From Sphaerimonospora thailandensis (GTDB lineage: Bacteria; Actinomycetota; Actinomycetes; Streptosporangiales; Streptosporangiaceae): a DNA stretch of 64,000 nt. Positions 1 to 64,000 of the stretch are shown here, one piece after another; the first letter of the stretch is position 1, and each line of letters opens with the position of its first letter. The stretch lies in assembly GCF_016863115.1 (NCBI RefSeq), contig NZ_BOOG01000012.1, forward strand, positions 62,001-126,000. Direction: 5' to 3'. The notes below the pieces were generated by a model. The model was not told where the DNA came from, ran no database searches, and saw nothing but the letters and a program-made list of their open reading frames with translations. Position numbers and translations under genes: made by a program.

Positions 1-1205
1 AGCACCTCGACCTCCTTGGCGGAAGCGAGTTCCGGGGGAAGCGCCAGGGTGTGCCTGCCGGTGGCCGCCCCCCGCTTGACCATGGAGAACACGTAGCAGG
101 AACCGTTGTGGAGTTTCAGCATGGTGTCCAGGCCGGGCGCGAAGGTGTGGCGGTACGACTGGGTGTTCAGCACCGGGGCCAGTTGGGCGATTCGCCGGTT
201 GACCTCGGTGACCGCGCTCCTCATCTCGGCGTAGCAGTCTTCTCTCAGCAGGTGCTGTGTCGGGCAGGGCCCCCCGAAACTGTGGTTGAAGTAGACGATC
301 CCCCGTGCCTCATGGATCAGTGAGTTCATCACCGCGCCGGCCGCCTCCTGGGGCTCGATCAGCCGCTTCCCGTTCGTTCCCGGCCAGCCGAGCTCGACGA
401 AGGCGTAGATCGGCTGCCGTCGCCCGTCCAGTGCGTCCAGTTGGCGCATCCTGTCGACGACATAACCGTAGTCCGCGGCGAGCGGACACTCCGTGGGCTT
501 CCACTTGAGGAAATGCTGCGACTCCGAGCAGATGCCGATGTCCGTGTACCAATACATGTCCGCCGAGGCGACGTCGGTGTAGGAGTTGACGAATTTGGCC
601 GCCTCCTGCGTCGTCGCCCAGACTTGTACGCCCTTGCCGTAATTGGCATAGAAGAACCGGCCGTCACCCTTGGGCAGTCTGTCCTTCAGCGTACGCATCG
701 CCGTGTAACCGCAGCGGGCATCCTGCGGATCACATATCTCCCCTTCGCCAGGAAACCGGCCTGTCCAGACACCGTCGCCAGGCCCGCCCCACATGTCGGC
801 CTCGTCGGTGATGAGCCATCCGACGCTCTCGGAGCCCACGCCCTTCAGCGGCTTGCTGGTCAGCGCGTACAGGCCATGCGCCCGAACCAGGTTCATGTCG
901 CTGTTTTCGGTCAGTTCGACATAGGTGTTGATGCCCGCGGCCTTGTCCGTGACCACGTCCTCGTCCGTTCCTACGGACTCAAACCAGACACCGATCGGGA
1001 AGAAGGACGACTTCCCCCATCCGGCGTCCTTGGCCACCCTGAACTTCTCGTAGTACGCGGGTCCCCCCTCCCAGGCGATCCGGGGAAGCCGCAGTTCGTC
1101 CAACCGGTGGTTGAGGGTCGCGCTCGCGGTGCACCACGCGGCCGAGGCCGCCAAGAGCACGACCGCGATCACCGACAGACGCCGTTTCCCCCGTCTCGAA
1201 GCCAT
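1..1205 (-). CDS. Secreted glycoside-hydrolase-like protein (partial, C-terminus off the left edge)
   Basis: The minus-strand frame opens at an ATG (1205-1203) preceded by GGGAGC and stays open to base 1, so about 401 residues are visible and the 3' end is missing. The N-terminus has basic residues (RRGKRR) and a hydrophobic stretch at about 10-27, a signal peptide or anchor. The body begins FFPIGVWFES, as many TIM-barrel glycosidases do, and continues GINTYVELTEN, WLITDEADMW, YANYGKG, SADMYWYTD, AFVELGWP and GIVYFNHSFGG. The acidic residues in TDEAD and FVELG are candidate catalytic acids (inference). It is last in a run with the GT2-GT4 fusion and the WecB-like gene, which suggests it trims or handles the polymer outside the cell. 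The exact GH family is not assigned. Confidence 0.8.
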   Translation of the reverse strand, partial: MASRRGKRRLSVIAVVLLAASAAWCTASATLNHRLDELRLPRIAWEGGPAYYEKFRVAKDAGWGKSSFFPIGVWFESVGTDEDVVTDKAAGINTYVELTENSDMNLVRAHGLYALTSKPLKGVGSESVGWLITDEADMWGGPGDGVWTGRFPGEGEICDPQDARCGYTAMRTLKDRLPKGDGRFFYANYGKGVQVWATTQEAAKFVNSYTDVASADMYWYTDIGICSESQHFLKWKPTECPLAADYGYVVDRMRQLDALDGRRQPIYAFVELGWPGTNGKRLIEPQEAAGAVMNSLIHEARGIVYFNHSFGGPCPTQHLLREDCYAEMRSAVTEVNRRIAQLAPVLNTQSYRHTFAPGLDTMLKLHNGSCYVFSMVKRGAATGRHTLALPPELASAKEVEV

Positions 1206-1252
1206 ACCGCTCCCGTCGCCGCGGCTCGTCTCCACGTGAATCCATGGACGTG

Positions 1253-3346
1253 TCAGTTTCTGCGCATCTCGACCAGCGTCATGAGCTCGGCGGCGCGCGC
1301 CGACCAGTCCGCGCCGGACACGGAGGCGCGCAGCGCTCCCGGGCTCATCGGGCCGCCCTCGGACAGTACCGTGCGAACGGCGTCGACGAAGGGTTTACCG
1401 CTCACGGCCACCCGCACCCGGTCGACGTACCCCGCCAACTCCGCGTAGTCGGTGCTCACGACAGGCAAGCCCAGGGCGAGGTATTCCTTCAGCTTGATCG
1501 GATTGGCATACCTGATCCACGCGTTGTCCAGCCATGGCATGATCGCGACGTCGAAGCCGGACCCGTACGCGGGGATCTGCTCATAGGGGCGGAACCCCAA
1601 CCAGTACACGTTCGGATAGCGGACGAGCCGGTCCATAGACCCGGTGGCGTCTCCGATCAGCACGAGAGACACATCGGAAAGCTCCTTGGCGACCCGCTCC
1701 AGCAGGTCGAAGTCCACCACGAAATCGTCCAGCGCCCCGAAGAAGCCCACTCGGGGACCCGGAATCGCACGCAGGTCGGCGGGCTGTCTCTCGACGGGCA
1801 CAGGCCGGAAGTGCTCCAGGTCCACCCCGTGATCGAGAAAGCGAGCGCGTTCGCCTGTCAGCGCGCGTTCCTCGGCCATCAGGGCACCGCTGACGTAGAT
1901 CACATGGTCGGCGTTCTCCAGCAGCGCCTTCTCCATGGCCTCGATCGCGGTCTGGTCCGCCTCGGGAAATGCGGAGTGCCGATCCGAGCGGTTGTACACC
2001 AGAGTATGCCGGCGTAACGGGCGCACCACATCCCACGCCGTCGGCAGAGTCGCCATGATCGCTGGCTCGCGCAGACCGAGCGCCCAGCACACAGCACGGA
2101 CCTGGGTCCGCACAAGCGTCGCGCCTGCCCATCTGCCGAAGCGTGAGCCGTACAACGGCAGCGGCAGGGGTGACATCACATAGAAGCCCGGCAGCGGCCG
2201 CCGGACGAACTTCGCCACGCTTCGGAGCTTGCGCACCACCCGCCTCAGCGCATGGGTGGACCTGCCCGGCAACGGCATCCGCATGCCGATGCCGTTGACG
2301 ACCAGCACGGGTCTGCGCGCGGCTATCCCGCGCATGAGCTGGAAGTCGGAGTGCGCTCTGTTGTGGTACCACCAGTCTTGGGCGGAGAAGCACACGTACC
2401 CGGATGGGGGCCGCCGGTCCGGCCCATCCGGCCGGGCCGGCCACTCACCCATCGTGAGCAGCGCCCGCAGACCGGCCCGATGCAACCGTCCGCTCGCGCC
2501 GCCGCGGGCCACACCGCGGATCAGTTCGTTCAGGATGGCGGCGAGTCGGAAGAGGCCCGCCGCGCTTCTGCCGTGCCGCTCGCGGTGCAGCCGGACACGA
2601 TTCGTCGCCGCCAATGCCGACAGCACGGGGGATGTGGACTGCTCGCCACCGAGATGGACCGCGGTCGCGGACGGCTCGTAGCGGACGGCGAAGCCCCGCT
2701 CACCCGCGCGCAGCATGTACTCGGTCTCCTCGGAGTAAAGGAAGTAACGGTCGTCCATAGGCCCCAGCGCGTCCAGGCATGCCTGCGAGACCAGCCAGGC
2801 CGCACCGGTCGCCCAGTCGACGGTACGCGGCGACCGGTAGGCGGCGGGGTCGGTCAGAACCTCACCGAGCAGTGCGTACCGGCCGGCCCGGGAGCCGCCG
2901 AGCACCGCCTCGCCCAGTGCTCGCATCACGGTCGGCCGTCTACGCAGGGAGAGATGCAGCCTGCCATCCGAGCCGACCAGCCGGGGCACCGCTATCCCCG
3001 CCCCGGCCGCCTCGAGGACCTCCCGCAGCCTGGCCACCGATCCCGGGCGCATCCTGATATCGGCGTTGAGCACCAGCACGTCGCAGCCGGGTGCTGCCGC
3101 CACGCCAGCGTTGATCCCCGCCGCGAAACCTCCGTTGCGTCCCATCTCGATCAGCTCGACTCCCGCCCCCCATTTCCGTACGCGGTCGACGGTGTCATCC
3201 GGCGAGGCGTTGTCCACTACGACGATTCGCGCCGGGCCGGCGTCCTCAAGCGCCGGGCCGAGGGAACGCAGGCAGTCCTCAATGATCTGTCCGGACGCGT
3301 ATGTGACGATCACCACGGCAAGTGGCGGACGAGTTGAAAGGGGCAT
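1253..3346 (-). CDS. Bifunctional GT2-GT4 glycosyltransferase fusion
   Basis: A protein of about 697 residues made of two catalytic modules. Residues ~5-250 are a GT-A (GT2, rhamnosyltransferase-like) domain with VVIVTYASG, VVDNASPDDT, RNGGFAAGINAG and the metal-binding LNADI. Residues ~320-697 are a GT-B (GT4) domain with YVSGALMAEE, RVGFFGALDD, IAMPWLDN-like and IKLKEYLALGLPVVST. It probably adds two successive sugars to the lipid-linked repeat unit at the inner membrane. Start choice: the frame extends to 3388, but 3346 (MPLSTRPPLAVV) has GGAGA 12 nt upstream, and 3364 lies just after the WecB-like stop. All three are possible. Transcribed after the WecB-like gene. Confidence 0.85.
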   Translation of the reverse strand: MPLSTRPPLAVVIVTYASGQIIEDCLRSLGPALEDAGPARIVVVDNASPDDTVDRVRKWGAGVELIEMGRNGGFAAGINAGVAAAPGCDVLVLNADIRMRPGSVARLREVLEAAGAGIAVPRLVGSDGRLHLSLRRRPTVMRALGEAVLGGSRAGRYALLGEVLTDPAAYRSPRTVDWATGAAWLVSQACLDALGPMDDRYFLYSEETEYMLRAGERGFAVRYEPSATAVHLGGEQSTSPVLSALAATNRVRLHRERHGRSAAGLFRLAAILNELIRGVARGGASGRLHRAGLRALLTMGEWPARPDGPDRRPPSGYVCFSAQDWWYHNRAHSDFQLMRGIAARRPVLVVNGIGMRMPLPGRSTHALRRVVRKLRSVAKFVRRPLPGFYVMSPLPLPLYGSRFGRWAGATLVRTQVRAVCWALGLREPAIMATLPTAWDVVRPLRRHTLVYNRSDRHSAFPEADQTAIEAMEKALLENADHVIYVSGALMAEERALTGERARFLDHGVDLEHFRPVPVERQPADLRAIPGPRVGFFGALDDFVVDFDLLERVAKELSDVSLVLIGDATGSMDRLVRYPNVYWLGFRPYEQIPAYGSGFDVAIMPWLDNAWIRYANPIKLKEYLALGLPVVSTDYAELAGYVDRVRVAVSGKPFVDAVRTVLSEGGPMSPGALRASVSGADWSARAAELMTLVEMRRN

Positions 3347-3366
3347 ATGACAGCTGTTCTCCATGG

Positions 3367-4182
3367 TCAGGGCTGACGGTTGACCCACAGCCGCTTCCAG
3401 GCGGCGCCGGAGAGCAGCTTGATCGCGAATGGGAGATCATCTTTCAGGTAGCGGCCCGCGAGACGGCGTGGCTCCAGCCAGAGCCGGTACAGCCACTCGC
3501 CTCCGATCCGCTGCAGCCGCTCAGGGGCCCGGCGAAACTGCTGGGCGGCCATCGGGATGCCCGCACCACAGCCGAGATACCAGGCGCGCGGCAACCGGGC
3601 CTGGAGTGCGGCGATGGTGCGTTCCTGCTTCGGGAAGCCGAGTCCGACGAACACGAGGTCGGGCGTGGTGGCGACCACGCGATCCGCGGTTTCCCGCATG
3701 CCTTCGGGGGTGGCGTCGAAGCCGTGCGGCGGGGCATAGACCCCGGCCACTCGTAATGATGGGTAGCGCTTCGAAAGCAGTCGGCCGGCGGTCTCCGGAA
3801 CACCTGGATCTCCGCCGAGGAGGAAGATCGAGCGTCCTTCGCGTGCGGCCAGTCCGCTGAGGCTGAAGACTAGGGAAGCGCCGGTCACCCGGCCCGGGAC
3901 CGGGTGACCCGACAGGCGTGCCGCCCACACCACCGGCGCTCCGTCCGCGACGACGAGTTCGGCCGAGGCGACGAGCGAAGTGAGCGCCGGGTCCCTTGTC
4001 GCAGCGCGGACGATATCGATGTTGGCCGTGACGATCGAGCCCCCGAGGTTCCTTCGCCAGGCCTCCGCGATGTGCTCCGCCACCCCGGACTCACTGATCG
4101 CCATTACGTCGACGGATCCAATACGTATCCGCGGGATCGCCGAACTCGCCGTCCATCCGGAACTACGCAGGTAGCGGTCCAC
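3367..4182 (-). CDS. WecB/TagA/CpsF family glycosyltransferase (GT26)
   Basis: 271 residues from a GTG start. Family motifs are clear: TANIDIV (~50), VADGAPVVWAARLSG (~80), FLLGGDPG (~118), VFVGLGFPKQE (~175), GCGAG (~200), and the C-terminal RAPERLQRIGGEWLYRL followed by EPRRL and RYLKDD. GT26 enzymes transfer N-acetylmannosamine, N-acetylmannosaminuronate or glucose onto a lipid-linked acceptor, usually as the second sugar. The exact donor cannot be read from sequence. First gene of a minus-strand run with the GT2-GT4 fusion and the secreted glycosidase-like protein; divergent from the RmlC-like gene across about 150 bp. Confidence 0.9.
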   Translation of the reverse strand: MDRYLRSSGWTASSAIPRIRIGSVDVMAISESGVAEHIAEAWRRNLGGSIVTANIDIVRAATRDPALTSLVASAELVVADGAPVVWAARLSGHPVPGRVTGASLVFSLSGLAAREGRSIFLLGGDPGVPETAGRLLSKRYPSLRVAGVYAPPHGFDATPEGMRETADRVVATTPDLVFVGLGFPKQERTIAALQARLPRAWYLGCGAGIPMAAQQFRRAPERLQRIGGEWLYRLWLEPRRLAGRYLKDDLPFAIKLLSGAAWKRLWVNRQP

Positions 4183-4331
4183 CGGAATATGTCCACCCCC
4201 AATGTCGAATACCGATCGACCTTTATTCGGTGGGTCCGCCGGCCCGCACCATCCAATGGATCGCGGACGATATCTCTCTCGTTACACGCATTCTCCTGGA
4301 GGATTTTCCGGACATCTGTGATGATAAATAC

Positions 4332-4922
4332 ATGCACGTTGAAATCGGAGCACTCGATGGCGTCCTAATGTTCATATCGACACCACATCGGGACGAACGA
4401 GGATTTTTCACACGAACCTTTGATGTTTCGGTCGCCACCGCCCATGGCCTGGATCCCGCGTCATTCATCCAGGACAGTCAGTCCCGTACGATCCGGGGTG
4501 GCATCCGTGCCCTACACGGACGAGCCGGGCGGGGGGAGGCCAAGCTCGTCCGCTGTGCCCGGGGTGCGATCCTCGACGTGCTCGTGGACGCCCGGCCCGG
4601 CTCCAGCACATATGGTGAGCAGATGTCGGTGGTGCTCGACGACGAGAACTTCACCCACCTGTACGTTCCTCCCGGCCTGCTGCACGGCTATCAGGCGCTG
4701 ACCGAGGCCGACGTCTGCTACCGCATCGACAGGGAGCACGATCCCGCCGAGGACATCTCCGTCCGGTATGACGACCCCGACCTGGCGATCCAGTGGCCTC
4801 TCCCGGTAACCGCGATCAGCCGTCGCGACCTGGCGGCGCAGTCCTGGCGGCAACTGCGTACCCGGCTGGAAACCGCCCTCGACCCGAACCCTCGCGACGT
4901 GTCGAACAACGACGTCCCGTGA
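4332..4922 (+). CDS. dTDP-4-dehydrorhamnose 3,5-epimerase family protein (RmlC-like, copy 1)
   Basis: 196 residues starting at MHVEIGALDGV. The frame is open farther upstream, but RmlC proteins normally begin a few residues before the RDERGFF motif seen here, so the ATG at 4332 was chosen. No good ribosome site precedes it. Cupin-fold landmarks are kept: RALH (catalytic His), EAKLV (Lys), PPGLLHGY (His), CYRID (Tyr) and DDPDLAIQW (Asp). It stands alone on the plus strand, away from rmlABD. The first ~30 codons use many AT-rich codons (CTA, ATA, ACA, TTT), unlike the neighbours. It may act on a sugar made by the cytidylyltransferase/C-methyltransferase operon rather than on rhamnose precursors (inference). 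Confidence 0.85.
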   Translation: MHVEIGALDGVLMFISTPHRDERGFFTRTFDVSVATAHGLDPASFIQDSQSRTIRGGIRALHGRAGRGEAKLVRCARGAILDVLVDARPGSSTYGEQMSVVLDDENFTHLYVPPGLLHGYQALTEADVCYRIDREHDPAEDISVRYDDPDLAIQWPLPVTAISRRDLAAQSWRQLRTRLETALDPNPRDVSNNDVP

Positions 4923-4991
4923 CCGATGGATGAGGCATGTTCGCGCGTGGTCGCACGGCGCGCGGTCGTCGTCGGAGTGCTTTGCCGATCC

Positions 4992-6386
4992 TCACCCTGC
5001 TTCGCCGGGTCGGCCCGGCGTCTCCGAACCGTGCCGATCGGGTGTCTCCAGCAGGTTACGGCCACTCACCGTCCCAGCCTCCTCCCGGCTGGTCCGCAAC
5101 AGGGACCCCGCCGCCCCGATGAGAAGGAACGACACACCGGTCACCATCGGGAACGCCAGCAGATCGAAGGTCGCCGAACCCACCAGGGGAACGAGCAGGC
5201 ACGCCGCCAGTGTGAGGCCGAGATCGCGCCGGCCCGGGTTTCCGCTCAGGTAACGGGCACGGAGCGCCGAGTAGGCACCGGCCAGGAAGACCGCGGCGAA
5301 GACCGTGACACCGATCACGCCGGTTTCCACGACAGTCAGAATGTACTGATTGTCGAACACTATATATTTCGGCGCGTACCAGGTGCCGATGCCGCGGCCG
5401 AGCCAGGGATGCCTGGCGATCTCAGCGATGGCGATCGAGTAGTCATTGGTGCGGTACAGAACGCTGTTATCCGTACCGAAGTTGGCGAACAGGCCATAGA
5501 ACGTGCCGAGCAGGCCCGGAACCAGCACCTTCATCAGCACGAGGAAAACGGCGGCGACGCTCAGCGCCCTGGCCCTGCGGCGGCCGGGCCAGCCGGAAAG
5601 CAGGACGGCCGCCACCACCCCCGCACCGAGAACAGCCGACCTGGAGACGGAGAACATCAGGCCGGCGCCGATCAAACCGGTGCACACCCACCAGCGCACA
5701 GTGGGCTCGGCACGCTCCCGCGCCTGAAAACCGTAATGGGCGGCGAGCGGCAGCAGCATCGAGGACAGCACGCCGAACTCGATGGGGTGGGTGGCCGTCG
5801 CCGCCACCCGGCGCAAGGAATCACGAATCTCGACCATGCTCCCCTCCGTGGAATAGCGGAGCCCGGGCAGTTCGAGATAACGGGTGAGGTCGAGGCCCAC
5901 GGCGAACTGGAATACCGCGATGACGGCGATCACGGCGCCGCAGACCACGACCGCCTTGAGCACGAAGTCCAGACGGTCGGCTCCCCGGACGCCGTCGCAC
6001 ACCGCGAGCGCGATTCCGACGTTGGCGATGATCAGGACCAGAGCGTGGTCGGCGAGCCTCAACTCATCCGCCGGTAGGAAACCGTAACTGGCGACACCGT
6101 ACGTGGCGAGCGTCGCCGTCGTGTAGACGAACAACGCCGTCCGCGCGGGAGTGCGGCCTTTGGCCGCGCCCAGCGTGGTCGTGAATGTCGCGCACATCCA
6201 GCACATGCCCGCCAGAAGGCTGAAGAGGCTGGCGGGCGTCAGGGACAGCGGCAACCCCTTGATGACCAGACGCGCCGGTATGAGAAGCAGCGCCATAACG
6301 AACAGAACGGCGAGGGTCGCGCCATCAGCCCGCCCACGGCCAAGCACGTCCGGACCGTCGACCGGCTCGACGGCGAGCGCGGTCAC
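4992..6386 (-). CDS. O-antigen ligase/polymerase family membrane protein (Wzy-like, copy 1)
   Basis: About 464 residues, starting at a GTG that overlaps the upstream stop as GTGA (a second GTG lies one codon earlier). The longer open frame upstream lies inside the neighbouring gene. Roughly 12 hydrophobic segments are visible. The long loop before the last helices carries RYSTEG, HPIEFG and, later, ARHPWLGRGIGTW and DNQYILTVVETG, typical of Wzy/O-antigen ligase proteins. It probably joins lipid-linked repeats on the outer face of the membrane. Translationally coupled to the Wzz-like gene upstream, a normal polymerase plus length-regulator pair. The C-terminus is a charged tail of about 40 residues. 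Confidence 0.85.
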   Translation of the reverse strand: MTALAVEPVDGPDVLGRGRADGATLAVLFVMALLLIPARLVIKGLPLSLTPASLFSLLAGMCWMCATFTTTLGAAKGRTPARTALFVYTTATLATYGVASYGFLPADELRLADHALVLIIANVGIALAVCDGVRGADRLDFVLKAVVVCGAVIAVIAVFQFAVGLDLTRYLELPGLRYSTEGSMVEIRDSLRRVAATATHPIEFGVLSSMLLPLAAHYGFQARERAEPTVRWWVCTGLIGAGLMFSVSRSAVLGAGVVAAVLLSGWPGRRRARALSVAAVFLVLMKVLVPGLLGTFYGLFANFGTDNSVLYRTNDYSIAIAEIARHPWLGRGIGTWYAPKYIVFDNQYILTVVETGVIGVTVFAAVFLAGAYSALRARYLSGNPGRRDLGLTLAACLLVPLVGSATFDLLAFPMVTGVSFLLIGAAGSLLRTSREEAGTVSGRNLLETPDRHGSETPGRPGEAG

Positions 6387-7078
6387 CACGTCGGAGCCCC
6401 GTCGCCGACCTCTACCCGGGCGGCCTTCCGTGCCCGCGAGGACTGGGCGATGCTCTCGGCGGCGAAGGCGGTCACCAGGCTCGCCACGCACCCGAGTGCC
6501 GCCGCCGTGACCGCCGCGCGCAGCCGACGGCCGTACTGCGGCAGCGGGGTCGTCGGCGGTACGGCTTCACTCATCGAGATGAACGTGGCCGGTGGGGTGT
6601 CGAGGCTCCGCTGCCGATCGTCCAGTACCTGCCTGGCCTTCACCATCACCCGGCCGACGATGCGGCGTGCGCTCTCCGGCGAAGTGCTCTCGCCCGTGAT
6701 GAACACGAACGGCGACTGGGTCAGCGCCTCCAGGTTGCCGTTCCCGTTGGTGACCTGGTAAGCGGGGTCACCGCCCGGTGTCACCCCCAGCTCGCCCGAT
6801 ACCTCGGGTGTGCCGAGCGCCACGATGACGACCGAGGCCGCCATGCTCAGCCCATGGTCGAAGTTGAGCAGCGGGTTGGTCAGGTCGCCGCGGCGCTCCG
6901 GGTCGTGCGGTTGGGTCCCACCGCTCGTCGGGATCGTCAGCACGAGAACGGCGTTCGACACATAAGTTGTCGGGATTGACACGTAAACCGCGAAGGAGGC
7001 ACCCACGGCCAGCGCGAACGCGGGCAGCGTGACATACCAACGCCGGAACAGAACGACGACCGTCCCCCAGAAGTCCAT
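6383..7078 (-). CDS. Wzz-like chain-length/co-polymerase membrane protein (short form 1)
   Basis: 231 residues beginning MDFWGTVVVLFRRWYV, with TM segments at about 15-35 and 188-210 and an extracytoplasmic region between them. This two-TM layout with PTTYVSNAVLVLT after TM1 and a short cytoplasmic tail is that of polysaccharide co-polymerases without a fused kinase. A strong GGGAGGGG site lies upstream. Its nearest relative in the window is the 255-residue gene at 8107-8874: both start MDFW and share TTP/TIPTSGGT-like, LTNPLL and RQRxLxxP blocks. It probably sets polymer length with the adjacent Wzy-like protein. No tyrosine kinase partner is visible. Confidence 0.75.
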   Translation of the reverse strand: MDFWGTVVVLFRRWYVTLPAFALAVGASFAVYVSIPTTYVSNAVLVLTIPTSGGTQPHDPERRGDLTNPLLNFDHGLSMAASVVIVALGTPEVSGELGVTPGGDPAYQVTNGNGNLEALTQSPFVFITGESTSPESARRIVGRVMVKARQVLDDRQRSLDTPPATFISMSEAVPPTTPLPQYGRRLRAAVTAAALGCVASLVTAFAAESIAQSSRARKAARVEVGDGAPTW

Positions 7079-7219
7079 GGGTTACCCCTCCCGTTCACAC
7101 GTTTGGTCCTTGGCCGGGCATCGCCGTACCCGTGAAAACGGACCACCGGAATGAGCGGTCTCGTTACCATGGCGCTCACCGTTATCGATCGGGGCACAAC
7201 GACCGGGAGCCGACCAGCC

Positions 7220-8092
7220 ATGAGCGAGCTTGCCGTCATCACACCCAGTTACGCACCGGACGCGGATCTCTTCGCCGAGTTGCACAGGTCCGTCCTCACG
7301 CACACCCCGCACGACACGGTGCACCACGTCATCGTCCCGCCGGCGGACAGAGCCCTGTTCGCCCAGTACGGCGGTGCGCGCTGCCACGTGTGGACGTATC
7401 CGGAGATCCTGCCGCGACGCTACGCGCACCTGCCGCGGACCGGTCTGTGGATGAACCTCCGCCGCCCCTGGCCACCCGTCCGAGGTTGGGTGATGCAGCA
7501 GACCCTGAAGATCGCGGCGGCAGGGGAGATCGCCGCCGACGTCGTCCTGCTGGCCGACTCCGACGTTGTGCTGGTCCGGCCGACGACCGCGGAGAGATTC
7601 ATGACGGATGGGCGGATGCGGCTCTATCGCGAGGAGGACGCGGTCACCGCCGAGATGGAGCGGCACGTGCGATGGCATCATGTCGCCAGGAGACTGCTCG
7701 GACTGCCTTCCGCCCCGGCGCCGCCGCTGCGCGACTACGTGAGCCCGCTGAACTTCTGGGATCCGCGGATCGTCCGCGCCATGCAGCGGCGCATCCAGGA
7801 GACGACCGGCCAGGACTGGATAGACGCCTTCAACTCTCAACTGCACATATCCGAGTTCATCCTTTACGGCGTGTACGTCGACGAGGTCCTCGGCGCGTCG
7901 GCCGCGCCTTCCGACACCACGATCTGCCACAACATGTGGGATCAGGCGCCACTGGACCACGATGGGGCCGTGGCGTTCGCGGAGCGACTGCCGTCTGAGG
8001 CGATCGCCATGATGATCTCCGCGAAGTCGGGCACGCCTCGGCGCTTTCGGCTCGCCGCGGCGCGGAGATGCGCCGAGTTGGCCGGCGAGTGA
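7220..8092 (+). CDS. DUF6492 family protein, glycosyltransferase-like
   Basis: 290 residues from ATG 7220, preceded by GGGAG. The open frame extends to 7151, but MSELAVITPSYAPD is the typical family N-terminus. It has a nucleotide-sugar-transferase-like plan: an N-terminal strand AVITPSYAPD, then VVLLADSDVVLVRP with an acidic DSD motif at ~115, then VRWHHVARRLLG, NFWDPRIV and LHISEFILYGVYVDEVLG. I recognise the family as DUF6492, which has no proven activity that I can name. The fold and the locus suggest transfer of a sugar or similar group. It stands alone on the plus strand between two minus-strand Wzz-like genes. Confidence 0.75.
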   Translation: MSELAVITPSYAPDADLFAELHRSVLTHTPHDTVHHVIVPPADRALFAQYGGARCHVWTYPEILPRRYAHLPRTGLWMNLRRPWPPVRGWVMQQTLKIAAAGEIAADVVLLADSDVVLVRPTTAERFMTDGRMRLYREEDAVTAEMERHVRWHHVARRLLGLPSAPAPPLRDYVSPLNFWDPRIVRAMQRRIQETTGQDWIDAFNSQLHISEFILYGVYVDEVLGASAAPSDTTICHNMWDQAPLDHDGAVAFAERLPSEAIAMMISAKSGTPRRFRLAAARRCAELAGE

Positions 8093-8106
8093 CATCGGCG
8101 GGACGT

Positions 8107-8874
8107 TCATCGGGCACTTGGAGCCGTCGGTGTGACCTCGTCCGCGTTCTCCCTCGGAACGGCCCCGTTCTCCTGCGGATCAGGCCCGGCACCCCACGGA
8201 TCGGGTACGGAACGTCTTTCGCGCCGGACGTCCCGCATCCGTTCCCGGAAATAGGCGAGGCCGAGCCCGCCGGCGACCACGGCCAGCAGCGCCCCGACCG
8301 CGGTGCCCAGTTTGGTGGCGCGCCGAGCCTCAGGGACCGCCGGCGGCACCACGGCGGTGACCGCGATATGGGTGGACGCCGGGGCTTTGAGCGCCCGCTG
8401 CCGCGCGTCCAACTCCTCGCGAATGAACTGTTCCGCCCGCACCGCCACGGCACGGGCGGTGTCAGGCGAGTCGCTGTCCACCTCGATATAGAGGAACGGG
8501 CCGTTCAGGCTCATACCGAGAAGCTCCGGATTGGTGCGCCCATCGTTGATCATGATCTCCGTCGGGCTGCCGTCGCCGGCACCGAGCCGTTCCAGCATCT
8601 GCGGGGTGTTCATCGCGAGGATCAGAATGCCGGCCGTCGTTCGCAGGCCGTCATTGAACTGAAGCAATGGGTTGGTCAGGCCGACCGGCTCATCGGGATC
8701 GGCGGACAGGGTGCCGCCGGTCGCGGGAGTGGTCAGCACCATGGAGGAACTGGACACATAGCGAGTGGGCACGACCAAATAGGTGATTACGGCGGCCAAA
8801 ATCCCCAAGGTGATCAGTGGAGGCCCGACGAATTTACGCCGCACGAGCCCGAGGATGCGCTTCCAGAAGTCCAT
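8107..8874 (-). CDS. Wzz-like chain-length/co-polymerase membrane protein (short form 2)
   Basis: 255 residues starting MDFWKRILGLVRRKFV, with TM1 at ~17-35 and TM2 at ~183-203. The outer loop contains PTRYVSSSSMVLTTPATGGT, LTNPLLQFNDGL and a FLYIEVDSDSPDTAR segment typical of Wzz-type domains. The tail of about 50 residues is polar and proline-rich. GGAGGGTGAGGA lies just upstream. It is a paralogue of the 6383-7078 product. Two such proteins in one locus may give two length classes, or a hetero-oligomer (inference). It is transcribed alone, convergent with the DUF6492 gene and divergent from the acyltransferase. Confidence 0.75.
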   Translation of the reverse strand: MDFWKRILGLVRRKFVGPPLITLGILAAVITYLVVPTRYVSSSSMVLTTPATGGTLSADPDEPVGLTNPLLQFNDGLRTTAGILILAMNTPQMLERLGAGDGSPTEIMINDGRTNPELLGMSLNGPFLYIEVDSDSPDTARAVAVRAEQFIREELDARQRALKAPASTHIAVTAVVPPAVPEARRATKLGTAVGALLAVVAGGLGLAYFRERMRDVRRERRSVPDPWGAGPDPQENGAVPRENADEVTPTAPSAR

Positions 8875-9024
8875 GCTTCCTCACCCTCCGAGCGTTCCCA
8901 TGTACGACGAACACCGGAGAATGTACTTTACCAATCGGGAGTCCGCGCCCCCGGTTTGAAACGATCCAACAACCGTTACCTGTGACATCTCGCGGCCGTC
9001 CGACGATAATCTGGAGTGGATCGA

Positions 9025-10212
9025 ATGGAGTCGTCCGCCGAGCGAGGTCGCCTGGCGGGGCTGGACGGAATCCGGGGGCTCGCGGCCCTGTTCGTCGTGC
9101 TGCATCACTGCCGGCTGACGTCGTTTCCCGGGTTTCCCGCCGACACCGGTCCGGGGTGGCTGAGCTGGCTGCTCTACGGACACTTCGCGGTCGTCCTCTT
9201 CATCGTGCTCTCGGGCTTCTCGCTCGCGGTCTCCCCCGCCCGCTCCGACTGGCGGCTCGGCGGCCTGCGCCGGTTCGCCGCCCGCCGGGCGTGGCGCATC
9301 CTCCCGCCGTACTGGGGGGCGTTGGCATTCAGCCTGGTCGTCGCGTGGACGCTGGTACCGCAGCCCGGCGAAGGCGTGCCCACCCTCAAATCGGTGGTGC
9401 TGTACGGCCTGCTGCTGCAGGACATCGCCGGATCTCCCAGCCCGAACGGCGCCTTCTGGTCCATCGCGGTTGAGGCCCAGCTCTACCTGGCCTTCCCCAT
9501 CATGATCTTCGTGCTGCGGCGGGCCGGGGCGGTGGTGCTGCTCGGCATCGTGACAGCGCTGGTCGCGATGATCGGGCTGCTGTCGCCCGAAGTGCCCGCC
9601 GTGGCCACGCTGATGCGACTGACGCCGCAGTTCGCTGCGCTGTTCGCGATCGGCATCGTCGCCGCGATGATCCTCACCCGGCCCAAGCGGGCGGCCAGGC
9701 CCTGGTCTCTCGCGGCACTCGCGGCGCTGACCGCCGTCCCTGTGGTCGTGCTGATCTGTGTCAACGGACCGGCGTGGACGGCGGCACACTTCTTCTGGAT
9801 CGATCTGGCGATCGGGCCCGCCGCCGGCCTGGCCCTGGCATCGGTGGCAACAGGCCGTCCCGTCGGCCTCGTCCGGCTGCTCGACGCGGCTCCGATCCGC
9901 GCACTGGGCCGGATCTCCTACAGTCTCTATCTGACGCATGCCCCGATCGTGGTGGTGTTGAGCACGATGGTGATCGCCCCGCGAGTCGCCCCCGGCATAC
10001 CCGCGTTCCTCACCACAGTGGCCGTAGCCGTACCGGTGAGCTTGCTCGTCGCGTGGTTGTTCTCCACAGTTTTCGAGTTTCCGTTCCTGCGTCACCGGAG
10101 CTGGTCTGCCCTCCGAACGGCGGCGAAGGGTCGGTTGTCCCGGCCGCCCGACCGGATAGACCGAGAGGTCCTGGGTGAGCCGGTCAATGTCCGGCCCCCG
10201 GCCGAGGGGTGA
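9025..10212 (+). CDS. Acyltransferase 3 family O-acyltransferase
   Basis: 395 residues. The ATG at 9025 was chosen because GGAG sits 8 nt upstream; an in-frame GTG at 9016 lies inside that site. The N-terminal signature RLAGLDGIRGLAALFVVLHH contains the conserved His pair of the OafA/YrhL family. About 10 TM helices follow, with FIVLSGF, RRAWRILPPYW, FWSIAVEAQLYLAFP and ISYSLYLTHAPIV. These proteins move acetyl or other acyl groups across the membrane onto sugars. Here it probably decorates the repeat unit or the polymer. Its 3' end overlaps the convergent GT2 gene by about 29 bp. Confidence 0.9.
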   Translation: MESSAERGRLAGLDGIRGLAALFVVLHHCRLTSFPGFPADTGPGWLSWLLYGHFAVVLFIVLSGFSLAVSPARSDWRLGGLRRFAARRAWRILPPYWGALAFSLVVAWTLVPQPGEGVPTLKSVVLYGLLLQDIAGSPSPNGAFWSIAVEAQLYLAFPIMIFVLRRAGAVVLLGIVTALVAMIGLLSPEVPAVATLMRLTPQFAALFAIGIVAAMILTRPKRAARPWSLAALAALTAVPVVVLICVNGPAWTAAHFFWIDLAIGPAAGLALASVATGRPVGLVRLLDAAPIRALGRISYSLYLTHAPIVVVLSTMVIAPRVAPGIPAFLTTVAVAVPVSLLVAWLFSTVFEFPFLRHRSWSALRTAAKGRLSRPPDRIDREVLGEPVNVRPPAEG

Positions 10213-11089
10213 GCGCACCGGAGGCCATCTGGATGAGCTTGCGGCCGCGGTGTGCGGTGGTCCGCCACTGACGGCGGGCGTACCAGCCGTACACGGCCCG
10301 CCGGGCCCGCCGACGCTGCTCGGCGGTGAGGCGCGTGGCCGACAGCCAGCGCAGCATCTCGACGCACTGAAGCACCGAGGCGAAGTGGGCCTGCCACGGC
10401 GGCACATCGAGGCGTCGGGCGATCTCCGGCATCCTCTCGTGTTTCCAGTGCCGGTGGCCGAGCACCTCGGGCACGTGCGCCCACGGGCCGGCCAGCGCCA
10501 GCTTCGCCGCGAACACCTCGTCCTCCCGAAGCATGTTCCGCCGCGCGATGGCGACGACCCGGTCGCGCCGGACCATTCCGTACAGGGGGTCGATGAGGAG
10601 ATGACTCTCGTTGAGCATCCGCAGCATCTCGGCGAACCGATCCACCGGGTCGTCCGACGTCAGGCCGGTGCCGACGTATTCGGCGCTCTCCGTCACCCCG
10701 TCCGGGCCGGTGTAGGCGGTCTGGGAGGTCACCAGCAGGAGTCGCTCGTCCCGAGCGAACACGTCGACCATGCGGGAGACGCAGTGGGGGGCCAGCCAGT
10801 CGTCGTCTCCGACCCAGCGGAAGAGGTCCCCCTCGGCGAGCCGCATGACGGTGATGAAGTTGTTGAGGATCCCGACGTTCTCCGTCTGCCTGTGGTAGAG
10901 GATCCGGCGGTCCGATCTCGCCAGTTCCCGGCACAGCTCCTCGGTGTCGTCGGTGGAGGCGTTGTCGGAGACGACGAGTCGGATGTGCTCGTGGTCCTGG
11001 GCGAGTACCGATCCGATCACGCGCTCCAGCCGATCGGCGGCGTTGCGCACCGGGAGTCCGACGGACACCAGGACGTCATTGCCCCGCAT
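10184..11089 (-). CDS. GT2 family glycosyltransferase
   Basis: 301 residues with a GT-A fold at residues 5-230: VSVGLPVRNAADRLERVIGS, VVSDNASTDDT, YHRQTENVGILNNF and the metal site WVGDDDWL, then a helical C-terminal part rich in Trp and Arg. AAGGA lies 6 nt before the start. It is the last gene of the eight-gene minus-strand operon headed by the C-methyltransferase and follows the flippase by 11 bp. It probably adds one of the sugars of the repeat, possibly the modified sugar made by the operon (inference). Confidence 0.9.
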   Translation of the reverse strand: MRGNDVLVSVGLPVRNAADRLERVIGSVLAQDHEHIRLVVSDNASTDDTEELCRELARSDRRILYHRQTENVGILNNFITVMRLAEGDLFRWVGDDDWLAPHCVSRMVDVFARDERLLLVTSQTAYTGPDGVTESAEYVGTGLTSDDPVDRFAEMLRMLNESHLLIDPLYGMVRRDRVVAIARRNMLREDEVFAAKLALAGPWAHVPEVLGHRHWKHERMPEIARRLDVPPWQAHFASVLQCVEMLRWLSATRLTAEQRRRARRAVYGWYARRQWRTTAHRGRKLIQMASGALTPRPGAGH

Positions 11090-11100
11090 GTTCGTTCCTT

Positions 11101-12597
11101 TCAGATGAGCCGGACCACGCGCGTGGTCAACTGCCTGATGCGGCTCATGGGTACGACGACGAGAATGTAGACAAGCAGGCCGGCGCTGCCGGCCACCGAC
11201 AACTCGACCACTGGGAGATCACCAGTCAGCGGCGCCGACACGGCGGCGATCATGGTGATGACCAGGGCGGCGAGTGCGGCACCGCACAGTGGCCGCACCA
11301 GTCCGGGCAGCACCGGCCGCAACCGGACGCCGGCCCGGTTCAGGGCCCATGCCGTGAGCGGAAGCGCGACGAGCACAGCGACCACGGCGTGACCGATCGC
11401 GGTGCCGCGGATGCCGTCCATGCGGGTGCCCGCCAGCAGCGCCGCCACCAGCGCCACGGCCCAGCCCAGGTTCACCCAGACCGTCCACTTGGTGGCGCCG
11501 ACCGAAGTGAGGATGTCGAAGGCGAAGGAGACGAACATCCGGACCACCATCAGCACCGCGAGAAAACGCAGGGCGTCGGCGGCCGGGGCCCATTTCGCGC
11601 CGTACAGGAAGACCACGATCTCGTGTGCGAGCGTGCACATGAGCACGGCCGCCGGCAGCACGCCCGCGACCAGCAGAGGGACGGTCCGGCGCACGCCCAG
11701 GTCCAGCGACTCCGGATCGTTTTCGGCCAGTCGGGAGAAGCCCGCGACGGAGACGTAGCGTACGGCGGTGCCGACGAGGCCCGGCACCCAGCTCGACACG
11801 TTGAACGCGAGCAGGTAATAGCCGAGGGCGACCGGGCCGAGGGCATCCCCGACGATGACGTAGTCGGCGTTCACCAGCACCGACTCGATGCCTAGGCTTC
11901 CCGCCAGGGGCAGGCCGAACCGCAGGAGCCTGGCGGCGATCTCACGGTCCACGGCGATCCGGACCGGCAACCTGGCCGCCAGGAACACCAGCACCCCGGT
12001 GACCACCGACGCCGCGACCTGCCCCGTGGCGAAGCTGTACGCTCCGGCGCCTGCGGCGGCCAGCGGTATGGCCAGGGCGGCGTTCGCCACGAAACCCACC
12101 ATGTTGGCCTTCGTCAGCTTGTCCTGCTCGAATCTGCGCAGCAGGGCCCCGCTGCGGACCGCGGTCAGCCCGTCCACCAGGATGATCACAGTCAGCAGGC
12201 GTACGACCGGGGTCGCCGCCTCGTTGCCCGCCAGACGGGCGAAGGCCGGCGCGATCACCCAGAAGATCCCGTAGACGGCTGTGCTGAACGAGACGGCCAG
12301 CACCGCCGCGGTCGGCGCCATGTCCTCCAGCTTCCCCCGCCACTGCACGGTCGCCGCGATGATGCCCGCGTCGTTGATGTGCATGACGAACTGGGAGGCG
12401 GCCAGCGCGATGGCGTAGAGGCCGAAGTCCGCGGGCGCGAGCAGCCGGGCGAGCACCAGGCCCATGGCGAGAGAGCCGATCTTGGTCACCAGGGTGCCCA
12501 GCAGGCTCCACCCCAGACCCCGGCCGGCCTTGCGGCCGATCGAGCTCAGCCCCGCCTCCTGTTCCCGTTCCCGTTCCTGCTCTGGAGAGCGGCTCAT
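11101..12597 (-). CDS. Oligosaccharide flippase (MOP/Wzx-like, copy 1)
   Basis: 498 residues with about 14 predicted TM helices after a charged N-terminus (EQEREREQE). Family features are GWSLLGTLVTKIGSLAMGLV, ARLLAPADFGLYAIALAASQ and LEFGxxxx-like positions replaced by a RRFEQDKLTKANMV segment. Proteins of this type flip undecaprenyl-linked repeat units to the outer face. The start overlaps the stop of the tandem-domain Cys protein by 4 bp (ATGA), so the two are translationally coupled. A second, distinct flippase is encoded at 31568-32851. Confidence 0.9.
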   Translation of the reverse strand: MSRSPEQEREREQEAGLSSIGRKAGRGLGWSLLGTLVTKIGSLAMGLVLARLLAPADFGLYAIALAASQFVMHINDAGIIAATVQWRGKLEDMAPTAAVLAVSFSTAVYGIFWVIAPAFARLAGNEAATPVVRLLTVIILVDGLTAVRSGALLRRFEQDKLTKANMVGFVANAALAIPLAAAGAGAYSFATGQVAASVVTGVLVFLAARLPVRIAVDREIAARLLRFGLPLAGSLGIESVLVNADYVIVGDALGPVALGYYLLAFNVSSWVPGLVGTAVRYVSVAGFSRLAENDPESLDLGVRRTVPLLVAGVLPAAVLMCTLAHEIVVFLYGAKWAPAADALRFLAVLMVVRMFVSFAFDILTSVGATKWTVWVNLGWAVALVAALLAGTRMDGIRGTAIGHAVVAVLVALPLTAWALNRAGVRLRPVLPGLVRPLCGAALAALVITMIAAVSAPLTGDLPVVELSVAGSAGLLVYILVVVPMSRIRQLTTRVVRLI

Positions 12598-13616
12598 GCC
12601 GGCCGTGTCTCCTCGACGCGCTCAAGCCAGATCTCCCGCCAGAACGGCACGAAGCCACGGGGGCAGTTGGCGTTGTAGACGCCCCCGCAGACGACGTCGT
12701 CGAGGATGACGCAGGGCGTCTTCATCCGCAGCATCCGCCCGGTCTTCTCGTCGATGCACTGGTCGACCCTGGCGAGCACCCGGGCCGTCCGGCCGCAGTG
12801 ACGGCTCATCTCCTCCTCGAACCCCATCCCGCGGTTGAGCAGGTCCTCGTTGAGAGTTTTGAGGATCTCCTCCTTGGGCTTGACCCGGACGAGCTCGCCC
12901 GGCCGCAGCCCGAGATGCGCGACCGGGGTGTGAGCTCCCGCCCCGCCCTTGACCCAACCCCAGCGCAACCCGCCCCGGATCCACAGCCACCGCGGAAGCA
13001 GCCGCCTGCTGATGTTCTGGTAGCGGTTGAAAACTTGGACCAGAAAGGTTCGCAGCACCGCGAGGGAACCGGCGTTGCCGCTGCGCACGTCCGTGACGTA
13101 CTGCCCCAGGTTCTTCAGCGGCAGACAGACAGGGGCGGCGCGCAGGAGTTCGGTGGCCTGGCAGGAGAAGCGCTCCTCTCCGTCCGGGCCGGGTTCCTTC
13201 CTGCTGTTGACCTCCAGCAGGGGCAGGAGCGGCCGGGACGGCCGGGGGGTGACGGCATCCCCAGCTTCTGGGGTCCCGGCGTCCACTCGTTTGAGCCAGG
13301 CCTCCTTCCAGTACAGCGAGCAGGCGGTCTGGCAGCCGCCATGGGCCGACCCGTCGCACCGCGCCCCGGTCAGGTGGACGGCGCCGTCCATGCGCCGCAT
13401 GCCGCTGCCGCTGATCGTGTCGCACAGCTTGTGCGCCACCTTGTGCACAGTCATACGCTGACCGCAGTACCTCAGCATCTCCGGCATGAAGGGCAGAGCA
13501 TCCAGCTCCCCCCTCTCGTCGAGGGTGGCGAGGATCTCCTCCTCACTGCGAACCTCCACCAGTTCGCCGACCCTCAGGTTGAGGCTCAGCGATGCGGGGG
13601 TGGCGAATTGCGTCAT
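12594..13616 (-). CDS. Uncharacterised tandem-domain Cys/His-rich protein
   Basis: 340 residues made of two related domains of about 95 residues: residues ~12-111 and ~233-333. Shared pattern: GELVxVxxxEEILxTLxE, then MxRxCGxxxxV, then a Cys-Asp or Asp-Gln-Cys, then RMxxxVxL, then a Cys-Gly segment (RCDGSAHGGC in domain 1, VVCGGVYNANC in domain 2) and YWKEAWLKRV / FWREIWLERV. The conserved Cys and His residues suggest metal binding (inference). The linker (~112-230) contains KNLGQYVTDVRSGN. No signal peptide or TM is visible, so it is probably cytoplasmic. It lies between the DUF4910 gene and the flippase, overlapping the latter by 4 bp and abutting the former. I know similar proteins only as hypothetical. 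Confidence 0.8.
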   Translation of the reverse strand: MTQFATPASLSLNLRVGELVEVRSEEEILATLDERGELDALPFMPEMLRYCGQRMTVHKVAHKLCDTISGSGMRRMDGAVHLTGARCDGSAHGGCQTACSLYWKEAWLKRVDAGTPEAGDAVTPRPSRPLLPLLEVNSRKEPGPDGEERFSCQATELLRAAPVCLPLKNLGQYVTDVRSGNAGSLAVLRTFLVQVFNRYQNISRRLLPRWLWIRGGLRWGWVKGGAGAHTPVAHLGLRPGELVRVKPKEEILKTLNEDLLNRGMGFEEEMSRHCGRTARVLARVDQCIDEKTGRMLRMKTPCVILDDVVCGGVYNANCPRGFVPFWREIWLERVEETRPA

Positions 13617-14888
13617 CTATCGCTCCTTGAGCAGTCCAGCGTCCGCGAGGGCATGTGCCGCGTCCGCCACGAGATCGAACGGGAGCCCGGATCGTTCCGC
13701 TATGTCCAGCACACTGTGGTCACCGTCGGAGAGGTTCAGCACCCAGAGCATCGCCATCTGGTCGTCCCTGGTGTCGCTGCGGCCTCCCAGCGATCCGTAC
13801 AGTCCGCGTCTGCCGAGCTGGGGCTCTCCGTAGGGGCTGAGATTGAGGTAGCGGCGGTCGCGTTCCAGCACGCCCAGCACCTCCCAGCAGGTCTCCAGCG
13901 TGTCCGCCATCGCCTCGGGCGAGACGAACCCGGGGTCGTCGGCCGAGGTGTGATATTCGGGGTAGGCGCCGTACGGCGTCCGGGTGAGCGAGCCGACGCC
14001 CAGATCGAACCCGGGCGAGCAGAACTGGCGCTCGTCGTAGCCGTACGGCGAGAAGCCGATGATCGTGTGGGGCCGTCCGGAGGAGCGGAGCACCTGCTCC
14101 ACCGCACGGTCGATCTCGGCGTTCCCCCGCCTGCTGCGCTTGTAGGTCAGCGGCCCGCCGTCCCCGGCACAGGCGAGCACGAGCCCGGCCCTGATGCGCC
14201 CGGCCCGCTCCCGGTTGCGCGCGAGCCAGGTGATCGCCCCGATGGTGCCGGGTGCGAACAGGAACCGGTAGGTGTACCGGGGGTTCGCCCGCGCGATCCT
14301 TCTGGCGAGCTCCACCGCCACCGCGACACCGGCCAGGTTGTCGTTGGCCAGCGACGGATGACACACGTGGCACGAGACCAGCACCTCGTCGGCGGACTCC
14401 CCCGGCACCACATGCTCGCCGTACGTCAGGTGACCGTCGGCGAGCGTCGAGTCGATGCGCACCTCGTACGGCCCGGGGCCCAGCGCCGACAACGTCTCGT
14501 GCCTGAGGCAGAACCCCCAGGTCTCCGCGTAGTAGCTGGTCCGGTACGGGATCAGGTCCGGCTGCCCGGGCAGCGTGTGCAGGTGCGGTCGCAGCTCGTC
14601 GAGGGTCATCGTGGCCGACACCGGCACGCTGTAGCCGACCACGTGCAGGTTCGACTCGGCGAAGTCGATCACTTTGGCGCCCGTGGGATCCCTCACGAAG
14701 GCGTCGCGGATGTTCCACTCCTTCGGCACCGTCCAGTCGAGCACCTGGGTCCCGGTCGGCACCTCGTGCACGTCCAGCGGGATCGACTCCTGGATGATCT
14801 CCAGCGTGCGCCGCACCCCGTCCCCGGTGATGCTCCGGCACAGCGGGTAGAGCCGTGTCACCAGGTCGTGCATCTCGCGCCCTGTCAC
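13617..14888 (-). CDS. DUF4910 aminopeptidase-like protein
   Basis: 423 residues from a GTG that overlaps the epimerase stop (GTGA). The N-terminus MHDLVTRLYPLCRSITGDG and the M28-like core with candidate zinc ligands (SCHVCHPSLANDN, His/Asp; PEYHTSADD, His/Asp) match the DUF4910 family. The last ~75 residues form the usual winged-helix tail (VLWVLNLSDGDHSVLDIAE). DUF4910 proteins have a bacterial aminopeptidase fold but no settled substrate. The position in a sugar-biosynthesis operon suggests an amide- or ester-cleaving step on a sugar nucleotide or glycolipid rather than peptide digestion (inference). The next gene, for the Cys protein, starts directly after its stop. Confidence 0.85.
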   Translation of the reverse strand: MTGREMHDLVTRLYPLCRSITGDGVRRTLEIIQESIPLDVHEVPTGTQVLDWTVPKEWNIRDAFVRDPTGAKVIDFAESNLHVVGYSVPVSATMTLDELRPHLHTLPGQPDLIPYRTSYYAETWGFCLRHETLSALGPGPYEVRIDSTLADGHLTYGEHVVPGESADEVLVSCHVCHPSLANDNLAGVAVAVELARRIARANPRYTYRFLFAPGTIGAITWLARNRERAGRIRAGLVLACAGDGGPLTYKRSRRGNAEIDRAVEQVLRSSGRPHTIIGFSPYGYDERQFCSPGFDLGVGSLTRTPYGAYPEYHTSADDPGFVSPEAMADTLETCWEVLGVLERDRRYLNLSPYGEPQLGRRGLYGSLGGRSDTRDDQMAMLWVLNLSDGDHSVLDIAERSGLPFDLVADAAHALADAGLLKER

Positions 14889-15904
14889 GGGCGCAGGCTC
14901 TCGTCGAGGGTCCCCGCCGCACGCCGGTCGGACAGCCGGGCCAGCCGGGTGAACCGGGTGTCGAAATCCTTCGGGGTGAGGCTGAGCCGCCGGTAGGCGG
15001 CCGCCAGTTCGGCCGCCCCCGCCGGGACCGTCCAGGCGCAGTCGAAACCGGGCAGCGCCGTACGGATCCGGGAGAAGTCCACCCGGTAGGACCTCGGGTC
15101 CGCCCCGGTCTCTCCGGTGATCAGCAACTCGGCGCCCGGGACCGCCCTGACCACCTCCTCGGCGATCTCCCTCACGGTCACGTTGTTCCGCTCGGTCCCC
15201 ACGTTGAACGCCCCGAGGTGTACGGCCTCACGCGGGGCGACCAGCGCCAGCCGGAACGCGGCCGCGATGTCCTCGGCGTGTACGAGAGGCCGCCAGGGTG
15301 TGCCGTCGGACAGCACCTTCACCACGCCGCTGAGCACCGCGTGGCCGACCAGGTTGTTCAGCACGATGTCCGCGCGCAGCCGGGGCGAGAATCCGAACGC
15401 GGTGGCGTTGCGCAGGAACACCGGGCTGAAGTCCGCGTCGGCCAACTCGACCAGGTCCTCCTCGACCTGGACCTTCGAGACGGCGTACGGGGTGACCGGA
15501 CGCAGCGGCGCGTCCTCCGTCACGAGGTCGTCACCGCCGGAGGCGCCGTAGACCGAGCAGGTGGACGCGTACAGGAACCTGCGCACTCCGGCGTCCCGGG
15601 CCAGCCTGGCCAGCCGTACCGAGGCGTGATGGTTGATGTCGTAGGTCAGCTCGGGAGCCAGCGAGCCCAACGGATCGTTGGACAGCGCCGCGAGGTGGAT
15701 CACCGCGTCGAAGCCGGCCAGGTGCTCGGGGCGTACGTCCCGCAGGTCCACCGCGTACGCCTTGGGGTCGGCGGGGGCGGAGCCGAGCACGCAGTCGGCG
15801 AAGAGCCCGGAGTCGAGCCCGACCACGTCGTGGCCGGCCTCGGCCAGCGCCGGAGCCATCACCGTGCCCAGGTAGCCCTGGTGACCGGTCAGTAGAACAC
15901 GCAA
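14885..15904 (-). CDS. NAD-dependent sugar epimerase/dehydratase (extended SDR)
   Basis: 339 residues. The start appears to be TTG at 15904, with GGGAGAG 9 nt upstream; no ATG or GTG fits better. It has the Rossmann glycine motif TGHQGYLG (residues 6-13), DLRDV, AVIHLAALSNDP, STCSVYGA and the catalytic TPYAVSKVQVEEDL (YxxxK), then the substrate-side PLVHAEDIA. It acts on a nucleotide sugar as an epimerase, dehydratase or reductase. With the cytidylyltransferase and the C-methyltransferase, it probably completes a modified sugar. It ends in a GTGA overlap with the DUF4910 gene. Confidence 0.9.
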   Translation of the reverse strand: MRVLLTGHQGYLGTVMAPALAEAGHDVVGLDSGLFADCVLGSAPADPKAYAVDLRDVRPEHLAGFDAVIHLAALSNDPLGSLAPELTYDINHHASVRLARLARDAGVRRFLYASTCSVYGASGGDDLVTEDAPLRPVTPYAVSKVQVEEDLVELADADFSPVFLRNATAFGFSPRLRADIVLNNLVGHAVLSGVVKVLSDGTPWRPLVHAEDIAAAFRLALVAPREAVHLGAFNVGTERNNVTVREIAEEVVRAVPGAELLITGETGADPRSYRVDFSRIRTALPGFDCAWTVPAGAAELAAAYRRLSLTPKDFDTRFTRLARLSDRRAAGTLDESLRP

Positions 15905-15916
15905 CGAAATCTCTCC

Positions 15917-16582
15917 CTAGAAGCCGGCCCTGGGACCGGCCGTGAAATCGATGGTGAGCTTGGCCGCGTGGAACGCCTCGGCGTAGCGGCTCTGACACTG
16001 CACTCCGCGCACCCTGGCGAGCCCGCGGAACGTCTCCTCGTCGAACCAGCTCCGCGCGTGCTGAGAGGGGTAGTGCGCGTGCAGCAGGTCGATCTTCTCC
16101 CGCAGAGTCTCCCGGGCCAGCGGCACGAAGACGGCGGGCTGGGCCAGGTCGGACTCCCACTTGAGGATCTCGTAGCCCAGCGTCAGGTGATCGCGGAACA
16201 CTGTGGGTGCCAGCCGGGCCAGTCCTCGGTGGTCCTGGTGCGCGTCATGCGGCGCGGGGGCGAACACCACGTCGGGATCGCACCGCCGCCGCAGGTCCTC
16301 CAGCGCCTGCTTGGCCTGCTCCCAGTGTGCGGGGAGCCGGCCGTCCGGCAGGTCGAGCACGGTCAGATCGAGCTCCGCCTTGGGGCAGAAAGCGGGCAGC
16401 GCCACCCGCTCCTCCGCCTCCCTCGCGGTGCCGCCGCCCGACAACACGAGCGCGGTGATCCGCAGCCCGGGACGGGCCCGGCAGAGCTCGAGCAGCGTCC
16501 CGCCCGCCCCGATCGGCAGGTCGTCGCAGTGCGCGGCGAGGAGCACGATCTCCTCGCAGCGATCCGGCGCCAGCCGCGACAT
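15917..16582 (-). CDS. PIG-L family deacetylase
   Basis: 221 residues. The ATG at 16582 shares one base with the upstream TGA (TGATG), so this start was preferred to the longer open frame from 16606. The PIG-L metal-site motifs are present: LLAAHCDDLPIGAGG (AHxDD-type) near the N-terminus and PHDAHQDHRG at ~115. Members remove N-acetyl groups from GlcNAc derivatives or related substrates. In this operon it may deacetylate an amino sugar, freeing an amine for another modification (inference). Coupled to the RfbF-like gene upstream. Confidence 0.88.
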   Translation of the reverse strand: MSRLAPDRCEEIVLLAAHCDDLPIGAGGTLLELCRARPGLRITALVLSGGGTAREAEERVALPAFCPKAELDLTVLDLPDGRLPAHWEQAKQALEDLRRRCDPDVVFAPAPHDAHQDHRGLARLAPTVFRDHLTLGYEILKWESDLAQPAVFVPLARETLREKIDLLHAHYPSQHARSWFDEETFRGLARVRGVQCQSRYAEAFHAAKLTIDFTAGPRAGF

Positions 16583-17361
16583 CACGACGCCTCCCACAAC
16601 GCCCATGGCCGATCACCGCGGGCCCACGCCCGATCCAGCTCCAGCCGCTGGTTGACGGTGTCGGTCGGCCGCCAGTAGCCGCGATAGGGGTAGGCCAGCA
16701 GCCTGCCGTGCTTGGCCAACTCGGCGCAGCCGTCCGCGACCAGGTCGCCGCCCTCGGGGATGTGCTCGAAGATCTCCTGGCGGAGCACGAAGAAGCCGCC
16801 GTTGACCCACAGCGGCATCCGACTTACCGGGGTGATCCCGCCGACCAGCCCGCCTTCGCCCAGGTCCACGCAGTGGAAGGTGTTGTTGGGCGGAACGGCC
16901 AGCATCGACGCGCCCGCGTCCGTGACGGCGAAGCGGTCGATCACGTCGGTCAGCGGTACGTCGCAGAGGACGTCGGCGTAGTTGGCCAGGAACATCTCCG
17001 CACCGTCGAGGTGCGGCCGCACCCGGCGCAGCCGCTCTCCTATCGGGGTGTCGAGCCCGGTGTCCACGAAGGTGATCGACCAGTCGGAGATGTCGGTGGA
17101 CAGCGGCTCGACCCGGCCGCCGTTCAGCACGAAGTCGTTGGAGTCGGTCTCCTGGTAGTTGAGGAAGAACTCCTTGATCGAGTTGGCTCCGTACCCCAGG
17201 CACAGCAGGAAGTCCTTGTGCCCGAAGTGCGCGTAGTAGCGCATGACGTGCCAGAGCAGCGGCCGGGGCCCGACGAGTTGCATCGGCTTCGGTAAGTCGC
17301 CGCCGGGCAGTTCGCTGCGCATCCGCGTGCCGCGCCCGCCGCAGAACAGCACGACCTTCAC
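16582..17361 (-). CDS. Glucose-1-phosphate cytidylyltransferase-like nucleotidyltransferase (RfbF-like)
   Basis: 259 residues from a GTG at 17361, which overlaps the C-methyltransferase stop (GTGA) and has GGAGG just upstream. The longer open frame lies inside that neighbour. Motifs: KVVLFCGGRGTRMRS at the N-terminus (nucleotide binding), LPKPMQLVG, LWHVMRYYAHFGHKDF, LCLGYGANSIKEFFLNY and ANYADVLCD. The LLWHVMRYYAHFGHKDF and FFLNY segments are those of glucose-1-phosphate cytidylyltransferases rather than RmlA, so a CDP-sugar is the likely product (from family resemblance). It supplies the activated sugar for the methyltransferase and epimerase in this operon. Confidence 0.85.
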   Translation of the reverse strand: MKVVLFCGGRGTRMRSELPGGDLPKPMQLVGPRPLLWHVMRYYAHFGHKDFLLCLGYGANSIKEFFLNYQETDSNDFVLNGGRVEPLSTDISDWSITFVDTGLDTPIGERLRRVRPHLDGAEMFLANYADVLCDVPLTDVIDRFAVTDAGASMLAVPPNNTFHCVDLGEGGLVGGITPVSRMPLWVNGGFFVLRQEIFEHIPEGGDLVADGCAELAKHGRLLAYPYRGYWRPTDTVNQRLELDRAWARGDRPWALWEAS

Positions 17362-18560
17362 ACGACCTCCAGGCGGGGGATGGGAAAGACCAGCCGGCCA
17401 CCCCAGTCGTGGACGTAGGAGAGCTGCTCGGTCAGCTCCTCGCGCAGGTTCCACGGGAGCACCAGGACGTAGTCGGGCCGGTCGGCGGCGAGACGCTCCG
17501 GCGGCAGGATCGGGATCCGCGTCCCCGGGGTGAACCTGCCGTGCTTGTAGGGGTTTCGGTCCACCGTGTACGGGAGCAGGTCGGACCGGATTCCGCAGTG
17601 GTTGAGCAGTGTGTTCCCCTTGCCCGGCGCGCCGTACCCGGCGACGGTCCGGCCCACGTCGGCGGCTTCGATGAGGAATCTCAGCAGGTCCCGCCGGACC
17701 CGGGCGACGCGGGCGGCGAAGTCGGCGTACCCGGACAGCTCGTGCAGGCCGGCCGCCTTCTCCCGGGCCAGCATCTCCTGGACACGCTCGCCGGGCTCGC
17801 CATGGGGGCGGGCCCACAGCCGGATCGAACCGCCGTGCGTGGGCAGCGGCTCCACGTCCACCAGCGTCAGGCCGCCGCTCGCGAGCGCCCGCTGCGCCGA
17901 GGCGACCGTGTAGTACTGGAAGTGCTCGTGGTAGATCGTGTCGTACTGGTTGAGCTCGATCAGCGAGAGCAGGTGCTGCACCTCGACGGAGACCATGCCG
18001 TCGTCGGCGACCAGCGCCCGCAGACCCCTGGTGAAGCCGACCACATCGGGGATGTGGGCGTAGACGTTGTTGGCCACGACCAGGTCGGCGGGCCCGTGCT
18101 CGGCGCGGACCCTCCGCCCGATCTCGGGGGTGAGGAACTCGGTGAGCGTGGGCACGCCCCGGTCTCTGGCCGCCTGCCCGACATTCGCCGACGGCTCGAT
18201 GCCCAGGCAGCGCACCCCGCGTTCGACGACATGCTGCAGGAGGTAGCCGTCGTTGCTGGCCACCTCAACCACGAACGCGCCCGGTCGCGGATCCCGTTCG
18301 GCGACGAACCTCCGTGCGTGCTCCACCCAGGAGGTCGAGTACGAGGAGAAGTACGCGTACTCGGTGAAGGTGTCCTCCGGAGTGATCAGTCGCGGGAGCT
18401 GCGCCAGCCAACAGTCGGTGCAGACCCGTAGGTGCAGCGGGTAGGTGGGCTCCGGCTCGTCGAGCCGGTCGGCCGTCAGGAAGCGTTCGCATGGGGGCGT
18501 GGCGCCGAGGTCGACGACCCCCGTCAGATTCGCCGAGCCGCACAGCCGGCAGATTGTCAT
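17358..18560 (-). CDS. NDP-sugar C-methyltransferase (TylCIII-like, class I SAM-dependent)
   Basis: 400 residues with the three-part layout of sugar C-methyltransferases. The N-terminal zinc module has CRLCGSANL (C4, C7) and CTDCWLAQL (~47-50). The SAM-binding core has VVEVASNDGYLLQHV and LGIEPSANVG, and YHEHFQYYT at ~210 holds candidate catalytic residues. The C-terminal Methyltransf_14-type domain has VAGYGAPGKGNTLLN. Known homologues put a methyl branch on C-3 of 4-keto sugars. It heads the eight-gene operon, preceded by GGGAGAAC. A branched (C-methyl) sugar in the polymer is therefore likely. Confidence 0.9.
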   Translation of the reverse strand: MTICRLCGSANLTGVVDLGATPPCERFLTADRLDEPEPTYPLHLRVCTDCWLAQLPRLITPEDTFTEYAYFSSYSTSWVEHARRFVAERDPRPGAFVVEVASNDGYLLQHVVERGVRCLGIEPSANVGQAARDRGVPTLTEFLTPEIGRRVRAEHGPADLVVANNVYAHIPDVVGFTRGLRALVADDGMVSVEVQHLLSLIELNQYDTIYHEHFQYYTVASAQRALASGGLTLVDVEPLPTHGGSIRLWARPHGEPGERVQEMLAREKAAGLHELSGYADFAARVARVRRDLLRFLIEAADVGRTVAGYGAPGKGNTLLNHCGIRSDLLPYTVDRNPYKHGRFTPGTRIPILPPERLAADRPDYVLVLPWNLREELTEQLSYVHDWGGRLVFPIPRLEVV

Positions 18561-18677
18561 CGATGTTCTCCCTCGCCCGCGTTCTCGCCGTCGGATGACG
18601 CGCGAGATCGAGCACTGTTCGTCGTTGACCGAGTCGTTGATCGAGTCCTTGCGACTACCACATGGGGGCCCTCATGC

Positions 18678-20147
18678 TCAGTAGGCCCCGTCTCCGCGAG
18701 TGACCGCCGACCACGTCTTCCACAGCAGTTGCAGGTCCAACATGAGCGACCAGTTCTCCACGTAACGCAGGTCCAGCCGGACCGACTCCTCCCACGACAG
18801 GTCCGATCTTCCGCTCACCTGCCACAGCCCGGTCATCCCGGGCTTGACCACCAGACGACGGCGGACGTCCGTGCCGTACCGCTCCACCTCCGCCGGCAGC
18901 GGCGGGCGCGGGCCGACCAGCGACATCTCGCCACGCAGCACGTTGATGAGTTGAGGGAGTTCGTCGAGGGAGTAGCGGCGCAGCACCCGGCCCGCCCGAG
19001 TGATCCTTGGATCGTTCCTAATTTTGAACAACACCCCGTCGGACTCGTTGTCATCGAGAAGGTCCCGTTTGATCCGCTCGGCGTCGGCGACCATCGTGCG
19101 GAACTTCAACACCTGGAACTCACGACCGTGCCGGCCGACCCGGGTCTGCCGGAACAGAGCCGGGCCCGGACTGGTCGCCCGGATGACGAAAGCGATGGCG
19201 AGCATCGGCACGGCGGTGACCAGCAGGGCGACGGCTGCCACGATCTTGTCGAATCCGCTCTTCACGAGTTGGCGGATCCCGTCGATGTCGGGGTGCTCGA
19301 CGTGCAGGAGCGGCATGCCGGCCACGACACGGACGCTGATCCGCGGTCCGGCGACATCCATGAGCGCCGAGGCCACGAACAGGTCGGTGCCCCCGGGCTC
19401 GATCCCCCAGGCCAGCCGCCGCAGGGCAGCACCGTCCAGCTCCGGGCAGGCGAGCACGGCGACGGCGTCGGCCTCGGCCTTGAGGACTACGGCGGGCACG
19501 TCACCGAAGTCCCCCAGCACCGGCACCCCGCCGACCTCACGCCGCCGCATCTGGTAGTCGTCCCGCGGCAGGCACGCCGCGACCACCCGCATGCCGTGGT
19601 ACGGCTGCCGCCGCAACTGAGCGATCAGATCGAGGACGGACGCGCGGTGTCCCACCGCCACGACCCGGCGCAGGTGCTCGGTGCGGGCACGTGCCCGGTG
19701 CAGGCGCTTGCGCAGGCAGTAGCGGAACACAAGGGTGATCAAGGTGGCCAGCGGCATCATGGCCATCACGTGGCTTCTCGCCACCGTGGCCTGGGTCGCG
19801 TAGGCTCCGATCGCGGTCGCGGCGATCAGCCCCATGCCTCCCTGCATGACGGCGCGGAACTCCTCGGTTCCCTCGCCATGGATCTTCCTGCGGTACGCCC
19901 CCACCAGCCCCATGACCGACGGCCACAGAATGGTGAGGGACAGCCCGAGCAGGAAGTCCTCGACCGGGATGAACATCCCCAGCCCGACCCGGGTCAGCAC
20001 GACGGCGGCGAACGCGCCGATCGCGCAGGCGAGGTCGCCCAGGATCAGCAGCCAGGTTCGACGCGCCGCCGGCACGCGTTTCGCCTGCCGCACACCGGCG
20101 GGTTCGACGACGGCCGGAGGGTCGGGCAATCCCAGTCGCGTTTCCAT
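18678..20147 (-). CDS. Polyprenyl-phosphate sugar phosphotransferase (priming transferase, copy 1)
   Basis: 489 residues: N-terminal TM helices (~30-150), a CoA-binding-like middle region, one more TM (~285-305), then the bacterial sugar transferase domain. Catalytic-domain motifs: QTRVGRHGREF, LKFRTMVADAE, DELPQLINVLRGEMS, VGPRPPLP and KPGMTGLWQVSGRSDLS. It loads the first sugar-1-phosphate onto undecaprenyl phosphate. It starts at ATG 20147 with GAGGGG upstream. It is closely similar to the product at 39260-40711, including the C-terminal tail and a terminal -GAY. It lies just upstream of the C-methyl sugar operon and is probably the primer for set 1. Confidence 0.93.
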   Translation of the reverse strand: METRLGLPDPPAVVEPAGVRQAKRVPAARRTWLLILGDLACAIGAFAAVVLTRVGLGMFIPVEDFLLGLSLTILWPSVMGLVGAYRRKIHGEGTEEFRAVMQGGMGLIAATAIGAYATQATVARSHVMAMMPLATLITLVFRYCLRKRLHRARARTEHLRRVVAVGHRASVLDLIAQLRRQPYHGMRVVAACLPRDDYQMRRREVGGVPVLGDFGDVPAVVLKAEADAVAVLACPELDGAALRRLAWGIEPGGTDLFVASALMDVAGPRISVRVVAGMPLLHVEHPDIDGIRQLVKSGFDKIVAAVALLVTAVPMLAIAFVIRATSPGPALFRQTRVGRHGREFQVLKFRTMVADAERIKRDLLDDNESDGVLFKIRNDPRITRAGRVLRRYSLDELPQLINVLRGEMSLVGPRPPLPAEVERYGTDVRRRLVVKPGMTGLWQVSGRSDLSWEESVRLDLRYVENWSLMLDLQLLWKTWSAVTRGDGAY

Positions 20148-20586
20148 TCACCACGCCCCTCGCACACCGGACCTTCCGCGAAGTTGACGCCTCTATCGCC
20201 TCTCAGGTTGACCCAAGACTCGCCCATATCGGGACCGGCGCTCCTAGCTGATATTAAAGAGCAACCCACGGGTATGGAATGTAGCCCCGTGTCCACATTT
20301 GGTCGCGAGCAATCCGTCCAGAACACTTGACGGAACAATGTGGAAGTGCCCACAGGATGCCGATCCGGCGGCGAATCACACCTTCAGGCAGGAAACGGGA
20401 GGATATGCCGGAGTTCAGGCGCCACGACCCTCATTCGTGGCACCCGATTGTGAGCTTTTATCATGTTGGTCGCGGCCGGCATTTCGGTCAAGCAGATATC
20501 GAACGTCAATCACGCCGAATTATGGTGACACTCTGCCCGCCTCCCGGCCGAGGCGGCCCCGAACATGCCAGAATTCCCGCAAAACG
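20148..20586. other. Non-coding stretch between priming transferase and rmlC copy 2
   Basis: About 440 bp with no convincing gene on either strand; the short frames lack family features and good start sites. It is less GC-rich in places (for example TGATATTAAAGAG near 20250). It should hold the promoter for the minus-strand priming transferase and the 3' region of rmlC copy 2, which has a short hairpin at 20537-20556. It also marks the border between the two polysaccharide gene sets. Confidence 0.6.
20537..20556 (-). terminator. Candidate hairpin downstream of rmlC copy 2
   Basis: A perfect inverted repeat, CCGCCTC, 6-nt loop, GAGGCGG, about 30 bp past the rmlC copy 2 stop. No U-tract follows, so termination is only suggested by position. 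Confidence 0.35.
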
Positions 20587-21183
20587 CTACGACGAGCGGA
20601 GCTTCTCGTAGTATTCCCGGCATCGGTGGTAGTCGGGGAGTATGCCGCGGGAGCGCGCCTCCGACAGCGTGGGCGCGACGGCGTCCTTCGGCGACAGGAC
20701 CGGCTCCAGACCGTCCGGCCACGCGATCCCCAACTCGGGGTCGAGCGGATGCACCCCGTGTTCTCGCCCCGGAGCGTACGGCTCGGAGCACAGGTAGACG
20801 ATCGTGGCCTGCTCACTGGTCGCCATGAAGCCGTGTCCGAGGCCCTCCGCGAGATAGATCCCGCGACGGGTCACGTCGTCCAGCGCAACCATCTCCCACC
20901 TGCCGAACGTCGGTGACCCGACGCGCAGGTCCACGATCACGTCGAGGACCGAGCCGGCCACGCACGTGACGTATTTCGCCTGCCCTACCGGCACTTCCGC
21001 GAAATGGACGCCCCTGAGGACTCCCCTGCCGGAGACCGAGCAGTTCGCCTGGGCGAGGCCGAACCGGTGCCCCACCACCTCGGTGAACTCACCCGCGCGG
21101 AACCACTCGAAGAACAGACCACGGTCGTCACCGTGGATGGCGGGAGTGAAGACGTAGGCATCACTGATCGACAACGGTTTCAT
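20587..21183 (-). CDS. rmlC: dTDP-4-dehydrorhamnose 3,5-epimerase (RmlC, copy 2)
   Basis: 198 residues, the normal RmlC length. It keeps RGLFFEWFR, QANCSVSGRGVLRGVH (catalytic His), GQAKYV (Lys), AEGLGHGF (His), IVYLCS (Tyr) and LDPELGIAWP (Asp). It epimerises C-3 and C-5 of dTDP-4-keto-6-deoxyglucose, the third step to dTDP-L-rhamnose. It is the better candidate for the rhamnose pathway with rmlA, rmlB and rmlD at 36388-39259, though it is 15 kb away on the same strand. It is transcribed alone, downstream of the LamG protein and its terminator. Confidence 0.93.
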   Translation of the reverse strand: MKPLSISDAYVFTPAIHGDDRGLFFEWFRAGEFTEVVGHRFGLAQANCSVSGRGVLRGVHFAEVPVGQAKYVTCVAGSVLDVIVDLRVGSPTFGRWEMVALDDVTRRGIYLAEGLGHGFMATSEQATIVYLCSEPYAPGREHGVHPLDPELGIAWPDGLEPVLSPKDAVAPTLSEARSRGILPDYHRCREYYEKLRSS

Positions 21184-21262
21184 GCATCACACTCCAACAA
21201 GCCGCACCTCAACAAACCCACCCCAGCATGTCGTATCTACCAAGCCGTGCCGGCGCAGAAGG

Positions 21263-21291
21263 AAGGCCCCGCAGCGGCGCCGCGGGGCCTT
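21263..21291 (-). terminator. Rho-independent-type terminator after the LamG/PKD gene
   Basis: A perfect 10-bp stem, AAGGCCCCGC and GCGGGGCCTT, with a 9-nt loop, 15 bp past the stop at 21306. On the minus strand it is followed by a pyrimidine-rich stretch (CCTTCT). Position and stem strength support a terminator. Confidence 0.75.
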
Positions 21292-21305
21292 GACGACGAC
21301 AACCG

Positions 21306-24300
21306 CTAGGAGACCGTAACCGTCTGGGTGGTGACGTTGGTCAGGTCGTCGGTCCCGGTCACGGTCAGCGTGATCCGATACGTCCCCGCCTGCGCGAAGG
21401 TGTGCGAGGCGGTCTGACCGGACTCGACGACTCCATCACCGTAACTCCAGGTGTAGGAGGCGATCGGCGTGGTTCCCGGGGTCGATCCCGAGGCGTCCAC
21501 CGCGCAGGTCAAGCCGGTGCAGGCGACCGAGAACGCCGCGGTCGGGGCGCTGGCCATGCTGTTCGAGGACAGGTCGTCCACGGTGGCGACGACCGGCGCG
21601 TTGGCGGCGCTGCCGGACAGGAACACGCCGAACCCGACGCTGCCCGGCGCCTGCAGCCCGGCCGTCGAGTCGGTCGTGGTGACCTGCCAGTCGACCGGCT
21701 CCGCACTCGTGGCGGGCCAGACCTTCGCCTGGACCGTCGTGGGCGAGGTCCCGAGCACCTGCAGCCGGACCTTCAGCACGGTTCCCGGGCTGTAGGTCAG
21801 ACCCGGGACGCCCTGCTCGGGCGCCAGCAGCACCTCGCTGTTGGACGTGTCGACACGACTCAACGCGAGACCGACCACGTTCGAGGAGAGCAGCCGGACC
21901 CGGGCCCGGTAGTCACCCTGACCGCTGACGCTCCGGCCGATGCCCCAGAGGTAGATGCCGTTGCCCGTGGCCGCCTTGTCGGTGGTGACCGAGAACGTGG
22001 TGTCCGAGGTCGTGCTGGACACACTGTTCAGGTACGCCCGCCGGTTCGCGCCGGCCGAGGGCATCGTGATCTTCGCCGCGTCGCCGTCCACCGCGAACCA
22101 GGCGGCGGCGCCGGAAAGCGTGTACTCGCCACCGGTGTCGGCCGAGCCGAGCCCGCTGGAGGCCGTACGGCCGAAGGCGTCCGAGGCCAACGTCGGCGAC
22201 GGGTTCGCCGGCGGCTGCGGCGTGACCACATCGGCGTGCGTCCCCGTGGCGCTCGCGTCGTCGGTGACCGTCAGCGTGACCGGGTAGTCGCCCGCGGCCG
22301 GGTAGGTGTGGGTGGCCGTCTGGCCGGCGCCCGTGGTGCCGTCGCCGAAGTCCCAGGCGTACCCGGTGATCGAGCCGTCGGGGTCGCCGGACGCCCCGGC
22401 ATCGAACGAGCAGTCCAGATCCGTGCAGGTGGCACTGAACGACGCCGTGGGGGCCTGGTTGGCGGGGCCGTTGCCCGAGCCCTTCTGCCAGTGCTCGGCG
22501 ATCTGGGAGTCGGTCAGCACACTCCCGTAAACGGCCACCTCGTCGATCTCACCGTTGAAGTTGTCGCCGGTCGGCCGATCCGGCCAGGAGTTGATGTTGT
22601 CCCCGCCCACTCGCCAGTAGCCGGTGTAGTTCTGCGCGCCCGTCTGGGGGTCACTGCCCACCAGAGCACCGTCGACGTACAGCTTCATGCCGCCGGAGCC
22701 CTGAGTGGCCACCACGTGATGCCACTGATCGTCGTTGTAGCCGTTCGGCGAGGTGATCACGTTGATCGCGCCGGTATACGTGCCGAACACCAGCTTGCCG
22801 CTGTTCGTCATGTAGATGTGGCGGTCATAGTTGGAACTGGTGCCGGAGGCGGCGTTGCCGAAGCCGAGGAGCTTGCCGCCGCTGGTCGTGCTCGTCTTGA
22901 ACCACAGCTCTCCCGAGTAGGTCGTCGGGTTGACGTACGACGCCTTGGAGGCGATGCCGCCGTTGTTGAGTGCGACCGCTCTGTCCGTGCTGTCGGTGAT
23001 GGCACCGGGCCGGCCGTAGGTGACGCCGGTCGCGGTGTAGGCGCCGTCGACACCGCCCTTGCCCGCATCCGCGGCGACTGTGCCGTTCTGCTCTCCCAGT
23101 CGCCAGTAGAACGTCGGCTCGGCGTTGTAGACGGCCTTGCCGTACGCGTCCGCGGGGGCGGGTGGGATCGGGCTGGTACGGCCGCTGGCGACGTAGTGGT
23201 CGAGCAGCTTCTCGTGCGACAGGGCCGCCGGGTAGATCGCCACGTCGTCGATGTCGCCGTTGAGGTAGGAGCTGGACGGCTGGTTCGGCCATCCGCTCAG
23301 GTTGTCTCCGCCGATCCGCCAGTAGCCGGTGTACGCCTGGGCCGTGGTGGTGCCGGAGTTCTGGGCGACCCTGCGGCCGTCGACGTAGAGCGCCATGCCG
23401 GCCGTGTCGCTGAGCGTGGCCGCGACATGGTGCCACTGGCCGTCGTTGAAGCCGGCAGCGGAGTTGACCGTGCGGACGGCGCCGGGATAGACGCCGAACC
23501 AGATGCGGCCCGCGTTGTCCATGTACACGTGCCGGTCGTAGCTGCCGCTGTTACCGGTTGCCGCGCTGCCGTAGCCGACGATCTTTCCGCCTCTGGTCGA
23601 GGTGGTCTTCACCCACGCCTCGGCGGTGAAGCTCGGGGTCGCCGGGACCTGGGTGCCGGTCACGCCGAAGCCGTTCGTGGTGCCGTCGTAGTGGGACGCG
23701 GTGTCGGTGTCCCCGTTGATCGCCCCGGCGGCGCCGTAGGTCACGCCGCTCTTCTGAGCGACATCGATGAAGCCCGAGTGGTCGTACGCCGTGGGTCCGC
23801 TGCCCTCCCCGAGCCGCCAGAAGCTCGTGGGGGAGTCGGCCAGGACGGCGTCGGAGTAGGCGCTCGACGATCCGGTGGTGGCGATGGTGACCGGCGCCGA
23901 CGTTCCGCTGCCGACCGAGTTCCCCTGGGGATCCTTCACCCGGACTCGGTAGGTGTGCGTGGTGCCGGGCGTGAGCCCGGTGTCCTTGAAGCCGAGCGAC
24001 GGCAGCGTCCAGAAGTTGGACTTGGCCGTCACGGTTCCGATCGGCGTGCCGGACCCGTCACGCAGCACTTCGTAGGTCAGCGTCTCGCTGTCCTGGTCCC
24101 ACGTCGCCGGCCAGTTGACCCGTGCGGCGCCTTCCTGGAAGGAGACCGCGCTCGGGGTCAGGCTGGAGGTGGGGATGGGTCCGGCCTTCTTCGGCGCGAC
24201 CGACTTGACCGCGAATCGAGTCAGCCCCTGCTGCGGGTTGCCGTTGACGTAGGTGAACTCACCGCCCATCGACAGATACTGGGAGTTCCCCGTGAGCGAC

Positions 24301-25505
24301 CAGCCGCCCTGATACATGCCGGTGTAGCTGCCGGCGTTGATCGACGGGTACCAGTGCAGCAGGCTCGGGACGGGCTGCCCGCTGTAGTTGCTGTTGTTGG
24401 ACGGCGGGGCCTGGTCGGTGCCGGTCGGATAGGTCGTCTCGGCCAGCGCGCGATGCCACGTCTGCGGGCTCGTCTCAGGGAACGCGCCGAGTGAGGCACA
24501 GTCGTGCGCGTGCCCGACGCTGTAGAGCACCTGGCCCATGACGAAGAGGCCGTACGTCGCGCCGTAGCAGTTGTCGAGCCAGACCAGGTCGCCCGTGTAC
24601 GGATCCGCCGCCCAGCGGCCGTCGAACCAGTGCCAGCCCTCGCCATCGTTGGCGCCGTAGACGAGCGTGCCATCGGTGACGAGATCGTCGACGTACGAGA
24701 AGTTGCTGCTGGACTGGCGGGCGGGGGTGGGGCTGCTGCTCCAGGGCAGTGACGCGGCGGTGACCGGATCGACCGCGGCGATGCCGACGCGGGCCTCACC
24801 GTTGAAGTTCTGGAACTTTCCACCGATGAGCACGCGGCTCTGGTCCGGGGCCATCAGCAGGGCGTGGACCTCGTCGTCGGGTTCGGGCCGCCACGGCAGC
24901 AGCGCGCCGTTGCTCCGGGCGAGAGCGGCGGTGCGGTTGCGCGAGGAGCCGTTGACGTTGAAGAAGTTGCCGCCGATGTAGACGGTGGAGTCGGAGACGG
25001 TGATCGCCCAGACCGCTGAGCCGACCGAGGGGTTGAAGGCGGTGTCGACGGCGCCCGTCACGGTGTTGAACGCGACAAGGCGGTTGCGGGTCACGCCGTC
25101 GACGGTGGTGAACTCGCCCCCCACGTAGATCCGCGACCCGTCGGGGGATGCCGCGATCGAGCGGGCCTGCGCGTTCAGCGTGTGGTTGAACGGCAGCAGG
25201 TTCCCGGTGGTGATGTCGTAGGCGAGGATGTTCGCCCGGTTGACCTCCTGCGGGTCGCCCGGGCTGGTCCCCGGCGGGCGGGCCTTGGAGAAGCTGCCCA
25301 CCGCGTACACGGTGTTCCCGACCGTCACCTGCTTCCAGACCACGCCGTTGATCTGCCAGGTGGGCAGAGCGTCGGCCGTGACGGTCTCGGGAACCCCCGG
25401 CTCGGGGTCGATGTCCGCCGACGCGGTCCCGCCCTGGACGAGACCGAAGCCGGCGATGAGTAATGCGAACGCGGAACGCTTGACGAGGTCTAACTTTTTA
25501 CCCAT
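21306..25505 (-). CDS. Secreted multidomain protein: beta-propeller, Fn3-like, two LamG, two PKD
   Basis: 1399 residues. A signal peptide (~1-30, FALLIAGFGL then GTASA) is followed by a repeat-rich propeller region (~45-440) with recurring IYVGGEF, VYIGGNF and VLIGGKF blades. Next come an Fn3-like segment (~447-542), LamG-type jelly rolls at ~553-774 and ~787-1010 with parallel motifs (FWRLGE / YWRLGE, GQWHHVAAT / DQWHHVVAT, YTGYWRIGGDN / YTGYWRVGGDN), a PKD domain (~1015-1097, YAWDFGDGT), another beta-rich region (~1105-1315) and a final PKD domain (~1318-1399, YTWSYGDG). It has no cell-wall sorting motif. It probably binds glycans outside the cell as a matrix protein. AGGA precedes the ATG; a terminator follows. 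Confidence 0.88.
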   Translation of the reverse strand: MGKKLDLVKRSAFALLIAGFGLVQGGTASADIDPEPGVPETVTADALPTWQINGVVWKQVTVGNTVYAVGSFSKARPPGTSPGDPQEVNRANILAYDITTGNLLPFNHTLNAQARSIAASPDGSRIYVGGEFTTVDGVTRNRLVAFNTVTGAVDTAFNPSVGSAVWAITVSDSTVYIGGNFFNVNGSSRNRTAALARSNGALLPWRPEPDDEVHALLMAPDQSRVLIGGKFQNFNGEARVGIAAVDPVTAASLPWSSSPTPARQSSSNFSYVDDLVTDGTLVYGANDGEGWHWFDGRWAADPYTGDLVWLDNCYGATYGLFVMGQVLYSVGHAHDCASLGAFPETSPQTWHRALAETTYPTGTDQAPPSNNSNYSGQPVPSLLHWYPSINAGSYTGMYQGGWSLTGNSQYLSMGGEFTYVNGNPQQGLTRFAVKSVAPKKAGPIPTSSLTPSAVSFQEGAARVNWPATWDQDSETLTYEVLRDGSGTPIGTVTAKSNFWTLPSLGFKDTGLTPGTTHTYRVRVKDPQGNSVGSGTSAPVTIATTGSSSAYSDAVLADSPTSFWRLGEGSGPTAYDHSGFIDVAQKSGVTYGAAGAINGDTDTASHYDGTTNGFGVTGTQVPATPSFTAEAWVKTTSTRGGKIVGYGSAATGNSGSYDRHVYMDNAGRIWFGVYPGAVRTVNSAAGFNDGQWHHVAATLSDTAGMALYVDGRRVAQNSGTTTAQAYTGYWRIGGDNLSGWPNQPSSSYLNGDIDDVAIYPAALSHEKLLDHYVASGRTSPIPPAPADAYGKAVYNAEPTFYWRLGEQNGTVAADAGKGGVDGAYTATGVTYGRPGAITDSTDRAVALNNGGIASKASYVNPTTYSGELWFKTSTTSGGKLLGFGNAASGTSSNYDRHIYMTNSGKLVFGTYTGAINVITSPNGYNDDQWHHVVATQGSGGMKLYVDGALVGSDPQTGAQNYTGYWRVGGDNINSWPDRPTGDNFNGEIDEVAVYGSVLTDSQIAEHWQKGSGNGPANQAPTASFSATCTDLDCSFDAGASGDPDGSITGYAWDFGDGTTGAGQTATHTYPAAGDYPVTLTVTDDASATGTHADVVTPQPPANPSPTLASDAFGRTASSGLGSADTGGEYTLSGAAAWFAVDGDAAKITMPSAGANRRAYLNSVSSTTSDTTFSVTTDKAATGNGIYLWGIGRSVSGQGDYRARVRLLSSNVVGLALSRVDTSNSEVLLAPEQGVPGLTYSPGTVLKVRLQVLGTSPTTVQAKVWPATSAEPVDWQVTTTDSTAGLQAPGSVGFGVFLSGSAANAPVVATVDDLSSNSMASAPTAAFSVACTGLTCAVDASGSTPGTTPIASYTWSYGDGVVESGQTASHTFAQAGTYRITLTVTGTDDLTNVTTQTVTVS

Positions 25506-25638
25506 GGGTATCCTACACGTCGTTCCGTATGCCCTACTGGCCCGGATTCATCTAGATCGTAGTGGAACGATACAGATGCGGAATCGACTCCATTGATTCG
25601 TAATGCAACATATTCGTTTCAATGGATCATGATTTAGC

Positions 25639-27351
25639 CTAAGGGGCACCGACCCGGACAGATCGACCGGCCGGGGCGTTGAGCCAGGTGGCGACGTCAT
25701 CCGGGAGGGGAGCGCCATTGGGCAATCCCTCTCCGACGGCCAAGGCGCCGGGGTCGGCAAAGGGAATGGAGCCGCGGGCTTCCCGCCCGTGGCGTTCGAT
25801 TTCGGCCCGCTCCTGGACGGTGCGAAGGTCCGTGAATGAACGGTGCCCGGCCCGGCGGTCCACCCATTTGATGGAATCGGCGCCGCCACCGTCTGCGAGA
25901 TAGTAGACGTTGTAGTCGAAATCGGCCATTTCTGGCGCAGTCCGCCTGCCAGTCAGGTCCTCGACCGACACGAGGGGCTGGGGTCCGCCCTGGACGAGGT
26001 TGTTGCGCACCTCCACGCCGGACACGTTCCACGGCATGCGTGGGTCGTCCTGTTCCCGCGCGCCGTCGATGACATTGATCTGCGTGCCGCCGTTGCGCAG
26101 CACGGTGTTGTTCCACAGCCGGACATCGCTCGACTCGTTGACGTACAACCCGTTCTTGCCGTTGTCGGCCACGACGTTCCCGACGATCAGCCCGCGTGCC
26201 GAGATCTCGTAGTGAATGCCGTGCCCGGCGTTCGCCAGCGCGAGGTTGCGGGCGACCACCGCGTCGGACACGGACTCGTCGAGCCAGAAGCCCGGCCCGA
26301 AGTTGCGCTCCGAACGGTTGCCGGCCAGTTGGAGCCCGGCCGACGTGGTGATCTTCATGCCGCCCGAGACGGGAGCCATCTCGAAGTGCTCCCAGTTGTT
26401 GCCCTCCATCAGGTTTCCGGCCACGGTGGCCTGCTGCGTGCGGTGCCCGTGCAGCCCGAGTTGTCCGTTGCGCAGGAAGGCGTTGTTCCGCACGACGATC
26501 CGGTCACCCTTGATGCTGAGCCCGGCGAGCGCGGTGTCGGCGAAGACGTCGTTCTCGAACCGCAGATCGTTCGCGAACCCCTTCACCGCGCCCATTCTCC
26601 TGATCGGCGTGGCGTAGCGGCGGAAGCCGATGCCGAGGACGGCCGAGCCGTCCGCCTGGTTGAGGTAGAGCGCCTCGGCCAGGGTCGTGGCCCGCACGTC
26701 GTGGCCGGTCGGGTCGGAGCCCAGGTAGAGCTTTCCGCCGTCGTAGTCGACGAAGAACGTTCCGGGCTTCAGCAGGTCGCGGCCGGCCACCTGCTTCTGC
26801 TGCTGCCCGTCGACGAAGACCTGGTCGGGCCAGTTGGCCACGGGGTTCTCCGGGCCCACCATGCGCCAGGCCTCACCGCCCCCCGCCGTCGGGTCGGTGT
26901 TGTCGAACCGGATGTTCCAGCCGTCCCTGCGCCAGACCGCACCATCCCGGACCCAGCCGTACACCGCCTCGGTACCGTCGAACCACACCGCCTCGCGCGG
27001 ATAGGCCTGCAGGGTCAGTTGCTTGCCGTACACCTCGACGGACTCGTGGTAGACGCCCCCGCGGAGCACGATGACGGCGCCGGCGGGGACGGCCCGCACC
27101 GCGTGCCCCACGGTGCGCCACGGCGCCTCCCCGGTGCCCGGGGCGACGTCGTTTCCCCAGGGCGCCACGAAATACGCCCCCTGCGGAACGGGGTAGGCGG
27201 AGGTTCCGATGGCGAGCGGCCCGGCCGTGCGCCAGTCGGCCACGACAGGGCCAGGTGTGTCGTGGCTCCACGCGCCCCATCCGGTGCCGAGGACCGCCAG
27301 CGTCGCCAGACCGGCGACACCGACCCTCCTGTTGACACGCAGCCGTATCAT
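25639..27351 (-). CDS. Secreted right-handed parallel beta-helix protein
   Basis: 570 residues with an N-terminal hydrophobic segment (~10-28, VGVAGLATLAVLGTGWGAW). YFVAPWGNDVAPGTGEAPW and VIVLRGGVYHESV are the opening motifs of pectate-lyase-like parallel beta-helix proteins. Residues ~225-430 show regular coils (IVVRNNAFLRNGQLGLHGH, VVARNLALANAGHGIHYEI, LIVGNVVADNGKNGLYVNE). Such folds occur in polysaccharide lyases, epimerases and depolymerases. The active site cannot be placed here. It overlaps the Wzy-like gene by 4 bp (ATGA), so it is made together with a polymerase and may trim or epimerise its product (inference). Confidence 0.87.
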   Translation of the reverse strand: MIRLRVNRRVGVAGLATLAVLGTGWGAWSHDTPGPVVADWRTAGPLAIGTSAYPVPQGAYFVAPWGNDVAPGTGEAPWRTVGHAVRAVPAGAVIVLRGGVYHESVEVYGKQLTLQAYPREAVWFDGTEAVYGWVRDGAVWRRDGWNIRFDNTDPTAGGGEAWRMVGPENPVANWPDQVFVDGQQQKQVAGRDLLKPGTFFVDYDGGKLYLGSDPTGHDVRATTLAEALYLNQADGSAVLGIGFRRYATPIRRMGAVKGFANDLRFENDVFADTALAGLSIKGDRIVVRNNAFLRNGQLGLHGHRTQQATVAGNLMEGNNWEHFEMAPVSGGMKITTSAGLQLAGNRSERNFGPGFWLDESVSDAVVARNLALANAGHGIHYEISARGLIVGNVVADNGKNGLYVNESSDVRLWNNTVLRNGGTQINVIDGAREQDDPRMPWNVSGVEVRNNLVQGGPQPLVSVEDLTGRRTAPEMADFDYNVYYLADGGGADSIKWVDRRAGHRSFTDLRTVQERAEIERHGREARGSIPFADPGALAVGEGLPNGAPLPDDVATWLNAPAGRSVRVGAP

Positions 27352-28652
27352 CTGACCGCCCTCGGGGACGCCACCTGTGCGGGGAGATCCGGAGTGTCCG
27401 CCCCGGAGTCAGTTTCTGGACGCCTGTCGTCCGCCGGCGGTTTACGCGCCAGCAGGATCGTCCAAGCGATCACCGTGTAGAGCCAGACGGACGCGACATT
27501 GGCCGGCGCCGCCACCATCTCGGTGGTGACCCCGTCGACCAGGAAGAAGACCATCACACCAAGCAGCATCGCGGCCTCTGCCCGGACGTGTCTGGCCCGG
27601 ACCAGCACGAGCAGGCGGACGATCAGGGCCAGGATCAGCATGCAGAACAGGGTCAGGCCGACGAGGCCGCCCTCGACCAGGACATTGACGATGGCGTTGT
27701 GGCCGCCCCCCAGGCCGATGTCGTCGAGGAAGAGCCCGCGCGTCGACGACAGGCCGTTGCCGAAGAAGGGCTCCGCGCTGAAGGCGCGTAGCGCGAACGT
27801 CCACAGGTCGGTCCTGGCGTTCAGGCTCTCCAACTGCTCGACCGACTCACCACGAGTGGCGAAACCGACCAACCGGTCGGTGAAGGCCAGCCCGGCCACG
27901 ATCACACATGGCAGCGTGATCATCAGGAATATCGCCCTGCCGCGCGGGCCGCGGGCCAGCAGCGACATCACCACCAACCCGGCCGCGCAGCCGCCGGCCG
28001 CACCCCGGGTGCCCGTGCCGACCAGGGCCGCGACCAGGATCACCCCCGCGATCGGGTAAGCGGGCAGCGGCCAGCGCCTCGGCGGTCCCCCGGGCAGCGC
28101 GAATCCGGCGACCAACAAGATCGCGATACCGAGGAAGATGCCGGCCGAGACAGGGTGAACGTAGAGCCAGTTGAACCGGTCCACGGTCAGCGGCGTGCGG
28201 GGGAACGGAATGGCGACGCCGATGCCCACGGAGACCAGCACGAGCAGAATGAACGCGTGCGCCAGCCGCCACAGGTCCTCCCGCTCCGCCCGGGCCACCA
28301 GCACCTGGGAGACCGCGGCGATGATGAGGAGTTGCACGCCGCGCACCGCGGCGAACGTGGGGAACGGGGTCCAGAGCACACTCATCATCGAGAACACGGC
28401 GAACCCCCAGCCGAGCAGCCGGATCGAGGACCCCCGTCGGCGCGGCGCCCTGATCCCGAACCGTCGGTACAGGTAGAGCGCGACCAGGCCGTAGACCCCG
28501 ATCTCCAGGAGGATGGTCGCGTCCACGCCTCCGTTGATCGACTGGTTCACCGGCCGGGAGCGTAACTTGTACTCACTCGCGAGGATGAGACCGATCGGCA
28601 CCAGAACGGGCCACCAGTGGACATGTTCGCGGCGATGGCGAGCCTTTATCAT
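27348..28652 (-). CDS. O-antigen ligase/polymerase family membrane protein (Wzy-like, copy 2)
   Basis: 434 residues from ATG 28652 with GAGGAG 8 nt upstream; the frame is open to 28694 but lacks a site there. About 11 TM helices. The Wzy/ligase landmarks are WLYVHPVSAGIFLGIA, VGTGTRGAAGG and the outer loop FFGNGLSSTRG with GGGHNAIVNVLVEGGLVGL. It probably polymerises repeat units for the second gene set. The downstream beta-helix gene is translationally coupled. It is divergent from the sulfotransferase across ~100 bp. Confidence 0.87.
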   Translation of the reverse strand: MIKARHRREHVHWWPVLVPIGLILASEYKLRSRPVNQSINGGVDATILLEIGVYGLVALYLYRRFGIRAPRRRGSSIRLLGWGFAVFSMMSVLWTPFPTFAAVRGVQLLIIAAVSQVLVARAEREDLWRLAHAFILLVLVSVGIGVAIPFPRTPLTVDRFNWLYVHPVSAGIFLGIAILLVAGFALPGGPPRRWPLPAYPIAGVILVAALVGTGTRGAAGGCAAGLVVMSLLARGPRGRAIFLMITLPCVIVAGLAFTDRLVGFATRGESVEQLESLNARTDLWTFALRAFSAEPFFGNGLSSTRGLFLDDIGLGGGHNAIVNVLVEGGLVGLTLFCMLILALIVRLLVLVRARHVRAEAAMLLGVMVFFLVDGVTTEMVAAPANVASVWLYTVIAWTILLARKPPADDRRPETDSGADTPDLPAQVASPRAVR

Positions 28653-28751
28653 GCAGACGCTCCTCGCCCGTACCACAGCCCCGCCGACTTGCACCCCGAA
28701 CCGATGAGATAGTAGGCACTGGGTGGTGGCGAAGCAAGGAGAAGGCGACGT

Positions 28752-29660
28752 ATGAGCACGCGAGACCTCTTACCGGAGTCTGTCCTGACTATGGGACGGA
28801 GCGTGTTCAGAGCCTACGGAATGGCGACGGCATGGACGAGACCGGACCCGGATTTCCTCCTCATCGGTGCTAAGCGCGGCGGTTCGACCTCTCTGTACTA
28901 CGCACTCCTCGAGCACCCGAATATCATTCCGCTTTTCCCCTCGGCCGACCTGCTTCCCAAAGCCAACCACACCAAAGGCGTGCACTTCTTCGACAGCAAC
29001 TATCAACGTGGCATGCGCTGGTACCGGTCGTATCTGCCCAGCAAGGCGGCCCGTTCCCGCGCGGCCCGGCGCGCCGGAGGGCCGGTGATCACCGGCGAGG
29101 GCTCGCCCTACTACCTGTATCATCCGCTCGCGGCGCAGCGCGCGGCCCGGGACGTGCCCGACGCGCGCATTCTGCTGATCCTGCGCGACCCGGTGGAACG
29201 CACCTTCTCGCACTATCGGGAACGGGTACGGGCCGGCGCCGAGCAACTGTCGTTCGAAGATGCGCTGGCCGCGGAGGCGGAGCGGACCGCGGGCGAGGAG
29301 CAGCGTCTCATCTCCGACCCGGCCTACTACAGCTACGCCCACGAACAGCAGTCCTATATGGCGCAGAGCGAATACGATCTCGCGCTGCGGCGCTGGTTCG
29401 ACCACTTCCCTGCTGACCGGTTCCACGTGGTCAGCAGCGAGGAGTTCTACCGCGACCAACAGCGCGTGTGCGACGAGGTGGCGGCATTCCTCGGCCTGCC
29501 GCACGCCCCGCTGCCCGATGCCGGGAAGGTATGGAATCCCGCTCCCCAGGCCGAGTTCGCCACGTCGATCAGACACCGGCTGATCGAGCACTTCGCCCCG
29601 CACAACGCCGCTCTGGAGAAGATGCTCGACCGTTCGTTCCCGGACTGGGCCACTCCCTAA
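28752..29660 (+). CDS. Sulfotransferase domain protein (PAPS-dependent, NDST-like)
   Basis: 302 residues, ATG at 28752 with AAGGAGAAGG upstream. The 5'-phosphosulfate loop is FLLIGAKRGGSTSLYYAL (~35-52) and the 3'-phosphate site is LILRDPVERTFSHYRE (~138-153), both typical of the heparan N-/O-sulfotransferase type. GVHFFDSNYQRGMRWYRSY and GEGSPYYLYHP are also family features. It moves a sulfate from PAPS to a carbohydrate or lipid. Inside this locus the likely target is the polymer or its lipid-linked unit. The stop codon abuts the stop of the convergent APH-like gene with no gap. Confidence 0.88.
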   Translation: MSTRDLLPESVLTMGRSVFRAYGMATAWTRPDPDFLLIGAKRGGSTSLYYALLEHPNIIPLFPSADLLPKANHTKGVHFFDSNYQRGMRWYRSYLPSKAARSRAARRAGGPVITGEGSPYYLYHPLAAQRAARDVPDARILLILRDPVERTFSHYRERVRAGAEQLSFEDALAAEAERTAGEEQRLISDPAYYSYAHEQQSYMAQSEYDLALRRWFDHFPADRFHVVSSEEFYRDQQRVCDEVAAFLGLPHAPLPDAGKVWNPAPQAEFATSIRHRLIEHFAPHNAALEKMLDRSFPDWATP

Positions 29661-30560
29661 CTAATCGATCAACCTGTCGAGGATCTCCAGGAGCCTCCGG
29701 TTGAGTTCCACATCATCCGCGACCCGGCGGCTCACCCGGTCGCGCCAGTAGGCGGCGGCTTCGCCGTACCTCCGGGCAGGAGGCGTACCGCCGTACACCG
29801 CGAGGCGGGTGGCCGTGTAGTAGGTCTCGTCGGCGTGCGGCGGAGCGTATTCGGCATCCTCCCAGTCGATCAGCCACGGCACCGGGGTCCGGGTGAGCCG
29901 CAGGTTCCACGGGGTGAGGTCGCCGTGCATCGGCTGCCAGTGCGCGGGAACGTCAGCCGGCCGGGACAGGCGTGCCGCCAGGCTGGAGCTGATCTGTTCG
30001 CTCAGCCCGGCCACCTCGATATTCCGGGCGGGACGCGCCGGCACCGGTTCCATGGGGGACAGCAGCAGCCAGTGGAGGCCGTCGGTGGATCCGGCGCCGA
30101 GAACCTCGGGCACACGGAACCCGATGTCAGCTCCGGAGGTGAAGGCGGCCAGCGCCGTCGCCTCTCGCAGCAGTTCCTCAGGACGCTCCCGTATCTTCAG
30201 AAACCCGATGGGGCGTCCCGCCCGGAGAAGGAGCAGCGCGGCGCCCCCGGCCCGTGACAACTGCGGGCGCAGGTAGCCCGCTACGGCGTCCGAGGGACCG
30301 ACCACCGCCGCTGACTGCTCGCCTATCGCCGCCCACGCCTCGTCCGCCACGGGCGGACGCCACCGCCTGCGCCGGCCCGGCAGCACCCACGGGCCTGCCA
30401 CGCGGACAGCGGCGAACAACGCGAACTGCAGGGCCAACGGCACCGGCTTGGAGAACGTCAGCAGCGAGAGACCGGCACCGGCGGAGCGGCCGTCGCAGGT
30501 GGGGATCCAGACGTTCCCCCGGCCCGGGGGGTAGGCCAGGTATCGACCGGCTACAGACAT
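29661..30560 (-). CDS. Aminoglycoside-phosphotransferase-like (APH fold) kinase
   Basis: 299 residues. The kinase-like core is in the C-terminal half: FLKIRERPEELLREA (candidate Lys of the N-lobe), LLSPMEPVPA hinge, then the catalytic loop QPMHGDLTPWNLRL and the metal-binding LIDWEDAEYAPPHADE. The N-terminal ~95 residues are basic and hydrophobic (LLTFSKPVPLALQFALFAAV) and may touch the membrane. The substrate is unknown; a sugar or lipid-linked intermediate fits the locus. It follows the beta-propeller gene by one base and is the last gene of a four-gene operon starting at 33997. Confidence 0.78.
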   Translation of the reverse strand: MSVAGRYLAYPPGRGNVWIPTCDGRSAGAGLSLLTFSKPVPLALQFALFAAVRVAGPWVLPGRRRRWRPPVADEAWAAIGEQSAAVVGPSDAVAGYLRPQLSRAGGAALLLLRAGRPIGFLKIRERPEELLREATALAAFTSGADIGFRVPEVLGAGSTDGLHWLLLSPMEPVPARPARNIEVAGLSEQISSSLAARLSRPADVPAHWQPMHGDLTPWNLRLTRTPVPWLIDWEDAEYAPPHADETYYTATRLAVYGGTPPARRYGEAAAYWRDRVSRRVADDVELNRRLLEILDRLID

Positions 30561-30561
30561 G

Positions 30562-31590
30562 TCACCACCCCCGGTTCTCCGCCCGAATCACGATGATCAG
30601 TGAAGCGGTGAGGACGAGCAGCGCGATGCCGCCTACCGCAGCCCAGAGCCGGCCCGGTGCGAGCAGCGAATCGGCCTCCGACTCAGGGGCCGCACCGGTC
30701 GTGTCATTCGCCGGAACCGCTCCCTCAGGCCCCAGCGCGGTCGGCAGTTCCATCTGCCACACGGGCGACGACACGCCTTCGCTGGAGATCAGCAAGGTCC
30801 TTCCGTCCGGAGCGATCGCGATGCCCTCCCCCTGCTGCTGTTTCGGGAGATCCATGACCCAGGTGAGGTCGCCCCCTGGGCCGTCCCAGACCCGGGCCTT
30901 GTTGTAACTGCGCAGAATCATGGCACCGTTTGGTGTGATCAGCCCATCGCTCACCACATAGGGCAGCCGCCGCACCAGGGTCAACGCGTTGGTCCCGGTC
31001 TCGGACATCTCGGCGGGAGCCCGGTAGACGTTACCCCCTTTCGGGCTCTTGGTCACCACATAGAGCTGCTGACTGCGCGGGTCGACCAGCAACGTCTCCG
31101 CATCGTGCGCCCCGTCCGGGTAGGTCAACCGGTACGCGGTCGCCCTGACCGACGTGTTCGACAGTGTGGTCGGCTCGGCCAGTCGATAGACGACGACGGT
31201 CGAACGTGCGCTCGCATTCCCGCCGATGTCCCCGACGTACAGGTAGTCCGTGCCGTCTGCCCCGAGCGCGGCCGCCATGGCCTCGGGGTCGACGCCCTTG
31301 ACGTTGTCCAGGGTGACCACCGCGCGGGTCCTGCCGTCGGACCCCACAGCGAACAGCCGTACCGGGCCGCCTGTGTCGTTGAACGTCCAGACCACGCCGG
31401 GATTGACGCGACTGGCCGCCAGCCCGCTCGACTGGTCGATCCGCTTGTCGGCGAAGACGAAGGCCTGCTTCCATGCCGAGCTCGGCACGGTGGAGGGCTG
31501 AGGGGTCGGCTCCCGAGCCGCGGCGCCGGTCGGCGCCATCATCGTCACCCCGGCCAGCAAGAAGCCGCTAATGATCAGCTTGCGCCACAT
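30562..31590 (-). CDS. Secreted, C-terminally anchored beta-propeller protein
   Basis: 342 residues. A signal peptide (~1-25, LIISGFLLAGVTMMA then GAAA) precedes a propeller-like body with blades such as NPGVVWTFNDTGGPVRLFAV, DYLYVGDIGGNASARS, LLVDPRSQQLYVVTKSP and IAIAPDGRTLLISSEG. A single TM segment (~313-335) and a short basic tail (RAENRGW) anchor it. DGLITPNGAMILRSYNKARVW is also seen. It probably displays a sugar- or protein-binding domain outside the membrane. GAGGATGAG precedes the start. It overlaps the flippase gene by 23 bp and the APH-like gene follows by one base. Confidence 0.8.
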   Translation of the reverse strand: MWRKLIISGFLLAGVTMMAPTGAAAREPTPQPSTVPSSAWKQAFVFADKRIDQSSGLAASRVNPGVVWTFNDTGGPVRLFAVGSDGRTRAVVTLDNVKGVDPEAMAAALGADGTDYLYVGDIGGNASARSTVVVYRLAEPTTLSNTSVRATAYRLTYPDGAHDAETLLVDPRSQQLYVVTKSPKGGNVYRAPAEMSETGTNALTLVRRLPYVVSDGLITPNGAMILRSYNKARVWDGPGGDLTWVMDLPKQQQGEGIAIAPDGRTLLISSEGVSSPVWQMELPTALGPEGAVPANDTTGAAPESEADSLLAPGRLWAAVGGIALLVLTASLIIVIRAENRGW

Positions 31591-32851
31591 GGCTCATCCT
31601 CTCCGCGGGCAGAGCGGGTCCGTGATGTCGCAGGGCGCGCAGCCGTACGACAAGGATCACTGAGGTCACGACACCCCCCATGCCGATGCAGAACGGGGCG
31701 AGGTTCACCAGATCCGGTCGCAAGGCCAGCACCAGCAGAAGCAGCGTGATGCCGACCACGGACTCGATCAGCCGGACCACGAACACCAACCGGGAGTACC
31801 GGTAGGCGGTGGCGAGCATGCTGATCGGCAGCGTGGCCGCGATGCTCACCGAATAGGCCGCCCAGCCGGCCACCGCGATCGGCTCGATCGGGAAGTTCCC
31901 CCCGGTGATGAACGGCTCCAGCGGTTTCGCCAGCGCGACCACGACCACGCCACCGACCGCGGTGAGCGCGGTGAGCGCGAGCGAGGCGGACAGCGCCAGG
32001 CGGAGGCGCAGCGGCGTGCCGCTCTGGCGGAGCCGTACCATCCGGGGCAGCAGGAACGCGCCCACCCCGTTGATCAATGTGAGCGCCGGAGCCAGCAGCA
32101 GACGGGCGCCCTCGATGGCGGCGAGGGCCACACTGGAGACGATGGCGACGATGGCGACCCTGCTCAGCATCAGCGTCAACGGGCGCAGCCCGGCCTGGGC
32201 CGTACGCCACGTGGCGAACGCGACGATCCCCCGCAGATCGGCCCGGCGCAGACCGGGCCAGGCGAGCTCCTCACGGGGCAGGCTGATGACGGCCAGCACG
32301 ACCCCGGCCAGAGAGCCCGCGCACATCGCGGCGAGCACCGTCTCCAGGCGGAGCGCGCCGGCCAGCCAGAACGCGCCCAGCACCACGAAGACGACGACGA
32401 AGTCCACGACCGCGTTCGCGGCGAGCCGGCCGAACTCCAGCCGGGCGGCGAGCATTCGTCGCCCGGTGTCCTCCAGCAGCCATAACACCACGAGCACGCC
32501 GAACAGCACGACACCGGGCCCGCTCGCCGCATCCAGCACGATCGCCAAGACCGTGCCCACGACGGCGCCGAGAGCGAGTGTCGCCACCGACGATGCCGCG
32601 AGTGCGGCCCGGACACGCGGATCGAAGCGGTCCAGCACGGTGAGAGAGTCGCCGACCCACGCCGTGTGGAGCGTGGTGATCACTGTCAGCGTGGCGATCA
32701 GAAGCGTGAACGCGGCGAACCCGGCCGAACCAAGCTCTCTGGCCGCGATGAGTTGGAGCAGCAGGCTGCTGAGCGCGGCGACCACCTGGGCGAGAACCGA
32801 CCCCCCGGCTGAGGCGACGGTCTTGCGTACCCGCTCCCCGAGACCCGGCAC
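31568..32851 (-). CDS. Oligosaccharide flippase (MOP/Wzx-like, copy 2)
   Basis: 427 residues from GTG 32851, 3 bp after the GT4 stop. About 12 TM helices with LSSLLLQLIAARELGSAGFA at the N-terminus, LEDTGRRMLAARLEFGRLAA at ~127-146 and AFLLPRMVRLRQSG at ~262, which fit the polysaccharide transporter family. It is shorter than copy 1 (498 residues) and not closely similar, so the two presumably handle different units. Coupled to the DUF1972-type transferase upstream. Confidence 0.85.
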   Translation of the reverse strand: MPGLGERVRKTVASAGGSVLAQVVAALSSLLLQLIAARELGSAGFAAFTLLIATLTVITTLHTAWVGDSLTVLDRFDPRVRAALAASSVATLALGAVVGTVLAIVLDAASGPGVVLFGVLVVLWLLEDTGRRMLAARLEFGRLAANAVVDFVVVFVVLGAFWLAGALRLETVLAAMCAGSLAGVVLAVISLPREELAWPGLRRADLRGIVAFATWRTAQAGLRPLTLMLSRVAIVAIVSSVALAAIEGARLLLAPALTLINGVGAFLLPRMVRLRQSGTPLRLRLALSASLALTALTAVGGVVVVALAKPLEPFITGGNFPIEPIAVAGWAAYSVSIAATLPISMLATAYRYSRLVFVVRLIESVVGITLLLLVLALRPDLVNLAPFCIGMGGVVTSVILVVRLRALRHHGPALPAERMSHVAQADH

Positions 32852-32854
32852 CCG

Positions 32855-33997
32855 TCAGTCCCCGGCCCCGGCTCGTCCAACCCCGGCTCGTCGGGCCCCG
32901 AGATCTCCGGTCACGAGATCATGACACAGCCGTTCGTACCGAGCCGCGACGTCGTCCCAGCGATATGCGGTGCGGGCACGCTCCCGGGCCGCCGCACCGC
33001 GGGCGGCCTCCTGATCACGTCGCTTCTCCACCGTTTCCAGCGTCTCGGCCAGCATGGCCTCATCGCCGAAGAACAGTCCGGTGTCGGCCAGCACCTCACG
33101 GTTGAACACCACGTCATAGGCGATCACCGGGGCGCCGGCGCCCATCGCGCGGAGCAACGACGGATTCGTGCCGCCCACCGAGTGGCCGTGCAGATAGGAC
33201 GCGCAGCCGGCGTACAGCGCGTCCAGCAACTCCTGATCCCAGATCCCGCCGACCAGACGGACCCGCGGATCCGAGCCGGCGATCTCGTGGACCCGCTCGG
33301 TGTATTCAGCCGCATAGGGCGCCGACCCCACGACGATCAGCGGATATTCCGCTCGACTCCGAACATAGCCCGCGACGATCTCCGCCACGTGGTTCTCCGG
33401 CTCGAAGCGCGCCACCACCAAATGAAAACGCCCGGGCTCGTACCCCGTCCGTTTCAGCAACTCCGTATTCGCCACGTCCTGAATCGGTGCGCCGTACGGA
33501 ATCAGCACACTTCCGATCTCATAACGTTCCTGGTAATAGTCTTGGATGGCACGGGCGTCTGCGATGACCGCGTGCGACCAGCGTACGGAGAGGCGCTCCG
33601 CGATGAGGTAGTAGCGTCGCCCCGCCCCGCTCCACTTGTCCCGCTTCCACTCCAGACCGTCGACATGCGTCGCGACGGGGATCCGTGCGGCGCGGATGAA
33701 CGGCAACAGCGGCGAGTTGGCGGCGTTGAAAACGAGGGCGACGTCGGTCCGGTGGGCCAGCAGATGTCCGACGGACAGCGCGGTGTGGCTCAGCGTCTCC
33801 AGCGTCTTGTGTCTGAGGGCCGGGAGGTGAACCAGGCGCATGCCCCTGTGCTCGTCCTGCCGCTCCGCCGCACCGCGGCAGTAAACCCGGACCTGGTGCC
33901 CCGCGTCGACCAACCGGGCGCCGATTTCCTCGACCGCGGTTTCAAAACCGCCATACCGGGCTGGAACACCTCTTGTCCCGATCATGGCGATGTGCAC
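32855..33997 (-). CDS. DUF1972/GT4 family glycosyltransferase
   Basis: About 380 residues from GTG 33997, which has GGGGGAG just upstream. The frame is open to 34126, but the family usually starts right at the IAMIGTRGVPARYGG motif seen here. That N-terminal motif with FETAVEEIGARL is the DUF1972 signature (rhamnosyltransferase-like). The GT-B C-terminal half has VARFEPENHVAEIV, VVGSAPYAAEY and GHSVGGTNPSLLRAMGAGAP. It probably transfers rhamnose or a related sugar to a lipid-linked acceptor. First gene of a four-gene operon (GT4, flippase, propeller, APH-like), divergent from the next GT4 across a ~100-bp region with a perfect dyad. Confidence 0.88.
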   Translation of the reverse strand: MHIAMIGTRGVPARYGGFETAVEEIGARLVDAGHQVRVYCRGAAERQDEHRGMRLVHLPALRHKTLETLSHTALSVGHLLAHRTDVALVFNAANSPLLPFIRAARIPVATHVDGLEWKRDKWSGAGRRYYLIAERLSVRWSHAVIADARAIQDYYQERYEIGSVLIPYGAPIQDVANTELLKRTGYEPGRFHLVVARFEPENHVAEIVAGYVRSRAEYPLIVVGSAPYAAEYTERVHEIAGSDPRVRLVGGIWDQELLDALYAGCASYLHGHSVGGTNPSLLRAMGAGAPVIAYDVVFNREVLADTGLFFGDEAMLAETLETVEKRRDQEAARGAAARERARTAYRWDDVAARYERLCHDLVTGDLGARRAGVGRAGAGD

Positions 33998-34056
33998 GCG
34001 ACTCCCCCACGACTGAACGTTCTGCATACCATTGCTGAAGCCTCTTGAACCCGGCA

Positions 34057-34075
34057 TTGCCCCGACCTGGGGCAA
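34057..34075. promoter_or_regulatory. Perfect dyad between two divergent glycosyltransferase genes
   Basis: TTGCCCC, 5-nt spacer GACCT, GGGGCAA: 7-bp perfect arms in the intergenic region between 33997 (minus) and 34097 (plus). Position suggests an operator for one or both transcripts. No regulator is identified. Confidence 0.4.
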
Positions 34076-34096
34076 GACTATCGAAGGGAAGGTCAC

Positions 34097-35212
34097 TTGA
34101 GGGTGGAGCATGTTGTTGTCACCCATCCGTCACCTGATCTCTACGGTTCCGACCGGATGCTGCTCGAGTCGGTGCGGGCGCTGACCGAGGCGGCCGAGGT
34201 CACGGTCGTGCTGCCGGAGGAGGGGCCACTGGGCGATCGCCTGCGTGAGACGGGCAGCGAGCTAGCGATCATGCCGTCACCCGTGCTCCGCAAATCCCTG
34301 CTCTCCCCGCGAGGCATGCTGACACTCGCGTGGCAGACGCTCACCACCCTGCCGCGGATCGTCGCGATGCTCCGGCGCATCAGGCCGACGGCCCTCTATG
34401 TCAGCACGCTCACGATTCCCGTGTGGATCGTGGCCGGCCGCCTGGCCCGGATCCCGGTGATCTGCCACGTGCACGAGGCCGAGCAGCACATCTCACCGCT
34501 GCTGCGCCGCCTTCTCACCGCCCCCGTACGGCTCGCGCACCAGGTGGTGGCCAACAGTGAGGCCTGCCTGCGGACCCTGACCCGTGGCGGGGTACGTCCC
34601 GGCCGGATAACCGTGATCTACAACGGCGTACCCGACCGGGGGGACGCCACGCCTGCGCGCGACGCGCCCGAGGGCAGGCTGGTGCTCGTCGGCAGGCTGT
34701 CTCCACGCAAGGGAAGCGATGTGGCCGTCCGGGCGGTCGCGCTCCTGCGTGAGCGCGGACGGCGGGTCACGCTCACGCTCGTCGGCTCGATCTTTCCGGG
34801 CTACGAGTGGTTCGAGGAGGAGCTCCGAAGCCTGGCGTCCGACGGTGTCGTCTTCGCCGGCTTCCAGGACCCGATCGCTCCTTTCCTCGCCGATGCCGAC
34901 ATCGTGCTGGTGCCCTCACGGGAGGAGCCGTTCGGCAACGTCGCGGTCGAGGCGATGTTGGCCGGGCGCCCCGTGGTGGCCAGCGAGGTGCAGGGCCTCA
35001 TGGAGATCATCCAGACCGGTGAGACCGGGGTGCTGGTCCCGCCCGGCAGCCCCGAGGCGCTCGCCGACGCGATCGAAGCGCTCCTCGACGACTGGCCGCG
35101 GGCGCGGGCCCTGGCCCGCGACGGGCAGCAGACCGCGAGAGAGCGTTTCGCCCTCTCGCGGTACCACGGTGACATCGTTCGTGTTCTTGGGGTGCCAATC
35201 ACCTCTGCTTAG
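34097..35212 (+). CDS. GT4 family glycosyltransferase
   Basis: 371 residues with a GT-B fold. N-terminal part: HVVVTHPSPDLYGSDRML and ICHVHEAEQH. C-terminal nucleotide-sugar domain: LVLVGRLSPRKGSDVAVRA (~196-214), FAGFQDPIAPFLADADIVLV and PSREEPFGNVAVEAMLAGRP (E-x7-E type). The start is TTG 34097 (GAAGGGAAGG 4-5 nt upstream) or GTG 34103. It adds a sugar to the growing unit on the cytoplasmic side. The Wzz-like gene follows after 36 bp and is probably co-transcribed. Confidence 0.9.
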   Translation: MRVEHVVVTHPSPDLYGSDRMLLESVRALTEAAEVTVVLPEEGPLGDRLRETGSELAIMPSPVLRKSLLSPRGMLTLAWQTLTTLPRIVAMLRRIRPTALYVSTLTIPVWIVAGRLARIPVICHVHEAEQHISPLLRRLLTAPVRLAHQVVANSEACLRTLTRGGVRPGRITVIYNGVPDRGDATPARDAPEGRLVLVGRLSPRKGSDVAVRAVALLRERGRRVTLTLVGSIFPGYEWFEEELRSLASDGVVFAGFQDPIAPFLADADIVLVPSREEPFGNVAVEAMLAGRPVVASEVQGLMEIIQTGETGVLVPPGSPEALADAIEALLDDWPRARALARDGQQTARERFALSRYHGDIVRVLGVPITSA

Positions 35213-35248
35213 ACTGCCGATGGGACCAAAACGAGGGGGAAGTCGACG

Positions 35249-36391
35249 GTGGCAACCAACGGGACCGAGGACATGCTGCCCGAGGTCGGACTCCTCGAAG
35301 CAGTGTGGCGCTACCGCTGGTCCTCGCTTCTGATCATCATCCTGTCCGGCCTGCTGGCGGCGGAAGCGACCTTCCTGGTACTCAACAAGGCCGAGGCCGT
35401 CGCTCGCTTCGCCGTCACCGACCCGCGAAGCACCACGTTCCTCCGCCAGGGTGTCTCCTCCGACAGCAGCTACATCGCCTACACCGCGCAGCGCGCGGTG
35501 TTCGCCGAGTCCGAGAAGGTGCTCACCCGCACGCAGGAGATCCTCAAGGCCGAGCATTCGTACACGATCGATCTGGAGACGCTGCGCGACTCCGTACAGG
35601 CCGCCCCCGGTTCGAGCGGCGGCATCATCGAGGTGCAGACCACGGCGAAAACCGACCAGGTGGCCGCGAACATCGCCAACTCGGTGGTCCAGGCCTACCA
35701 GGAACTCACCGCGACGGCGGCCGAAGTCGAGCAGGCCAAACTGGTCAAGAGCATCAAGACGACCCAGAGCCAGGTGCGCGCCAGTCTCAAGTCGGCTCCT
35801 GAAGGTAGCGCGCTGGCCAACTCGCTTTCCGAGGTCCTCGCACAGTTGCAGCTCAAGGAGAGCGACGCCCAGATCGACCTCGCCACCTACAGCAACGGGA
35901 CGCGCTTCGTCGACCAGGCCAACCCAGAGCGGATCACGCCGAGCAAACTACCGAAGAACATCGCGATCGGCCTGGCGCTCGGGGCGCTCATCGCGATCGT
36001 GATCGCATTCCTACGGGCGACCAATCCCATCGCCCGGGTCCATCGCGTGACCACGGGGGACGGGCAGCGCAAGCGCCGACGACGCGCCGCACCGGACGAA
36101 CCCGCACCGCCGGAACCCCCGATGGCAGACCCCCCGCCGGCCAGACCGTCCCCATCACCCCGACCTATCGATGAGGATGACGATGGCGACCGCACCGACG
36201 TCTACGATCGCGACTCGCTGCTCACCTACAGACCCAACGGCAACAGCGGCCTCTCCCGTGACGCCACGGGCAACCGCTCGAAAAGCAGCAGCGGCGGTTC
36301 CAAGAGCAACGGTTCGAAGGCCTACGACTCCGAGAACGGCGACGAGAAACTCGATGTCGCCGACCCGAGCGCCGAGGCCAACTCCCCCTAG
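35249..36391 (+). CDS. Wzz-like chain-length determinant with long disordered tail
   Basis: 380 residues from GTG 35249 with GAGGGGGA upstream. TM1 at ~27-45, an outer domain with RFAVTDPRSTTFLRQG and coiled-coil-prone ELTATAAEVEQAKLVKS, and TM2 at ~232-252 preceded by a proline (ITPSKLPKN), as in Wzz/YveK proteins. The ~125-residue tail after TM2 is basic, then proline-rich, then acidic and Ser/Asn-rich, with no kinase motif. It probably sets chain length for set 2. Its TAG stop overlaps the stop of convergent rmlD (shared CTA/TAG). Confidence 0.82.
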   Translation: MATNGTEDMLPEVGLLEAVWRYRWSSLLIIILSGLLAAEATFLVLNKAEAVARFAVTDPRSTTFLRQGVSSDSSYIAYTAQRAVFAESEKVLTRTQEILKAEHSYTIDLETLRDSVQAAPGSSGGIIEVQTTAKTDQVAANIANSVVQAYQELTATAAEVEQAKLVKSIKTTQSQVRASLKSAPEGSALANSLSEVLAQLQLKESDAQIDLATYSNGTRFVDQANPERITPSKLPKNIAIGLALGALIAIVIAFLRATNPIARVHRVTTGDGQRKRRRRAAPDEPAPPEPPMADPPPARPSPSPRPIDEDDDGDRTDVYDRDSLLTYRPNGNSGLSRDATGNRSKSSSGGSKSNGSKAYDSENGDEKLDVADPSAEANSP

Positions 36392-37230
36392 TCCATGCGG
36401 AGTTGGGACCACGCGGCGTGAAGGGCGTGTCTCCAGTCACGGATCGGCGGCAGTCCCGCCTTCGCCCATCCCGCATGGCCGAGGACGCTGTAGGCGGGCC
36501 GGGTAGCGGGCCGCACGAATAACCCGCTGGAGGTGGGACGGACCCGGTCCGGGTCGGCGCCGAGCAAGGTGAAGATCTCGCGTGCGAATCCATACCAGGT
36601 CGTCTGCCCTGAGCTCGTGCCGTGATAGACACCCGGCTCGGCCCGGGAGTCGATCAGCAGCACGAGTTGATCCGCGAGGTCGGCCGTCCAGGTCGGCTGG
36701 CCATGCTGGTCATCCACGACATCCACCGTTCGCCGCTCACCCGCCAATCTGATCATGGTGTGGACGAAGTTCGGCCCGGCAGCGCCGTACAGCCATGCCG
36801 TACGGACCACGTAACCGCCATTTTCGAGTGCCGCCCGTTCCCCTGCGAGCTTCGTACGGCCGTAGGCGTTGATCGGCGCGGTCGTGGCGTCCTCCTCGAA
36901 CGGATGGTCCGCCACTCCCGAGAACACGTAATCAGTGGAGATCTGTACGAACCGGGCGCCCAGCTTGGCAGAGAACCCGGCGAGCGGCTCAACCGCGTGA
37001 CCGTTGACGGCCAGCGCCTCGTCTTCACGAGACTCGGCGTCGTCGACGGCCGTCCAGGCCGCGCAGTTCACCACGACGTCCGGACGATGGGCCAAGAGAC
37101 ATGCCTTCACGGCGTTCGCGTCGCGGATGTCCAGCTCTGTCCGGCTCAACGCGACCGCGTCCCCGCCCAGGCGCCGTACCAGGTCGGTGGCGAGCATCCC
37201 GCCGCCACCTGTGATCAGCCATCGCATCAT
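36388..37230 (-). CDS. rmlD: dTDP-4-dehydrorhamnose reductase
   Basis: About 280 residues. Two adjacent ATGs (37230, 37227) overlap the rmlB stop (ATGATGA), so either may start. Motifs: WLITGGGGMLATDLVRRL (NADPH binding), VVNCAAWTAVDDAE, QISTDYVFSG, INAYGRTKLAGE (YxxxK) and VRTAWLYG. It reduces dTDP-4-keto-L-rhamnose to dTDP-L-rhamnose. Last gene of the priming transferase-rmlA-rmlB-rmlD operon. Confidence 0.95.
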   Translation of the reverse strand: MMRWLITGGGGMLATDLVRRLGGDAVALSRTELDIRDANAVKACLLAHRPDVVVNCAAWTAVDDAESREDEALAVNGHAVEPLAGFSAKLGARFVQISTDYVFSGVADHPFEEDATTAPINAYGRTKLAGERAALENGGYVVRTAWLYGAAGPNFVHTMIRLAGERRTVDVVDDQHGQPTWTADLADQLVLLIDSRAEPGVYHGTSSGQTTWYGFAREIFTLLGADPDRVRPTSSGLFVRPATRPAYSVLGHAGWAKAGLPPIRDWRHALHAAWSQLRMD

Positions 37231-38195
37231 CGTGCGGCGAGGAGCGGCGTCCACCACTCCCGATTGGCGACGTACCAGGAGATCGTGTCCTCGAGTCCAT
37301 CGTCGAAAGAGATCGACGGGCGGTAGCCGAGCCCGCGGAGCTTGGCATCGCTCAGCGAGTACCGCCGGTCGTGGCCTTTGCGGTCCGTCACGTACTCGAC
37401 CATGTCCCAGCCGAACCCGAAGGCCTCCAGCAACCGCGTGGTCAGCTCCTTGTTCGTCAGTTCCGCGGTTCCGGCGATGTTGTAGACCTCGCCGGGCGTG
37501 CCGCGTTCCGCGACGAGCTGGATGCCCCGGCAGTGGTCGTCGACGTGGACCCAGTCCCTGATGTTGCCGCCGTCGCCGTAGAGCGGAACCTTCCGCCCCT
37601 CCATGAGCCTGGTGACGAACAGCGGGACGAGCTTCTCGGGGAACTGGTACCGGCCGTAGTTGTTCCCGCAGCGGGTGATCGACACCGGCAGTCCGTAGGT
37701 CACACCGTAGGCTTGGGCGATCAGGTCGCCGCCCGCCTTCGCGGCAGAGTACGGCGAGCGCGGCCGCAGCGGCGCCGCCTCATCCCAGGACCCGGATTCG
37801 ATGGACCCGTAGACCTCGTCCGTGGACACCTGAACGACCTTGGACACGCTCGCCTCCAGACACGCCTGCAGGAGTGTCTGCGTGCCGAGCACGTTGGTCC
37901 GCACGAATTCGGCGGCTCCATCGATCGACCGGTCCACATGCGACTCGGCCGCGAAGTTGACGACGACGTCGTGCCCGGGAACAACCTCGGCGAGCAGCGC
38001 GGCGTCACCGATGTCGCCGTGGACGAAGTCGTACCCACCGGCGACCGGCTCCAGGTTGGCGAGGTTGCCGGCGTACGTCAGCTTGTCCAGGACGGTGACC
38101 CGTGCCCCGGCGAAGGCCGGATAGCCGCCGGAGACGAGGGTTCGGACGTAGTGCGAGCCGATGAACCCGGCTCCACCTGTGACGAGGATCCTCAC
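37227..38195 (-). CDS. rmlB: dTDP-glucose 4,6-dehydratase
   Basis: 322 residues from a GTG overlapping the rmlA stop (GTGA). Extended SDR with ILVTGGAGFIGSHYVRTL, the catalytic-site region VSTDEVYGSI (with the Asp-Glu pair), SPYSAAKAGGDL (YxxxK), RCGNNYGRYQFPEKLVPLF and NIRDWVHVDDHC, all standard for RmlB. It makes dTDP-4-keto-6-deoxyglucose, the precursor of L-rhamnose and possibly of other deoxysugars in this locus. Confidence 0.96.
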   Translation of the reverse strand: MRILVTGGAGFIGSHYVRTLVSGGYPAFAGARVTVLDKLTYAGNLANLEPVAGGYDFVHGDIGDAALLAEVVPGHDVVVNFAAESHVDRSIDGAAEFVRTNVLGTQTLLQACLEASVSKVVQVSTDEVYGSIESGSWDEAAPLRPRSPYSAAKAGGDLIAQAYGVTYGLPVSITRCGNNYGRYQFPEKLVPLFVTRLMEGRKVPLYGDGGNIRDWVHVDDHCRGIQLVAERGTPGEVYNIAGTAELTNKELTTRLLEAFGFGWDMVEYVTDRKGHDRRYSLSDAKLRGLGYRPSISFDDGLEDTISWYVANREWWTPLLAAR

Positions 38196-39259
38196 GACGA
38201 AATCTGCACCTTACTGTGGTCGCCGAGCAGCAGTCTGTGGGCTCGGGGGGTTTTGGGCGCGGGGGTGACCTCAACGTCACGCCCGATGAGGGACGCCTCG
38301 ACCCGGCGGACACCGGTGATCGAGGAGCGGGACAGCACGATGGAGTATTCGATCTCGCTGTCGCTGATGGCGCAGTCGGCGCCGATGGAGGTGAACGGGC
38401 CGACGTAGGAGTCGGCCACCAGGGTTCCGGGACCGATGAGCGCCGGCCCGACGATCCGCGAGTCGCGGACCGTCGCGCCTTCCTCTACCACGACACGCCC
38501 GATCAGCTCGCTGTTCTCATCGACCTGCCCGTGTACGGCAGGCTCGAGTGACTCCAGGACGAGGCGGTTGACCTCGAGCATATCGTCGACGTTCCCGGTG
38601 TCCTTCCAGTATCCGGAGATCACCGTCGCCTCCACCCGCCGGCCCGCGTCGATCAGGCCCTGGATCGCGTCGGTGATCTCCAGCTCGCCTCGCCATGACG
38701 GCTTGAGCTCGGCCACGATCCCGTGCACCGCCGACGTGAACAGGTAGACACCCACCAGAGCCAGATCACTCTTCGGGGTCTCGGGCTTCTCCTCCAGACG
38801 CACCACGCGTCCCCGGGCGTCCATTTCGGCGACCCCGAAGCTGCGCGGGTCGGGAACTCGGGTGAGCATGATCTGGGCGTCGGGACGCTCGGCTTTGAAG
38901 CGGTCGACGAGAGCGTTGATCCCGCCGATGATGAAGTTGTCCCCGAGATACATGACGAAGTCGTCGTCGCCGAGGTAGTCACGCGCGATCAACACGGCGT
39001 GGGCGAGCCCGAGGGGGGCCTCCTGGCGCAGGTAGGTCACATCGAGCCCGAGGTCGGAACCGTCGCCGACGGCCGTCTCGATCTCCGCCTGGGTCTCCCC
39101 CACCACGATGCCGACGTCTCGGATGCCCGCCGCCGCGATCGCCTCAAGCCCGTAGAAGAGCACAGGCTTGTTGGCCACCGGTACGAGTTGCTTGGCCGAG
39201 GTGTGTGTGATGGGCCGCAGGCGGGTACCGGATCCGCCCGCGAGAACGAGTGCCTTCAT
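38192..39259 (-). CDS. rmlA: Glucose-1-phosphate thymidylyltransferase (long form)
   Basis: 355 residues, longer than the ~290 of the standard RmlA. The catalytic part is standard: ALVLAGGSGTRLRPITHT, KQLVPVANKPVLFYGLE, MYLGDNFI, VVRLEEKPETPKSD and ISGYWKDTGNVDDML. The extra ~110 C-terminal residues form a left-handed beta-helix-like region (IGRVVVEEGATVRDSRIVGP), as in the StrD-type enzymes common in actinomycetes. It makes dTDP-glucose. The ATG follows directly on the priming transferase stop with no spacer. Confidence 0.94.
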   Translation of the reverse strand: MKALVLAGGSGTRLRPITHTSAKQLVPVANKPVLFYGLEAIAAAGIRDVGIVVGETQAEIETAVGDGSDLGLDVTYLRQEAPLGLAHAVLIARDYLGDDDFVMYLGDNFIIGGINALVDRFKAERPDAQIMLTRVPDPRSFGVAEMDARGRVVRLEEKPETPKSDLALVGVYLFTSAVHGIVAELKPSWRGELEITDAIQGLIDAGRRVEATVISGYWKDTGNVDDMLEVNRLVLESLEPAVHGQVDENSELIGRVVVEEGATVRDSRIVGPALIGPGTLVADSYVGPFTSIGADCAISDSEIEYSIVLSRSSITGVRRVEASLIGRDVEVTPAPKTPRAHRLLLGDHSKVQISS

Positions 39260-40711
39260 CTAGTAGGCCCCTTCTCCGCCGATGACCGCGGACCACGTCT
39301 TCCAGAGAATCTGGAGGTCCATGGTGAAGGACCAGTTCTCCACGTAGCGCAGGTCAAGCCGCACCGACTCTTCCCAGGACAGATCGGACCGACCACTGAC
39401 CTGCCACAGCCCCGTCATCCCCGGCTTGACGAGCAGCCGACGCCGCACGTCGTCGCCGTACTGCGCCACTTCTTCGGGCAGCGGAGGCCGAGGCCCCACG
39501 AGGGACATCTCACCGCGCAGCACGTTGATCAGCTGTGCGAGCTCGTCCAGAGAGTACCTACGCAGCCAGCCGCCGACCCTCGTCACCCGCGGGTCGTCGC
39601 GCAACTTGAACAGCACGCCGTTGCCCTCGTTGTCGCGCAGCAGCGCGTCCTTCGCGGCCTCGGCGTCCGGCGTCATGCTCCGGAACTTGTAGAGGGTGAA
39701 CTCTTTGCCGTCCTTGCCCACGCGGCGCTGCCGGAAGAGGGCAGGCCCCCTGCTGTCGCTGACGATCAGCAAGCCGATCAGCAGCATGGCCGGCAACATG
39801 ACGAGCAGCATCACCGCCGCGACCACACGATCGAAGATGCTCTTGACGATCTGTCGCGTTCCCCGCAGATCGGGGTGGGCGACGTGGAGCAGCGGCAGTC
39901 CGGCCACCGGCCGGATGCTGATGCGCGGCCCGGTCACCTCCATCAACGCCGAAGCCACGTAGAGGTCGGTCCCCGTCTCCTCGAGCTGCCAGGCCAGATG
40001 CCGCAGTGCCGTACCGTCCAGCTCGGGGCAGGACAGGACGGCGACCGTGTCCGCCTGCGTCTTCTCCGCGACCTCGGCCGCGGTGGTGAAGTCACCCAGC
40101 ACGGGGAAACCGTCGAACTGCGGGGGCAGGTCCACGTGCTGCTGCGGGGGAACGCAGGCGGCGACGATCCGCATGCCATGATGGCGTTCGCGGCTCAGTT
40201 GCCTGTGCAGTTCGAGCACCGCGGCCCAGTGGCCGACCACGACGACATGGCTCAGGCATTCACCGTCGCGGCGCAGCCGGTGGAGCCGCTTGCGTAAGCC
40301 GTACCGCCACGCGAAGCAGATCACGCCGGCGAGTGGGACGGCGACCATCACGTAGCTGCGGGCTATCGGGGTCTGGGTGAGATAGGCGGAGATCGCTACA
40401 ACGGAGGCGAGGATCCCGGCGGCGTGGAAGACCTTGCGGTACTCCTCGGCGCCGTCTCCGAGATGGCGCAGGTCATAGCCGCCGATCAAAGCGAGGACAA
40501 TCGGCCAGCCGACGGTGAGAGACGCCGCGAGAACGGCCTCCAGCATCTCGACTTCCGTGGCCAATGCCCTGACCGTCAGGACAGGGAAGATCGCCGCCCC
40601 TCCGCCGAGGGCATCACCCGCCACTACTCGGCGAATGTATCGCCGTCGCCAGTCTGCTCTGCCCGTGCGCCCACCACTTGAGAGCACGGCACTTTCAACG
40701 GCAACGCCCAT
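39260..40711 (-). CDS. Polyprenyl-phosphate sugar phosphotransferase (priming transferase, copy 2)
   Basis: 483 residues with the same plan as copy 1: several N-terminal TM helices, a TM at ~288-308, then the sugar transferase domain with RQRRVGKDGKEF, YKFRSMTPDAE, DELAQLINVLRGEMS, VGPRPPLPEE and KPGMTGLWQVSGRSDLS. The C-terminal ~200 residues are nearly the same in both copies. The N-terminal halves are more diverged but collinear. It starts the second set's glycan on undecaprenyl phosphate. GGGCGGGG precedes the ATG. First gene of an operon with rmlA, rmlB and rmlD. Confidence 0.94.
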   Translation of the reverse strand: MGVAVESAVLSSGGRTGRADWRRRYIRRVVAGDALGGGAAIFPVLTVRALATEVEMLEAVLAASLTVGWPIVLALIGGYDLRHLGDGAEEYRKVFHAAGILASVVAISAYLTQTPIARSYVMVAVPLAGVICFAWRYGLRKRLHRLRRDGECLSHVVVVGHWAAVLELHRQLSRERHHGMRIVAACVPPQQHVDLPPQFDGFPVLGDFTTAAEVAEKTQADTVAVLSCPELDGTALRHLAWQLEETGTDLYVASALMEVTGPRISIRPVAGLPLLHVAHPDLRGTRQIVKSIFDRVVAAVMLLVMLPAMLLIGLLIVSDSRGPALFRQRRVGKDGKEFTLYKFRSMTPDAEAAKDALLRDNEGNGVLFKLRDDPRVTRVGGWLRRYSLDELAQLINVLRGEMSLVGPRPPLPEEVAQYGDDVRRRLLVKPGMTGLWQVSGRSDLSWEESVRLDLRYVENWSFTMDLQILWKTWSAVIGGEGAY

Positions 40712-41081
40712 ATACCCCGCCCTGCGTCGTTAGTCGATCACTAAGAAGACGCGTCGCAGCCCGTTCGGTTCACCACGGCTTCCGGAAGTGGCCTCTGGAA
40801 CGCTCCCAGTAATACCTGAAGTTCCCTGGAACTTCACCTTTGCGTCCCCATGTGGCCATATGCCTTGCCATCTTATGGAGCGCACCCCAGCATGAGGCTG
40901 GACCCTCCCGTCGACCAGACATTCATCCCCGAATGTCCTATTTGTACTATTCGCCCAATCGGCCGATCCCCTCCGGCACCTTGACGAGCCGCTGAGGCGC
41001 CGGCGCGAGGCCCCCTTACGCCTGCACCATTTCTTCGGTTACGTTCATGAGAGCAACGGATCGCCGCATTGGACCCCCCTG
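40712..41081. promoter_or_regulatory. Divergent control region with three dyads
   Basis: A 370-bp region without a gene between the minus-strand priming transferase/rmlABD operon and the plus-strand LCP gene. It carries TTAGT-N5-ACTAA (40730-40744), a perfect 9-bp-arm dyad TGAAGTTCC-CT-GGAACTTCA (40817-40836) and GACATTC-N6-GAATGTC (40918-40937). A -10-like TACTAT lies shortly after the last. These are likely operator or promoter elements for the divergent transcripts. Confidence 0.55.
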
Positions 41082-42104
41082 GTGACGACCTCCAAAGAAC
41101 TCCCCGTCCGCACGGACGCACGACCACCGACCGCACGCCGGCGCAAAGTCCTGATCATCGTCTCCCTTGTGCTGCTGCTGCCGCTCGCGGCGCTGTTCGC
41201 GCTGGCGATGCAGCGTCAGTACGTCTACGACAGCAACATCCAACGCGTTCAGGATGTTTTTCCGGCGGAGCAGGACCGACCGGCCAAAGCGGTCGGATCC
41301 GTACAGAACTGGCTGGTCATCGGGTCTGACCGCCGTCCCGACGAAGGGGGGTTCCAGCGGTCGGACTGCATCATGATCGCGCACATTCCGGCGGACAGGA
41401 AGCGCGTCTACCTGATCAGCATCCCGCGTGACTCCTATGTCACGATCCCCGGCCACGGCAAGGGCAAGATCAACTCGGCCTACGCCTACGGCGGTGCACG
41501 CCTGCTCATCACGACGGTGGAGAAGCTCACCGGCGTGCGGATCGACCATTTCGCCGCGCTCGACTTCGCCGGCTTCGTCACGATGAGCAAGGCGCTCGGC
41601 GGTGTCACCGTCTACATCTCGAAGGATTCGTACGACTCGGCCAACAAGGTCAGCTGGCGGCAGGGCGAGACTCACCTGGAGGGCGAGCAGGCCCTGCTGT
41701 TCGTACGGCAGCGTTTCGGCCTGCCCGGCGGAGACTTCGATCGGATCAAGCGTCAGCAGGCTTTCCTCCGCGCGATGATGCAGAAGGCGCTCAGCAAGGG
41801 CATGCTCACCGACCCCTTCGCGCTCGACGAGTTCCTGCAGGCGCTGACCAAGTCGGTGACCGTGGATTCGAGCGTCACCATCGGCACGTTCCGCGACCTC
41901 GTATTCGAGCTGCGCGACGTCAGAGGCGGCGACCTGCTGTCGACCACCATGCCCATCTCGGGGACTGACACGGTCAAGGGGATGAGCATCGTCCGGCTCG
42001 ACGCGCGCGAGGGCGCCAAGCTCGCCGAAGCGATCAGCAACGACACCCTCGATCACTACTTCACCGACAACGGTGGACTCAACGACACCTCGACCGTTAT
42101 GTGA
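41082..42104 (+). CDS. LytR-CpsA-Psr (LCP) family polymer-wall ligase
   Basis: 340 residues from GTG 41082. A short basic N-terminus is followed by one TM helix (~24-43) and an extracytoplasmic LCP domain: VIGSDRRPDEGGFQRSDCIM, LISIPRDSYVTIPG (with the catalytic-site Arg-Asp), KINSAYAYGGARLLITTVE, GVRIDHFAALDFAGF and LLFVRQRFGLPGGDFDRIKR. LCP enzymes move polyprenyl-linked glycans onto peptidoglycan. This implies that at least one product of the locus is wall-linked. It ends the polysaccharide region. Confidence 0.93.
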   Translation: MTTSKELPVRTDARPPTARRRKVLIIVSLVLLLPLAALFALAMQRQYVYDSNIQRVQDVFPAEQDRPAKAVGSVQNWLVIGSDRRPDEGGFQRSDCIMIAHIPADRKRVYLISIPRDSYVTIPGHGKGKINSAYAYGGARLLITTVEKLTGVRIDHFAALDFAGFVTMSKALGGVTVYISKDSYDSANKVSWRQGETHLEGEQALLFVRQRFGLPGGDFDRIKRQQAFLRAMMQKALSKGMLTDPFALDEFLQALTKSVTVDSSVTIGTFRDLVFELRDVRGGDLLSTTMPISGTDTVKGMSIVRLDAREGAKLAEAISNDTLDHYFTDNGGLNDTSTVM

Positions 42105-42147
42105 TGCGGCACCGACCGTGGTCTCCCACCCGAGGTGCCATCACGGA

Positions 42148-42504
42148 TCAGCCGTACTCGAGATCAGGAATCGACGAGGGAGGATCCGGACTACGCCATA
42201 CCACGACATATCCGTCATGGGCGCCCTCAACGGCAGCACTCAACTGATCTAGGTCGAAATCCGGCAAATACCTCAAGCGTGTCAGGAAGGACGCGTCGGT
42301 CGCCGACCGCGGGACGACGCAGCCCTCACCCTCGCTGTCCAGAAGGACGATGAAAACGTCGCCGTCGGCGGGCCTGTGGCCGCCGACCCTGACCTCGACG
42401 ACGTCTTCCCACGCGAGGGCCTCGACGCTGCCGTCCGCGTAATGGCGGGTCACGCCTTCTTCGGTGACGTACACATAGGAATCCGGCACTGGGTCGCCGT
42501 GCAT
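42148..42504 (-). CDS. Small PH-like hypothetical protein
   Basis: About 118 residues if it starts at the ATG at 42504 (MHGDPVPDSYVYVTEEG); the frame is open to a TTG at 42540 and neither start has a good ribosome site. The sequence reads as a run of beta-strands (YVYVTEEGVTRHYADGS, LAWEDVVEVRVGGH, GDVFIVLLDSEGEGCVVPR) and a C-terminal helix with LPDFDLDQLSAAVEG, which suggests a small PH-like or similar beta-sandwich fold. No signal or TM. Function unknown. Convergent with the LCP gene. Confidence 0.6.
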   Translation of the reverse strand: MHGDPVPDSYVYVTEEGVTRHYADGSVEALAWEDVVEVRVGGHRPADGDVFIVLLDSEGEGCVVPRSATDASFLTRLRYLPDFDLDQLSAAVEGAHDGYVVVWRSPDPPSSIPDLEYG

Positions 42505-42802
42505 GGGCGCGATTGTGACGACTTGACGCCGCACCCGCAAGCGAACCGGCGGAAGGCCGTACGTGTCATGGAAGGATCCGGGGCGCGACCGTCGCGGGAC
42601 GGCGCCGGTCTCCGAACCCGTCGTGCGACCACGCGCCCCGGCCGGCCCACTTTAAATCTAGGACAAAACCGCGCAAATCGCCATAAACAGGATGTTGCAG
42701 CGAACCGTCCCCCAACTGTTAAGAACCCTGGCTGGTAGTGCGCCTCACGGATTGCTAGGGTTTCGCCACTATTAAGCGAGGGGTCAGGGACGGGCAAGGT
42801 TT
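42505..42802. other. Intergenic region upstream of cvnA
   Basis: About 300 bp between the small PH-like gene and cvnA. It holds AT-rich patches (TTTAAATCTAGG near 42652) and, just before cvnA, CAAGGTTT at the ATG. TTGCTAGGGT (about 42750) is a possible -10 region. No gene is visible. Confidence 0.5.
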
Positions 42803-44947
42803 ATGGCTGGCCGAAAACGTTCTATTCGATTCAAGATCACGGCGATCCTGCTCGTGCCGACCATCGCTCTGGTGATGACGTGGGGGTTCGCCGCCACGCT
42901 CACCATTCGGCAGGGCGTCGAGTTGCTCCGGATCCAGACCGTCTTCACGAACGTGGTGCAGCCCATGGCGGGCGTGATCCTGCAACTGCAGCGTGAGCGC
43001 CTGCTGACCGCCGAATGCCTCAACTCTCCCGCCCCGCTCAAGAGCGAGCTCGACAAGGAGCGCAAGGTCACCGACGAGGCGGTGGCGGAGCTGGCCCGGT
43101 CATCCTCCAGCGTCAAGGACGACACGCCTCCCGCGATGTGGAACCGGGTCCAGGAGTTGGTCAACCGGGCACGCAAGCTCGACGGACTGCGCGACCGGGT
43201 CGACCGCCACACGTTGCACAGCCTCGATGCCATCGAGGAGTACACCGCGGTCGCTGACATCGGCTTCCTGGCCTACGACTATCTGATGATCTCCGCGGAC
43301 ATCGACATGATCGAACAGACCAGGGCGATCGTCCTGATAGTCCGCGGCCACGAGCTGGTGAGCCAGCAATCGGCGCTGCTCACCGGGGTGCAGACAGCGG
43401 GCCGGATAACGCAGGACGAGCGCGACGCCTTCGCCGCGATGGTCAGCAAGCGGCGGCTGCTCTACAGCCTCGGCACAGGTCAACTCGACGCGGAACTGCT
43501 TCAGCCGTTCACCGACCTGAACACCAGCGCCCTCTACAGCTCGTTCACGTCGATCGAGGACCAGATAGTCAAGCGGATCAAGCCCGACAAGCCACTGCCG
43601 TCGAGCGCGCAATCCTGGCCGACGGTCGCCGAGGGGCTGTCCAAGAAGTTCGAGGAGCTCACCCTCGGGGTGGGCATGACCCTCACCGCGCGGGCCGCCC
43701 CGCGGGCCCAGGGCATCCTCATCAGCATCGCCGTCATCGGCGTTGCGGGACTCCTCGCGATCCTCGCCACCGCCTTCGTCTCACTCCGGTTCGCGAGGAG
43801 GATCACGGGCGAGCTCACCGGGCTCCAGCATGCCGCGACCGAGCTCGCCGACCTGCGACTTCCCCGCATCATCAACCGCCTCCGACGCGGCGAGGACGTC
43901 GACGTGGCGGCCGAGACCCCGCCCGCGCTCAAGACCGCCGAGACCGTCGAGGTGGAGAGCGTCAACAATGCGTTCACCTCGGTGCAGCTCACCGCGATCG
44001 AGTCCGCCGTCCACGAGGCCGAGCTGCGCAAGGGCGTCAACAAGGTCTTCCTCAACCTGGCGCGCCGCAACCAGTCGCTCCTGCAGCGGCAGCTCGGCAT
44101 GCTCGACGGCCTGGAGCGGGAGGTCGCGGACCACGAAGTCCTGGAGAAGCTGTTCGGGATCGACCACCTGACCACCCGCATGCGTCGGCACGCCGAAGGC
44201 CTGATCATCCTGTCGGGGGCGGCCCCGGCCCGAGGCTGGCGCGACCCGGTCAACCTCTTCGACGTGGTCCGCGCCGCGATCGAGGAGGTCGAGGACTACC
44301 TGCGGATCGACGTGATCGTGCCGCACGGCCACGCTCTGGTCGGCAGCGCGGTCACCGACATCATCCACCTCCTGGCCGAGCTGATCGAGAACGCCGCGAT
44401 CTTCTCTCCGCCGCACACGCGGGTCCAGGTCCGCGGTGAGATGGTCGCCCGGGGCTTCGCCCTGGAGATCGAGGACCGCGGCCTCGGCCTGGCGCCGGAG
44501 GAGCTGGCGCGGATCAACGAGCTGCTGGCCAACGCGCCCGAATTCGACCTCGCCGACAGCGACCGGCTCGGCCTCTTCGTGGTGGCGCGCCTCGCCCATC
44601 GCCACAACGTGCGCGTCTCGCTGCGGCCCTCGCCGTACGGCGGCACGAGCGCGATCGTGCTCGTCCCGCAGGAACTGGTCGTGGAGACCGAGGCCCGGGA
44701 TCTTTCCGTCGAGCGAATCGCCGCACCGCACCCCGCTCCCGCTCTTTCGCTGACCCCTCCGGCCGCCGACACCGCCGCCGCTGATCCGCGAGGCCGCGGT
44801 GACCTGGGCAATCGGGATGGCGACGGGGACGAGTTGCCAAGGCGCGTCCGGCAGGCGAACCTTGCACCACAACTGCGTGACGAGCGGGCCGACTTGTTCT
44901 CCTCCTTCCAGGCGGGCTGGCAGCGCGCTCAGGAGGACGATTTATGA
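42803..44947 (+). CDS. cvnA: Conservon histidine-kinase-like sensor (CvnA type)
   Basis: 714 residues. TM1 at ~11-32 is followed by an extracytoplasmic nitrate/nitrite-sensor-like (NIT) region (~50-290, QPMAGVILQLQRERLLTAEC), TM2 at ~304-327, an HAMP-like linker and an ATPase domain: ARRNQSLLQRQLGMLDGLE, TTRMRRHAEGLIILSG, LLAELIENAAIFSPP (N-box), IEDRGLGL (G1) and DRLGLFVVARLAHRH (G2). A classical phosphorylatable His is not evident, as usual for CvnA. The C-terminal ~100 residues are low complexity. In Streptomyces CvnA works with CvnB (roadblock), CvnC (DUF742) and CvnD (GTPase). Only cvnC follows here, with a 4-bp ATGA overlap. Confidence 0.9.
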   Translation: MAGRKRSIRFKITAILLVPTIALVMTWGFAATLTIRQGVELLRIQTVFTNVVQPMAGVILQLQRERLLTAECLNSPAPLKSELDKERKVTDEAVAELARSSSSVKDDTPPAMWNRVQELVNRARKLDGLRDRVDRHTLHSLDAIEEYTAVADIGFLAYDYLMISADIDMIEQTRAIVLIVRGHELVSQQSALLTGVQTAGRITQDERDAFAAMVSKRRLLYSLGTGQLDAELLQPFTDLNTSALYSSFTSIEDQIVKRIKPDKPLPSSAQSWPTVAEGLSKKFEELTLGVGMTLTARAAPRAQGILISIAVIGVAGLLAILATAFVSLRFARRITGELTGLQHAATELADLRLPRIINRLRRGEDVDVAAETPPALKTAETVEVESVNNAFTSVQLTAIESAVHEAELRKGVNKVFLNLARRNQSLLQRQLGMLDGLEREVADHEVLEKLFGIDHLTTRMRRHAEGLIILSGAAPARGWRDPVNLFDVVRAAIEEVEDYLRIDVIVPHGHALVGSAVTDIIHLLAELIENAAIFSPPHTRVQVRGEMVARGFALEIEDRGLGLAPEELARINELLANAPEFDLADSDRLGLFVVARLAHRHNVRVSLRPSPYGGTSAIVLVPQELVVETEARDLSVERIAAPHPAPALSLTPPAADTAAADPRGRGDLGNRDGDGDELPRRVRQANLAPQLRDERADLFSSFQAGWQRAQEDDL

Positions 44948-45297
44948 CGGAGCAGGAATTCGGGCCGCTGCTGCGGCCCTACACCCTCACCCGAGGTCGG
45001 ACCCGCCCGACGGGGCCCGAGTTCGACCTGATGATGATCATTCGGACCGCCCCTTCGGCCTACGACCGTACCGCCGGGCTCGCCCCCGAGCACCTGCGGA
45101 TCCTCAACCTCTGCCAGTCGCCGGCCTCGGTCGCGGACATCGCCGGGGAGTTGAACCTGTCGCTGAACGTCGTACGGATCCTCCTCAGCGATCTACGCGA
45201 CCAGGGCCTGATCACGGCTCGCCCGCCGGCGACCGTCGCTCAGCTTCCCCAGGAGCACATCCTCCGGGAGGTGATCCAGGGCCTGCAGGCACTGTGA
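44944..45297 (+). CDS. cvnC: DUF742 protein (CvnC type)
   Basis: 117 residues, overlapping cvnA by ATGA. It has the DUF742 pattern LLRPYTLTRGRTRP, then LAPEHLRILNLCQSPASVAD, an HTH-like helix pair IAGELNLSLNVVRILLSDLR and a C-terminal EHILREVIQGLQAL. In complete conservons this protein links the kinase-like subunit to the Ras-like GTPase. Here cvnB, which should lie between cvnA and cvnC, and cvnD are missing, and the next gene is on the other strand. Confidence 0.9.
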   Translation: MTEQEFGPLLRPYTLTRGRTRPTGPEFDLMMIIRTAPSAYDRTAGLAPEHLRILNLCQSPASVADIAGELNLSLNVVRILLSDLRDQGLITARPPATVAQLPQEHILREVIQGLQAL

Positions 45298-45343
45298 CGG
45301 CAGCCTCTGCCTCCCGCCCACCTCCAGGCCCGGGCAGGCGAGA

Positions 45344-45745
45344 TCAGGACGAGCACTCCTCGAGCAACCGGTTGACATGCCGGCGTGCGGGCGCGATGAG
45401 CTCCTCCGCGTAGCGGTCGAGCGTCGTCGCGCACGCCGCCACGTCGGCGGTCTCGACCAGGGGCAGCACAAGGCAGGCTTCCGCGCCGTCCAGCACGATC
45501 TCGCCCCGCACCGCGAATCCCCCATCGACCGGGACCACGACCGACATCTCGAAGACGATCTCGTGCCCGGGGAGCGTGAGCTCCAGGCCCAGCCGTACGG
45601 CCCGGCCCGCCAGATCTGAGATCGGTGCCCAGCGGACGTGGGGGAAGTTGGCATCGGAAAGCGACCGGCCGGTGTCGCTGAACCGCGCCGCCGTATGCAT
45701 CAGAGCTCTCAGGAGATCGGCGGCGCCCTTGCTGTTGGCGTCCAC
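45344..45745 (-). CDS. Hypothetical protein, 133 aa
   Basis: 133 residues from a GTG (VDANSKGAADLL). The sequence has a beta-rich core (PISDLAGRAVRLGLELTLPG, HEIVFEMSVVVPVDGG, AVRGEIVLDGAEACLVLP) flanked by helices, ending LIAPARRHVNRLLEE. No signal peptide, TM or known motif. I do not recognise the family. It is convergent with cvnC and transcribed alone. Confidence 0.6.
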   Translation of the reverse strand: MDANSKGAADLLRALMHTAARFSDTGRSLSDANFPHVRWAPISDLAGRAVRLGLELTLPGHEIVFEMSVVVPVDGGFAVRGEIVLDGAEACLVLPLVETADVAACATTLDRYAEELIAPARRHVNRLLEECSS

Positions 45746-45855
45746 CCCGGAAGGTTAGATCATCCGAAGTTCACAATCAGCCAAAATCTAGTTGTTCAGC
45801 GTGATTTATCCCCGTCACGGGCGGATCGACGGGACTCGGCCGAGCATCGCGCCGC

Positions 45856-46344
45856 TCAGCGGAAGGCGTAGCACTCCACCTCGGCGCGGCGATGGGTCAT
45901 CCCGCCCTGTACGGACTCCTGGACGCAGGCCTGCTCGCGCTCGCTCAGCTTCAGCTCACCGCAGACGGTGACGCCGGAGTAGGCGCGGCAGTCCAGCGTG
46001 GGGTCGTGCTTGCCGACGCGGTACTGTTCGGCGACGTCCGCCCGGCACTGTTCGCGGGCCTCCTGCGTATCCGCGTAGCGGCACTGGTTGAGGAGGATCT
46101 TGTACTGGTCCTCGCTCACCTGACGCAGCGCCTTCGCCGGCTGCTGTGACGCCGTGCCCGACTGGACGCCCGACTGGACGCCCGGCTGGGCGCCCGGCTG
46201 GGCGCCCGGCTGGGCGCCCGGCTGCGGTTCCGGTGGCCCCCCGGCCCGCGACCCGGCGTGCGAATGGACGTTGCCTGCGCTGGCGGCGGTCGTGCCCAGC
46301 ATGGTCATCGTGGCGAACACGGCGACTGCGAAGATCTTCTTCAT
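45856..46344 (-). CDS. Small secreted Cys-containing protein with PGAQ repeats
   Basis: 162 residues from ATG 46344 with AGGAGGGGG upstream; the open frame extends farther but without a site. A signal peptide (~1-23, KKIFAVAVFATMTMLGTT then ASA) precedes a Pro/Gly/Gln linker with tandem PGAQ/SGVQ units, then a helical domain with six Cys (LNQCRYADTQEAREQCRAD, LDCRAYSGVTVCGE, EQACVQES, VECYAFR), probably three disulfides. Function unknown; secreted. Confidence 0.75.
   Translation of the reverse strand: MKKIFAVAVFATMTMLGTTAASAGNVHSHAGSRAGGPPEPQPGAQPGAQPGAQPGVQSGVQSGTASQQPAKALRQVSEDQYKILLNQCRYADTQEAREQCRADVAEQYRVGKHDPTLDCRAYSGVTVCGELKLSEREQACVQESVQGGMTHRRAEVECYAFR
46157..46224. repeat. 12-bp tandem repeat in the secreted protein's linker
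   Basis: Five full and one partial copies of a 12-bp unit, CCCGACTGGACG (twice) then CCCGGCTGGGCG (three times), in frame with the minus-strand gene, where each unit encodes four residues (PGAQ or SGVQ). Such repeats change copy number easily. Confidence 0.85.
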
Positions 46345-46573
46345 GGCATTCCCCCTCCTGGGAACGTACCCGCCGAGAGGGAATACCGACCTCCATGCGG
46401 CTTTCGGCGGATCCACCAGCGATCCATCGGCACGCGTTCAGCGGGACGTCCGCAACGTGCTGGTCGACGTGGACGGCGCTCAGGCCGAGGTTCGGGGCGA
46501 ACCTGAACGCCACATTCGCGACGGATAACCCTGGGCCCTTGGGCGGCGCGGCATGGACTGACGGCCCCCTTGG

Positions 46574-47092
46574 CTAGCGCGGGTTCGAACGGAACTCAGC
46601 CCACAGATCGACTGCCTGCTGCAAATCGAGAGCGGCGACGTCCTCGCGAGACATGCCGACCGTATAAATCAGACGATCCGCGAGCCAGTCCGGGACCGGT
46701 TCCCGGGGAGACGGTTGATTGACGCGGACGTGGTCGGCCATCGCACCGAGGCGTTCAATGATCTGGCCAAGCAGCACCACTTCGGGACGCCCCTTCCCGG
46801 CGGCACGGACCCTGGCCGTGGCCTCGGCGTACACCTCGGCGTCGGCTCTTTCGCCAACGGCCCGCACCTCGCAGATCTCGATCGACTTATCGGCAACGAT
46901 GCGGTAGACGACCCGCCATGTGTTGCGCCCGACCACAAGCTTCCGGAATCCGGTCAGCTCTCCACCCAGGGGATAGCCCGCCTCGGGATCGTCGAGCAGA
47001 AGGAGGATCTTTTTGAGCACCTTCGGCACGGCATCGGGGCCGATCCGCCGCAGATCATCGACGGCCGGATCGGTGAAGACGATATCGGCCAC
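46574..47092 (-). CDS. RelE/ParE-type toxin with C-terminal extension
   Basis: 172 residues from GTG 47092. Residues ~1-90 are RelE-like: IVFTDPAVDDLRRIG, KKILLLLDDPEAGYPLGGEL, RKLVVGRNTWRVVYRIVAD, IEICEVRAVGERAD. The remaining ~80 residues (GKGRPEVVLLGQIIERLG and a C-terminal DWLADRLIYTVGMSREDV) are an extension beyond the normal ~90-residue toxin. RelE toxins cleave mRNA on the ribosome; ParE toxins act on gyrase. It starts 2 bp after the antitoxin stop and is the second gene of a TA operon. Confidence 0.85.
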   Translation of the reverse strand: MADIVFTDPAVDDLRRIGPDAVPKVLKKILLLLDDPEAGYPLGGELTGFRKLVVGRNTWRVVYRIVADKSIEICEVRAVGERADAEVYAEATARVRAAGKGRPEVVLLGQIIERLGAMADHVRVNQPSPREPVPDWLADRLIYTVGMSREDVAALDLQQAVDLWAEFRSNPR

Positions 47093-47094
47093 GG

Positions 47095-47403
47095 CTACTC
47101 GTCGTCCGGCATCGCTGCCAGGGATTCACGGGTGTGTCCGAAAGCGGTGAGCACATCGTCGAGCGAGACACGCTCCCCGGTATCGGTGACCGAGCGTGCG
47201 AGCACCAGCGCCAGATCCCGCAGATCGGACGCCGCCGCCTCCAACTCCTCCAGCCGGCGAATGCTCACGACCGCCGCCACCGGTCGGTGCCGACGAGTCA
47301 CGACCAGCTCGTTCCCCTGCTCGGCGTCGGCGACCAGACGTGCGACTCCGCGCTGGGCCGCCTCCGTGACGCTCAACTCAGTGGCATCATGCAACATCGT
47401 CAT
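47095..47403 (-). CDS. Phd/YefM-type antitoxin
   Basis: 102 residues. ATG 47403 is chosen because the Phd fold begins there (ELSVTEAAQRGVARLVADAE, ELVVTRRHRPVAAVVSIRRL); the longer open frame upstream has no support. The N-terminal part binds DNA and the C-terminal tail (VLTAFGHTRESLAAMPDDE) should wrap the toxin. An imperfect 20-bp palindrome lies just upstream and is the likely autoregulatory operator. The RelE-like toxin follows. Confidence 0.88.
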   Translation of the reverse strand: MTMLHDATELSVTEAAQRGVARLVADAEQGNELVVTRRHRPVAAVVSIRRLEELEAAASDLRDLALVLARSVTDTGERVSLDDVLTAFGHTRESLAAMPDDE

Positions 47404-47410
47404 GCGGCTA

Positions 47411-47430
47411 CTGTATAGAAATTTGTACAG
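47411..47430 (-). promoter_or_regulatory. Candidate TA operator and -10 region
   Basis: A 20-bp imperfect palindrome with outer arms CTGTA and TACAG and further inner matches, 7 bp before the antitoxin ATG. On the minus strand it contains TATACA, a good -10 match. Binding by the Phd-like antitoxin here would give normal TA autoregulation. Confidence 0.6.
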
Positions 47431-47515
47431 AAACTCTATCGCCTCGCCCGACCGACTGAGGTCACCCGCACCCGCGGCACGGGCCGAATCTTCGGCATTC
47501 ATGCCGGAGAGTGCG

Positions 47516-47977
47516 TCAGTCCTGGCCGGCTCGTCGCCGGGTGACAGCCTCATGGACGTCGCCGAGGAAGGCTTCGATGGTCGCCTGATCCGCGGGGTCG
47601 AACCGTCCGAGGACGGCGACGACCTCATGGATGAGCGGGCCGAAGAAACCCCATCCGAGCGCGACCGCGCTCTCATCCACTTTCAACAGCACACGCCGGC
47701 GGTCTCGGATGTCGCGTTCCCGGCGCACATGACCGAGTCTTTCCAGCCGGTCGATCACCGCGGTGGTGCCCGCGGAGTTGAGGCCGAGATGCGCCCCCAG
47801 CGTTCCCGGGGTGGCGGGCGCGCCCGTGCGGGCGGCGTCCAGGAGGCAGATGAGCGCGCGCACATCGGTCGGATGGAGGGCGTGCCGGGCGGCGAACTTC
47901 TCCCCGATCCGGTCGAGTTCCAGGGTGATGGCGCGCAGCAGGTGCACCACGCGCATCCCGGCGTCCTGTTCGTGCAC
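47516..47977 (-). CDS. MarR family transcriptional regulator
   Basis: 153 residues from a GTG. Winged-helix core: LHPTDVRALICLLDAAR, TPGTLGAHLGLNSAGTTAVI (recognition helix), DRLERLGHVRRERDIRDRRR (wing with the DRR motif) and a dimerisation helix at the end. It probably represses itself and the divergent hydrolase through the perfect dyad at 48023-48045, in response to a small molecule. Confidence 0.9.
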   Translation of the reverse strand: MHEQDAGMRVVHLLRAITLELDRIGEKFAARHALHPTDVRALICLLDAARTGAPATPGTLGAHLGLNSAGTTAVIDRLERLGHVRRERDIRDRRRVLLKVDESAVALGWGFFGPLIHEVVAVLGRFDPADQATIEAFLGDVHEAVTRRRAGQD

Positions 47978-48022
47978 GTCGCCTGCCGCCTTCCTCCGTC
48001 ATGGCCACCGCAATATTATGGC

Positions 48023-48045
48023 AGTATCTCGATCAACGAGATACT
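48023..48045. promoter_or_regulatory. Perfect dyad, probable MarR operator
   Basis: AGTATCTCG, spacer ATCAA, CGAGATACT: 9-bp perfect arms in the 98-bp region between divergent marR-like and hydrolase genes. The core resembles MarR-family sites of the ATCT-N-AGAT type. Position and symmetry make it a strong operator candidate. Confidence 0.7.
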
Positions 48046-48075
48046 TGTTGGGCGAGTTACCTGTCGAGGTGAGGC

Positions 48076-48942
48076 ATGTCCGATGACGGTCACGCCGCGA
48101 GTGCGGTCTTCCTCGCCGCCTATGACGCGGTCCTGGAACGTTGGCCGGTCAAGGTCGAGCCGATCGACCTGCCGTCGGCGTACGGCACGACCCGGGTGAA
48201 CGCGTGCGGGCCCGCGGACGGTCCGCCACTGATCCTGCTGCACGGCGGCGGCACCACCGCGGCATCGTGGTTCGCCAACGTCGCGGAACTCGCCCGCCGG
48301 CATCGGGTGTACGCCGTGGACCGCATCGGCGAGCCGGGACGGAGCATCCGGGGCGAACGAGCCCCTCGCGACGTCCCCGGCCTGCTCGACTGGCTGGACG
48401 GGGTGCTCGACGGGCTCAGAATCGGGAGCGCCGCCGTCTGCGGGCACTCCTACGGCGGGTGGATCGCCCTGACGTACGCCCTCCACGCGCCCCAGCGGGT
48501 CCGGCGGCTCGTTCTCCTCGACCCGACGCAATGTTTCGGCGGCTTCCGGGTCGGATACCTGGCACGCGCGCTGCCGTCCCTCATCAGGCCGACGGCCTCG
48601 CGTGCACGAGCCTTCCTGGCGTGGGAGACCGGCGGCGTTGAAGCCGACCCCGCCTGGCTGCGGCTGTACGGCCTGGCCGCGGAGTTCCCAGACACGAAAG
48701 TCGTGATCGGCAAACGGTCCAAGCCCGGATCGCTGCGCGCACTCACGACACCGGCCCTGGTGCTCCTCGCCGGCCGCGGCAGGGCGCACGACCCTTTTCG
48801 CATCGCATCCGCCGTCATGCGCGTCCTGCCGCACGCGGAAACCGCGGTGCTACCGGACCTCTCCCACCACGCGATGCCCTGGCACAAGGCCGCCGACATC
48901 AACACCCGCATCGTCGATTTTCTCGACAGGACCGCGGCCTGA
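48076..48942 (+). CDS. Alpha/beta hydrolase
   Basis: 288 residues, ATG with GAGGTGAGG upstream. Standard fold: LILLHGGGTTAASWFANV (oxyanion hole), VYAVDRIGEPGRS, the nucleophile elbow VCGHSYGGWIALTYA (Ser), LVLLAGRGRAHDPF (acid region) and DLSHHAMPW (catalytic His). Substrate unknown. Under the control of the divergent MarR gene it may process a xenobiotic or an ester signal (inference). Confidence 0.9.
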   Translation: MSDDGHAASAVFLAAYDAVLERWPVKVEPIDLPSAYGTTRVNACGPADGPPLILLHGGGTTAASWFANVAELARRHRVYAVDRIGEPGRSIRGERAPRDVPGLLDWLDGVLDGLRIGSAAVCGHSYGGWIALTYALHAPQRVRRLVLLDPTQCFGGFRVGYLARALPSLIRPTASRARAFLAWETGGVEADPAWLRLYGLAAEFPDTKVVIGKRSKPGSLRALTTPALVLLAGRGRAHDPFRIASAVMRVLPHAETAVLPDLSHHAMPWHKAADINTRIVDFLDRTAA

Positions 48943-48959
48943 AACCGAACCTCAGGCCG
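48935..48959. terminator. Hairpin between convergent genes
   Basis: CGGCCTGA, 9-nt loop, TCAGGCCG: an 8-bp perfect stem that includes the hydrolase stop codon, between the convergent hydrolase and the 48974 gene. No U-tract on either side. Confidence 0.5.
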
Positions 48960-48973
48960 TCGAGCAAAAACCG

Positions 48974-49837
48974 TCAGGACCTTCCACGGCGTAGTTCGAG
49001 GGCGAGCGAGCGCAGCCACGGCTGGGCGAACGAGGGCTCCTCGGCCAACTGGCGGGCAATCCTGGTCCGTACGGCGGACGTACGGCCCCGCTCGACGAGG
49101 GCGACGGCCTCCGCGAGAGCGTCAAGCGTCTTGTCGTCGTGCCGGGGCGCGGTGACCGTCTCGTCCGCCCAGCGGATGCGCCGGAACGACAGCGTGAGCT
49201 TGTGCTGGTGATTTCCCAGATAGCTCCAGGCGTACGGGTGGATCGACACGTTTATGACGTTCCTGCGGGGCAGGTCGGTCGTCCACTCCGCGTCCTGCCA
49301 CCAACGCCAGGTCTTCGGACTGGTCTTCCCGCGTGCGGTGATGCCGAGGAAGCGCAGCTTGAGCCGGATGACATCCCAGGACTCGCGCTCTTCGTCCACC
49401 CAGTCGCGGAGGAAGCCGTAGAGGTGGGTGAAGGTGTAACCGGCGTAGACGAGGTCGGCCAACACGAACGGCCTCCTGCGGCGGGCCAGCCGTTGAGGGC
49501 TGAGGCCCATGGCGTCCAGGTTGGCCCGCATCTGGCGGACCTCATGGGCGAGCAGCGGCCGTTCGAGCCGGTAGGAGAACGGCAACAGGCGCACCCGGTC
49601 GGGCCGCGAGGTGGCCGACAGCGCGCCTGACAACAGATCGAAGACGCTGTCGGCCGAGCGCCCGACGAAATGCACGTCGCCGTCGCCGCTGCGGGCCAGC
49701 ACCCTCGCCCCGCACTCGATCAGGGCGTCCAGGTACGGCAGCGCGGGCTCGGGGCGCCCCTCCAGCAGGTTGCCGAGTTGGTCGCGGCCGACCAGATCCC
49801 ATCGGAACGGCAGGTTCGGTGTCGCCATTCCCATCAT
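48974..49837 (-). CDS. Hypothetical protein, 287 aa
   Basis: 287 residues; the start is ATG 49837 or an in-frame ATG one to three codons in. Not recognised. Sequence blocks: ALIECGARVLARSGDGDVHF then VGRSADSVFDLLSGAL, RVRLLPFSYRLE, RPFVLADLVYAGYTFTHLYG, and a Trp-rich stretch (RWWQDAEWTTDLPRRNVINV) with HPYAWSYLGNHQHKLTLSF. The DVHFVGRSADSVFDLLSG part looks like a strand-loop-helix ligand site of phosphoribosyltransferase type, but this is a weak impression. No signal or TM. Confidence 0.65.
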   Translation of the reverse strand: MMGMATPNLPFRWDLVGRDQLGNLLEGRPEPALPYLDALIECGARVLARSGDGDVHFVGRSADSVFDLLSGALSATSRPDRVRLLPFSYRLERPLLAHEVRQMRANLDAMGLSPQRLARRRRPFVLADLVYAGYTFTHLYGFLRDWVDEERESWDVIRLKLRFLGITARGKTSPKTWRWWQDAEWTTDLPRRNVINVSIHPYAWSYLGNHQHKLTLSFRRIRWADETVTAPRHDDKTLDALAEAVALVERGRTSAVRTRIARQLAEEPSFAQPWLRSLALELRRGRS

Positions 49838-50032
49838 GATGGCGTTTCACGGACCGCCGGCGCTTCCGCTTTTTCGCTCGTACGCTCGGCAGGAGACACC
49901 CATCAGCTGACTTGGTTCGTGAACGCGGGATTTAGGGACGCTGCTTCTGACAGAGCTGCGGCCGATCGACCCGACGGATCCGATCACGCTCCTGGAACTG
50001 TCCAATCCGGGTGCGCCATCTTCCCGCGTTCC

Positions 50033-50965
50033 TTAGATCCGCTGCCACAGAGCGGGAACGATGGGGGGCTCCCAGCCGGGCAAGGACGTGTGCGCCTGGA
50101 TGCATCGGTAGCGCTGCCCGATGTAGGTCACGGTGTCCCCCACCTTGTAGGGGGTCCAGGTCGCCCAACTGCTCGCCTTGGTAACGGTCAGCGAGAGTCT
50201 CGACCTGGTCATCTGCCACTCAACACTCGCCAGAAGAGTGATTTCGTGGGATCCCGCCACGAGGTCTTCGGACGTGGTGATCGTCACCGTCGACGCTTCT
50301 CCCGCCATGACCGTGGACGGGTTGAAGGTCACGGTCGCCCCGTACGGCGCGATAGCCGACAGCGTCAGGGGAACCGGACCGCTGGACACGATCTCGGTGT
50401 TGAGAGTCACGGTGGTCGACTGGCCCGCCTGGACCGTGACCGACGACGGCTCCACCGATGTGAAGATGGTCGGCATGGGAGGAGGCTTGTGGCCGTCAAT
50501 GGTCAGGAAGAACGTCGCCTCCCGGGTCACCGAGGCGCCAGTGGCCACAACAGTGATCTGATAGGTCCCCTTCGGGATTTGCGACGAAGGAGCGATTGCC
50601 AGCGTCGAGTACTGACCGGCCATGATCGTGGGCGAGTTGAAGGAGAAGGCAAGCCCGCCGTCAGGCAGAGGGGGGGTACGCACGCTCAGGCTGATCGGCT
50701 GGGCGCTGCCGTCGGTGACCACGGTGTTCACCCGCGCGAGCACCACCTCGCCCGTCCGGACGGTGACTGCGGCGGAATCAGGATTGAGCGAGACCGAAAA
50801 GTCATCGGCCATGGCATCGCTGTGCCGATCGAGCGCCTGCGCCTGGACAGCACCTGCCCGCGCTGTGGAGTCTGCCGAGACGGCAGAGGTCGCCGTCAGC
50901 GAAGCTGCGATCATGGCGACCGCCGCCAGTACGGCGACGACACCCGACCTCGTCCTGATATTCAC
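50033..50965 (-). CDS. Secreted protein with Ig-like domains and C-terminal CBM5/12
   Basis: 310 residues from a GTG with AGGAG 8 nt upstream. A signal peptide (~1-31, VVAVLAAVAMIAASLTAT then SAVSA) is followed by two Ig-like beta domains (~55-155 and ~165-262; PDSAAVTVRTGEVVLARVNT and PSSVTVQAGQSTTVTLNTE) and a C-terminal chitin-binding module (~268-310) with the typical WATWTPYKVGDTVTYIGQRY and LPGWEPPIVPALWQ. No catalytic domain, so it is a binding or adhesion protein for chitin or related glycans. Confidence 0.88.
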   Translation of the reverse strand: MNIRTRSGVVAVLAAVAMIAASLTATSAVSADSTARAGAVQAQALDRHSDAMADDFSVSLNPDSAAVTVRTGEVVLARVNTVVTDGSAQPISLSVRTPPLPDGGLAFSFNSPTIMAGQYSTLAIAPSSQIPKGTYQITVVATGASVTREATFFLTIDGHKPPPMPTIFTSVEPSSVTVQAGQSTTVTLNTEIVSSGPVPLTLSAIAPYGATVTFNPSTVMAGEASTVTITTSEDLVAGSHEITLLASVEWQMTRSRLSLTVTKASSWATWTPYKVGDTVTYIGQRYRCIQAHTSLPGWEPPIVPALWQRI

Positions 50966-51240
50966 TTGCGACTCCTGGTTGTGGGGGGGTAAAGGAGCCC
51001 GAAAGTCCAGACTAGACCCGAAATGACACCAAGACCATAAGTGGCTGCCCTACATTTTTCCGCAGCTTGCAAATAGGGGACATCACTCAACAGAGAGTAC
51101 TATCGAGGGCAAAACCCGGCGGAATGCATCGGCATTTATTATGGACTGAAAGCTATGGACCGCCCCGAGTTGTTCGCCTTGGCCAAAGTAAGCGAACCGA
51201 ACAGCTTACCTGAACCTTGTAGCGAAGGTTCTCGCCGGTG
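50966..51240. other. AT-rich intergenic region
   Basis: About 275 bp, less GC-rich than its surroundings (TACATTTTTCCGC, GCATTTATTATGG). It should contain the promoter of the CBM gene and the 3' end of the 51241 gene. No gene is visible. Confidence 0.5.
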
Positions 51241-51573
51241 CTACTCATTACGACGAGCGTCTCCGGAAGCATCGCTGATGATCAGCTCAGCGATGCGCAG
51301 CCATCGGGCGGCGTAGATCCGTCCTTCACGTTGGCGGAGACGCGGGACCAGCGCCCGGAGATCCCGGACGCACTCCCTCACGATGCGGAGTTGGTCCGCG
51401 TCCAGCACGCCTCTCTTATGGCCGACATAGCTGGTCACGCACCCGGCCAGGTTGTTGTCGATGAGCAACATCGGCCGCCCGTAGATCTCCACGGTGATCA
51501 AGTCATCGGGATAGGGCAGGCTGCGTTGCTCAGCGAACAACACCGAGACCTCGTTGAAGATCCCCCGGTTCAC
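51241..51573 (-). CDS. Small hypothetical protein next to the msrA fragment A
   Basis: 110 residues from GTG 51573, which overlaps as GTGA the in-frame stop of the msrA 3' fragment A. The protein ([73 protein letters not shown]) looks like a folded beta/alpha protein. I do not recognise it. The open frame runs on to 51630 through the fragment in another frame, so the true start is uncertain. Confidence 0.5.
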
Positions 51574-51666
51574 TCGCCAGCGGGCGCGATGCCCACCGGG
51601 CAGGTGACGCCGGTGCTCCTGAAGCCGCAATACCCGTTTGGCACCTTAAAAAGGTACTGCTGGTGG
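51570..51666 (-). pseudogene. msrA 3'-end fragment A
   Basis: The minus strand encodes [16 protein letters not shown], then [11 protein letters not shown], a short tail IAPAGE and a TGA, matching the C-terminus of MsrA at 53205-53870. The 69-bp core 51598-51666 differs from the intact msrA at 7 positions (about 90% identity). Upstream of the Tyr the msrA match fades. It has no catalytic Cys. It is a displaced or duplicated gene end, not a working gene. Confidence 0.85.
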
Positions 51667-51755
51667 TAGACCTTCGCTTCAGGCAGTAATTCCTGCCTAC
51701 CGGTGCCCGACGAAGATGCCTCTGTCCCGGAAGGCCAGCGCCTACACTCGGAACC

Positions 51756-51935
51756 ATGGACTTCGACAACGAAGCGTGGACCGACAGCGAGGAGCCCATC
51801 GACGAGCCGCGGCTTCCTCGGCACCTTGCCGCGCTGGTCGGCGCGCTGCAAGGACCGGCAGACCTCGGCGTCCATCATGACCGGTATCTCACCTATCCTC
51901 ACCATGAGGAGTCGGACGAAGCGATCATCGCGTGA
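51756..51935 (+). CDS. Short VapB-like antitoxin candidate
   Basis: 59 residues ([20 protein letters not shown] to [11 protein letters not shown]), an acidic peptide. Its TGA overlaps the GTG of the PIN toxin gene (GTGA), the normal arrangement for an antitoxin-toxin pair. No DNA-binding motif is clear, so the assignment rests on size, charge and coupling. ATG 51756 has a weak GGAA upstream. Confidence 0.6.
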
Positions 51936-52366
51936 TCCTCTGCGACACAGGCCCTCTCGTCGCGGCGTTCAACAGGGACGACAAGGATCACGACCGCTGC
52001 GTGCGGTTCCTCACGCAGAACTGGACCAGGCTGGTTGTGCCGTCGCTCGCGGTGACCGAGGTCTGTCATCTGCTCTCTGATCCAATGCGTCGTGGCAGTC
52101 CAGCTCTCGCAGCCCAGTTCTGCGCCGCCATCGCCGATGATGAGCTCCGCGTGATCGAAGTCACGCCTCACGACTATCGACGAGTATCCGAGCTCCTCAC
52201 GTCCTACGCCTCACTCCGTCTTCAGGCCGTCGACGCCTGCGTGATAGCCATCGCCGAGCGATTCGACCTTCACGAGATCGCAACGCTGGACCAGCGAGAC
52301 TATCTCGTCGTTGCCCCTCGCCATCTTCCCAAAGGGCAACGACTCACAATCCTGCCGGGCGACTGA
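51932..52366 (+). CDS. PIN-domain toxin (VapC-like)
   Basis: 144 residues from GTG 51932. PIN acidic residues are in place: [11 protein letters not shown] (Asp5), VTEVCHLL (Glu, ~46), [15 protein letters not shown] (Asp, ~100) and ATLDQRDY (Asp, ~120). PIN toxins are Mg-dependent RNases. It lies between msrA fragments A and B with its short partner gene; its stop abuts the in-frame stop of fragment B on the other strand. Confidence 0.88.
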
Positions 52367-52463
52367 TCAAGCCTCCCCGCTGGTCACGCCGACGGGGCAG
52401 GTGACGCCGGTGCTGCCGAGGCCGCAATACCCATTTGGCACCTTAAACAGGTATTGCTGGTGA
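52367..52463 (-). pseudogene. msrA 3'-end fragment B
   Basis: The minus strand encodes [26 protein letters not shown], then VTSGEA and TGA. The 69-bp core (52395-52463) differs from the intact msrA end at 2 positions (about 97% identity). An in-frame TGA lies just upstream of the Tyr codon, so it cannot be part of a longer gene. The tail after CPVG differs from both other copies but keeps a stop within 7 codons. Confidence 0.88.
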
Positions 52464-52494
52464 TAGTCGTATCACTGAGGCAATAATTCGGCAC

Positions 52495-53001
52495 CTACAC
52501 ACGTACGAGGCGTACTGTCTTGCCGCAAAGCTTTCTCATGTCGTCCTCGTCCGAGGTGAGGACGATGACGGGACGAGAGGAGCGAAGAGCCGTGGCGGCC
52601 ACGACGGCATCGATCGCGTACTTGTGGCCATGGAGACCGCCCTCGCGGAGCAGGTCCATCGCGCAGGCGGAGACCTCCTCGGTCACCGGTTCGACTCGCA
52701 ACCGGGACAGGTGCCAGCCCCACCTCGCCGCGTCGCCGTAGCCCCTCACCTCCATGTAGTCCTTGAGCGGCTTCGCGCCGACGGCACGGCCCTCCTCGAG
52801 GAGCTTCTCCACCTCTTGCAGCACGAGTGTGTTGCCCTCGATCGCAGTACTGTTGTGGGCCTCCTGGTGCCAGATGTCAGACCAGATGTCCTCCGCCTCG
52901 GCGGGCGAAGGCAACCCACCCAAGCGGTCACGAAGTTCTCGGACGGCCTCGTCGAGGCGCTGGTACACAGTCGCCCTGGACGGCCTGCCCGGTCCTGACA
53001 T
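52495..53001 (-). CDS. Fic N-terminus / PIN C-terminus chimera
   Basis: 168 residues, ATG with CAGGGGG upstream. Residues ~35-95 match the N-terminus of Fic proteins: HNSTAIEGNTLVLQEVEKLL (S/T-xxx-E-G inhibitory motif) and VGAKPLKDYMEVRGYGDAARW. The HPFxxGNGR catalytic motif is absent. Residues ~98-168 match the second half of actinobacterial PIN toxins (RVEPVTEEVSACAMDLL, HKYAIDAVVAATAL, VIVLTSDEDDMRKLCG), without the first PIN Asp. It is probably an in-frame fusion of two broken toxin genes and inactive as either enzyme. Confidence 0.75.
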   Translation of the reverse strand: MSGPGRPSRATVYQRLDEAVRELRDRLGGLPSPAEAEDIWSDIWHQEAHNSTAIEGNTLVLQEVEKLLEEGRAVGAKPLKDYMEVRGYGDAARWGWHLSRLRVEPVTEEVSACAMDLLREGGLHGHKYAIDAVVAATALRSSRPVIVLTSDEDDMRKLCGKTVRLVRV

Positions 53002-53017
53002 CGACGCCCCCTGGATT

Positions 53018-53050
53018 TGTTCGGCTGGGCGGATTTAACTGTACCGAACA
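53018..53050 (-). promoter_or_regulatory. Inverted repeat upstream of the Fic/PIN chimera
   Basis: TGTTCGG and CCGAACA, 7-bp perfect arms 19 bp apart, flanking TTAAAT on the minus strand, 17 bp before the ATG. The position fits an operator over a promoter, as for autoregulated toxin genes. Confidence 0.4.
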
Positions 53051-53204
53051 ACTCGCCTGGCGATCCGCTGCCGCAGCCCAAGAGAACAAGACGTCAGAGG
53101 CCCGGAACCCCCTGGTCGGCTACTCCTGGCGGGAGTTCCTTCCCAGCCCACGAGACGAACGAGACCTCCGAGCGGGCGAGCCCGTCCGGAGTCTCACAAT
53201 CCGA

Positions 53205-53870
53205 CTACTCCTCGGAAGTAGTCGTGAGGCCGACGGGGCAGGTGACTCCGGTGCTGCTGAGGCCGCAATACCCATTTGGCACCTTAAACAGGTATTGCTG
53301 GTGATAATCCTCGGCGAAGAAGAACTCGCGGGCCGGGGCGATCTCGGTGGTGATATTTCCGTACCCGGCCTTGGTCAGCACCTCCTGGTACGCCGCCTTC
53401 GACGCGAGCGCGGCCTTCTCCTGCCGCGGCCCGTGCGTGTAGGCGGCCGACCGGTACTGCGTCCCGACGTCGTTGCCCTGCCGCATGCCCTGCGTGGGGT
53501 CGTGTGCCTCCCAGAACACCTTGAGGAGTTCCTCGTACGACACCGTTGCCGGGTCGAAGACCACCCGGACGACCTCGGCGTGCCCGGTCATCCCGGTGCA
53601 CACCTCCTCGTACGTCGGGTTCGGGGTATATCCGCCCGCGTATCCGACGGCCGTCGAGACGACGCCGGGCGTCTGCCAGAACTTCCGTTCGGCGCCCCAG
53701 AAACACCCCAGCCCGAACTCCGCGATCTCGGTCCCGTCCGGGTACGGCGGAGCCAGGGGCGCGTCCAGGATCTGATGCCGTACGGCCACCGGCATCACCT
53801 CGGCGCGGCCCGGAAGCGCGTCCGCGGGGTCCACCATCGTCGTCTTGTCCCTGCCGAAGAGCCAGCCCAT
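53205..53870 (-). CDS. msrA: Peptide methionine sulfoxide reductase A
   Basis: 221 residues, with GGGAGG upstream of the ATG. The catalytic site [15 protein letters not shown] holds the Cys; [52 protein letters not shown] and [18 protein letters not shown] complete the family set. It reduces methionine-S-sulfoxide in proteins. The last ~70 bp are repeated at fragments A and B downstream; the tail after CPVG is LTTTSEE then TAG. Divergent from the EamA transporter. Confidence 0.95.
53236..53304 (-). repeat. msrA 3'-end repeat, copy C (inside intact msrA)
   Basis: The 69-bp core shared with fragments A (51598-51666) and B (52395-52463), in the same orientation. The spacings between copies are 797 and 841 bp. 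Confidence 0.9.
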
Positions 53871-53985
53871 GTCGACCTCCCACCGCTCCCAACCACACCC
53901 GGCACGACCTTGTTCCTCGCCTTAGCAATCCTAAACCTCAGTGCAAGCAATGCTTATTTGTCGCTAAACCCGGTAAGGAGCGAAG

Positions 53986-54906
53986 ATGGGGTTCATGCCT
54001 GAAACCCGCCGGGGTGTCCTGTACGGCATCGCCGCCTACACCATGTGGGGTCTCTTCCCCCTCTACTGGCCATTGCTCAAGCCGTCGGGCGCCGTGGAGA
54101 TCCTCGCCCACCGGATGGTGTGGTCCCTCGCCGTCGTCGCCGCGATCCTGGCGGTCCGCCGCCACTGGTCCTGGTTCCGCTCGCTGACCCGCCGCCAGAT
54201 CGTCCTCCTCACCGTCGCGGCGATCACGATCTCCCTCAACTGGGGCACCTACATTTATGCGGTCAACTCCGGCCATGTGGTCGAAAGCGCACTGGGCTAC
54301 TTCATCAACCCCCTGGTCAGCGTGCTCTTCGGCGTCATCGTCTTCCGAGAGCGGCTGCGCACCTGGCAGTGGGCAGCCGTGGGGCTGGGCGGACTGGCCG
54401 TGCTCGTCCTCACGTTCGACTACGGCCGCCTGCCCTGGATCGCACTGGTCCTCGCGACCAGCTTCGGTGTCTACGGCCTGGTCAAGAAGGCCGCCCAGGT
54501 CGGCAGCGCGGAGAGCCTCACGGTCGAGACGTTGGTGCTCCTGGTGCCGGCGCTCACCTATCTGATCGTCATCGAGGCGAACGGCACGGGCACGTTCGGC
54601 CACCACGGCACCGGGCATGCGCTGCTGCTGGCCGTCACCGGTTTGGTCACCGCCATACCGCTCATCTGCTTCAACAGCGCGGCCATCCGCGTCCCGCTCT
54701 CAATGATCGGCCTCCTGCAGTACATCGCCCCGACCCTGCAGTTTCTGTGCGGCATTCTGATCGTCCACGAGACCATGCCGACGAGCAGGTGGATCGGCTT
54801 CGCCATCGTGTGGCTCGCACTGTGCGCCTTCACCTGGGACAGCCTCCGCGCCGCCCGTAAGGCCCGCCGCGACAGCCGTACGGCTCCCACGCTGGAAACG
54901 GTCTGA
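53986..54906 (+). CDS. rarD: EamA/RarD family transporter
   Basis: 306 residues; ATG 53986 has AAGGAG 5 nt upstream. Ten TM helices with the RarD pattern: RRGVLYGIAAYTMWGLFPLY, LAHRMVWSLAVV, SLNWGTYIYAVNSGHVVESA, LGYFINPLVSVLFGV, FGVYGLVKK and TWDSLRAAR at the end. A drug/metabolite transporter superfamily permease of unknown substrate. Divergent from msrA, convergent with the polyprenyl synthase. Confidence 0.92.
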   Translation: MGFMPETRRGVLYGIAAYTMWGLFPLYWPLLKPSGAVEILAHRMVWSLAVVAAILAVRRHWSWFRSLTRRQIVLLTVAAITISLNWGTYIYAVNSGHVVESALGYFINPLVSVLFGVIVFRERLRTWQWAAVGLGGLAVLVLTFDYGRLPWIALVLATSFGVYGLVKKAAQVGSAESLTVETLVLLVPALTYLIVIEANGTGTFGHHGTGHALLLAVTGLVTAIPLICFNSAAIRVPLSMIGLLQYIAPTLQFLCGILIVHETMPTSRWIGFAIVWLALCAFTWDSLRAARKARRDSRTAPTLETV

Positions 54907-54925
54907 CCCGGGCCGCCGGCGGACT

Positions 54926-54954
54926 CGGCCGACCATGAAAGCACGGTCAGCCGG
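54926..54954. terminator. Imperfect hairpin between rarD and the polyprenyl synthase
   Basis: CGGCCGACC and GGTCAGCCGG form a stem with one mismatch or bulge around a 10-nt loop between the convergent genes, overlapping the polyprenyl synthase stop. Weak evidence of a bidirectional terminator. Confidence 0.3.
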
Positions 54955-55936
54955 TGCGCTCGACCACGTAGTCGCACAGGGCGATCAGTGCCGTCCTGGC
55001 GGGGATGTCGGGCAGGGCGGCCAGCGCGGCCTTCGCCCGATCCACCCAGCGGATCAGCTCCTGCCGGGCCTGGGCCATCGCCACGTGGGCGCGCAGCAGG
55101 CCGAGCGTCTCCTCCAGGTCCGTCTCGGCCACCGGCCCCGACAGCAGTGCGCGCAGTCGCGCGTCGGCCGGGTCGGTCGAGGTGAGCGCGTAGAGCACCG
55201 GCAACGTACGGATGCCTTCGCGCAGGTCGGTGCCCGGCGTCTTGCCGGAGTCGGCTGAGGCCACGTCGATCAGGTCGTCGCCGAGTTGCCAGGCGACGCC
55301 GATGGCCTCGCACGCCTCGGTGACGAGGTCGGCCACCTGGACCGGGGCACCGGAGAGCATGGCGCCGAACCGGCCCGAGGTGGCGATGAGCGAACCGGTC
55401 TTGTCGGCGAGCACCCGGATGTAGTGGGTGATGTCGTCGGTGCCGTCGACCGGCCCGATCGTCTCGCGGATCTGACCCCTGACGAGGCGGGAGAACGTGC
55501 GGGCCTGCACCCGGATCATCTCGCTGCCGAGGTCGGCGAGGATCTCGGAGGCCTGGGCGAAGAGGTAGTCGCCGGTGAGGATCGCCACGGTGTTGTCCCA
55601 CCGTGCGTTGGCGGACGGCGAACCCCGCCGCACGCGGGCCTCGTCCATCACGTCGTCGTGGTAGAGCGTCGCCAGATGGGTCAGTTCGATGACAACGGCC
55701 CCGGGTATGACACCCGGGGCCTCATGATTGCCGAACTGGGCGGCGAGGAGTACGAGCATCGCCCGGAACCGCTTACCACCCGCCTCGATGAGGTGCCTGG
55801 ACGCCTCCGTGACGAAGGCGTCCTCGCTCTCGACGGACGAGCGGAGCAGTTTCTCCACGGCCGCCAGGCCGTTCGCCAGATCCTCGGCCAGCCGCTCGTC
55901 TACCAGAGGGATGTCCACAACGGGCGGCGCGGCCAT
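54947..55936 (-). CDS. Long-chain polyprenyl diphosphate synthase
   Basis: 329 residues from ATG 55936 with GGAG 8 nt upstream; the open frame to 56992 is inside nuoN in another frame. First Asp-rich motif LYHDDVMDEARVRRG, second GDDLIDVASADSGK, plus GGKRFRAMLVLLAA and KTGSLIATSGRFGA. It condenses IPP units to a long all-trans chain, most likely the menaquinone side chain. It lies 11 bp after nuoN and may be co-transcribed with the nuo operon, which uses menaquinone. Confidence 0.92.
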   Translation of the reverse strand: MAAPPVVDIPLVDERLAEDLANGLAAVEKLLRSSVESEDAFVTEASRHLIEAGGKRFRAMLVLLAAQFGNHEAPGVIPGAVVIELTHLATLYHDDVMDEARVRRGSPSANARWDNTVAILTGDYLFAQASEILADLGSEMIRVQARTFSRLVRGQIRETIGPVDGTDDITHYIRVLADKTGSLIATSGRFGAMLSGAPVQVADLVTEACEAIGVAWQLGDDLIDVASADSGKTPGTDLREGIRTLPVLYALTSTDPADARLRALLSGPVAETDLEETLGLLRAHVAMAQARQELIRWVDRAKAALAALPDIPARTALIALCDYVVERTG

Positions 55937-55947
55937 ACGGGATGCTC

Positions 55948-57501
55948 CTAACGGACGAACAGCGACTGAGCAGCGGAGTGCGCCAGGTCCAGCACCGGCT
56001 GCGGGAAGACCCCGAGGACTACGGTAGCCAATGCCGCCAGGCCGACCACAGCCGCCGTGCCGCGTGAGGGCAGCACCACCGAGGGGCCGTCGGCCGCCGG
56101 GTCGCTGAAGAACATCAGCACGATCACGCGGACGTAGAAGAACGCGGCCACGGCCGAGGCCACCGCACCGACGATGACCAGCGGCAGCGCGCCTCCGGTG
56201 ACGGCCGCCTGGAAGACGGCGTACTTCCCGAAGAAGCCACTGGTCAGCGGGATCCCGGCGAAGGCGAGCAGGAAGAAGGCGAACACGCCTGCCAGCAGGG
56301 GCGAGCGCTTGCCGAGTCCGGCCCAGCGGGACAGGTGCCAGGCCTCGCCACCCGCGTCGCGCACCATGGTGACGACCGCGAACGCGCCGACCGTGGTGAA
56401 GCCGTACGCCACCAGGTAGAACAGGATCCCCGACAGGGCCGAGGTGTTCTGGGCCGGCGCGCTGCCGGTGGCGATCACGCCGATGAGCAGGAAGCCGCCG
56501 TGCGCGATCGACGAGTAGGCCAGCATCCGCTTGATGTCGGTCTGCGTGATCGCGAAGATCGCGCCGCCCAGCATCGTGAGAATCGCCACACCGTAGAAGA
56601 CCGGGCGCCAGTTCCAGTCCAGGCCGCCCAGTGCGACCCAGAACACCCGCAGCAGCGCGCCGAACGCGGCGATCAGCGTGCCCGACGCCATGAGCGCGGT
56701 GATCGGGGTGGGCGCGCCCTGGTAGACGTCCGGCTTCCAGGCCTGGAACGGCGCCGCGCCGATCTTGAACAGCAGGCCGACCCCGATCATGGCGCCGCCG
56801 ATGTAGAGCAGCATGTCCTGGCCGCCGACCACACCCAGCGAGGCCCCGATCTCGGCCAGGTCGAGCGAGTTGGCGTAGCCGTAGATCATGGCGGTGCCGT
56901 ACAGGAAGAAGGCGGAGGAGAACGCGCCGAGCAGGAAGTACTTCATCGCGGCCTCCTGCGAGAGCAGGCGGCGGCGGCGCGCCAGACCGCACAGCAGGTA
57001 CAGCGGCAGCGACATGACCTCGAGGCCCACGAACGCGATCAGCAGGTCGTTGGCGGCCGGGAACAGCATCATGCCGCCGACGGCGAACAGCACGAGCGGG
57101 TAGACCTCGGTGTGGGCCGCCCCCTCGTACAGTGCCTGCTCCTCCTCGGCCGAGCCGGGCACGGCCGCCGCGGCGCCGACGAAGTGACCCTCATCCTTGA
57201 TGAGCAGCACGCTGACGAACGCCAGCACCAAGATGGTGCCCCAGATGAACATCGCCGGTCCGTCGACCGCGATGGCGCCCATGGCGGCCGCCTTGGTCGG
57301 CACGCCCTCGACCCACTGCCAGACGATCAGCACGAACGAGATCAACAGCGACAGCAGCGTGATCGGCAGGTGGATCGCCGAACGCAGGTAGCGCGGGGCG
57401 AACGCCTCGACCAGCACGCCCACGATCGCCGCGCCGAAGACGACGAGCATCGGCGCCAGCATGCCGTACTCGATCGTCGGCGCTGGAATGGTGCCGTTCA
57501 C
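55948..57501 (-). CDS. nuoN: NADH-quinone oxidoreductase subunit N
   Basis: 517 residues from a GTG overlapping the nuoM stop (GTGA). About 14 TM helices. Antiporter-like subunit with LIAFVGLEVMSLPLYLLCGL (key Glu), LFKIGAAPFQAWKPDVYQG (Lys) and MLAYSSIAHGGFLLIG. Proton-pumping membrane arm of complex I. It has a cytoplasmic loop with acidic residues (SAEEEQALYEG) at ~116. Last nuo gene. Confidence 0.96.
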   Translation of the reverse strand: MNGTIPAPTIEYGMLAPMLVVFGAAIVGVLVEAFAPRYLRSAIHLPITLLSLLISFVLIVWQWVEGVPTKAAAMGAIAVDGPAMFIWGTILVLAFVSVLLIKDEGHFVGAAAAVPGSAEEEQALYEGAAHTEVYPLVLFAVGGMMLFPAANDLLIAFVGLEVMSLPLYLLCGLARRRRLLSQEAAMKYFLLGAFSSAFFLYGTAMIYGYANSLDLAEIGASLGVVGGQDMLLYIGGAMIGVGLLFKIGAAPFQAWKPDVYQGAPTPITALMASGTLIAAFGALLRVFWVALGGLDWNWRPVFYGVAILTMLGGAIFAITQTDIKRMLAYSSIAHGGFLLIGVIATGSAPAQNTSALSGILFYLVAYGFTTVGAFAVVTMVRDAGGEAWHLSRWAGLGKRSPLLAGVFAFFLLAFAGIPLTSGFFGKYAVFQAAVTGGALPLVIVGAVASAVAAFFYVRVIVLMFFSDPAADGPSVVLPSRGTAAVVGLAALATVVLGVFPQPVLDLAHSAAQSLFVR

Positions 57502-59024
57502 TTGCCCTCCTTGACACCGGGTGCGGCGGCGGCCTGGTCAGCGGTGACCGAGACGCTGGACAGCGTGTCCTTCACCGCGGGATTGATGACGTCGAGCAGC
57601 GGCTTGGGATAGAAGCCGAAGACGAGCAGCAGCGCGACCAGCGGTGCCACGACCCACTTCTCCCGGGCGTTGAGGTCGGGCAGGGTCTTGACGGACTCCG
57701 CCGTCGGCCCGTTCATGGTCCGCTGGTACATCCACAGGATGTAGATGGCGGCCAGGATGACACCCATCGTGGCGATCACGGTGGCCGGGACGTGCAGCCG
57801 GTAGGCGCCGGCCAGCACCATGAACTCGCTCACGAACGTGCTGAGGCCCGGCAGTGAGAGGCTGGACAGGCCCGCCACCAGGAACGTCCCGGCGAGGATC
57901 GGGGCGACCTTCTGCACGCCGCCGTAGTCCGGAATGAACTTCGAGCCGCGACGGTAGATCAGGAAGCCGACGATCAGGAACAGCGCGCCGGTGGAGAAGC
58001 CGTGGTTGACCATGTAGAGCGTGGCGCCGGTGCCGGCGTCCTGCGCCCCGGGGTTCCCCTTGGTCATCGCGAACACGCCCAGGGTGATCAGGCCGAAGTG
58101 CGAGACCGAGGTGTAGGCGATGAGCCGCATCATGTCGGTCTGCCCGATGGCCACGATCGCGCCGTAGATCACGCCGATCACCGCCAGCACGATCACCAGC
58201 GGCGTGAAGTAGGCCGCCGCGTCGGGGAACAGCTGCAGGCAGAAGCGCATCATGCCGAACGTGCCGACCTTGTCGAGCACGCCGACCAGCAGTACGGCGG
58301 CGCCCGCCGGGGCCTGGGCGGCGGCGTCGGGCAGCCAGGTGTGGAACGGCCACAGCGGCGCCTTGATCGCGAACGCGACGAAGAAGCCGAGGAACAGCCA
58401 CTTCTGCGTGTTCACGTCCTGGATGGTGCCGATCAGGTCGGAGAGCATGAAGGTGTTCTTGCCGGCGATCGAGTAGAGCGCGATCACCGCCACCAGCATC
58501 AGCAGCCCGCCGAACAGCGAGTACAGCAGGAACTTGACCGAGGCGTACGCCCGCTGCGGCCCGCCGTACGACCCGATCATGAAGTACATCGGGATCAGCA
58601 TGGCTTCGAAGAAGACGTAGAAGAGGAAGACGTCGGTCGCGGCGAAGACGCCGATCATCATGGCTTCGAGCACGAGGATCAGCGAGAAGTACGTCCGGAC
58701 CGAGCGTTTGCCCTTCTCGGCGTCATGCCAGGAGGCCAGCACCACGATCGGCACCAGGATCACCGACAGCAGGATCAGCACCAGCGCGATGCCGTCGACG
58801 GCGAGGCTGTAGTTCACCCCGAACGCCGGGATCCAGCTGTGGTTCTCCTGGAACTGCCACTGGTCGCCGTTCGGGCTGAACTGCACCGCCATGGTGACGG
58901 TCAGCGCCAGGACGATAAGCGAGACCAGCAGGGTGAACTGCTTGGCGAGCTTGTCGTTCCGGATCAGGGTCACACCCAGCGCGCCCAGTACGGACACGCC
59001 CATCAGGGTTGAAAGCCAGGGCAT
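57498..59024 (-). CDS. nuoM: NADH-quinone oxidoreductase subunit M
   Basis: 508 residues. ATG 59024 shares a base with the nuoL stop (TGATG); the longer open frame is inside nuoL. Antiporter-like: VFLFYVFFEAMLIPMYFMIG (Glu), FAIKAPLWPFHTWLPDAAAQ (Lys, His), MMRLIAYTSVSHFGLITLG and PGLSTFVSEFMVLAG. Proton-pumping membrane subunit of complex I, with 14 TM helices expected. Confidence 0.96.
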   Translation of the reverse strand: MPWLSTLMGVSVLGALGVTLIRNDKLAKQFTLLVSLIVLALTVTMAVQFSPNGDQWQFQENHSWIPAFGVNYSLAVDGIALVLILLSVILVPIVVLASWHDAEKGKRSVRTYFSLILVLEAMMIGVFAATDVFLFYVFFEAMLIPMYFMIGSYGGPQRAYASVKFLLYSLFGGLLMLVAVIALYSIAGKNTFMLSDLIGTIQDVNTQKWLFLGFFVAFAIKAPLWPFHTWLPDAAAQAPAGAAVLLVGVLDKVGTFGMMRFCLQLFPDAAAYFTPLVIVLAVIGVIYGAIVAIGQTDMMRLIAYTSVSHFGLITLGVFAMTKGNPGAQDAGTGATLYMVNHGFSTGALFLIVGFLIYRRGSKFIPDYGGVQKVAPILAGTFLVAGLSSLSLPGLSTFVSEFMVLAGAYRLHVPATVIATMGVILAAIYILWMYQRTMNGPTAESVKTLPDLNAREKWVVAPLVALLLVFGFYPKPLLDVINPAVKDTLSSVSVTADQAAAAPGVKEGK

Positions 59025-60934
59025 CACAGGTTCCCTACGACGAACCAGGCACCGACCAGGACGGCGGCGCCGACGAATATCGACAGCGCGTACGAGCGGA
59101 CGAAACCGGTCTGGACCCTGCGCAGCCGGCCGGACGAGCCGCCGATGGACGCCGCGAGGCCGTTGACCAGTCCGTCGACTCCCCGGTTGTCGAAGAACAC
59201 CGCCAGCCGGGTCAGCCACTGGCCGGGACGCATGAACAGCGCCTCGTTCAGCGCGTCGCCGTACAGGTCGCGGCGGGCGAACGTGGTGAGGAACGAGCCG
59301 CGCGGGGCGGTCGCCGGCACCTCGGCCGCGCCGTACCGCAACCAGGCGAACGCGGCGCCGATCGCGACCAGCGCGAGCGTCGCGAGCCCGGGGGCGCTGA
59401 ACGGGTGGAACTCGGGCAGGTGCTCGGGCGCACCGACCGCGGGCGACAGGAAGATCATGAACCGGTTGCCCAGGATCAGGTACGCACCCAGGGCGATCGA
59501 GCCGATCGACAGCAGGAGCAGCGGCACCGTCATCACGGCCGGCGACTCATGCGGGTGCGCCTTGGCGTCCCAGCGCTTCTTGCCGAAGAAGGTCATGAAG
59601 ACGAGGCGGGACATGTAGAAGCCGGTGATGCCGGCGCCGAGCACGGCCAGCCAGCCGAGGACGGCGCTGTGCTCCATCGCGGTCTCGATGATGCCGTCCT
59701 TGGTGAAGTAACCGGACAGCAGCGGGAACCCGATGATCGCCAGGTAGCCGACGAGGAAGGTCGCGAAAGTGATCGGCATGACCTTGCGCAGACCGCCGTA
59801 CTTACGCATGTCGACCTCGTCGTTCATGGCGTGCATGACCGATCCGGCGCCGAGGAACATGTCGGCCTTGAAGAAGCCGTGCGTGATCAGGTGCGCGATG
59901 GCGAAGGCGTAACCGGCCGGGCCGACGCCCGCCGCGAGCACCATGTAACCGATCTGCGACATCGTCGATCCGGCGAGGGCCTTCTTGATGTCGTCCTTGG
60001 CGGTACCGATGATCGCACCGGCGAGCAGCGTGGCCACACCCACGATCGTCACGACGAGCTGCGCGGTCCCGGTGCCCTCGAAGATCGGGCCGGACCGGAC
60101 GATCAGGTAGACGCCGGCGGTGACCATGGTCGCGGCGTGGATGAGGGCCGAGACCGGGGTCGGGCCCTCCATCGCGTCCAGGAGCCAGGACTGCAGCGGC
60201 AACTGGGCCGACTTGCCGCACGCGCCGACCAGCAGCAGCAGGCCGATCGCGGTCAGCGTGCCCTGCGAGGCGTCGCCGGCCCGGTCGAGCACGCCGCTGA
60301 ACGTCAGCGAGTGGAACGTCGCGAAGATCGTGAACATCGCGATCAGCAGGCCGACGTCGCCGACCCGGTTGACGATGAACGCCTTCTTGGCCGCCGTCGC
60401 CGCCGAGGGCTTGTGCTGCCAGAACCCGATCAGCAGGTAGGACGCCAGACCCACGCCCTCCCAGCCGACGAACAGGGCCAGGTAGTTGTCGGCCAGCACC
60501 AGCAGCAGCATCGCCGCGACGAACAGGTTGAGGTAGGCGAAGAAGCGCCGCCTGTTCGGGTCGTGCGCCATGTAGCCGATCGAGTAGACGTGGATCAGCG
60601 AGCCGACGCCGGTGATCAGCAGGCAGAACGAGATCGACAGCGGGTCGACCAGCAGGCCCACCTTGTCGACGAGGCCCGGGATGAACTCGAACAGCGAGAC
60701 CCCGCGGCGGCGCTCGCCCGGGGCGAAGCCCAGCAGCTGGACGAATGCCAGCGCGGCCACCACGAATGACGCGACGGCCATGAGGACACCCAGCAGGTGG
60801 CCGAACTTGTCGGTCCGGCGTCCGCCCAGCAGGAGGACGGCCGCTCCCACCAGGGGCAGGGCGATCATCAGCCAGGCGGCGCCAATCGCTCCGCCGGAGT
60901 GCTGTGTGATCGATGCGATCTCAGCGGCTTCCAC
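59024..60934 (-). CDS. nuoL: NADH-quinone oxidoreductase subunit L
   Basis: 636 residues. Signature segments: [37 protein letters not shown] (Glu), [37 protein letters not shown] (Lys), [18 protein letters not shown] and [19 protein letters not shown]. The C-terminus carries the lateral amphipathic helix and last TM (~614-634). It is the distal proton-pumping subunit. It starts ~10 bp after the nuoK stop. Confidence 0.97.
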
Positions 60935-60943
60935 GGCTACCTC

Positions 60944-61240
60944 TTAGTGCTTCAGCAGGCTCGCGTCATCGACCGACGCTGACCTGCGGGTTCGGAAGAT
61001 CGTCACGATGATGGCCAGGCCGATGACGACCTCGGCGGCGGCCACGATCATCACGAAGAACGCGATGACCTGCCCGTCGAGGCTGCCGTTCTGCCGGGCG
61101 AAGGTGACGAACGCCAGGTTGCAGGCGTTGAGCATGAGCTCGACGCACATGAACACCACGATGGCGTTGCGCCGTACGAGCACGCCGACGCCGCCGATGG
61201 CGAACAGCAGCGCGGAGAGCACGAGGTAATGCGTCGTCAC
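60944..61240 (-). CDS. nuoK: NADH-quinone oxidoreductase subunit K
   Basis: 98 residues from a GTG overlapping the nuoJ stop (GTGA). Three TM helices. Conserved acidic residues are in [19 protein letters not shown] and [14 protein letters not shown], which lie on the proton path of the membrane arm. Normal family length (~100). Confidence 0.96.
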
Positions 61241-62112
61241 TTGACGTCCTCCTCCACCAGCGGCTCGGTGTCCCCGACCGTCTCCTCGAAGGGTTCTTCA
61301 AGGGGCTTGGTCGGCTTGGTGTCGGCCACCTGTTCGGCCAGGGTCGACGCCTCCCGCTCGGAAGCGGCCTCCTGCCGGAGGAGCCGGGCGACCTCGGGAT
61401 CGAGCGTCCCCTCGGCGGCCTCGTGCCGGGCGAGGACGCGGTTGACCGACAGCGGCGAGACGGTCCCGTCGGGCAGCAGCGCCGGCATGTCGATGGCGTT
61501 GTGCCGGGCGTAGGTCCCGGGACCGGGCAGCGAGGCCGGGTTCTTGCCCGTCTTGCCGAAGGCGACGAACCGGGCCCGCGACATGTCCTTCTGCGTCGGC
61601 TTGGCCTCGGCCCGCTCGCGGTGGGCCAGCACCATCGCGCCGAGCGCGGCGGTGATCAGCAGCGCCGAGGTCACCTCGAACGCGAACACGTGCCGCGTGA
61701 AGATCTGCTCGGCCAGTGACGGCACGTTGCCCGCGGCCGTAGCCTCGGCGAGCCCCTTGGGAGCGGCCAGCATCGCGTTGCCGACGCCGAGGCCGAGCAG
61801 TACGGCGAAGCCGATCCCGGCCACGATCGCCCAGAACCGCTGGCCTCTGATCGTCTCCACCAGCGAGTCGCCGGAGTCGACGCCCACGAGCATGAGCACG
61901 AACAGGAAGAGCATCATGACCGCGCCGGTGTAAACGATGATCTGCACGGCCGCCAGGAACGGAGCGTCCTGGACGGCGTACAGCACCGCCAGCGAAATCA
62001 TGATCAAGCCGAGCATGAGGGCCGAGTAGACGGCCCTGCGGCTGAAAACGAGCCCGAGCGCGGCGGCCACCGAGACGACCGCGAGCACCCAGAACGTGAT
62101 GGACTCACCCAT
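61237..62112 (-). CDS. nuoJ: NADH-quinone oxidoreductase subunit J
   Basis: 291 residues. The first ~170 form the normal five-TM subunit ([40 protein letters not shown]). A cytoplasmic tail of ~110 residues ([16 protein letters not shown] and a Glu-rich end [20 protein letters not shown]) makes it longer than the E. coli protein (184). Long tails of this kind occur in actinobacteria. Overlaps nuoI by 8 bp. Confidence 0.95.
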
Positions 62113-62620
62113 TGCTACGACCCAACCGGTAGTAGTCCTCTTCGGTCTCGCCGAGACGCATCGGGTGGGGCGGCTGCTCCATGCCCGGTCCGAGCGGCGC
62201 GAGGAGCATCTCCTTGGTGTAGATCAGCGACTCGCGGCTGGAGTCGGCCAGTTCGTACTCGTTGGTCATCGTGAGCGCCCGGGTTGGGCACGCCTCGATG
62301 CACAGGCCGCACAGGATGCACCGCAAATAGTTGATCTGGTAGACGCGTCCGTACCGCTCACCGGGCGAGTACCGCTCGGTCTCGGTGTTGTCCCCGCCTT
62401 CGACATAGATGGCGTCGGCGGGGCAGGCCCAGGCGCACAGCTCGCAGCCGACGCACTTCTCCAGGCCGTCCGGCCACCGGTTCAGCTGGTGCCGCCCGTG
62501 GAAGCGCGGCGCGGTCGGCCGCTTCTCCTCCGGATACTGCACCGTCACCGGCTTCTTGAACATGTGGTGGAAGGTGACGCCGAATCCCTTGATCGGGTTC
62601 AGCCAATCAGTTGCTCCCAC
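62105..62620 (-). CDS. nuoI: NADH-quinone oxidoreductase subunit I
   Basis: 171 residues from a GTG inside the 3' end of nuoH (14-bp overlap). Two 4Fe-4S motifs: [13 protein letters not shown] and [13 protein letters not shown] (CxxCxxCxxxCP). It carries electrons to the quinone site at the junction of the two arms. The N-terminal amphipathic segment [19 protein letters not shown] sits on the membrane. Confidence 0.97.
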
Positions 62621-63965
62621 TGGTCACCTCCTTGGCGTCGGCGTGACGGCGCGCTTGTTCCGGCACGACTCCGTGGTAGTGCGGGAGGTCGAGCGGCGGC
62701 ACCGGGAATCCGCCCGCCGTCGGCTCCTCACGCAACTGCTCGAACTCCGCCTCGATCTGGGCGGCCCTGGCCTCCCTGCGGCGCTGGTTGACCGTGTCGA
62801 AGCGCAGCCAGATGGCGAAGGCGCCGATCAGGATCACCGCTCCGATGGCCAGCACCACACCGCGGGTGGTGTCCGGCATCCGCATGGCCTTGAAGGTGGC
62901 GGCGATCATGATCCAGGCCAGGTTGACCGGGATCAGCACCTTCCACCCGAAGGCCATGAGCTGGTCGTACCGTACGCGGGGCAGCGTGGCACGGATCCAG
63001 ACGAAGCATGCGAACACGATGGCCAGCTTGAGGAAGAACCACAGCATGGGCCACCAGCCGGCGTTCGCCCCGTCCCACAGCGAGATCGGCCAGGGCGCCC
63101 GCCAGCCGCCGAAGAACAGCGTGATGGCCATCGCCGACACCGTGAAGACGTTCACGTACTCGGCCAGCATGAAGATCGCGAACTTCAGCGACGAGGAGTA
63201 CTCGGTGAAGAACCCGCCGACCAGCTCGCCCTCACCCTCGGGGAGGTCGAACGGCACGCGGTTGGTCTCGCCCAGCATCGTGACCGCGTAGATCGCGAAG
63301 GACGGGAGCAGCGAGAAGACGTACCACGAGGGCATCGGGATGCTCAGCCCGAAGACGTCCCAGGTGCCGCCCTGCGCCTGCGCGGACACGATCTCCGACG
63401 TGGACAGCGTGCCCGCCTGGAGGAAGACCGCGACGAACGACAGGCCCATGGCGATCTCGTACGACACCACCTGCGCCGCCGAGCGCAGACCGCCGAGCAT
63501 GGCGTACGGCGAACGCGATCCCCAGCCGGCGAGCACGATGCCGTAGACGCCGATCGAGGCGGTGGCCAGCACCAGCAACACCGCGACCGGCAGGTCGGTG
63601 AGCTGCAGCGGCGTCTTGTGGCCGAACATCGAGACCATCGGCCCGAACGGCACGACGGAGAAGGCCAGGAACGCCGGCACGGCGAGGATCACCGGCGCCA
63701 GGAAGTAGATGACCTTGTCCACCGTGCGGGGCATGATGTCTTCCTTCAGCCCCATCTTCAGACCGTCGGCCACCGACTGGAGCAGGCCGAACTTGCCCGC
63801 CCGGTTGGGGCCGTACCGGTGCTGCATGCGCGAGATGAGCTTGCGCTCGGACCATACGCCGAACAGCACGCCCAGCATCAGGAACACGAAGATCGCGACG
63901 GCCTTGATGATGGTGATCCACAGCGGATCATGGCCGAAGTCGTCCAGCGTGGGTACGTTGTTCAC
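62607..63965 (-). CDS. nuoH: NADH-quinone oxidoreductase subunit H
   Basis: 452 residues from a GTG overlapping the nuoG stop (GTGA). Eight or nine TM helices with [39 protein letters not shown] (quinone-site loop) and [19 protein letters not shown], and [19 protein letters not shown]. The last ~75 residues are a hydrophilic tail ([19 protein letters not shown]). It forms the quinone chamber. Confidence 0.97.
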
Positions 63966-64000
63966 GACACGCTCCCGATCGTTACGATGTCGCCGCCCAC
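63962..64000 (-). CDS. nuoG: NADH-quinone oxidoreductase subunit G, last 12 codons (partial)
   Basis: Thirteen codons at the right edge encode [12 protein letters not shown] and TGA, overlapping the nuoH GTG. The position just upstream of nuoH and the glycine/valine-rich ending fit the NuoG C-terminus. Assignment rests mainly on synteny. Confidence 0.7.
   Translation of the reverse strand: MGGDIVTIGSVS

Follow-up and report, generated by a model that had tools for sequence, protein, structure and literature searches.

Which sugar is made by the six minus-strand genes at 12594-18560 of the 64,000-nucleotide stretch of Sphaerimonospora thailandensis analysed here (the window), and from which activated precursor? 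The first-pass annotation had placed six open reading frames there, all of which are present on the minus strand, and had proposed an operon for a C-methyl-branched, possibly CDP-linked sugar. The block belongs to an uncharacterised gene set (hereafter the cassette), other copies of which occur in distant bacteria and which probably follows an unusual route to a methyl-branched sugar. We give somewhat better than even odds, about 55%, to the reading that a core of four genes, encoding a C-methyltransferase (MT), a nucleotidyltransferase (NT), a PIG-L deacetylase and an SDR enzyme, forms together with its accessories (RmlC-like epimerase, aminotransferase, DUF4910 protein and Cys-rich protein) a conserved pathway that supplies a surface polysaccharide with a C-methyl-branched nucleotide sugar.

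Layout of the locus

The genes are closely packed, and the earlier remark that nearly all are joined by overlaps is only slightly generous. MT (17358-18560, 400 aa) and NT (16582-17361, 259 aa, GTG start) overlap by 4 bases, as do SDR (14885-15904, 339 aa, TTG start) and the DUF4910 gene (13617-14888, 423 aa, GTG start), and NT also overlaps PIG-L (15917-16606, 229 aa), whereas a 12-base gap separates PIG-L from SDR and the Cys-rich frame (12594-13616) abuts the DUF4910 gene. By eye, an alternative ATG of PIG-L overlaps the stop of NT. Downstream, the Cys-rich gene overlaps by 4 bases the gene of a Wzx-type flippase (PF13440; 11101-12597, minus strand), which directly follows the Cys-rich gene in four of five other f1 loci and comes one gene later in the fifth, L031. 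Next lies a GT2-like glycosyltransferase gene (10184-11089, minus strand; family assigned by eye; gene cluster c12), found again in f1 and f18 loci. The surrounding locus of this soil actinobacterium looks like a Wzx/Wzy-type polysaccharide (surface-sugar) locus, and the earlier placing of a methyl-branched-sugar gene set within such a locus is supported.

The window encodes two RmlC-type epimerases. The one outside our cassette count (PF00908; 20587-21183, minus strand) is 65-69% identical to RmlCs near MT in five other f1 loci; with the RmlA-, RmlB- and RmlD-like genes recognised by eye at 36388-39163, it probably forms a dTDP-rhamnose set. The cassette type, overlooked in the first-pass annotation, lies on the plus strand (4332-4922; PF00908, 160.8 bits), 4332 being its probable start in a frame that opens at 4230. 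It is 52-77% identical to the RmlCs of f1, f18 and f26 cassette loci and of five of the seven f4 loci, 41-43% to those of f4 loci L075 and L076, and 33.5% to the other RmlC of the window. The His of RxLH is retained in this set (R[GA][LM]H in 82/83 sequences), and the Asp-region pattern [DN]DP[DA] matches only 23/83. The gene was found in 70 of 99 complete-core loci, and the stretches covered of L080, L082, L083, L085-L089, L130 and L134 do not contain it; thus, the epimerase step is not universal.

The methyl branch, the ketone and the activated sugar

MT scores above the cut-offs of PF08421, PF13489 and PF08484, corresponding to a zinc-binding N-terminal domain, a SAM domain and a C-methyltransferase C-terminal domain. 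Its best PDB match is 4rv9, D-mycarose 3-C-methyltransferase (E 5e-83), with which it aligns end to end and has DTIYHEH in common. The Tyr-His-Glu-His segment is catalytic in TylC3-type enzymes, and its presence in 117/118 MT sequences bears out the TylCIII assignment made earlier. The TylC3 and TcaB9 pathways (mycarose, tetronitrose) start from dTDP-4-keto-6-deoxyglucose, and the nearest solved relatives of MT presumably act on dTDP keto sugars. The RmlA and RmlB of the locus might therefore make this compound and MT branch it as in mycarose, NT being a side player, and the Rml-like genes of the window, RmlC at 20587 included, would fit such a route. We regard it as unlikely. In 30 of 35 class-sample loci the gene immediately following MT is NT, which is thus hardly a side player; a 4,6-dehydratase-type motif ([ST]xDE[VI]Y) is found in none of the 122 sequences of SDR, and SDR belongs to the core; and RmlA and RmlB are not annotated among the genes listed for four plasmid loci, whose gene tables are partial. 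The partners of MT in the window, an NT of RfbF-like type and another kind of SDR, differ from those in the TylC3 and TcaB9 pathways.

The first-pass annotation had left two sources for the keto group, the dTDP keto sugar and the SDR enzyme itself, and the second now gains support from the best solved relative of SDR. SDR (PF01370), which resembles NAD-dependent sugar-nucleotide dehydrogenases, matches 6vo6 at E 1e-30, the next match being at 1e-19, and its YAVSK aligns with the YGIDK of 6vo6, so that the YxxxK of the family is present. We take 6vo6 to be Cj1427, a C4-dehydrogenase; enzymes of this kind oxidise C4 of a nucleotide sugar, the bound NADH being recycled by 2-oxoglutarate. The earlier observation that no CDP-glucose 4,6-dehydratase is visible extends beyond the window: at E <= 1e-50, with at most six candidates scored per genome, the enzyme (RfbG, TIGR02622) was found in none of the 35 cassette genomes. 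At the same threshold it occurs in 23 of 296 genomes of the class, 20 of them above the TIGR02622 cut-off, and in 18 of the 23 an RfbF relative lies within 10 kb.

NT aligns over its full length with 1tzf, a glucose-1-phosphate cytidylyltransferase (E 7e-44), its best PDB match. Nevertheless, it scores 175.8 bits against TIGR02623, under the cut-off of 300.25, and falls outside the RfbF family by this test; no Pfam family exceeds its cut-off (PF12804, 20.1 bits against 27). It is 57-81% identical to its counterparts in 34 other genomes. Glu178-Lys179-Pro180 of the sugar-phosphate site, whose Lys is a ligand of the sugar's phosphate, reads Pro-Val-Ser in NT of the window and is absent from that site in all 120 NT sequences (two EKP strings sit near the C terminus instead), while 24 other RfbF-like rows retain the three residues at 92, 88 and 92%. 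In contrast, Asp131, Asp236 and Arg111 (100%), Lys25 (99%) and Arg15 (98%), which we take to be the metal ligands and nucleotide-binding Arg/Lys, are kept across 108 alignment rows, and His163 is conserved at 100% within the subfamily. Judged by its sequence, NT is a distinct RfbF subfamily that has lost Glu-Lys-Pro. Its sugar is therefore probably other than plain glucose 1-phosphate, which makes doubtful the application to NT of the earlier statement that RfbF makes CDP-glucose. CTP is likely as the nucleotide because of the RfbF kinship. Compared with RfbF/RfbG, which lead through CDP-glucose to CDP-4-keto-6-deoxyglucose, NT resembles RfbF along its whole length and in the metal residues but lacks the sugar-phosphate motif, and the 35 cassette genomes yielded no RfbG. 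On sequence grounds, best-match arguments leave both the nucleotide of NT and the carbon oxidised by SDR unfixed.

The loss of the Lys in 120/120 sequences while metal residues remain would also agree with an NT that uses no sugar phosphate, joining CMP to a free sugar hydroxyl like CMP-Kdo synthetase, or that is a non-catalytic partner. This seems improbable, as the alignment to 1tzf spans the full length and another conserved residue, e.g. His163, may replace the lost Lys.

Recurrence, deacetylation and the last tailoring step

The content, order and conservation of the genes, the altered motifs, the missing 4,6-dehydratase and the mutual exclusion described below are direct observations. 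Of 296 genomes sampled from the class, 35 have a cassette-type NT, with SDR in the same stretch of about 20 kb in 34 and MT in 33; among the 80 best-matching named loci, MT is found in 74, NT in 75 and SDR in 78. All ten alphaproteobacterial plasmid loci read carry MT, NT, PIG-L, SDR and DUF4910, nine the RmlC-like epimerase and six the aminotransferase. Plasmids of Gordonia and Tsukamurella carry the core with the RmlC-like gene, a second methyltransferase (MT2) and the aminotransferase. The gene set thus recurs in the same order in many genomes, as the first-pass annotation had proposed to check, and the association is more than chance.

That annotation had also made its reading depend on PIG-L and DUF4910 being conserved with the other genes, which holds for PIG-L only. 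PIG-L (LmbE; PF02585) adjoins NT or sits one gene off in 35/35 cassette genomes; its zinc motifs AHxDD and HQDH are intact, AHxDD and HxDH being invariant in a nine-row alignment and each present in 124/125 sequences. DUF4910 occurs in 15 of the 35 class-sample loci and is not core, yet it is found in every alphaproteobacterial locus read. The protein of the window (PF16254, PF09940, PF16221; DUF4910/DUF2172/HTH_47, metallopeptidase fold) aligns with 3k9t at E 1e-152, including the zinc ligands His, Asp and His in CHPSLANDN and EYHT, and the matched stretches keep H.CHPS.ANDN in 82/85 and EYHT in 83/85 sequences. DUF4910 and MT2 never share a locus (0/115): among the 99 complete-core loci, 70 have DUF4910, 18 MT2, 11 neither and none both, an exclusion inflated by shared descent, since only four DUF changes are needed on the core tree.

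DUF4910 and the Cys-rich protein might be passengers in the operon, working on other substrates. DUF4910 is absent from 20/35 class-sample cassettes, and in f17 loci it stands beside RfbF relatives that mostly retain Glu-Lys-Pro; thus, its occurrence does not depend on the altered NT. The Cys-rich frame, in turn, was found in 23/80 named loci. On the other hand, DUF4910 directly follows SDR in 15/15 f1 and f18 loci and in 9/10 alphaproteobacterial loci read, and MT2 is present in 18 of the 29 complete-core loci lacking DUF4910, and we find it quite unlikely that both are bystanders. The Cys-rich protein (alignment of 18), mainly a Streptosporangiaceae type, contains a roughly 100-aa domain in two related copies. 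It has no match in Pfam or NCBIfam, and its AlphaFold model (pLDDT 78.5) has no significant fold match. Relatives (45%) occur in two Mesorhizobium loci.

A class III aminotransferase gene, also overlooked earlier, lies 5.7 kb beyond the window. It is linked in 15/35 cassette genomes and absent at E 1e-90 from 20/34 other cassette genomes. Together with PIG-L in the core, this makes an acyl-amino intermediate possible. It is conceivable, if short of probable, that NT activates an N-acetylhexosamine phosphate, that PIG-L frees the amine, and that DUF4910 or MT2 caps it by acyl transfer or methylation. The invariance of PIG-L, with its intact zinc motifs, the linked aminotransferase and the mutual exclusion of DUF4910 and MT2 fit such a scheme; against it, the aminotransferase is not universal, and nucleotidyltransferases for HexNAc phosphates usually retain the Glu and Lys that NT has lost. 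Transacylation to an amino sugar has been suggested for DUF4910 (Das et al. 2014, PMC4000134).

A possible route and its relatives

For the conserved pathway that we favour, every reaction is one that we infer. NT would activate a sugar, probably not glucose 1-phosphate, with CTP the likely nucleotide. PIG-L would take an acyl group off the sugar or its nucleotide, and SDR would oxidise one hydroxyl, by analogy with Cj1427 most likely that at C4, keeping the 6-hydroxyl. The RmlC-like enzyme may act as an epimerase at C3 or C5 beside the ketone, and MT would then methylate a carbon neighbouring the ketone, probably C3. In some genomes the class III aminotransferase would add nitrogen. The last tailoring step would fall to DUF4910 or MT2 as alternatives, DUF4910 in this locus, and the polysaccharide would probably be exported by the Wzx/Wzy route. 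CDP-vinelose of Azotobacter is a CDP-linked 3-C-methyl sugar, and the product type would therefore have a precedent; we know of no genes for vinelose, which, in contrast to the proposed product, is a 6-deoxy sugar.

A similar logic is found in the Campylobacter heptose pathway, where the C4-dehydrogenase Cj1427 is paired with an RmlC-like C3/C5 epimerase, followed by a C4 reductase (PMC10680097). As described there, that pathway uses GDP-heptose and a separate reductase, whereas the window adds a C-methyltransferase, PIG-L and DUF4910, and no separate enzyme that would reduce the final ketone was identified. In several phyla, actinobacteria included, DUF4910 had already been linked with genes for sugar epimerases, nucleotidyltransferases and sugar methylases (Das et al. 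2014, PMC4000134). CA_C2195 (PDB 3k9t) of that study has the same DUF4910-DUF2172-HTH_47 architecture and zinc ligands as the protein of the window, but the tabled C. acetobutylicum cluster is sialic-acid-like (spsE, spsF), unlike that of the window. The portion of PMC4000134 considered here names no PIG-L, four-gene core, altered RfbF subfamily, MT2 alternative or missing 4,6-dehydratase.

More tentatively, the cassette might be an uncharacterised cross-phylum pathway whose product is a C-methyl-branched (amino) sugar of the non-6-deoxy type. In it, an RfbF paralogue would have moved to another substrate, the 4,6-dehydratase would have given way to a Cj1427-like dehydrogenase, and PIG-L would be obligatory. 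DUF4910 would then represent a novel type of zinc enzyme that tailors the branched sugar, alternative to MT2. DUF4910, a family whose structure is solved but which has been assigned no function, gains a defined partner set and a testable substrate, and PIG-L joins the conserved core genes of a sugar-nucleotide pathway. If this is right, filamentous actinobacteria and rhizobia have in common a surface sugar with a chemistry that we did not find in the literature searched.

A six-gene operon in a polysaccharide locus

The first-pass annotation had proposed an operon for a branched sugar at 12594-18560. The minus strand there does carry six ORFs in tandem, encoding a TylC3-type C-methyltransferase (MT, 17358-18560), an RfbF-like nucleotidyltransferase (NT, 16582-17361), a PIG-L deacetylase (15917-16606), a sugar-nucleotide dehydrogenase-like SDR protein (14885-15904), a DUF4910 protein (13617-14888) and a Cys-rich protein (12594-13616). 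The first four are referred to here as the core of the cassette; among named genomes, Sphaerimonospora mesophila comes closest in these core proteins (91% identity over 1211 columns). The family names were supported by Pfam, NCBIfam and PDB searches, except that NT scores under the cut-off of the RfbF family (TIGR02623) and has no above-cut-off Pfam family. The observation is confirmed, and its interpretation is supported in part, as detailed below. The Cys-rich protein, which is duplicated internally, had no match in Pfam or NCBIfam; its AlphaFold model is fair (pLDDT 78.5), and a Foldseek search against the PDB gave nothing at E <= 0.001, the top matches being a Mind bomb repeat domain (8.4e-3) and then nitrile hydratase beta chains.

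A Wzx-type flippase gene and then a glycosyltransferase gene (the latter identified by eye) lie downstream of the six ORFs. The polysaccharide locus also encodes a protein of 1399 aa with repeated concanavalin-like and PKD-like stretches, seen by eye (21306-25505). Two of its genes, both sugar-transferase-like and assigned to homology cluster c28 (18678-20147 and 39260-40711), may provide two repeat-unit starters.

Recurrence of the core and probable exchange of its partners

Among 296 genomes sampled from the class, the best matches to NT were bimodal, with at least 57% identity in 35 genomes and 45% for the next best. In these 35 cassette genomes (family codes f1, f4, f18, f19, f26, f28, f29, f40 and f45), PIG-L always adjoins NT, with one gene intervening in locus L084; SDR (34/35) and MT (33/35) share this stretch of roughly 20 kb, and MT directly precedes NT in 30. 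The main layouts are MT-NT-PIG-L-SDR and SDR-MT-NT-PIG-L, neither of which is seen in L075, L076, L084 and L090. Recurrence of the gene set therefore holds for the core but not for DUF4910, which is found within the cassette in just 15 of the 35 genomes, every one of family f1 or f18, and is thus ruled out as an obligatory member. In all, DUF4910 occurs in 45 genomes of the sample: these 15, a cassette genome in which it lies outside the cassette (G093), and 24 genomes from f17, four from f34 and one from f25.

DUF4910 and a second methyltransferase (MT2) were never found together in the 115 loci collected, 112 of which are distinct by NT (or PIG-L) sequence. After removal of eight loci with an incomplete core, some cut by contig ends, and five with short flanks, 99 distinct loci remained in which MT, NT and SDR were all present, flanked by 4 kb or more upstream and 5 kb or more downstream. 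DUF4910 was present in 70 of them, MT2 in 18, neither in 11 and both in none (Fisher p 1.4e-12, with no correction for shared descent). On a tree of the four core proteins (FastTree only; 102 rows, duplicates kept), DUF4910 required 4 changes against a shuffled mean of 25.6, and MT2 required 7 against 16.8. A Nonomuraea locus with MT2 (L194) sits well within the DUF4910 clade, as does a locus with neither gene (L165), and an Amycolatopsis locus with MT2 (L129) pairs with a DUF4910 row at the edge of this clade. Judged by these positions, the swap probably occurred more than once. MT2 is a member of the MT family and carries RHGH in place of the YHEH of MT in 19 of 21 sequences; it may therefore methylate differently. 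The MT2 of L081 and L088 are different paralogues lacking RHGH, and L088 is among the 18 MT2 loci counted above.

A scan of named genomes with the PIG-L profile retained the best 80 of at least 461 confirmed candidates, so that the following proportions are not population frequencies; moreover, some of these loci end at contig ends. Within about 10 kb, NT was found in 75/80, MT in 74/80, SDR in 78/80, DUF4910 in 61/80, an RmlC-like epimerase in 52/80, a class III aminotransferase in 42/80 and the Cys-rich protein in 23/80. The genera among these best 80 include Streptosporangium, Nonomuraea, Planobispora, Actinomadura, Streptomyces, Kitasatospora, Amycolatopsis, Pseudonocardia, Kutzneria and Rhodococcus.

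Protein searches of plasmids revealed NT relatives in Alphaproteobacteria as well. The 14 plasmid loci examined, which all contain MT, NT, PIG-L and SDR, comprise ten from Alphaproteobacteria (L204, L205 and L207-L214, with L210 on pNGR234b of S. fredii NGR234), one from a record labelled Roseateles and marked unverified (L215), and three from Actinobacteria (L202, Gordonia; L203, Streptomyces; L206, Tsukamurella). Identity to NT is 42-50% in the non-actinobacterial loci. DUF4910 is present in all ten alphaproteobacterial loci, the RmlC-like epimerase in nine (absent from L214) and the aminotransferase in six (L204, L205 and L208-L211); L215 has all three. In an overlap-filtered search, MT2 was limited to L202 and L206, which lack DUF4910. 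Both Mesorhizobium loci (L212 and L213) also encode, at about 2306-3409 and beside the same module, a 45% relative of the Cys-rich protein. Several of these plasmid loci are closely related (two Mesorhizobium, two Sinorhizobium) and are thus not independent events, and the gene content of L209, L210, L211 and L214 comes from tblastn alone, since these stretches are unannotated. L203, from Streptomyces sp. KN37, has a SapB/AmfS-type lanthipeptide cluster close to its cassette-bearing polysaccharide cluster.

Predicted sugar pocket and plausible source of the ketone

One alignment combined 108 NTs from cassettes, 24 other RfbF-like sequences and the RfbF structure 1tzf. The metal- and nucleotide-binding residues are kept in the cassette rows (Asp131, Asp236 and Arg111 in 100%, Lys25 in 99%), and, given the kinship with RfbF, NT likely uses CTP. 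The sugar-phosphate motif Glu178-Lys179-Pro180, conserved at 92, 88 and 92% in the 24 other rows, is replaced in cassette NTs, mostly by Ala/Pro, Val and Ser, and His163 of the window's NT is 100% conserved among cassette NTs where the others have Gly. The motif is likewise missing from the alphaproteobacterial NTs for which the site was displayed and from L100, an f17 locus counted among the 24. Motif patterns were sought anywhere within the matched stretch, and two EKP strings among 120 distinct NTs are ruled out as a retained motif, being near the C terminus and not at the site. The simplest reading of the alignment is that cassette NTs would have a different, conserved sugar pocket.

The first-pass annotation had also pointed to a missing CDP-glucose 4,6-dehydratase. 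This enzyme (TIGR02622, E <= 1e-50) was detected in 23 of the 296 class genomes, 20 of them over the cut-off, with an RfbF relative within 10 kb in 18 of the 23, and in none of the 35 cassette genomes when up to six candidates per genome were scored. The possibility that it merely lies elsewhere in the genome is therefore not supported, and the cassette seems to manage without it. Nor does the SDR take its place by motif, the dehydratase type being found in 0/122 SDR sequences. The YxxxK motif is retained in an alignment with 6vo6, the best solved relative (E 1e-30; next 1e-19), which we take to be Cj1427; an SPRxRxD stretch common to both occurs in 115 of the 122 SDRs. Cj1427 is described as a C4-dehydrogenase whose NADH is recycled by 2-oxoglutarate and which supplies a C3/C5-epimerase (PMC10680097). 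Given this likeness, the SDR together with an RmlC-like epimerase is a plausible source of the ketone, and would yield a 4-keto, non-6-deoxy nucleotide sugar.

The window also encodes another RmlC-like epimerase, one of cassette type, at 4332-4922 on the plus strand, apart from the cassette and on the opposite strand. Its identity is 52-77% to the RmlCs of the f1, f18 and f26 cassette loci and of five out of the seven f4 loci, 41-43% to those of L075 and L076, and 33.5% to the window's other RmlC. It reads REHDPAED opposite ELYHPEYD of 9j9q. A catalytic Tyr may thus be absent, and the enzyme may epimerise one carbon only.

Accessory genes and related loci

A class III aminotransferase gene (PF00202; 56% identity to a Streptomyces one) lies 5.7 kb before the window, at C12:55050-56348; in the extended locus L112 it is placed at 11029-12255 (C12:55029-56255). 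It adjoins, by eye, NADH-dehydrogenase-type and 2-oxoacid:ferredoxin oxidoreductase-type genes, with a similar placement in another genome (G259, locus L116). At E <= 1e-90 it was found in 14 of the 34 other cassette genomes, always on the cassette contig, which rules it out as an obligatory member, and in none of 12 f1 genomes without the cassette. A possible further tailoring enzyme, a phytanoyl-CoA-dioxygenase-like protein (PF05721; C12:61289-61852, L112:17289-17852 in the extended locus), is encoded just outside the window. Its relatives, which adjoin DUF4910 in f17 and MT in G259, are longer than the ORF called here.

For family f17, which we would guess from gene content to be Frankia, 20 of the 24 loci were examined, and in 19 of these DUF4910 has an RfbF relative (31-35% identity) as its neighbour. 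In loci L051-L070 this relative mostly retains Glu-Lys-Pro, and no CDP-glucose 4,6-dehydratase was found in their genomes (up to six candidates scored per genome). An IspD-like cytidylyltransferase, recognized by eye, adjoins DUF4910 in several of them. In nine f17 genomes examined further for their PIG-L match, PIG-L lies 14-40 kb from DUF4910, and relatives of MT (9/9), RmlC (9/9) and SDR (8/9) are present.

Das et al. 2014 (PMC4000134) linked DUF4910 to genes for sugar epimerases, nucleotidyltransferases, glycosyltransferases, N-acetyltransferases and sugar methylases, described its peptidase site as degenerate, and suggested transacylation or deacylation as its reaction. In contrast to the loci described here, the neighbourhoods given in the portions of that article compared feature no PIG-L, fixed core or alternative methyltransferase. 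No description of the gene set was found in the open PMC literature, where searches for PIG-L with a cytidylyltransferase and a C-methyltransferase, for glucose-1-phosphate cytidylyltransferase with PIG-L, and for vinelose returned nothing. To conclude, the operon probably represents sugar-nucleotide tailoring in a polysaccharide locus, which is of a known kind, with a conservation pattern that is unusually clear.
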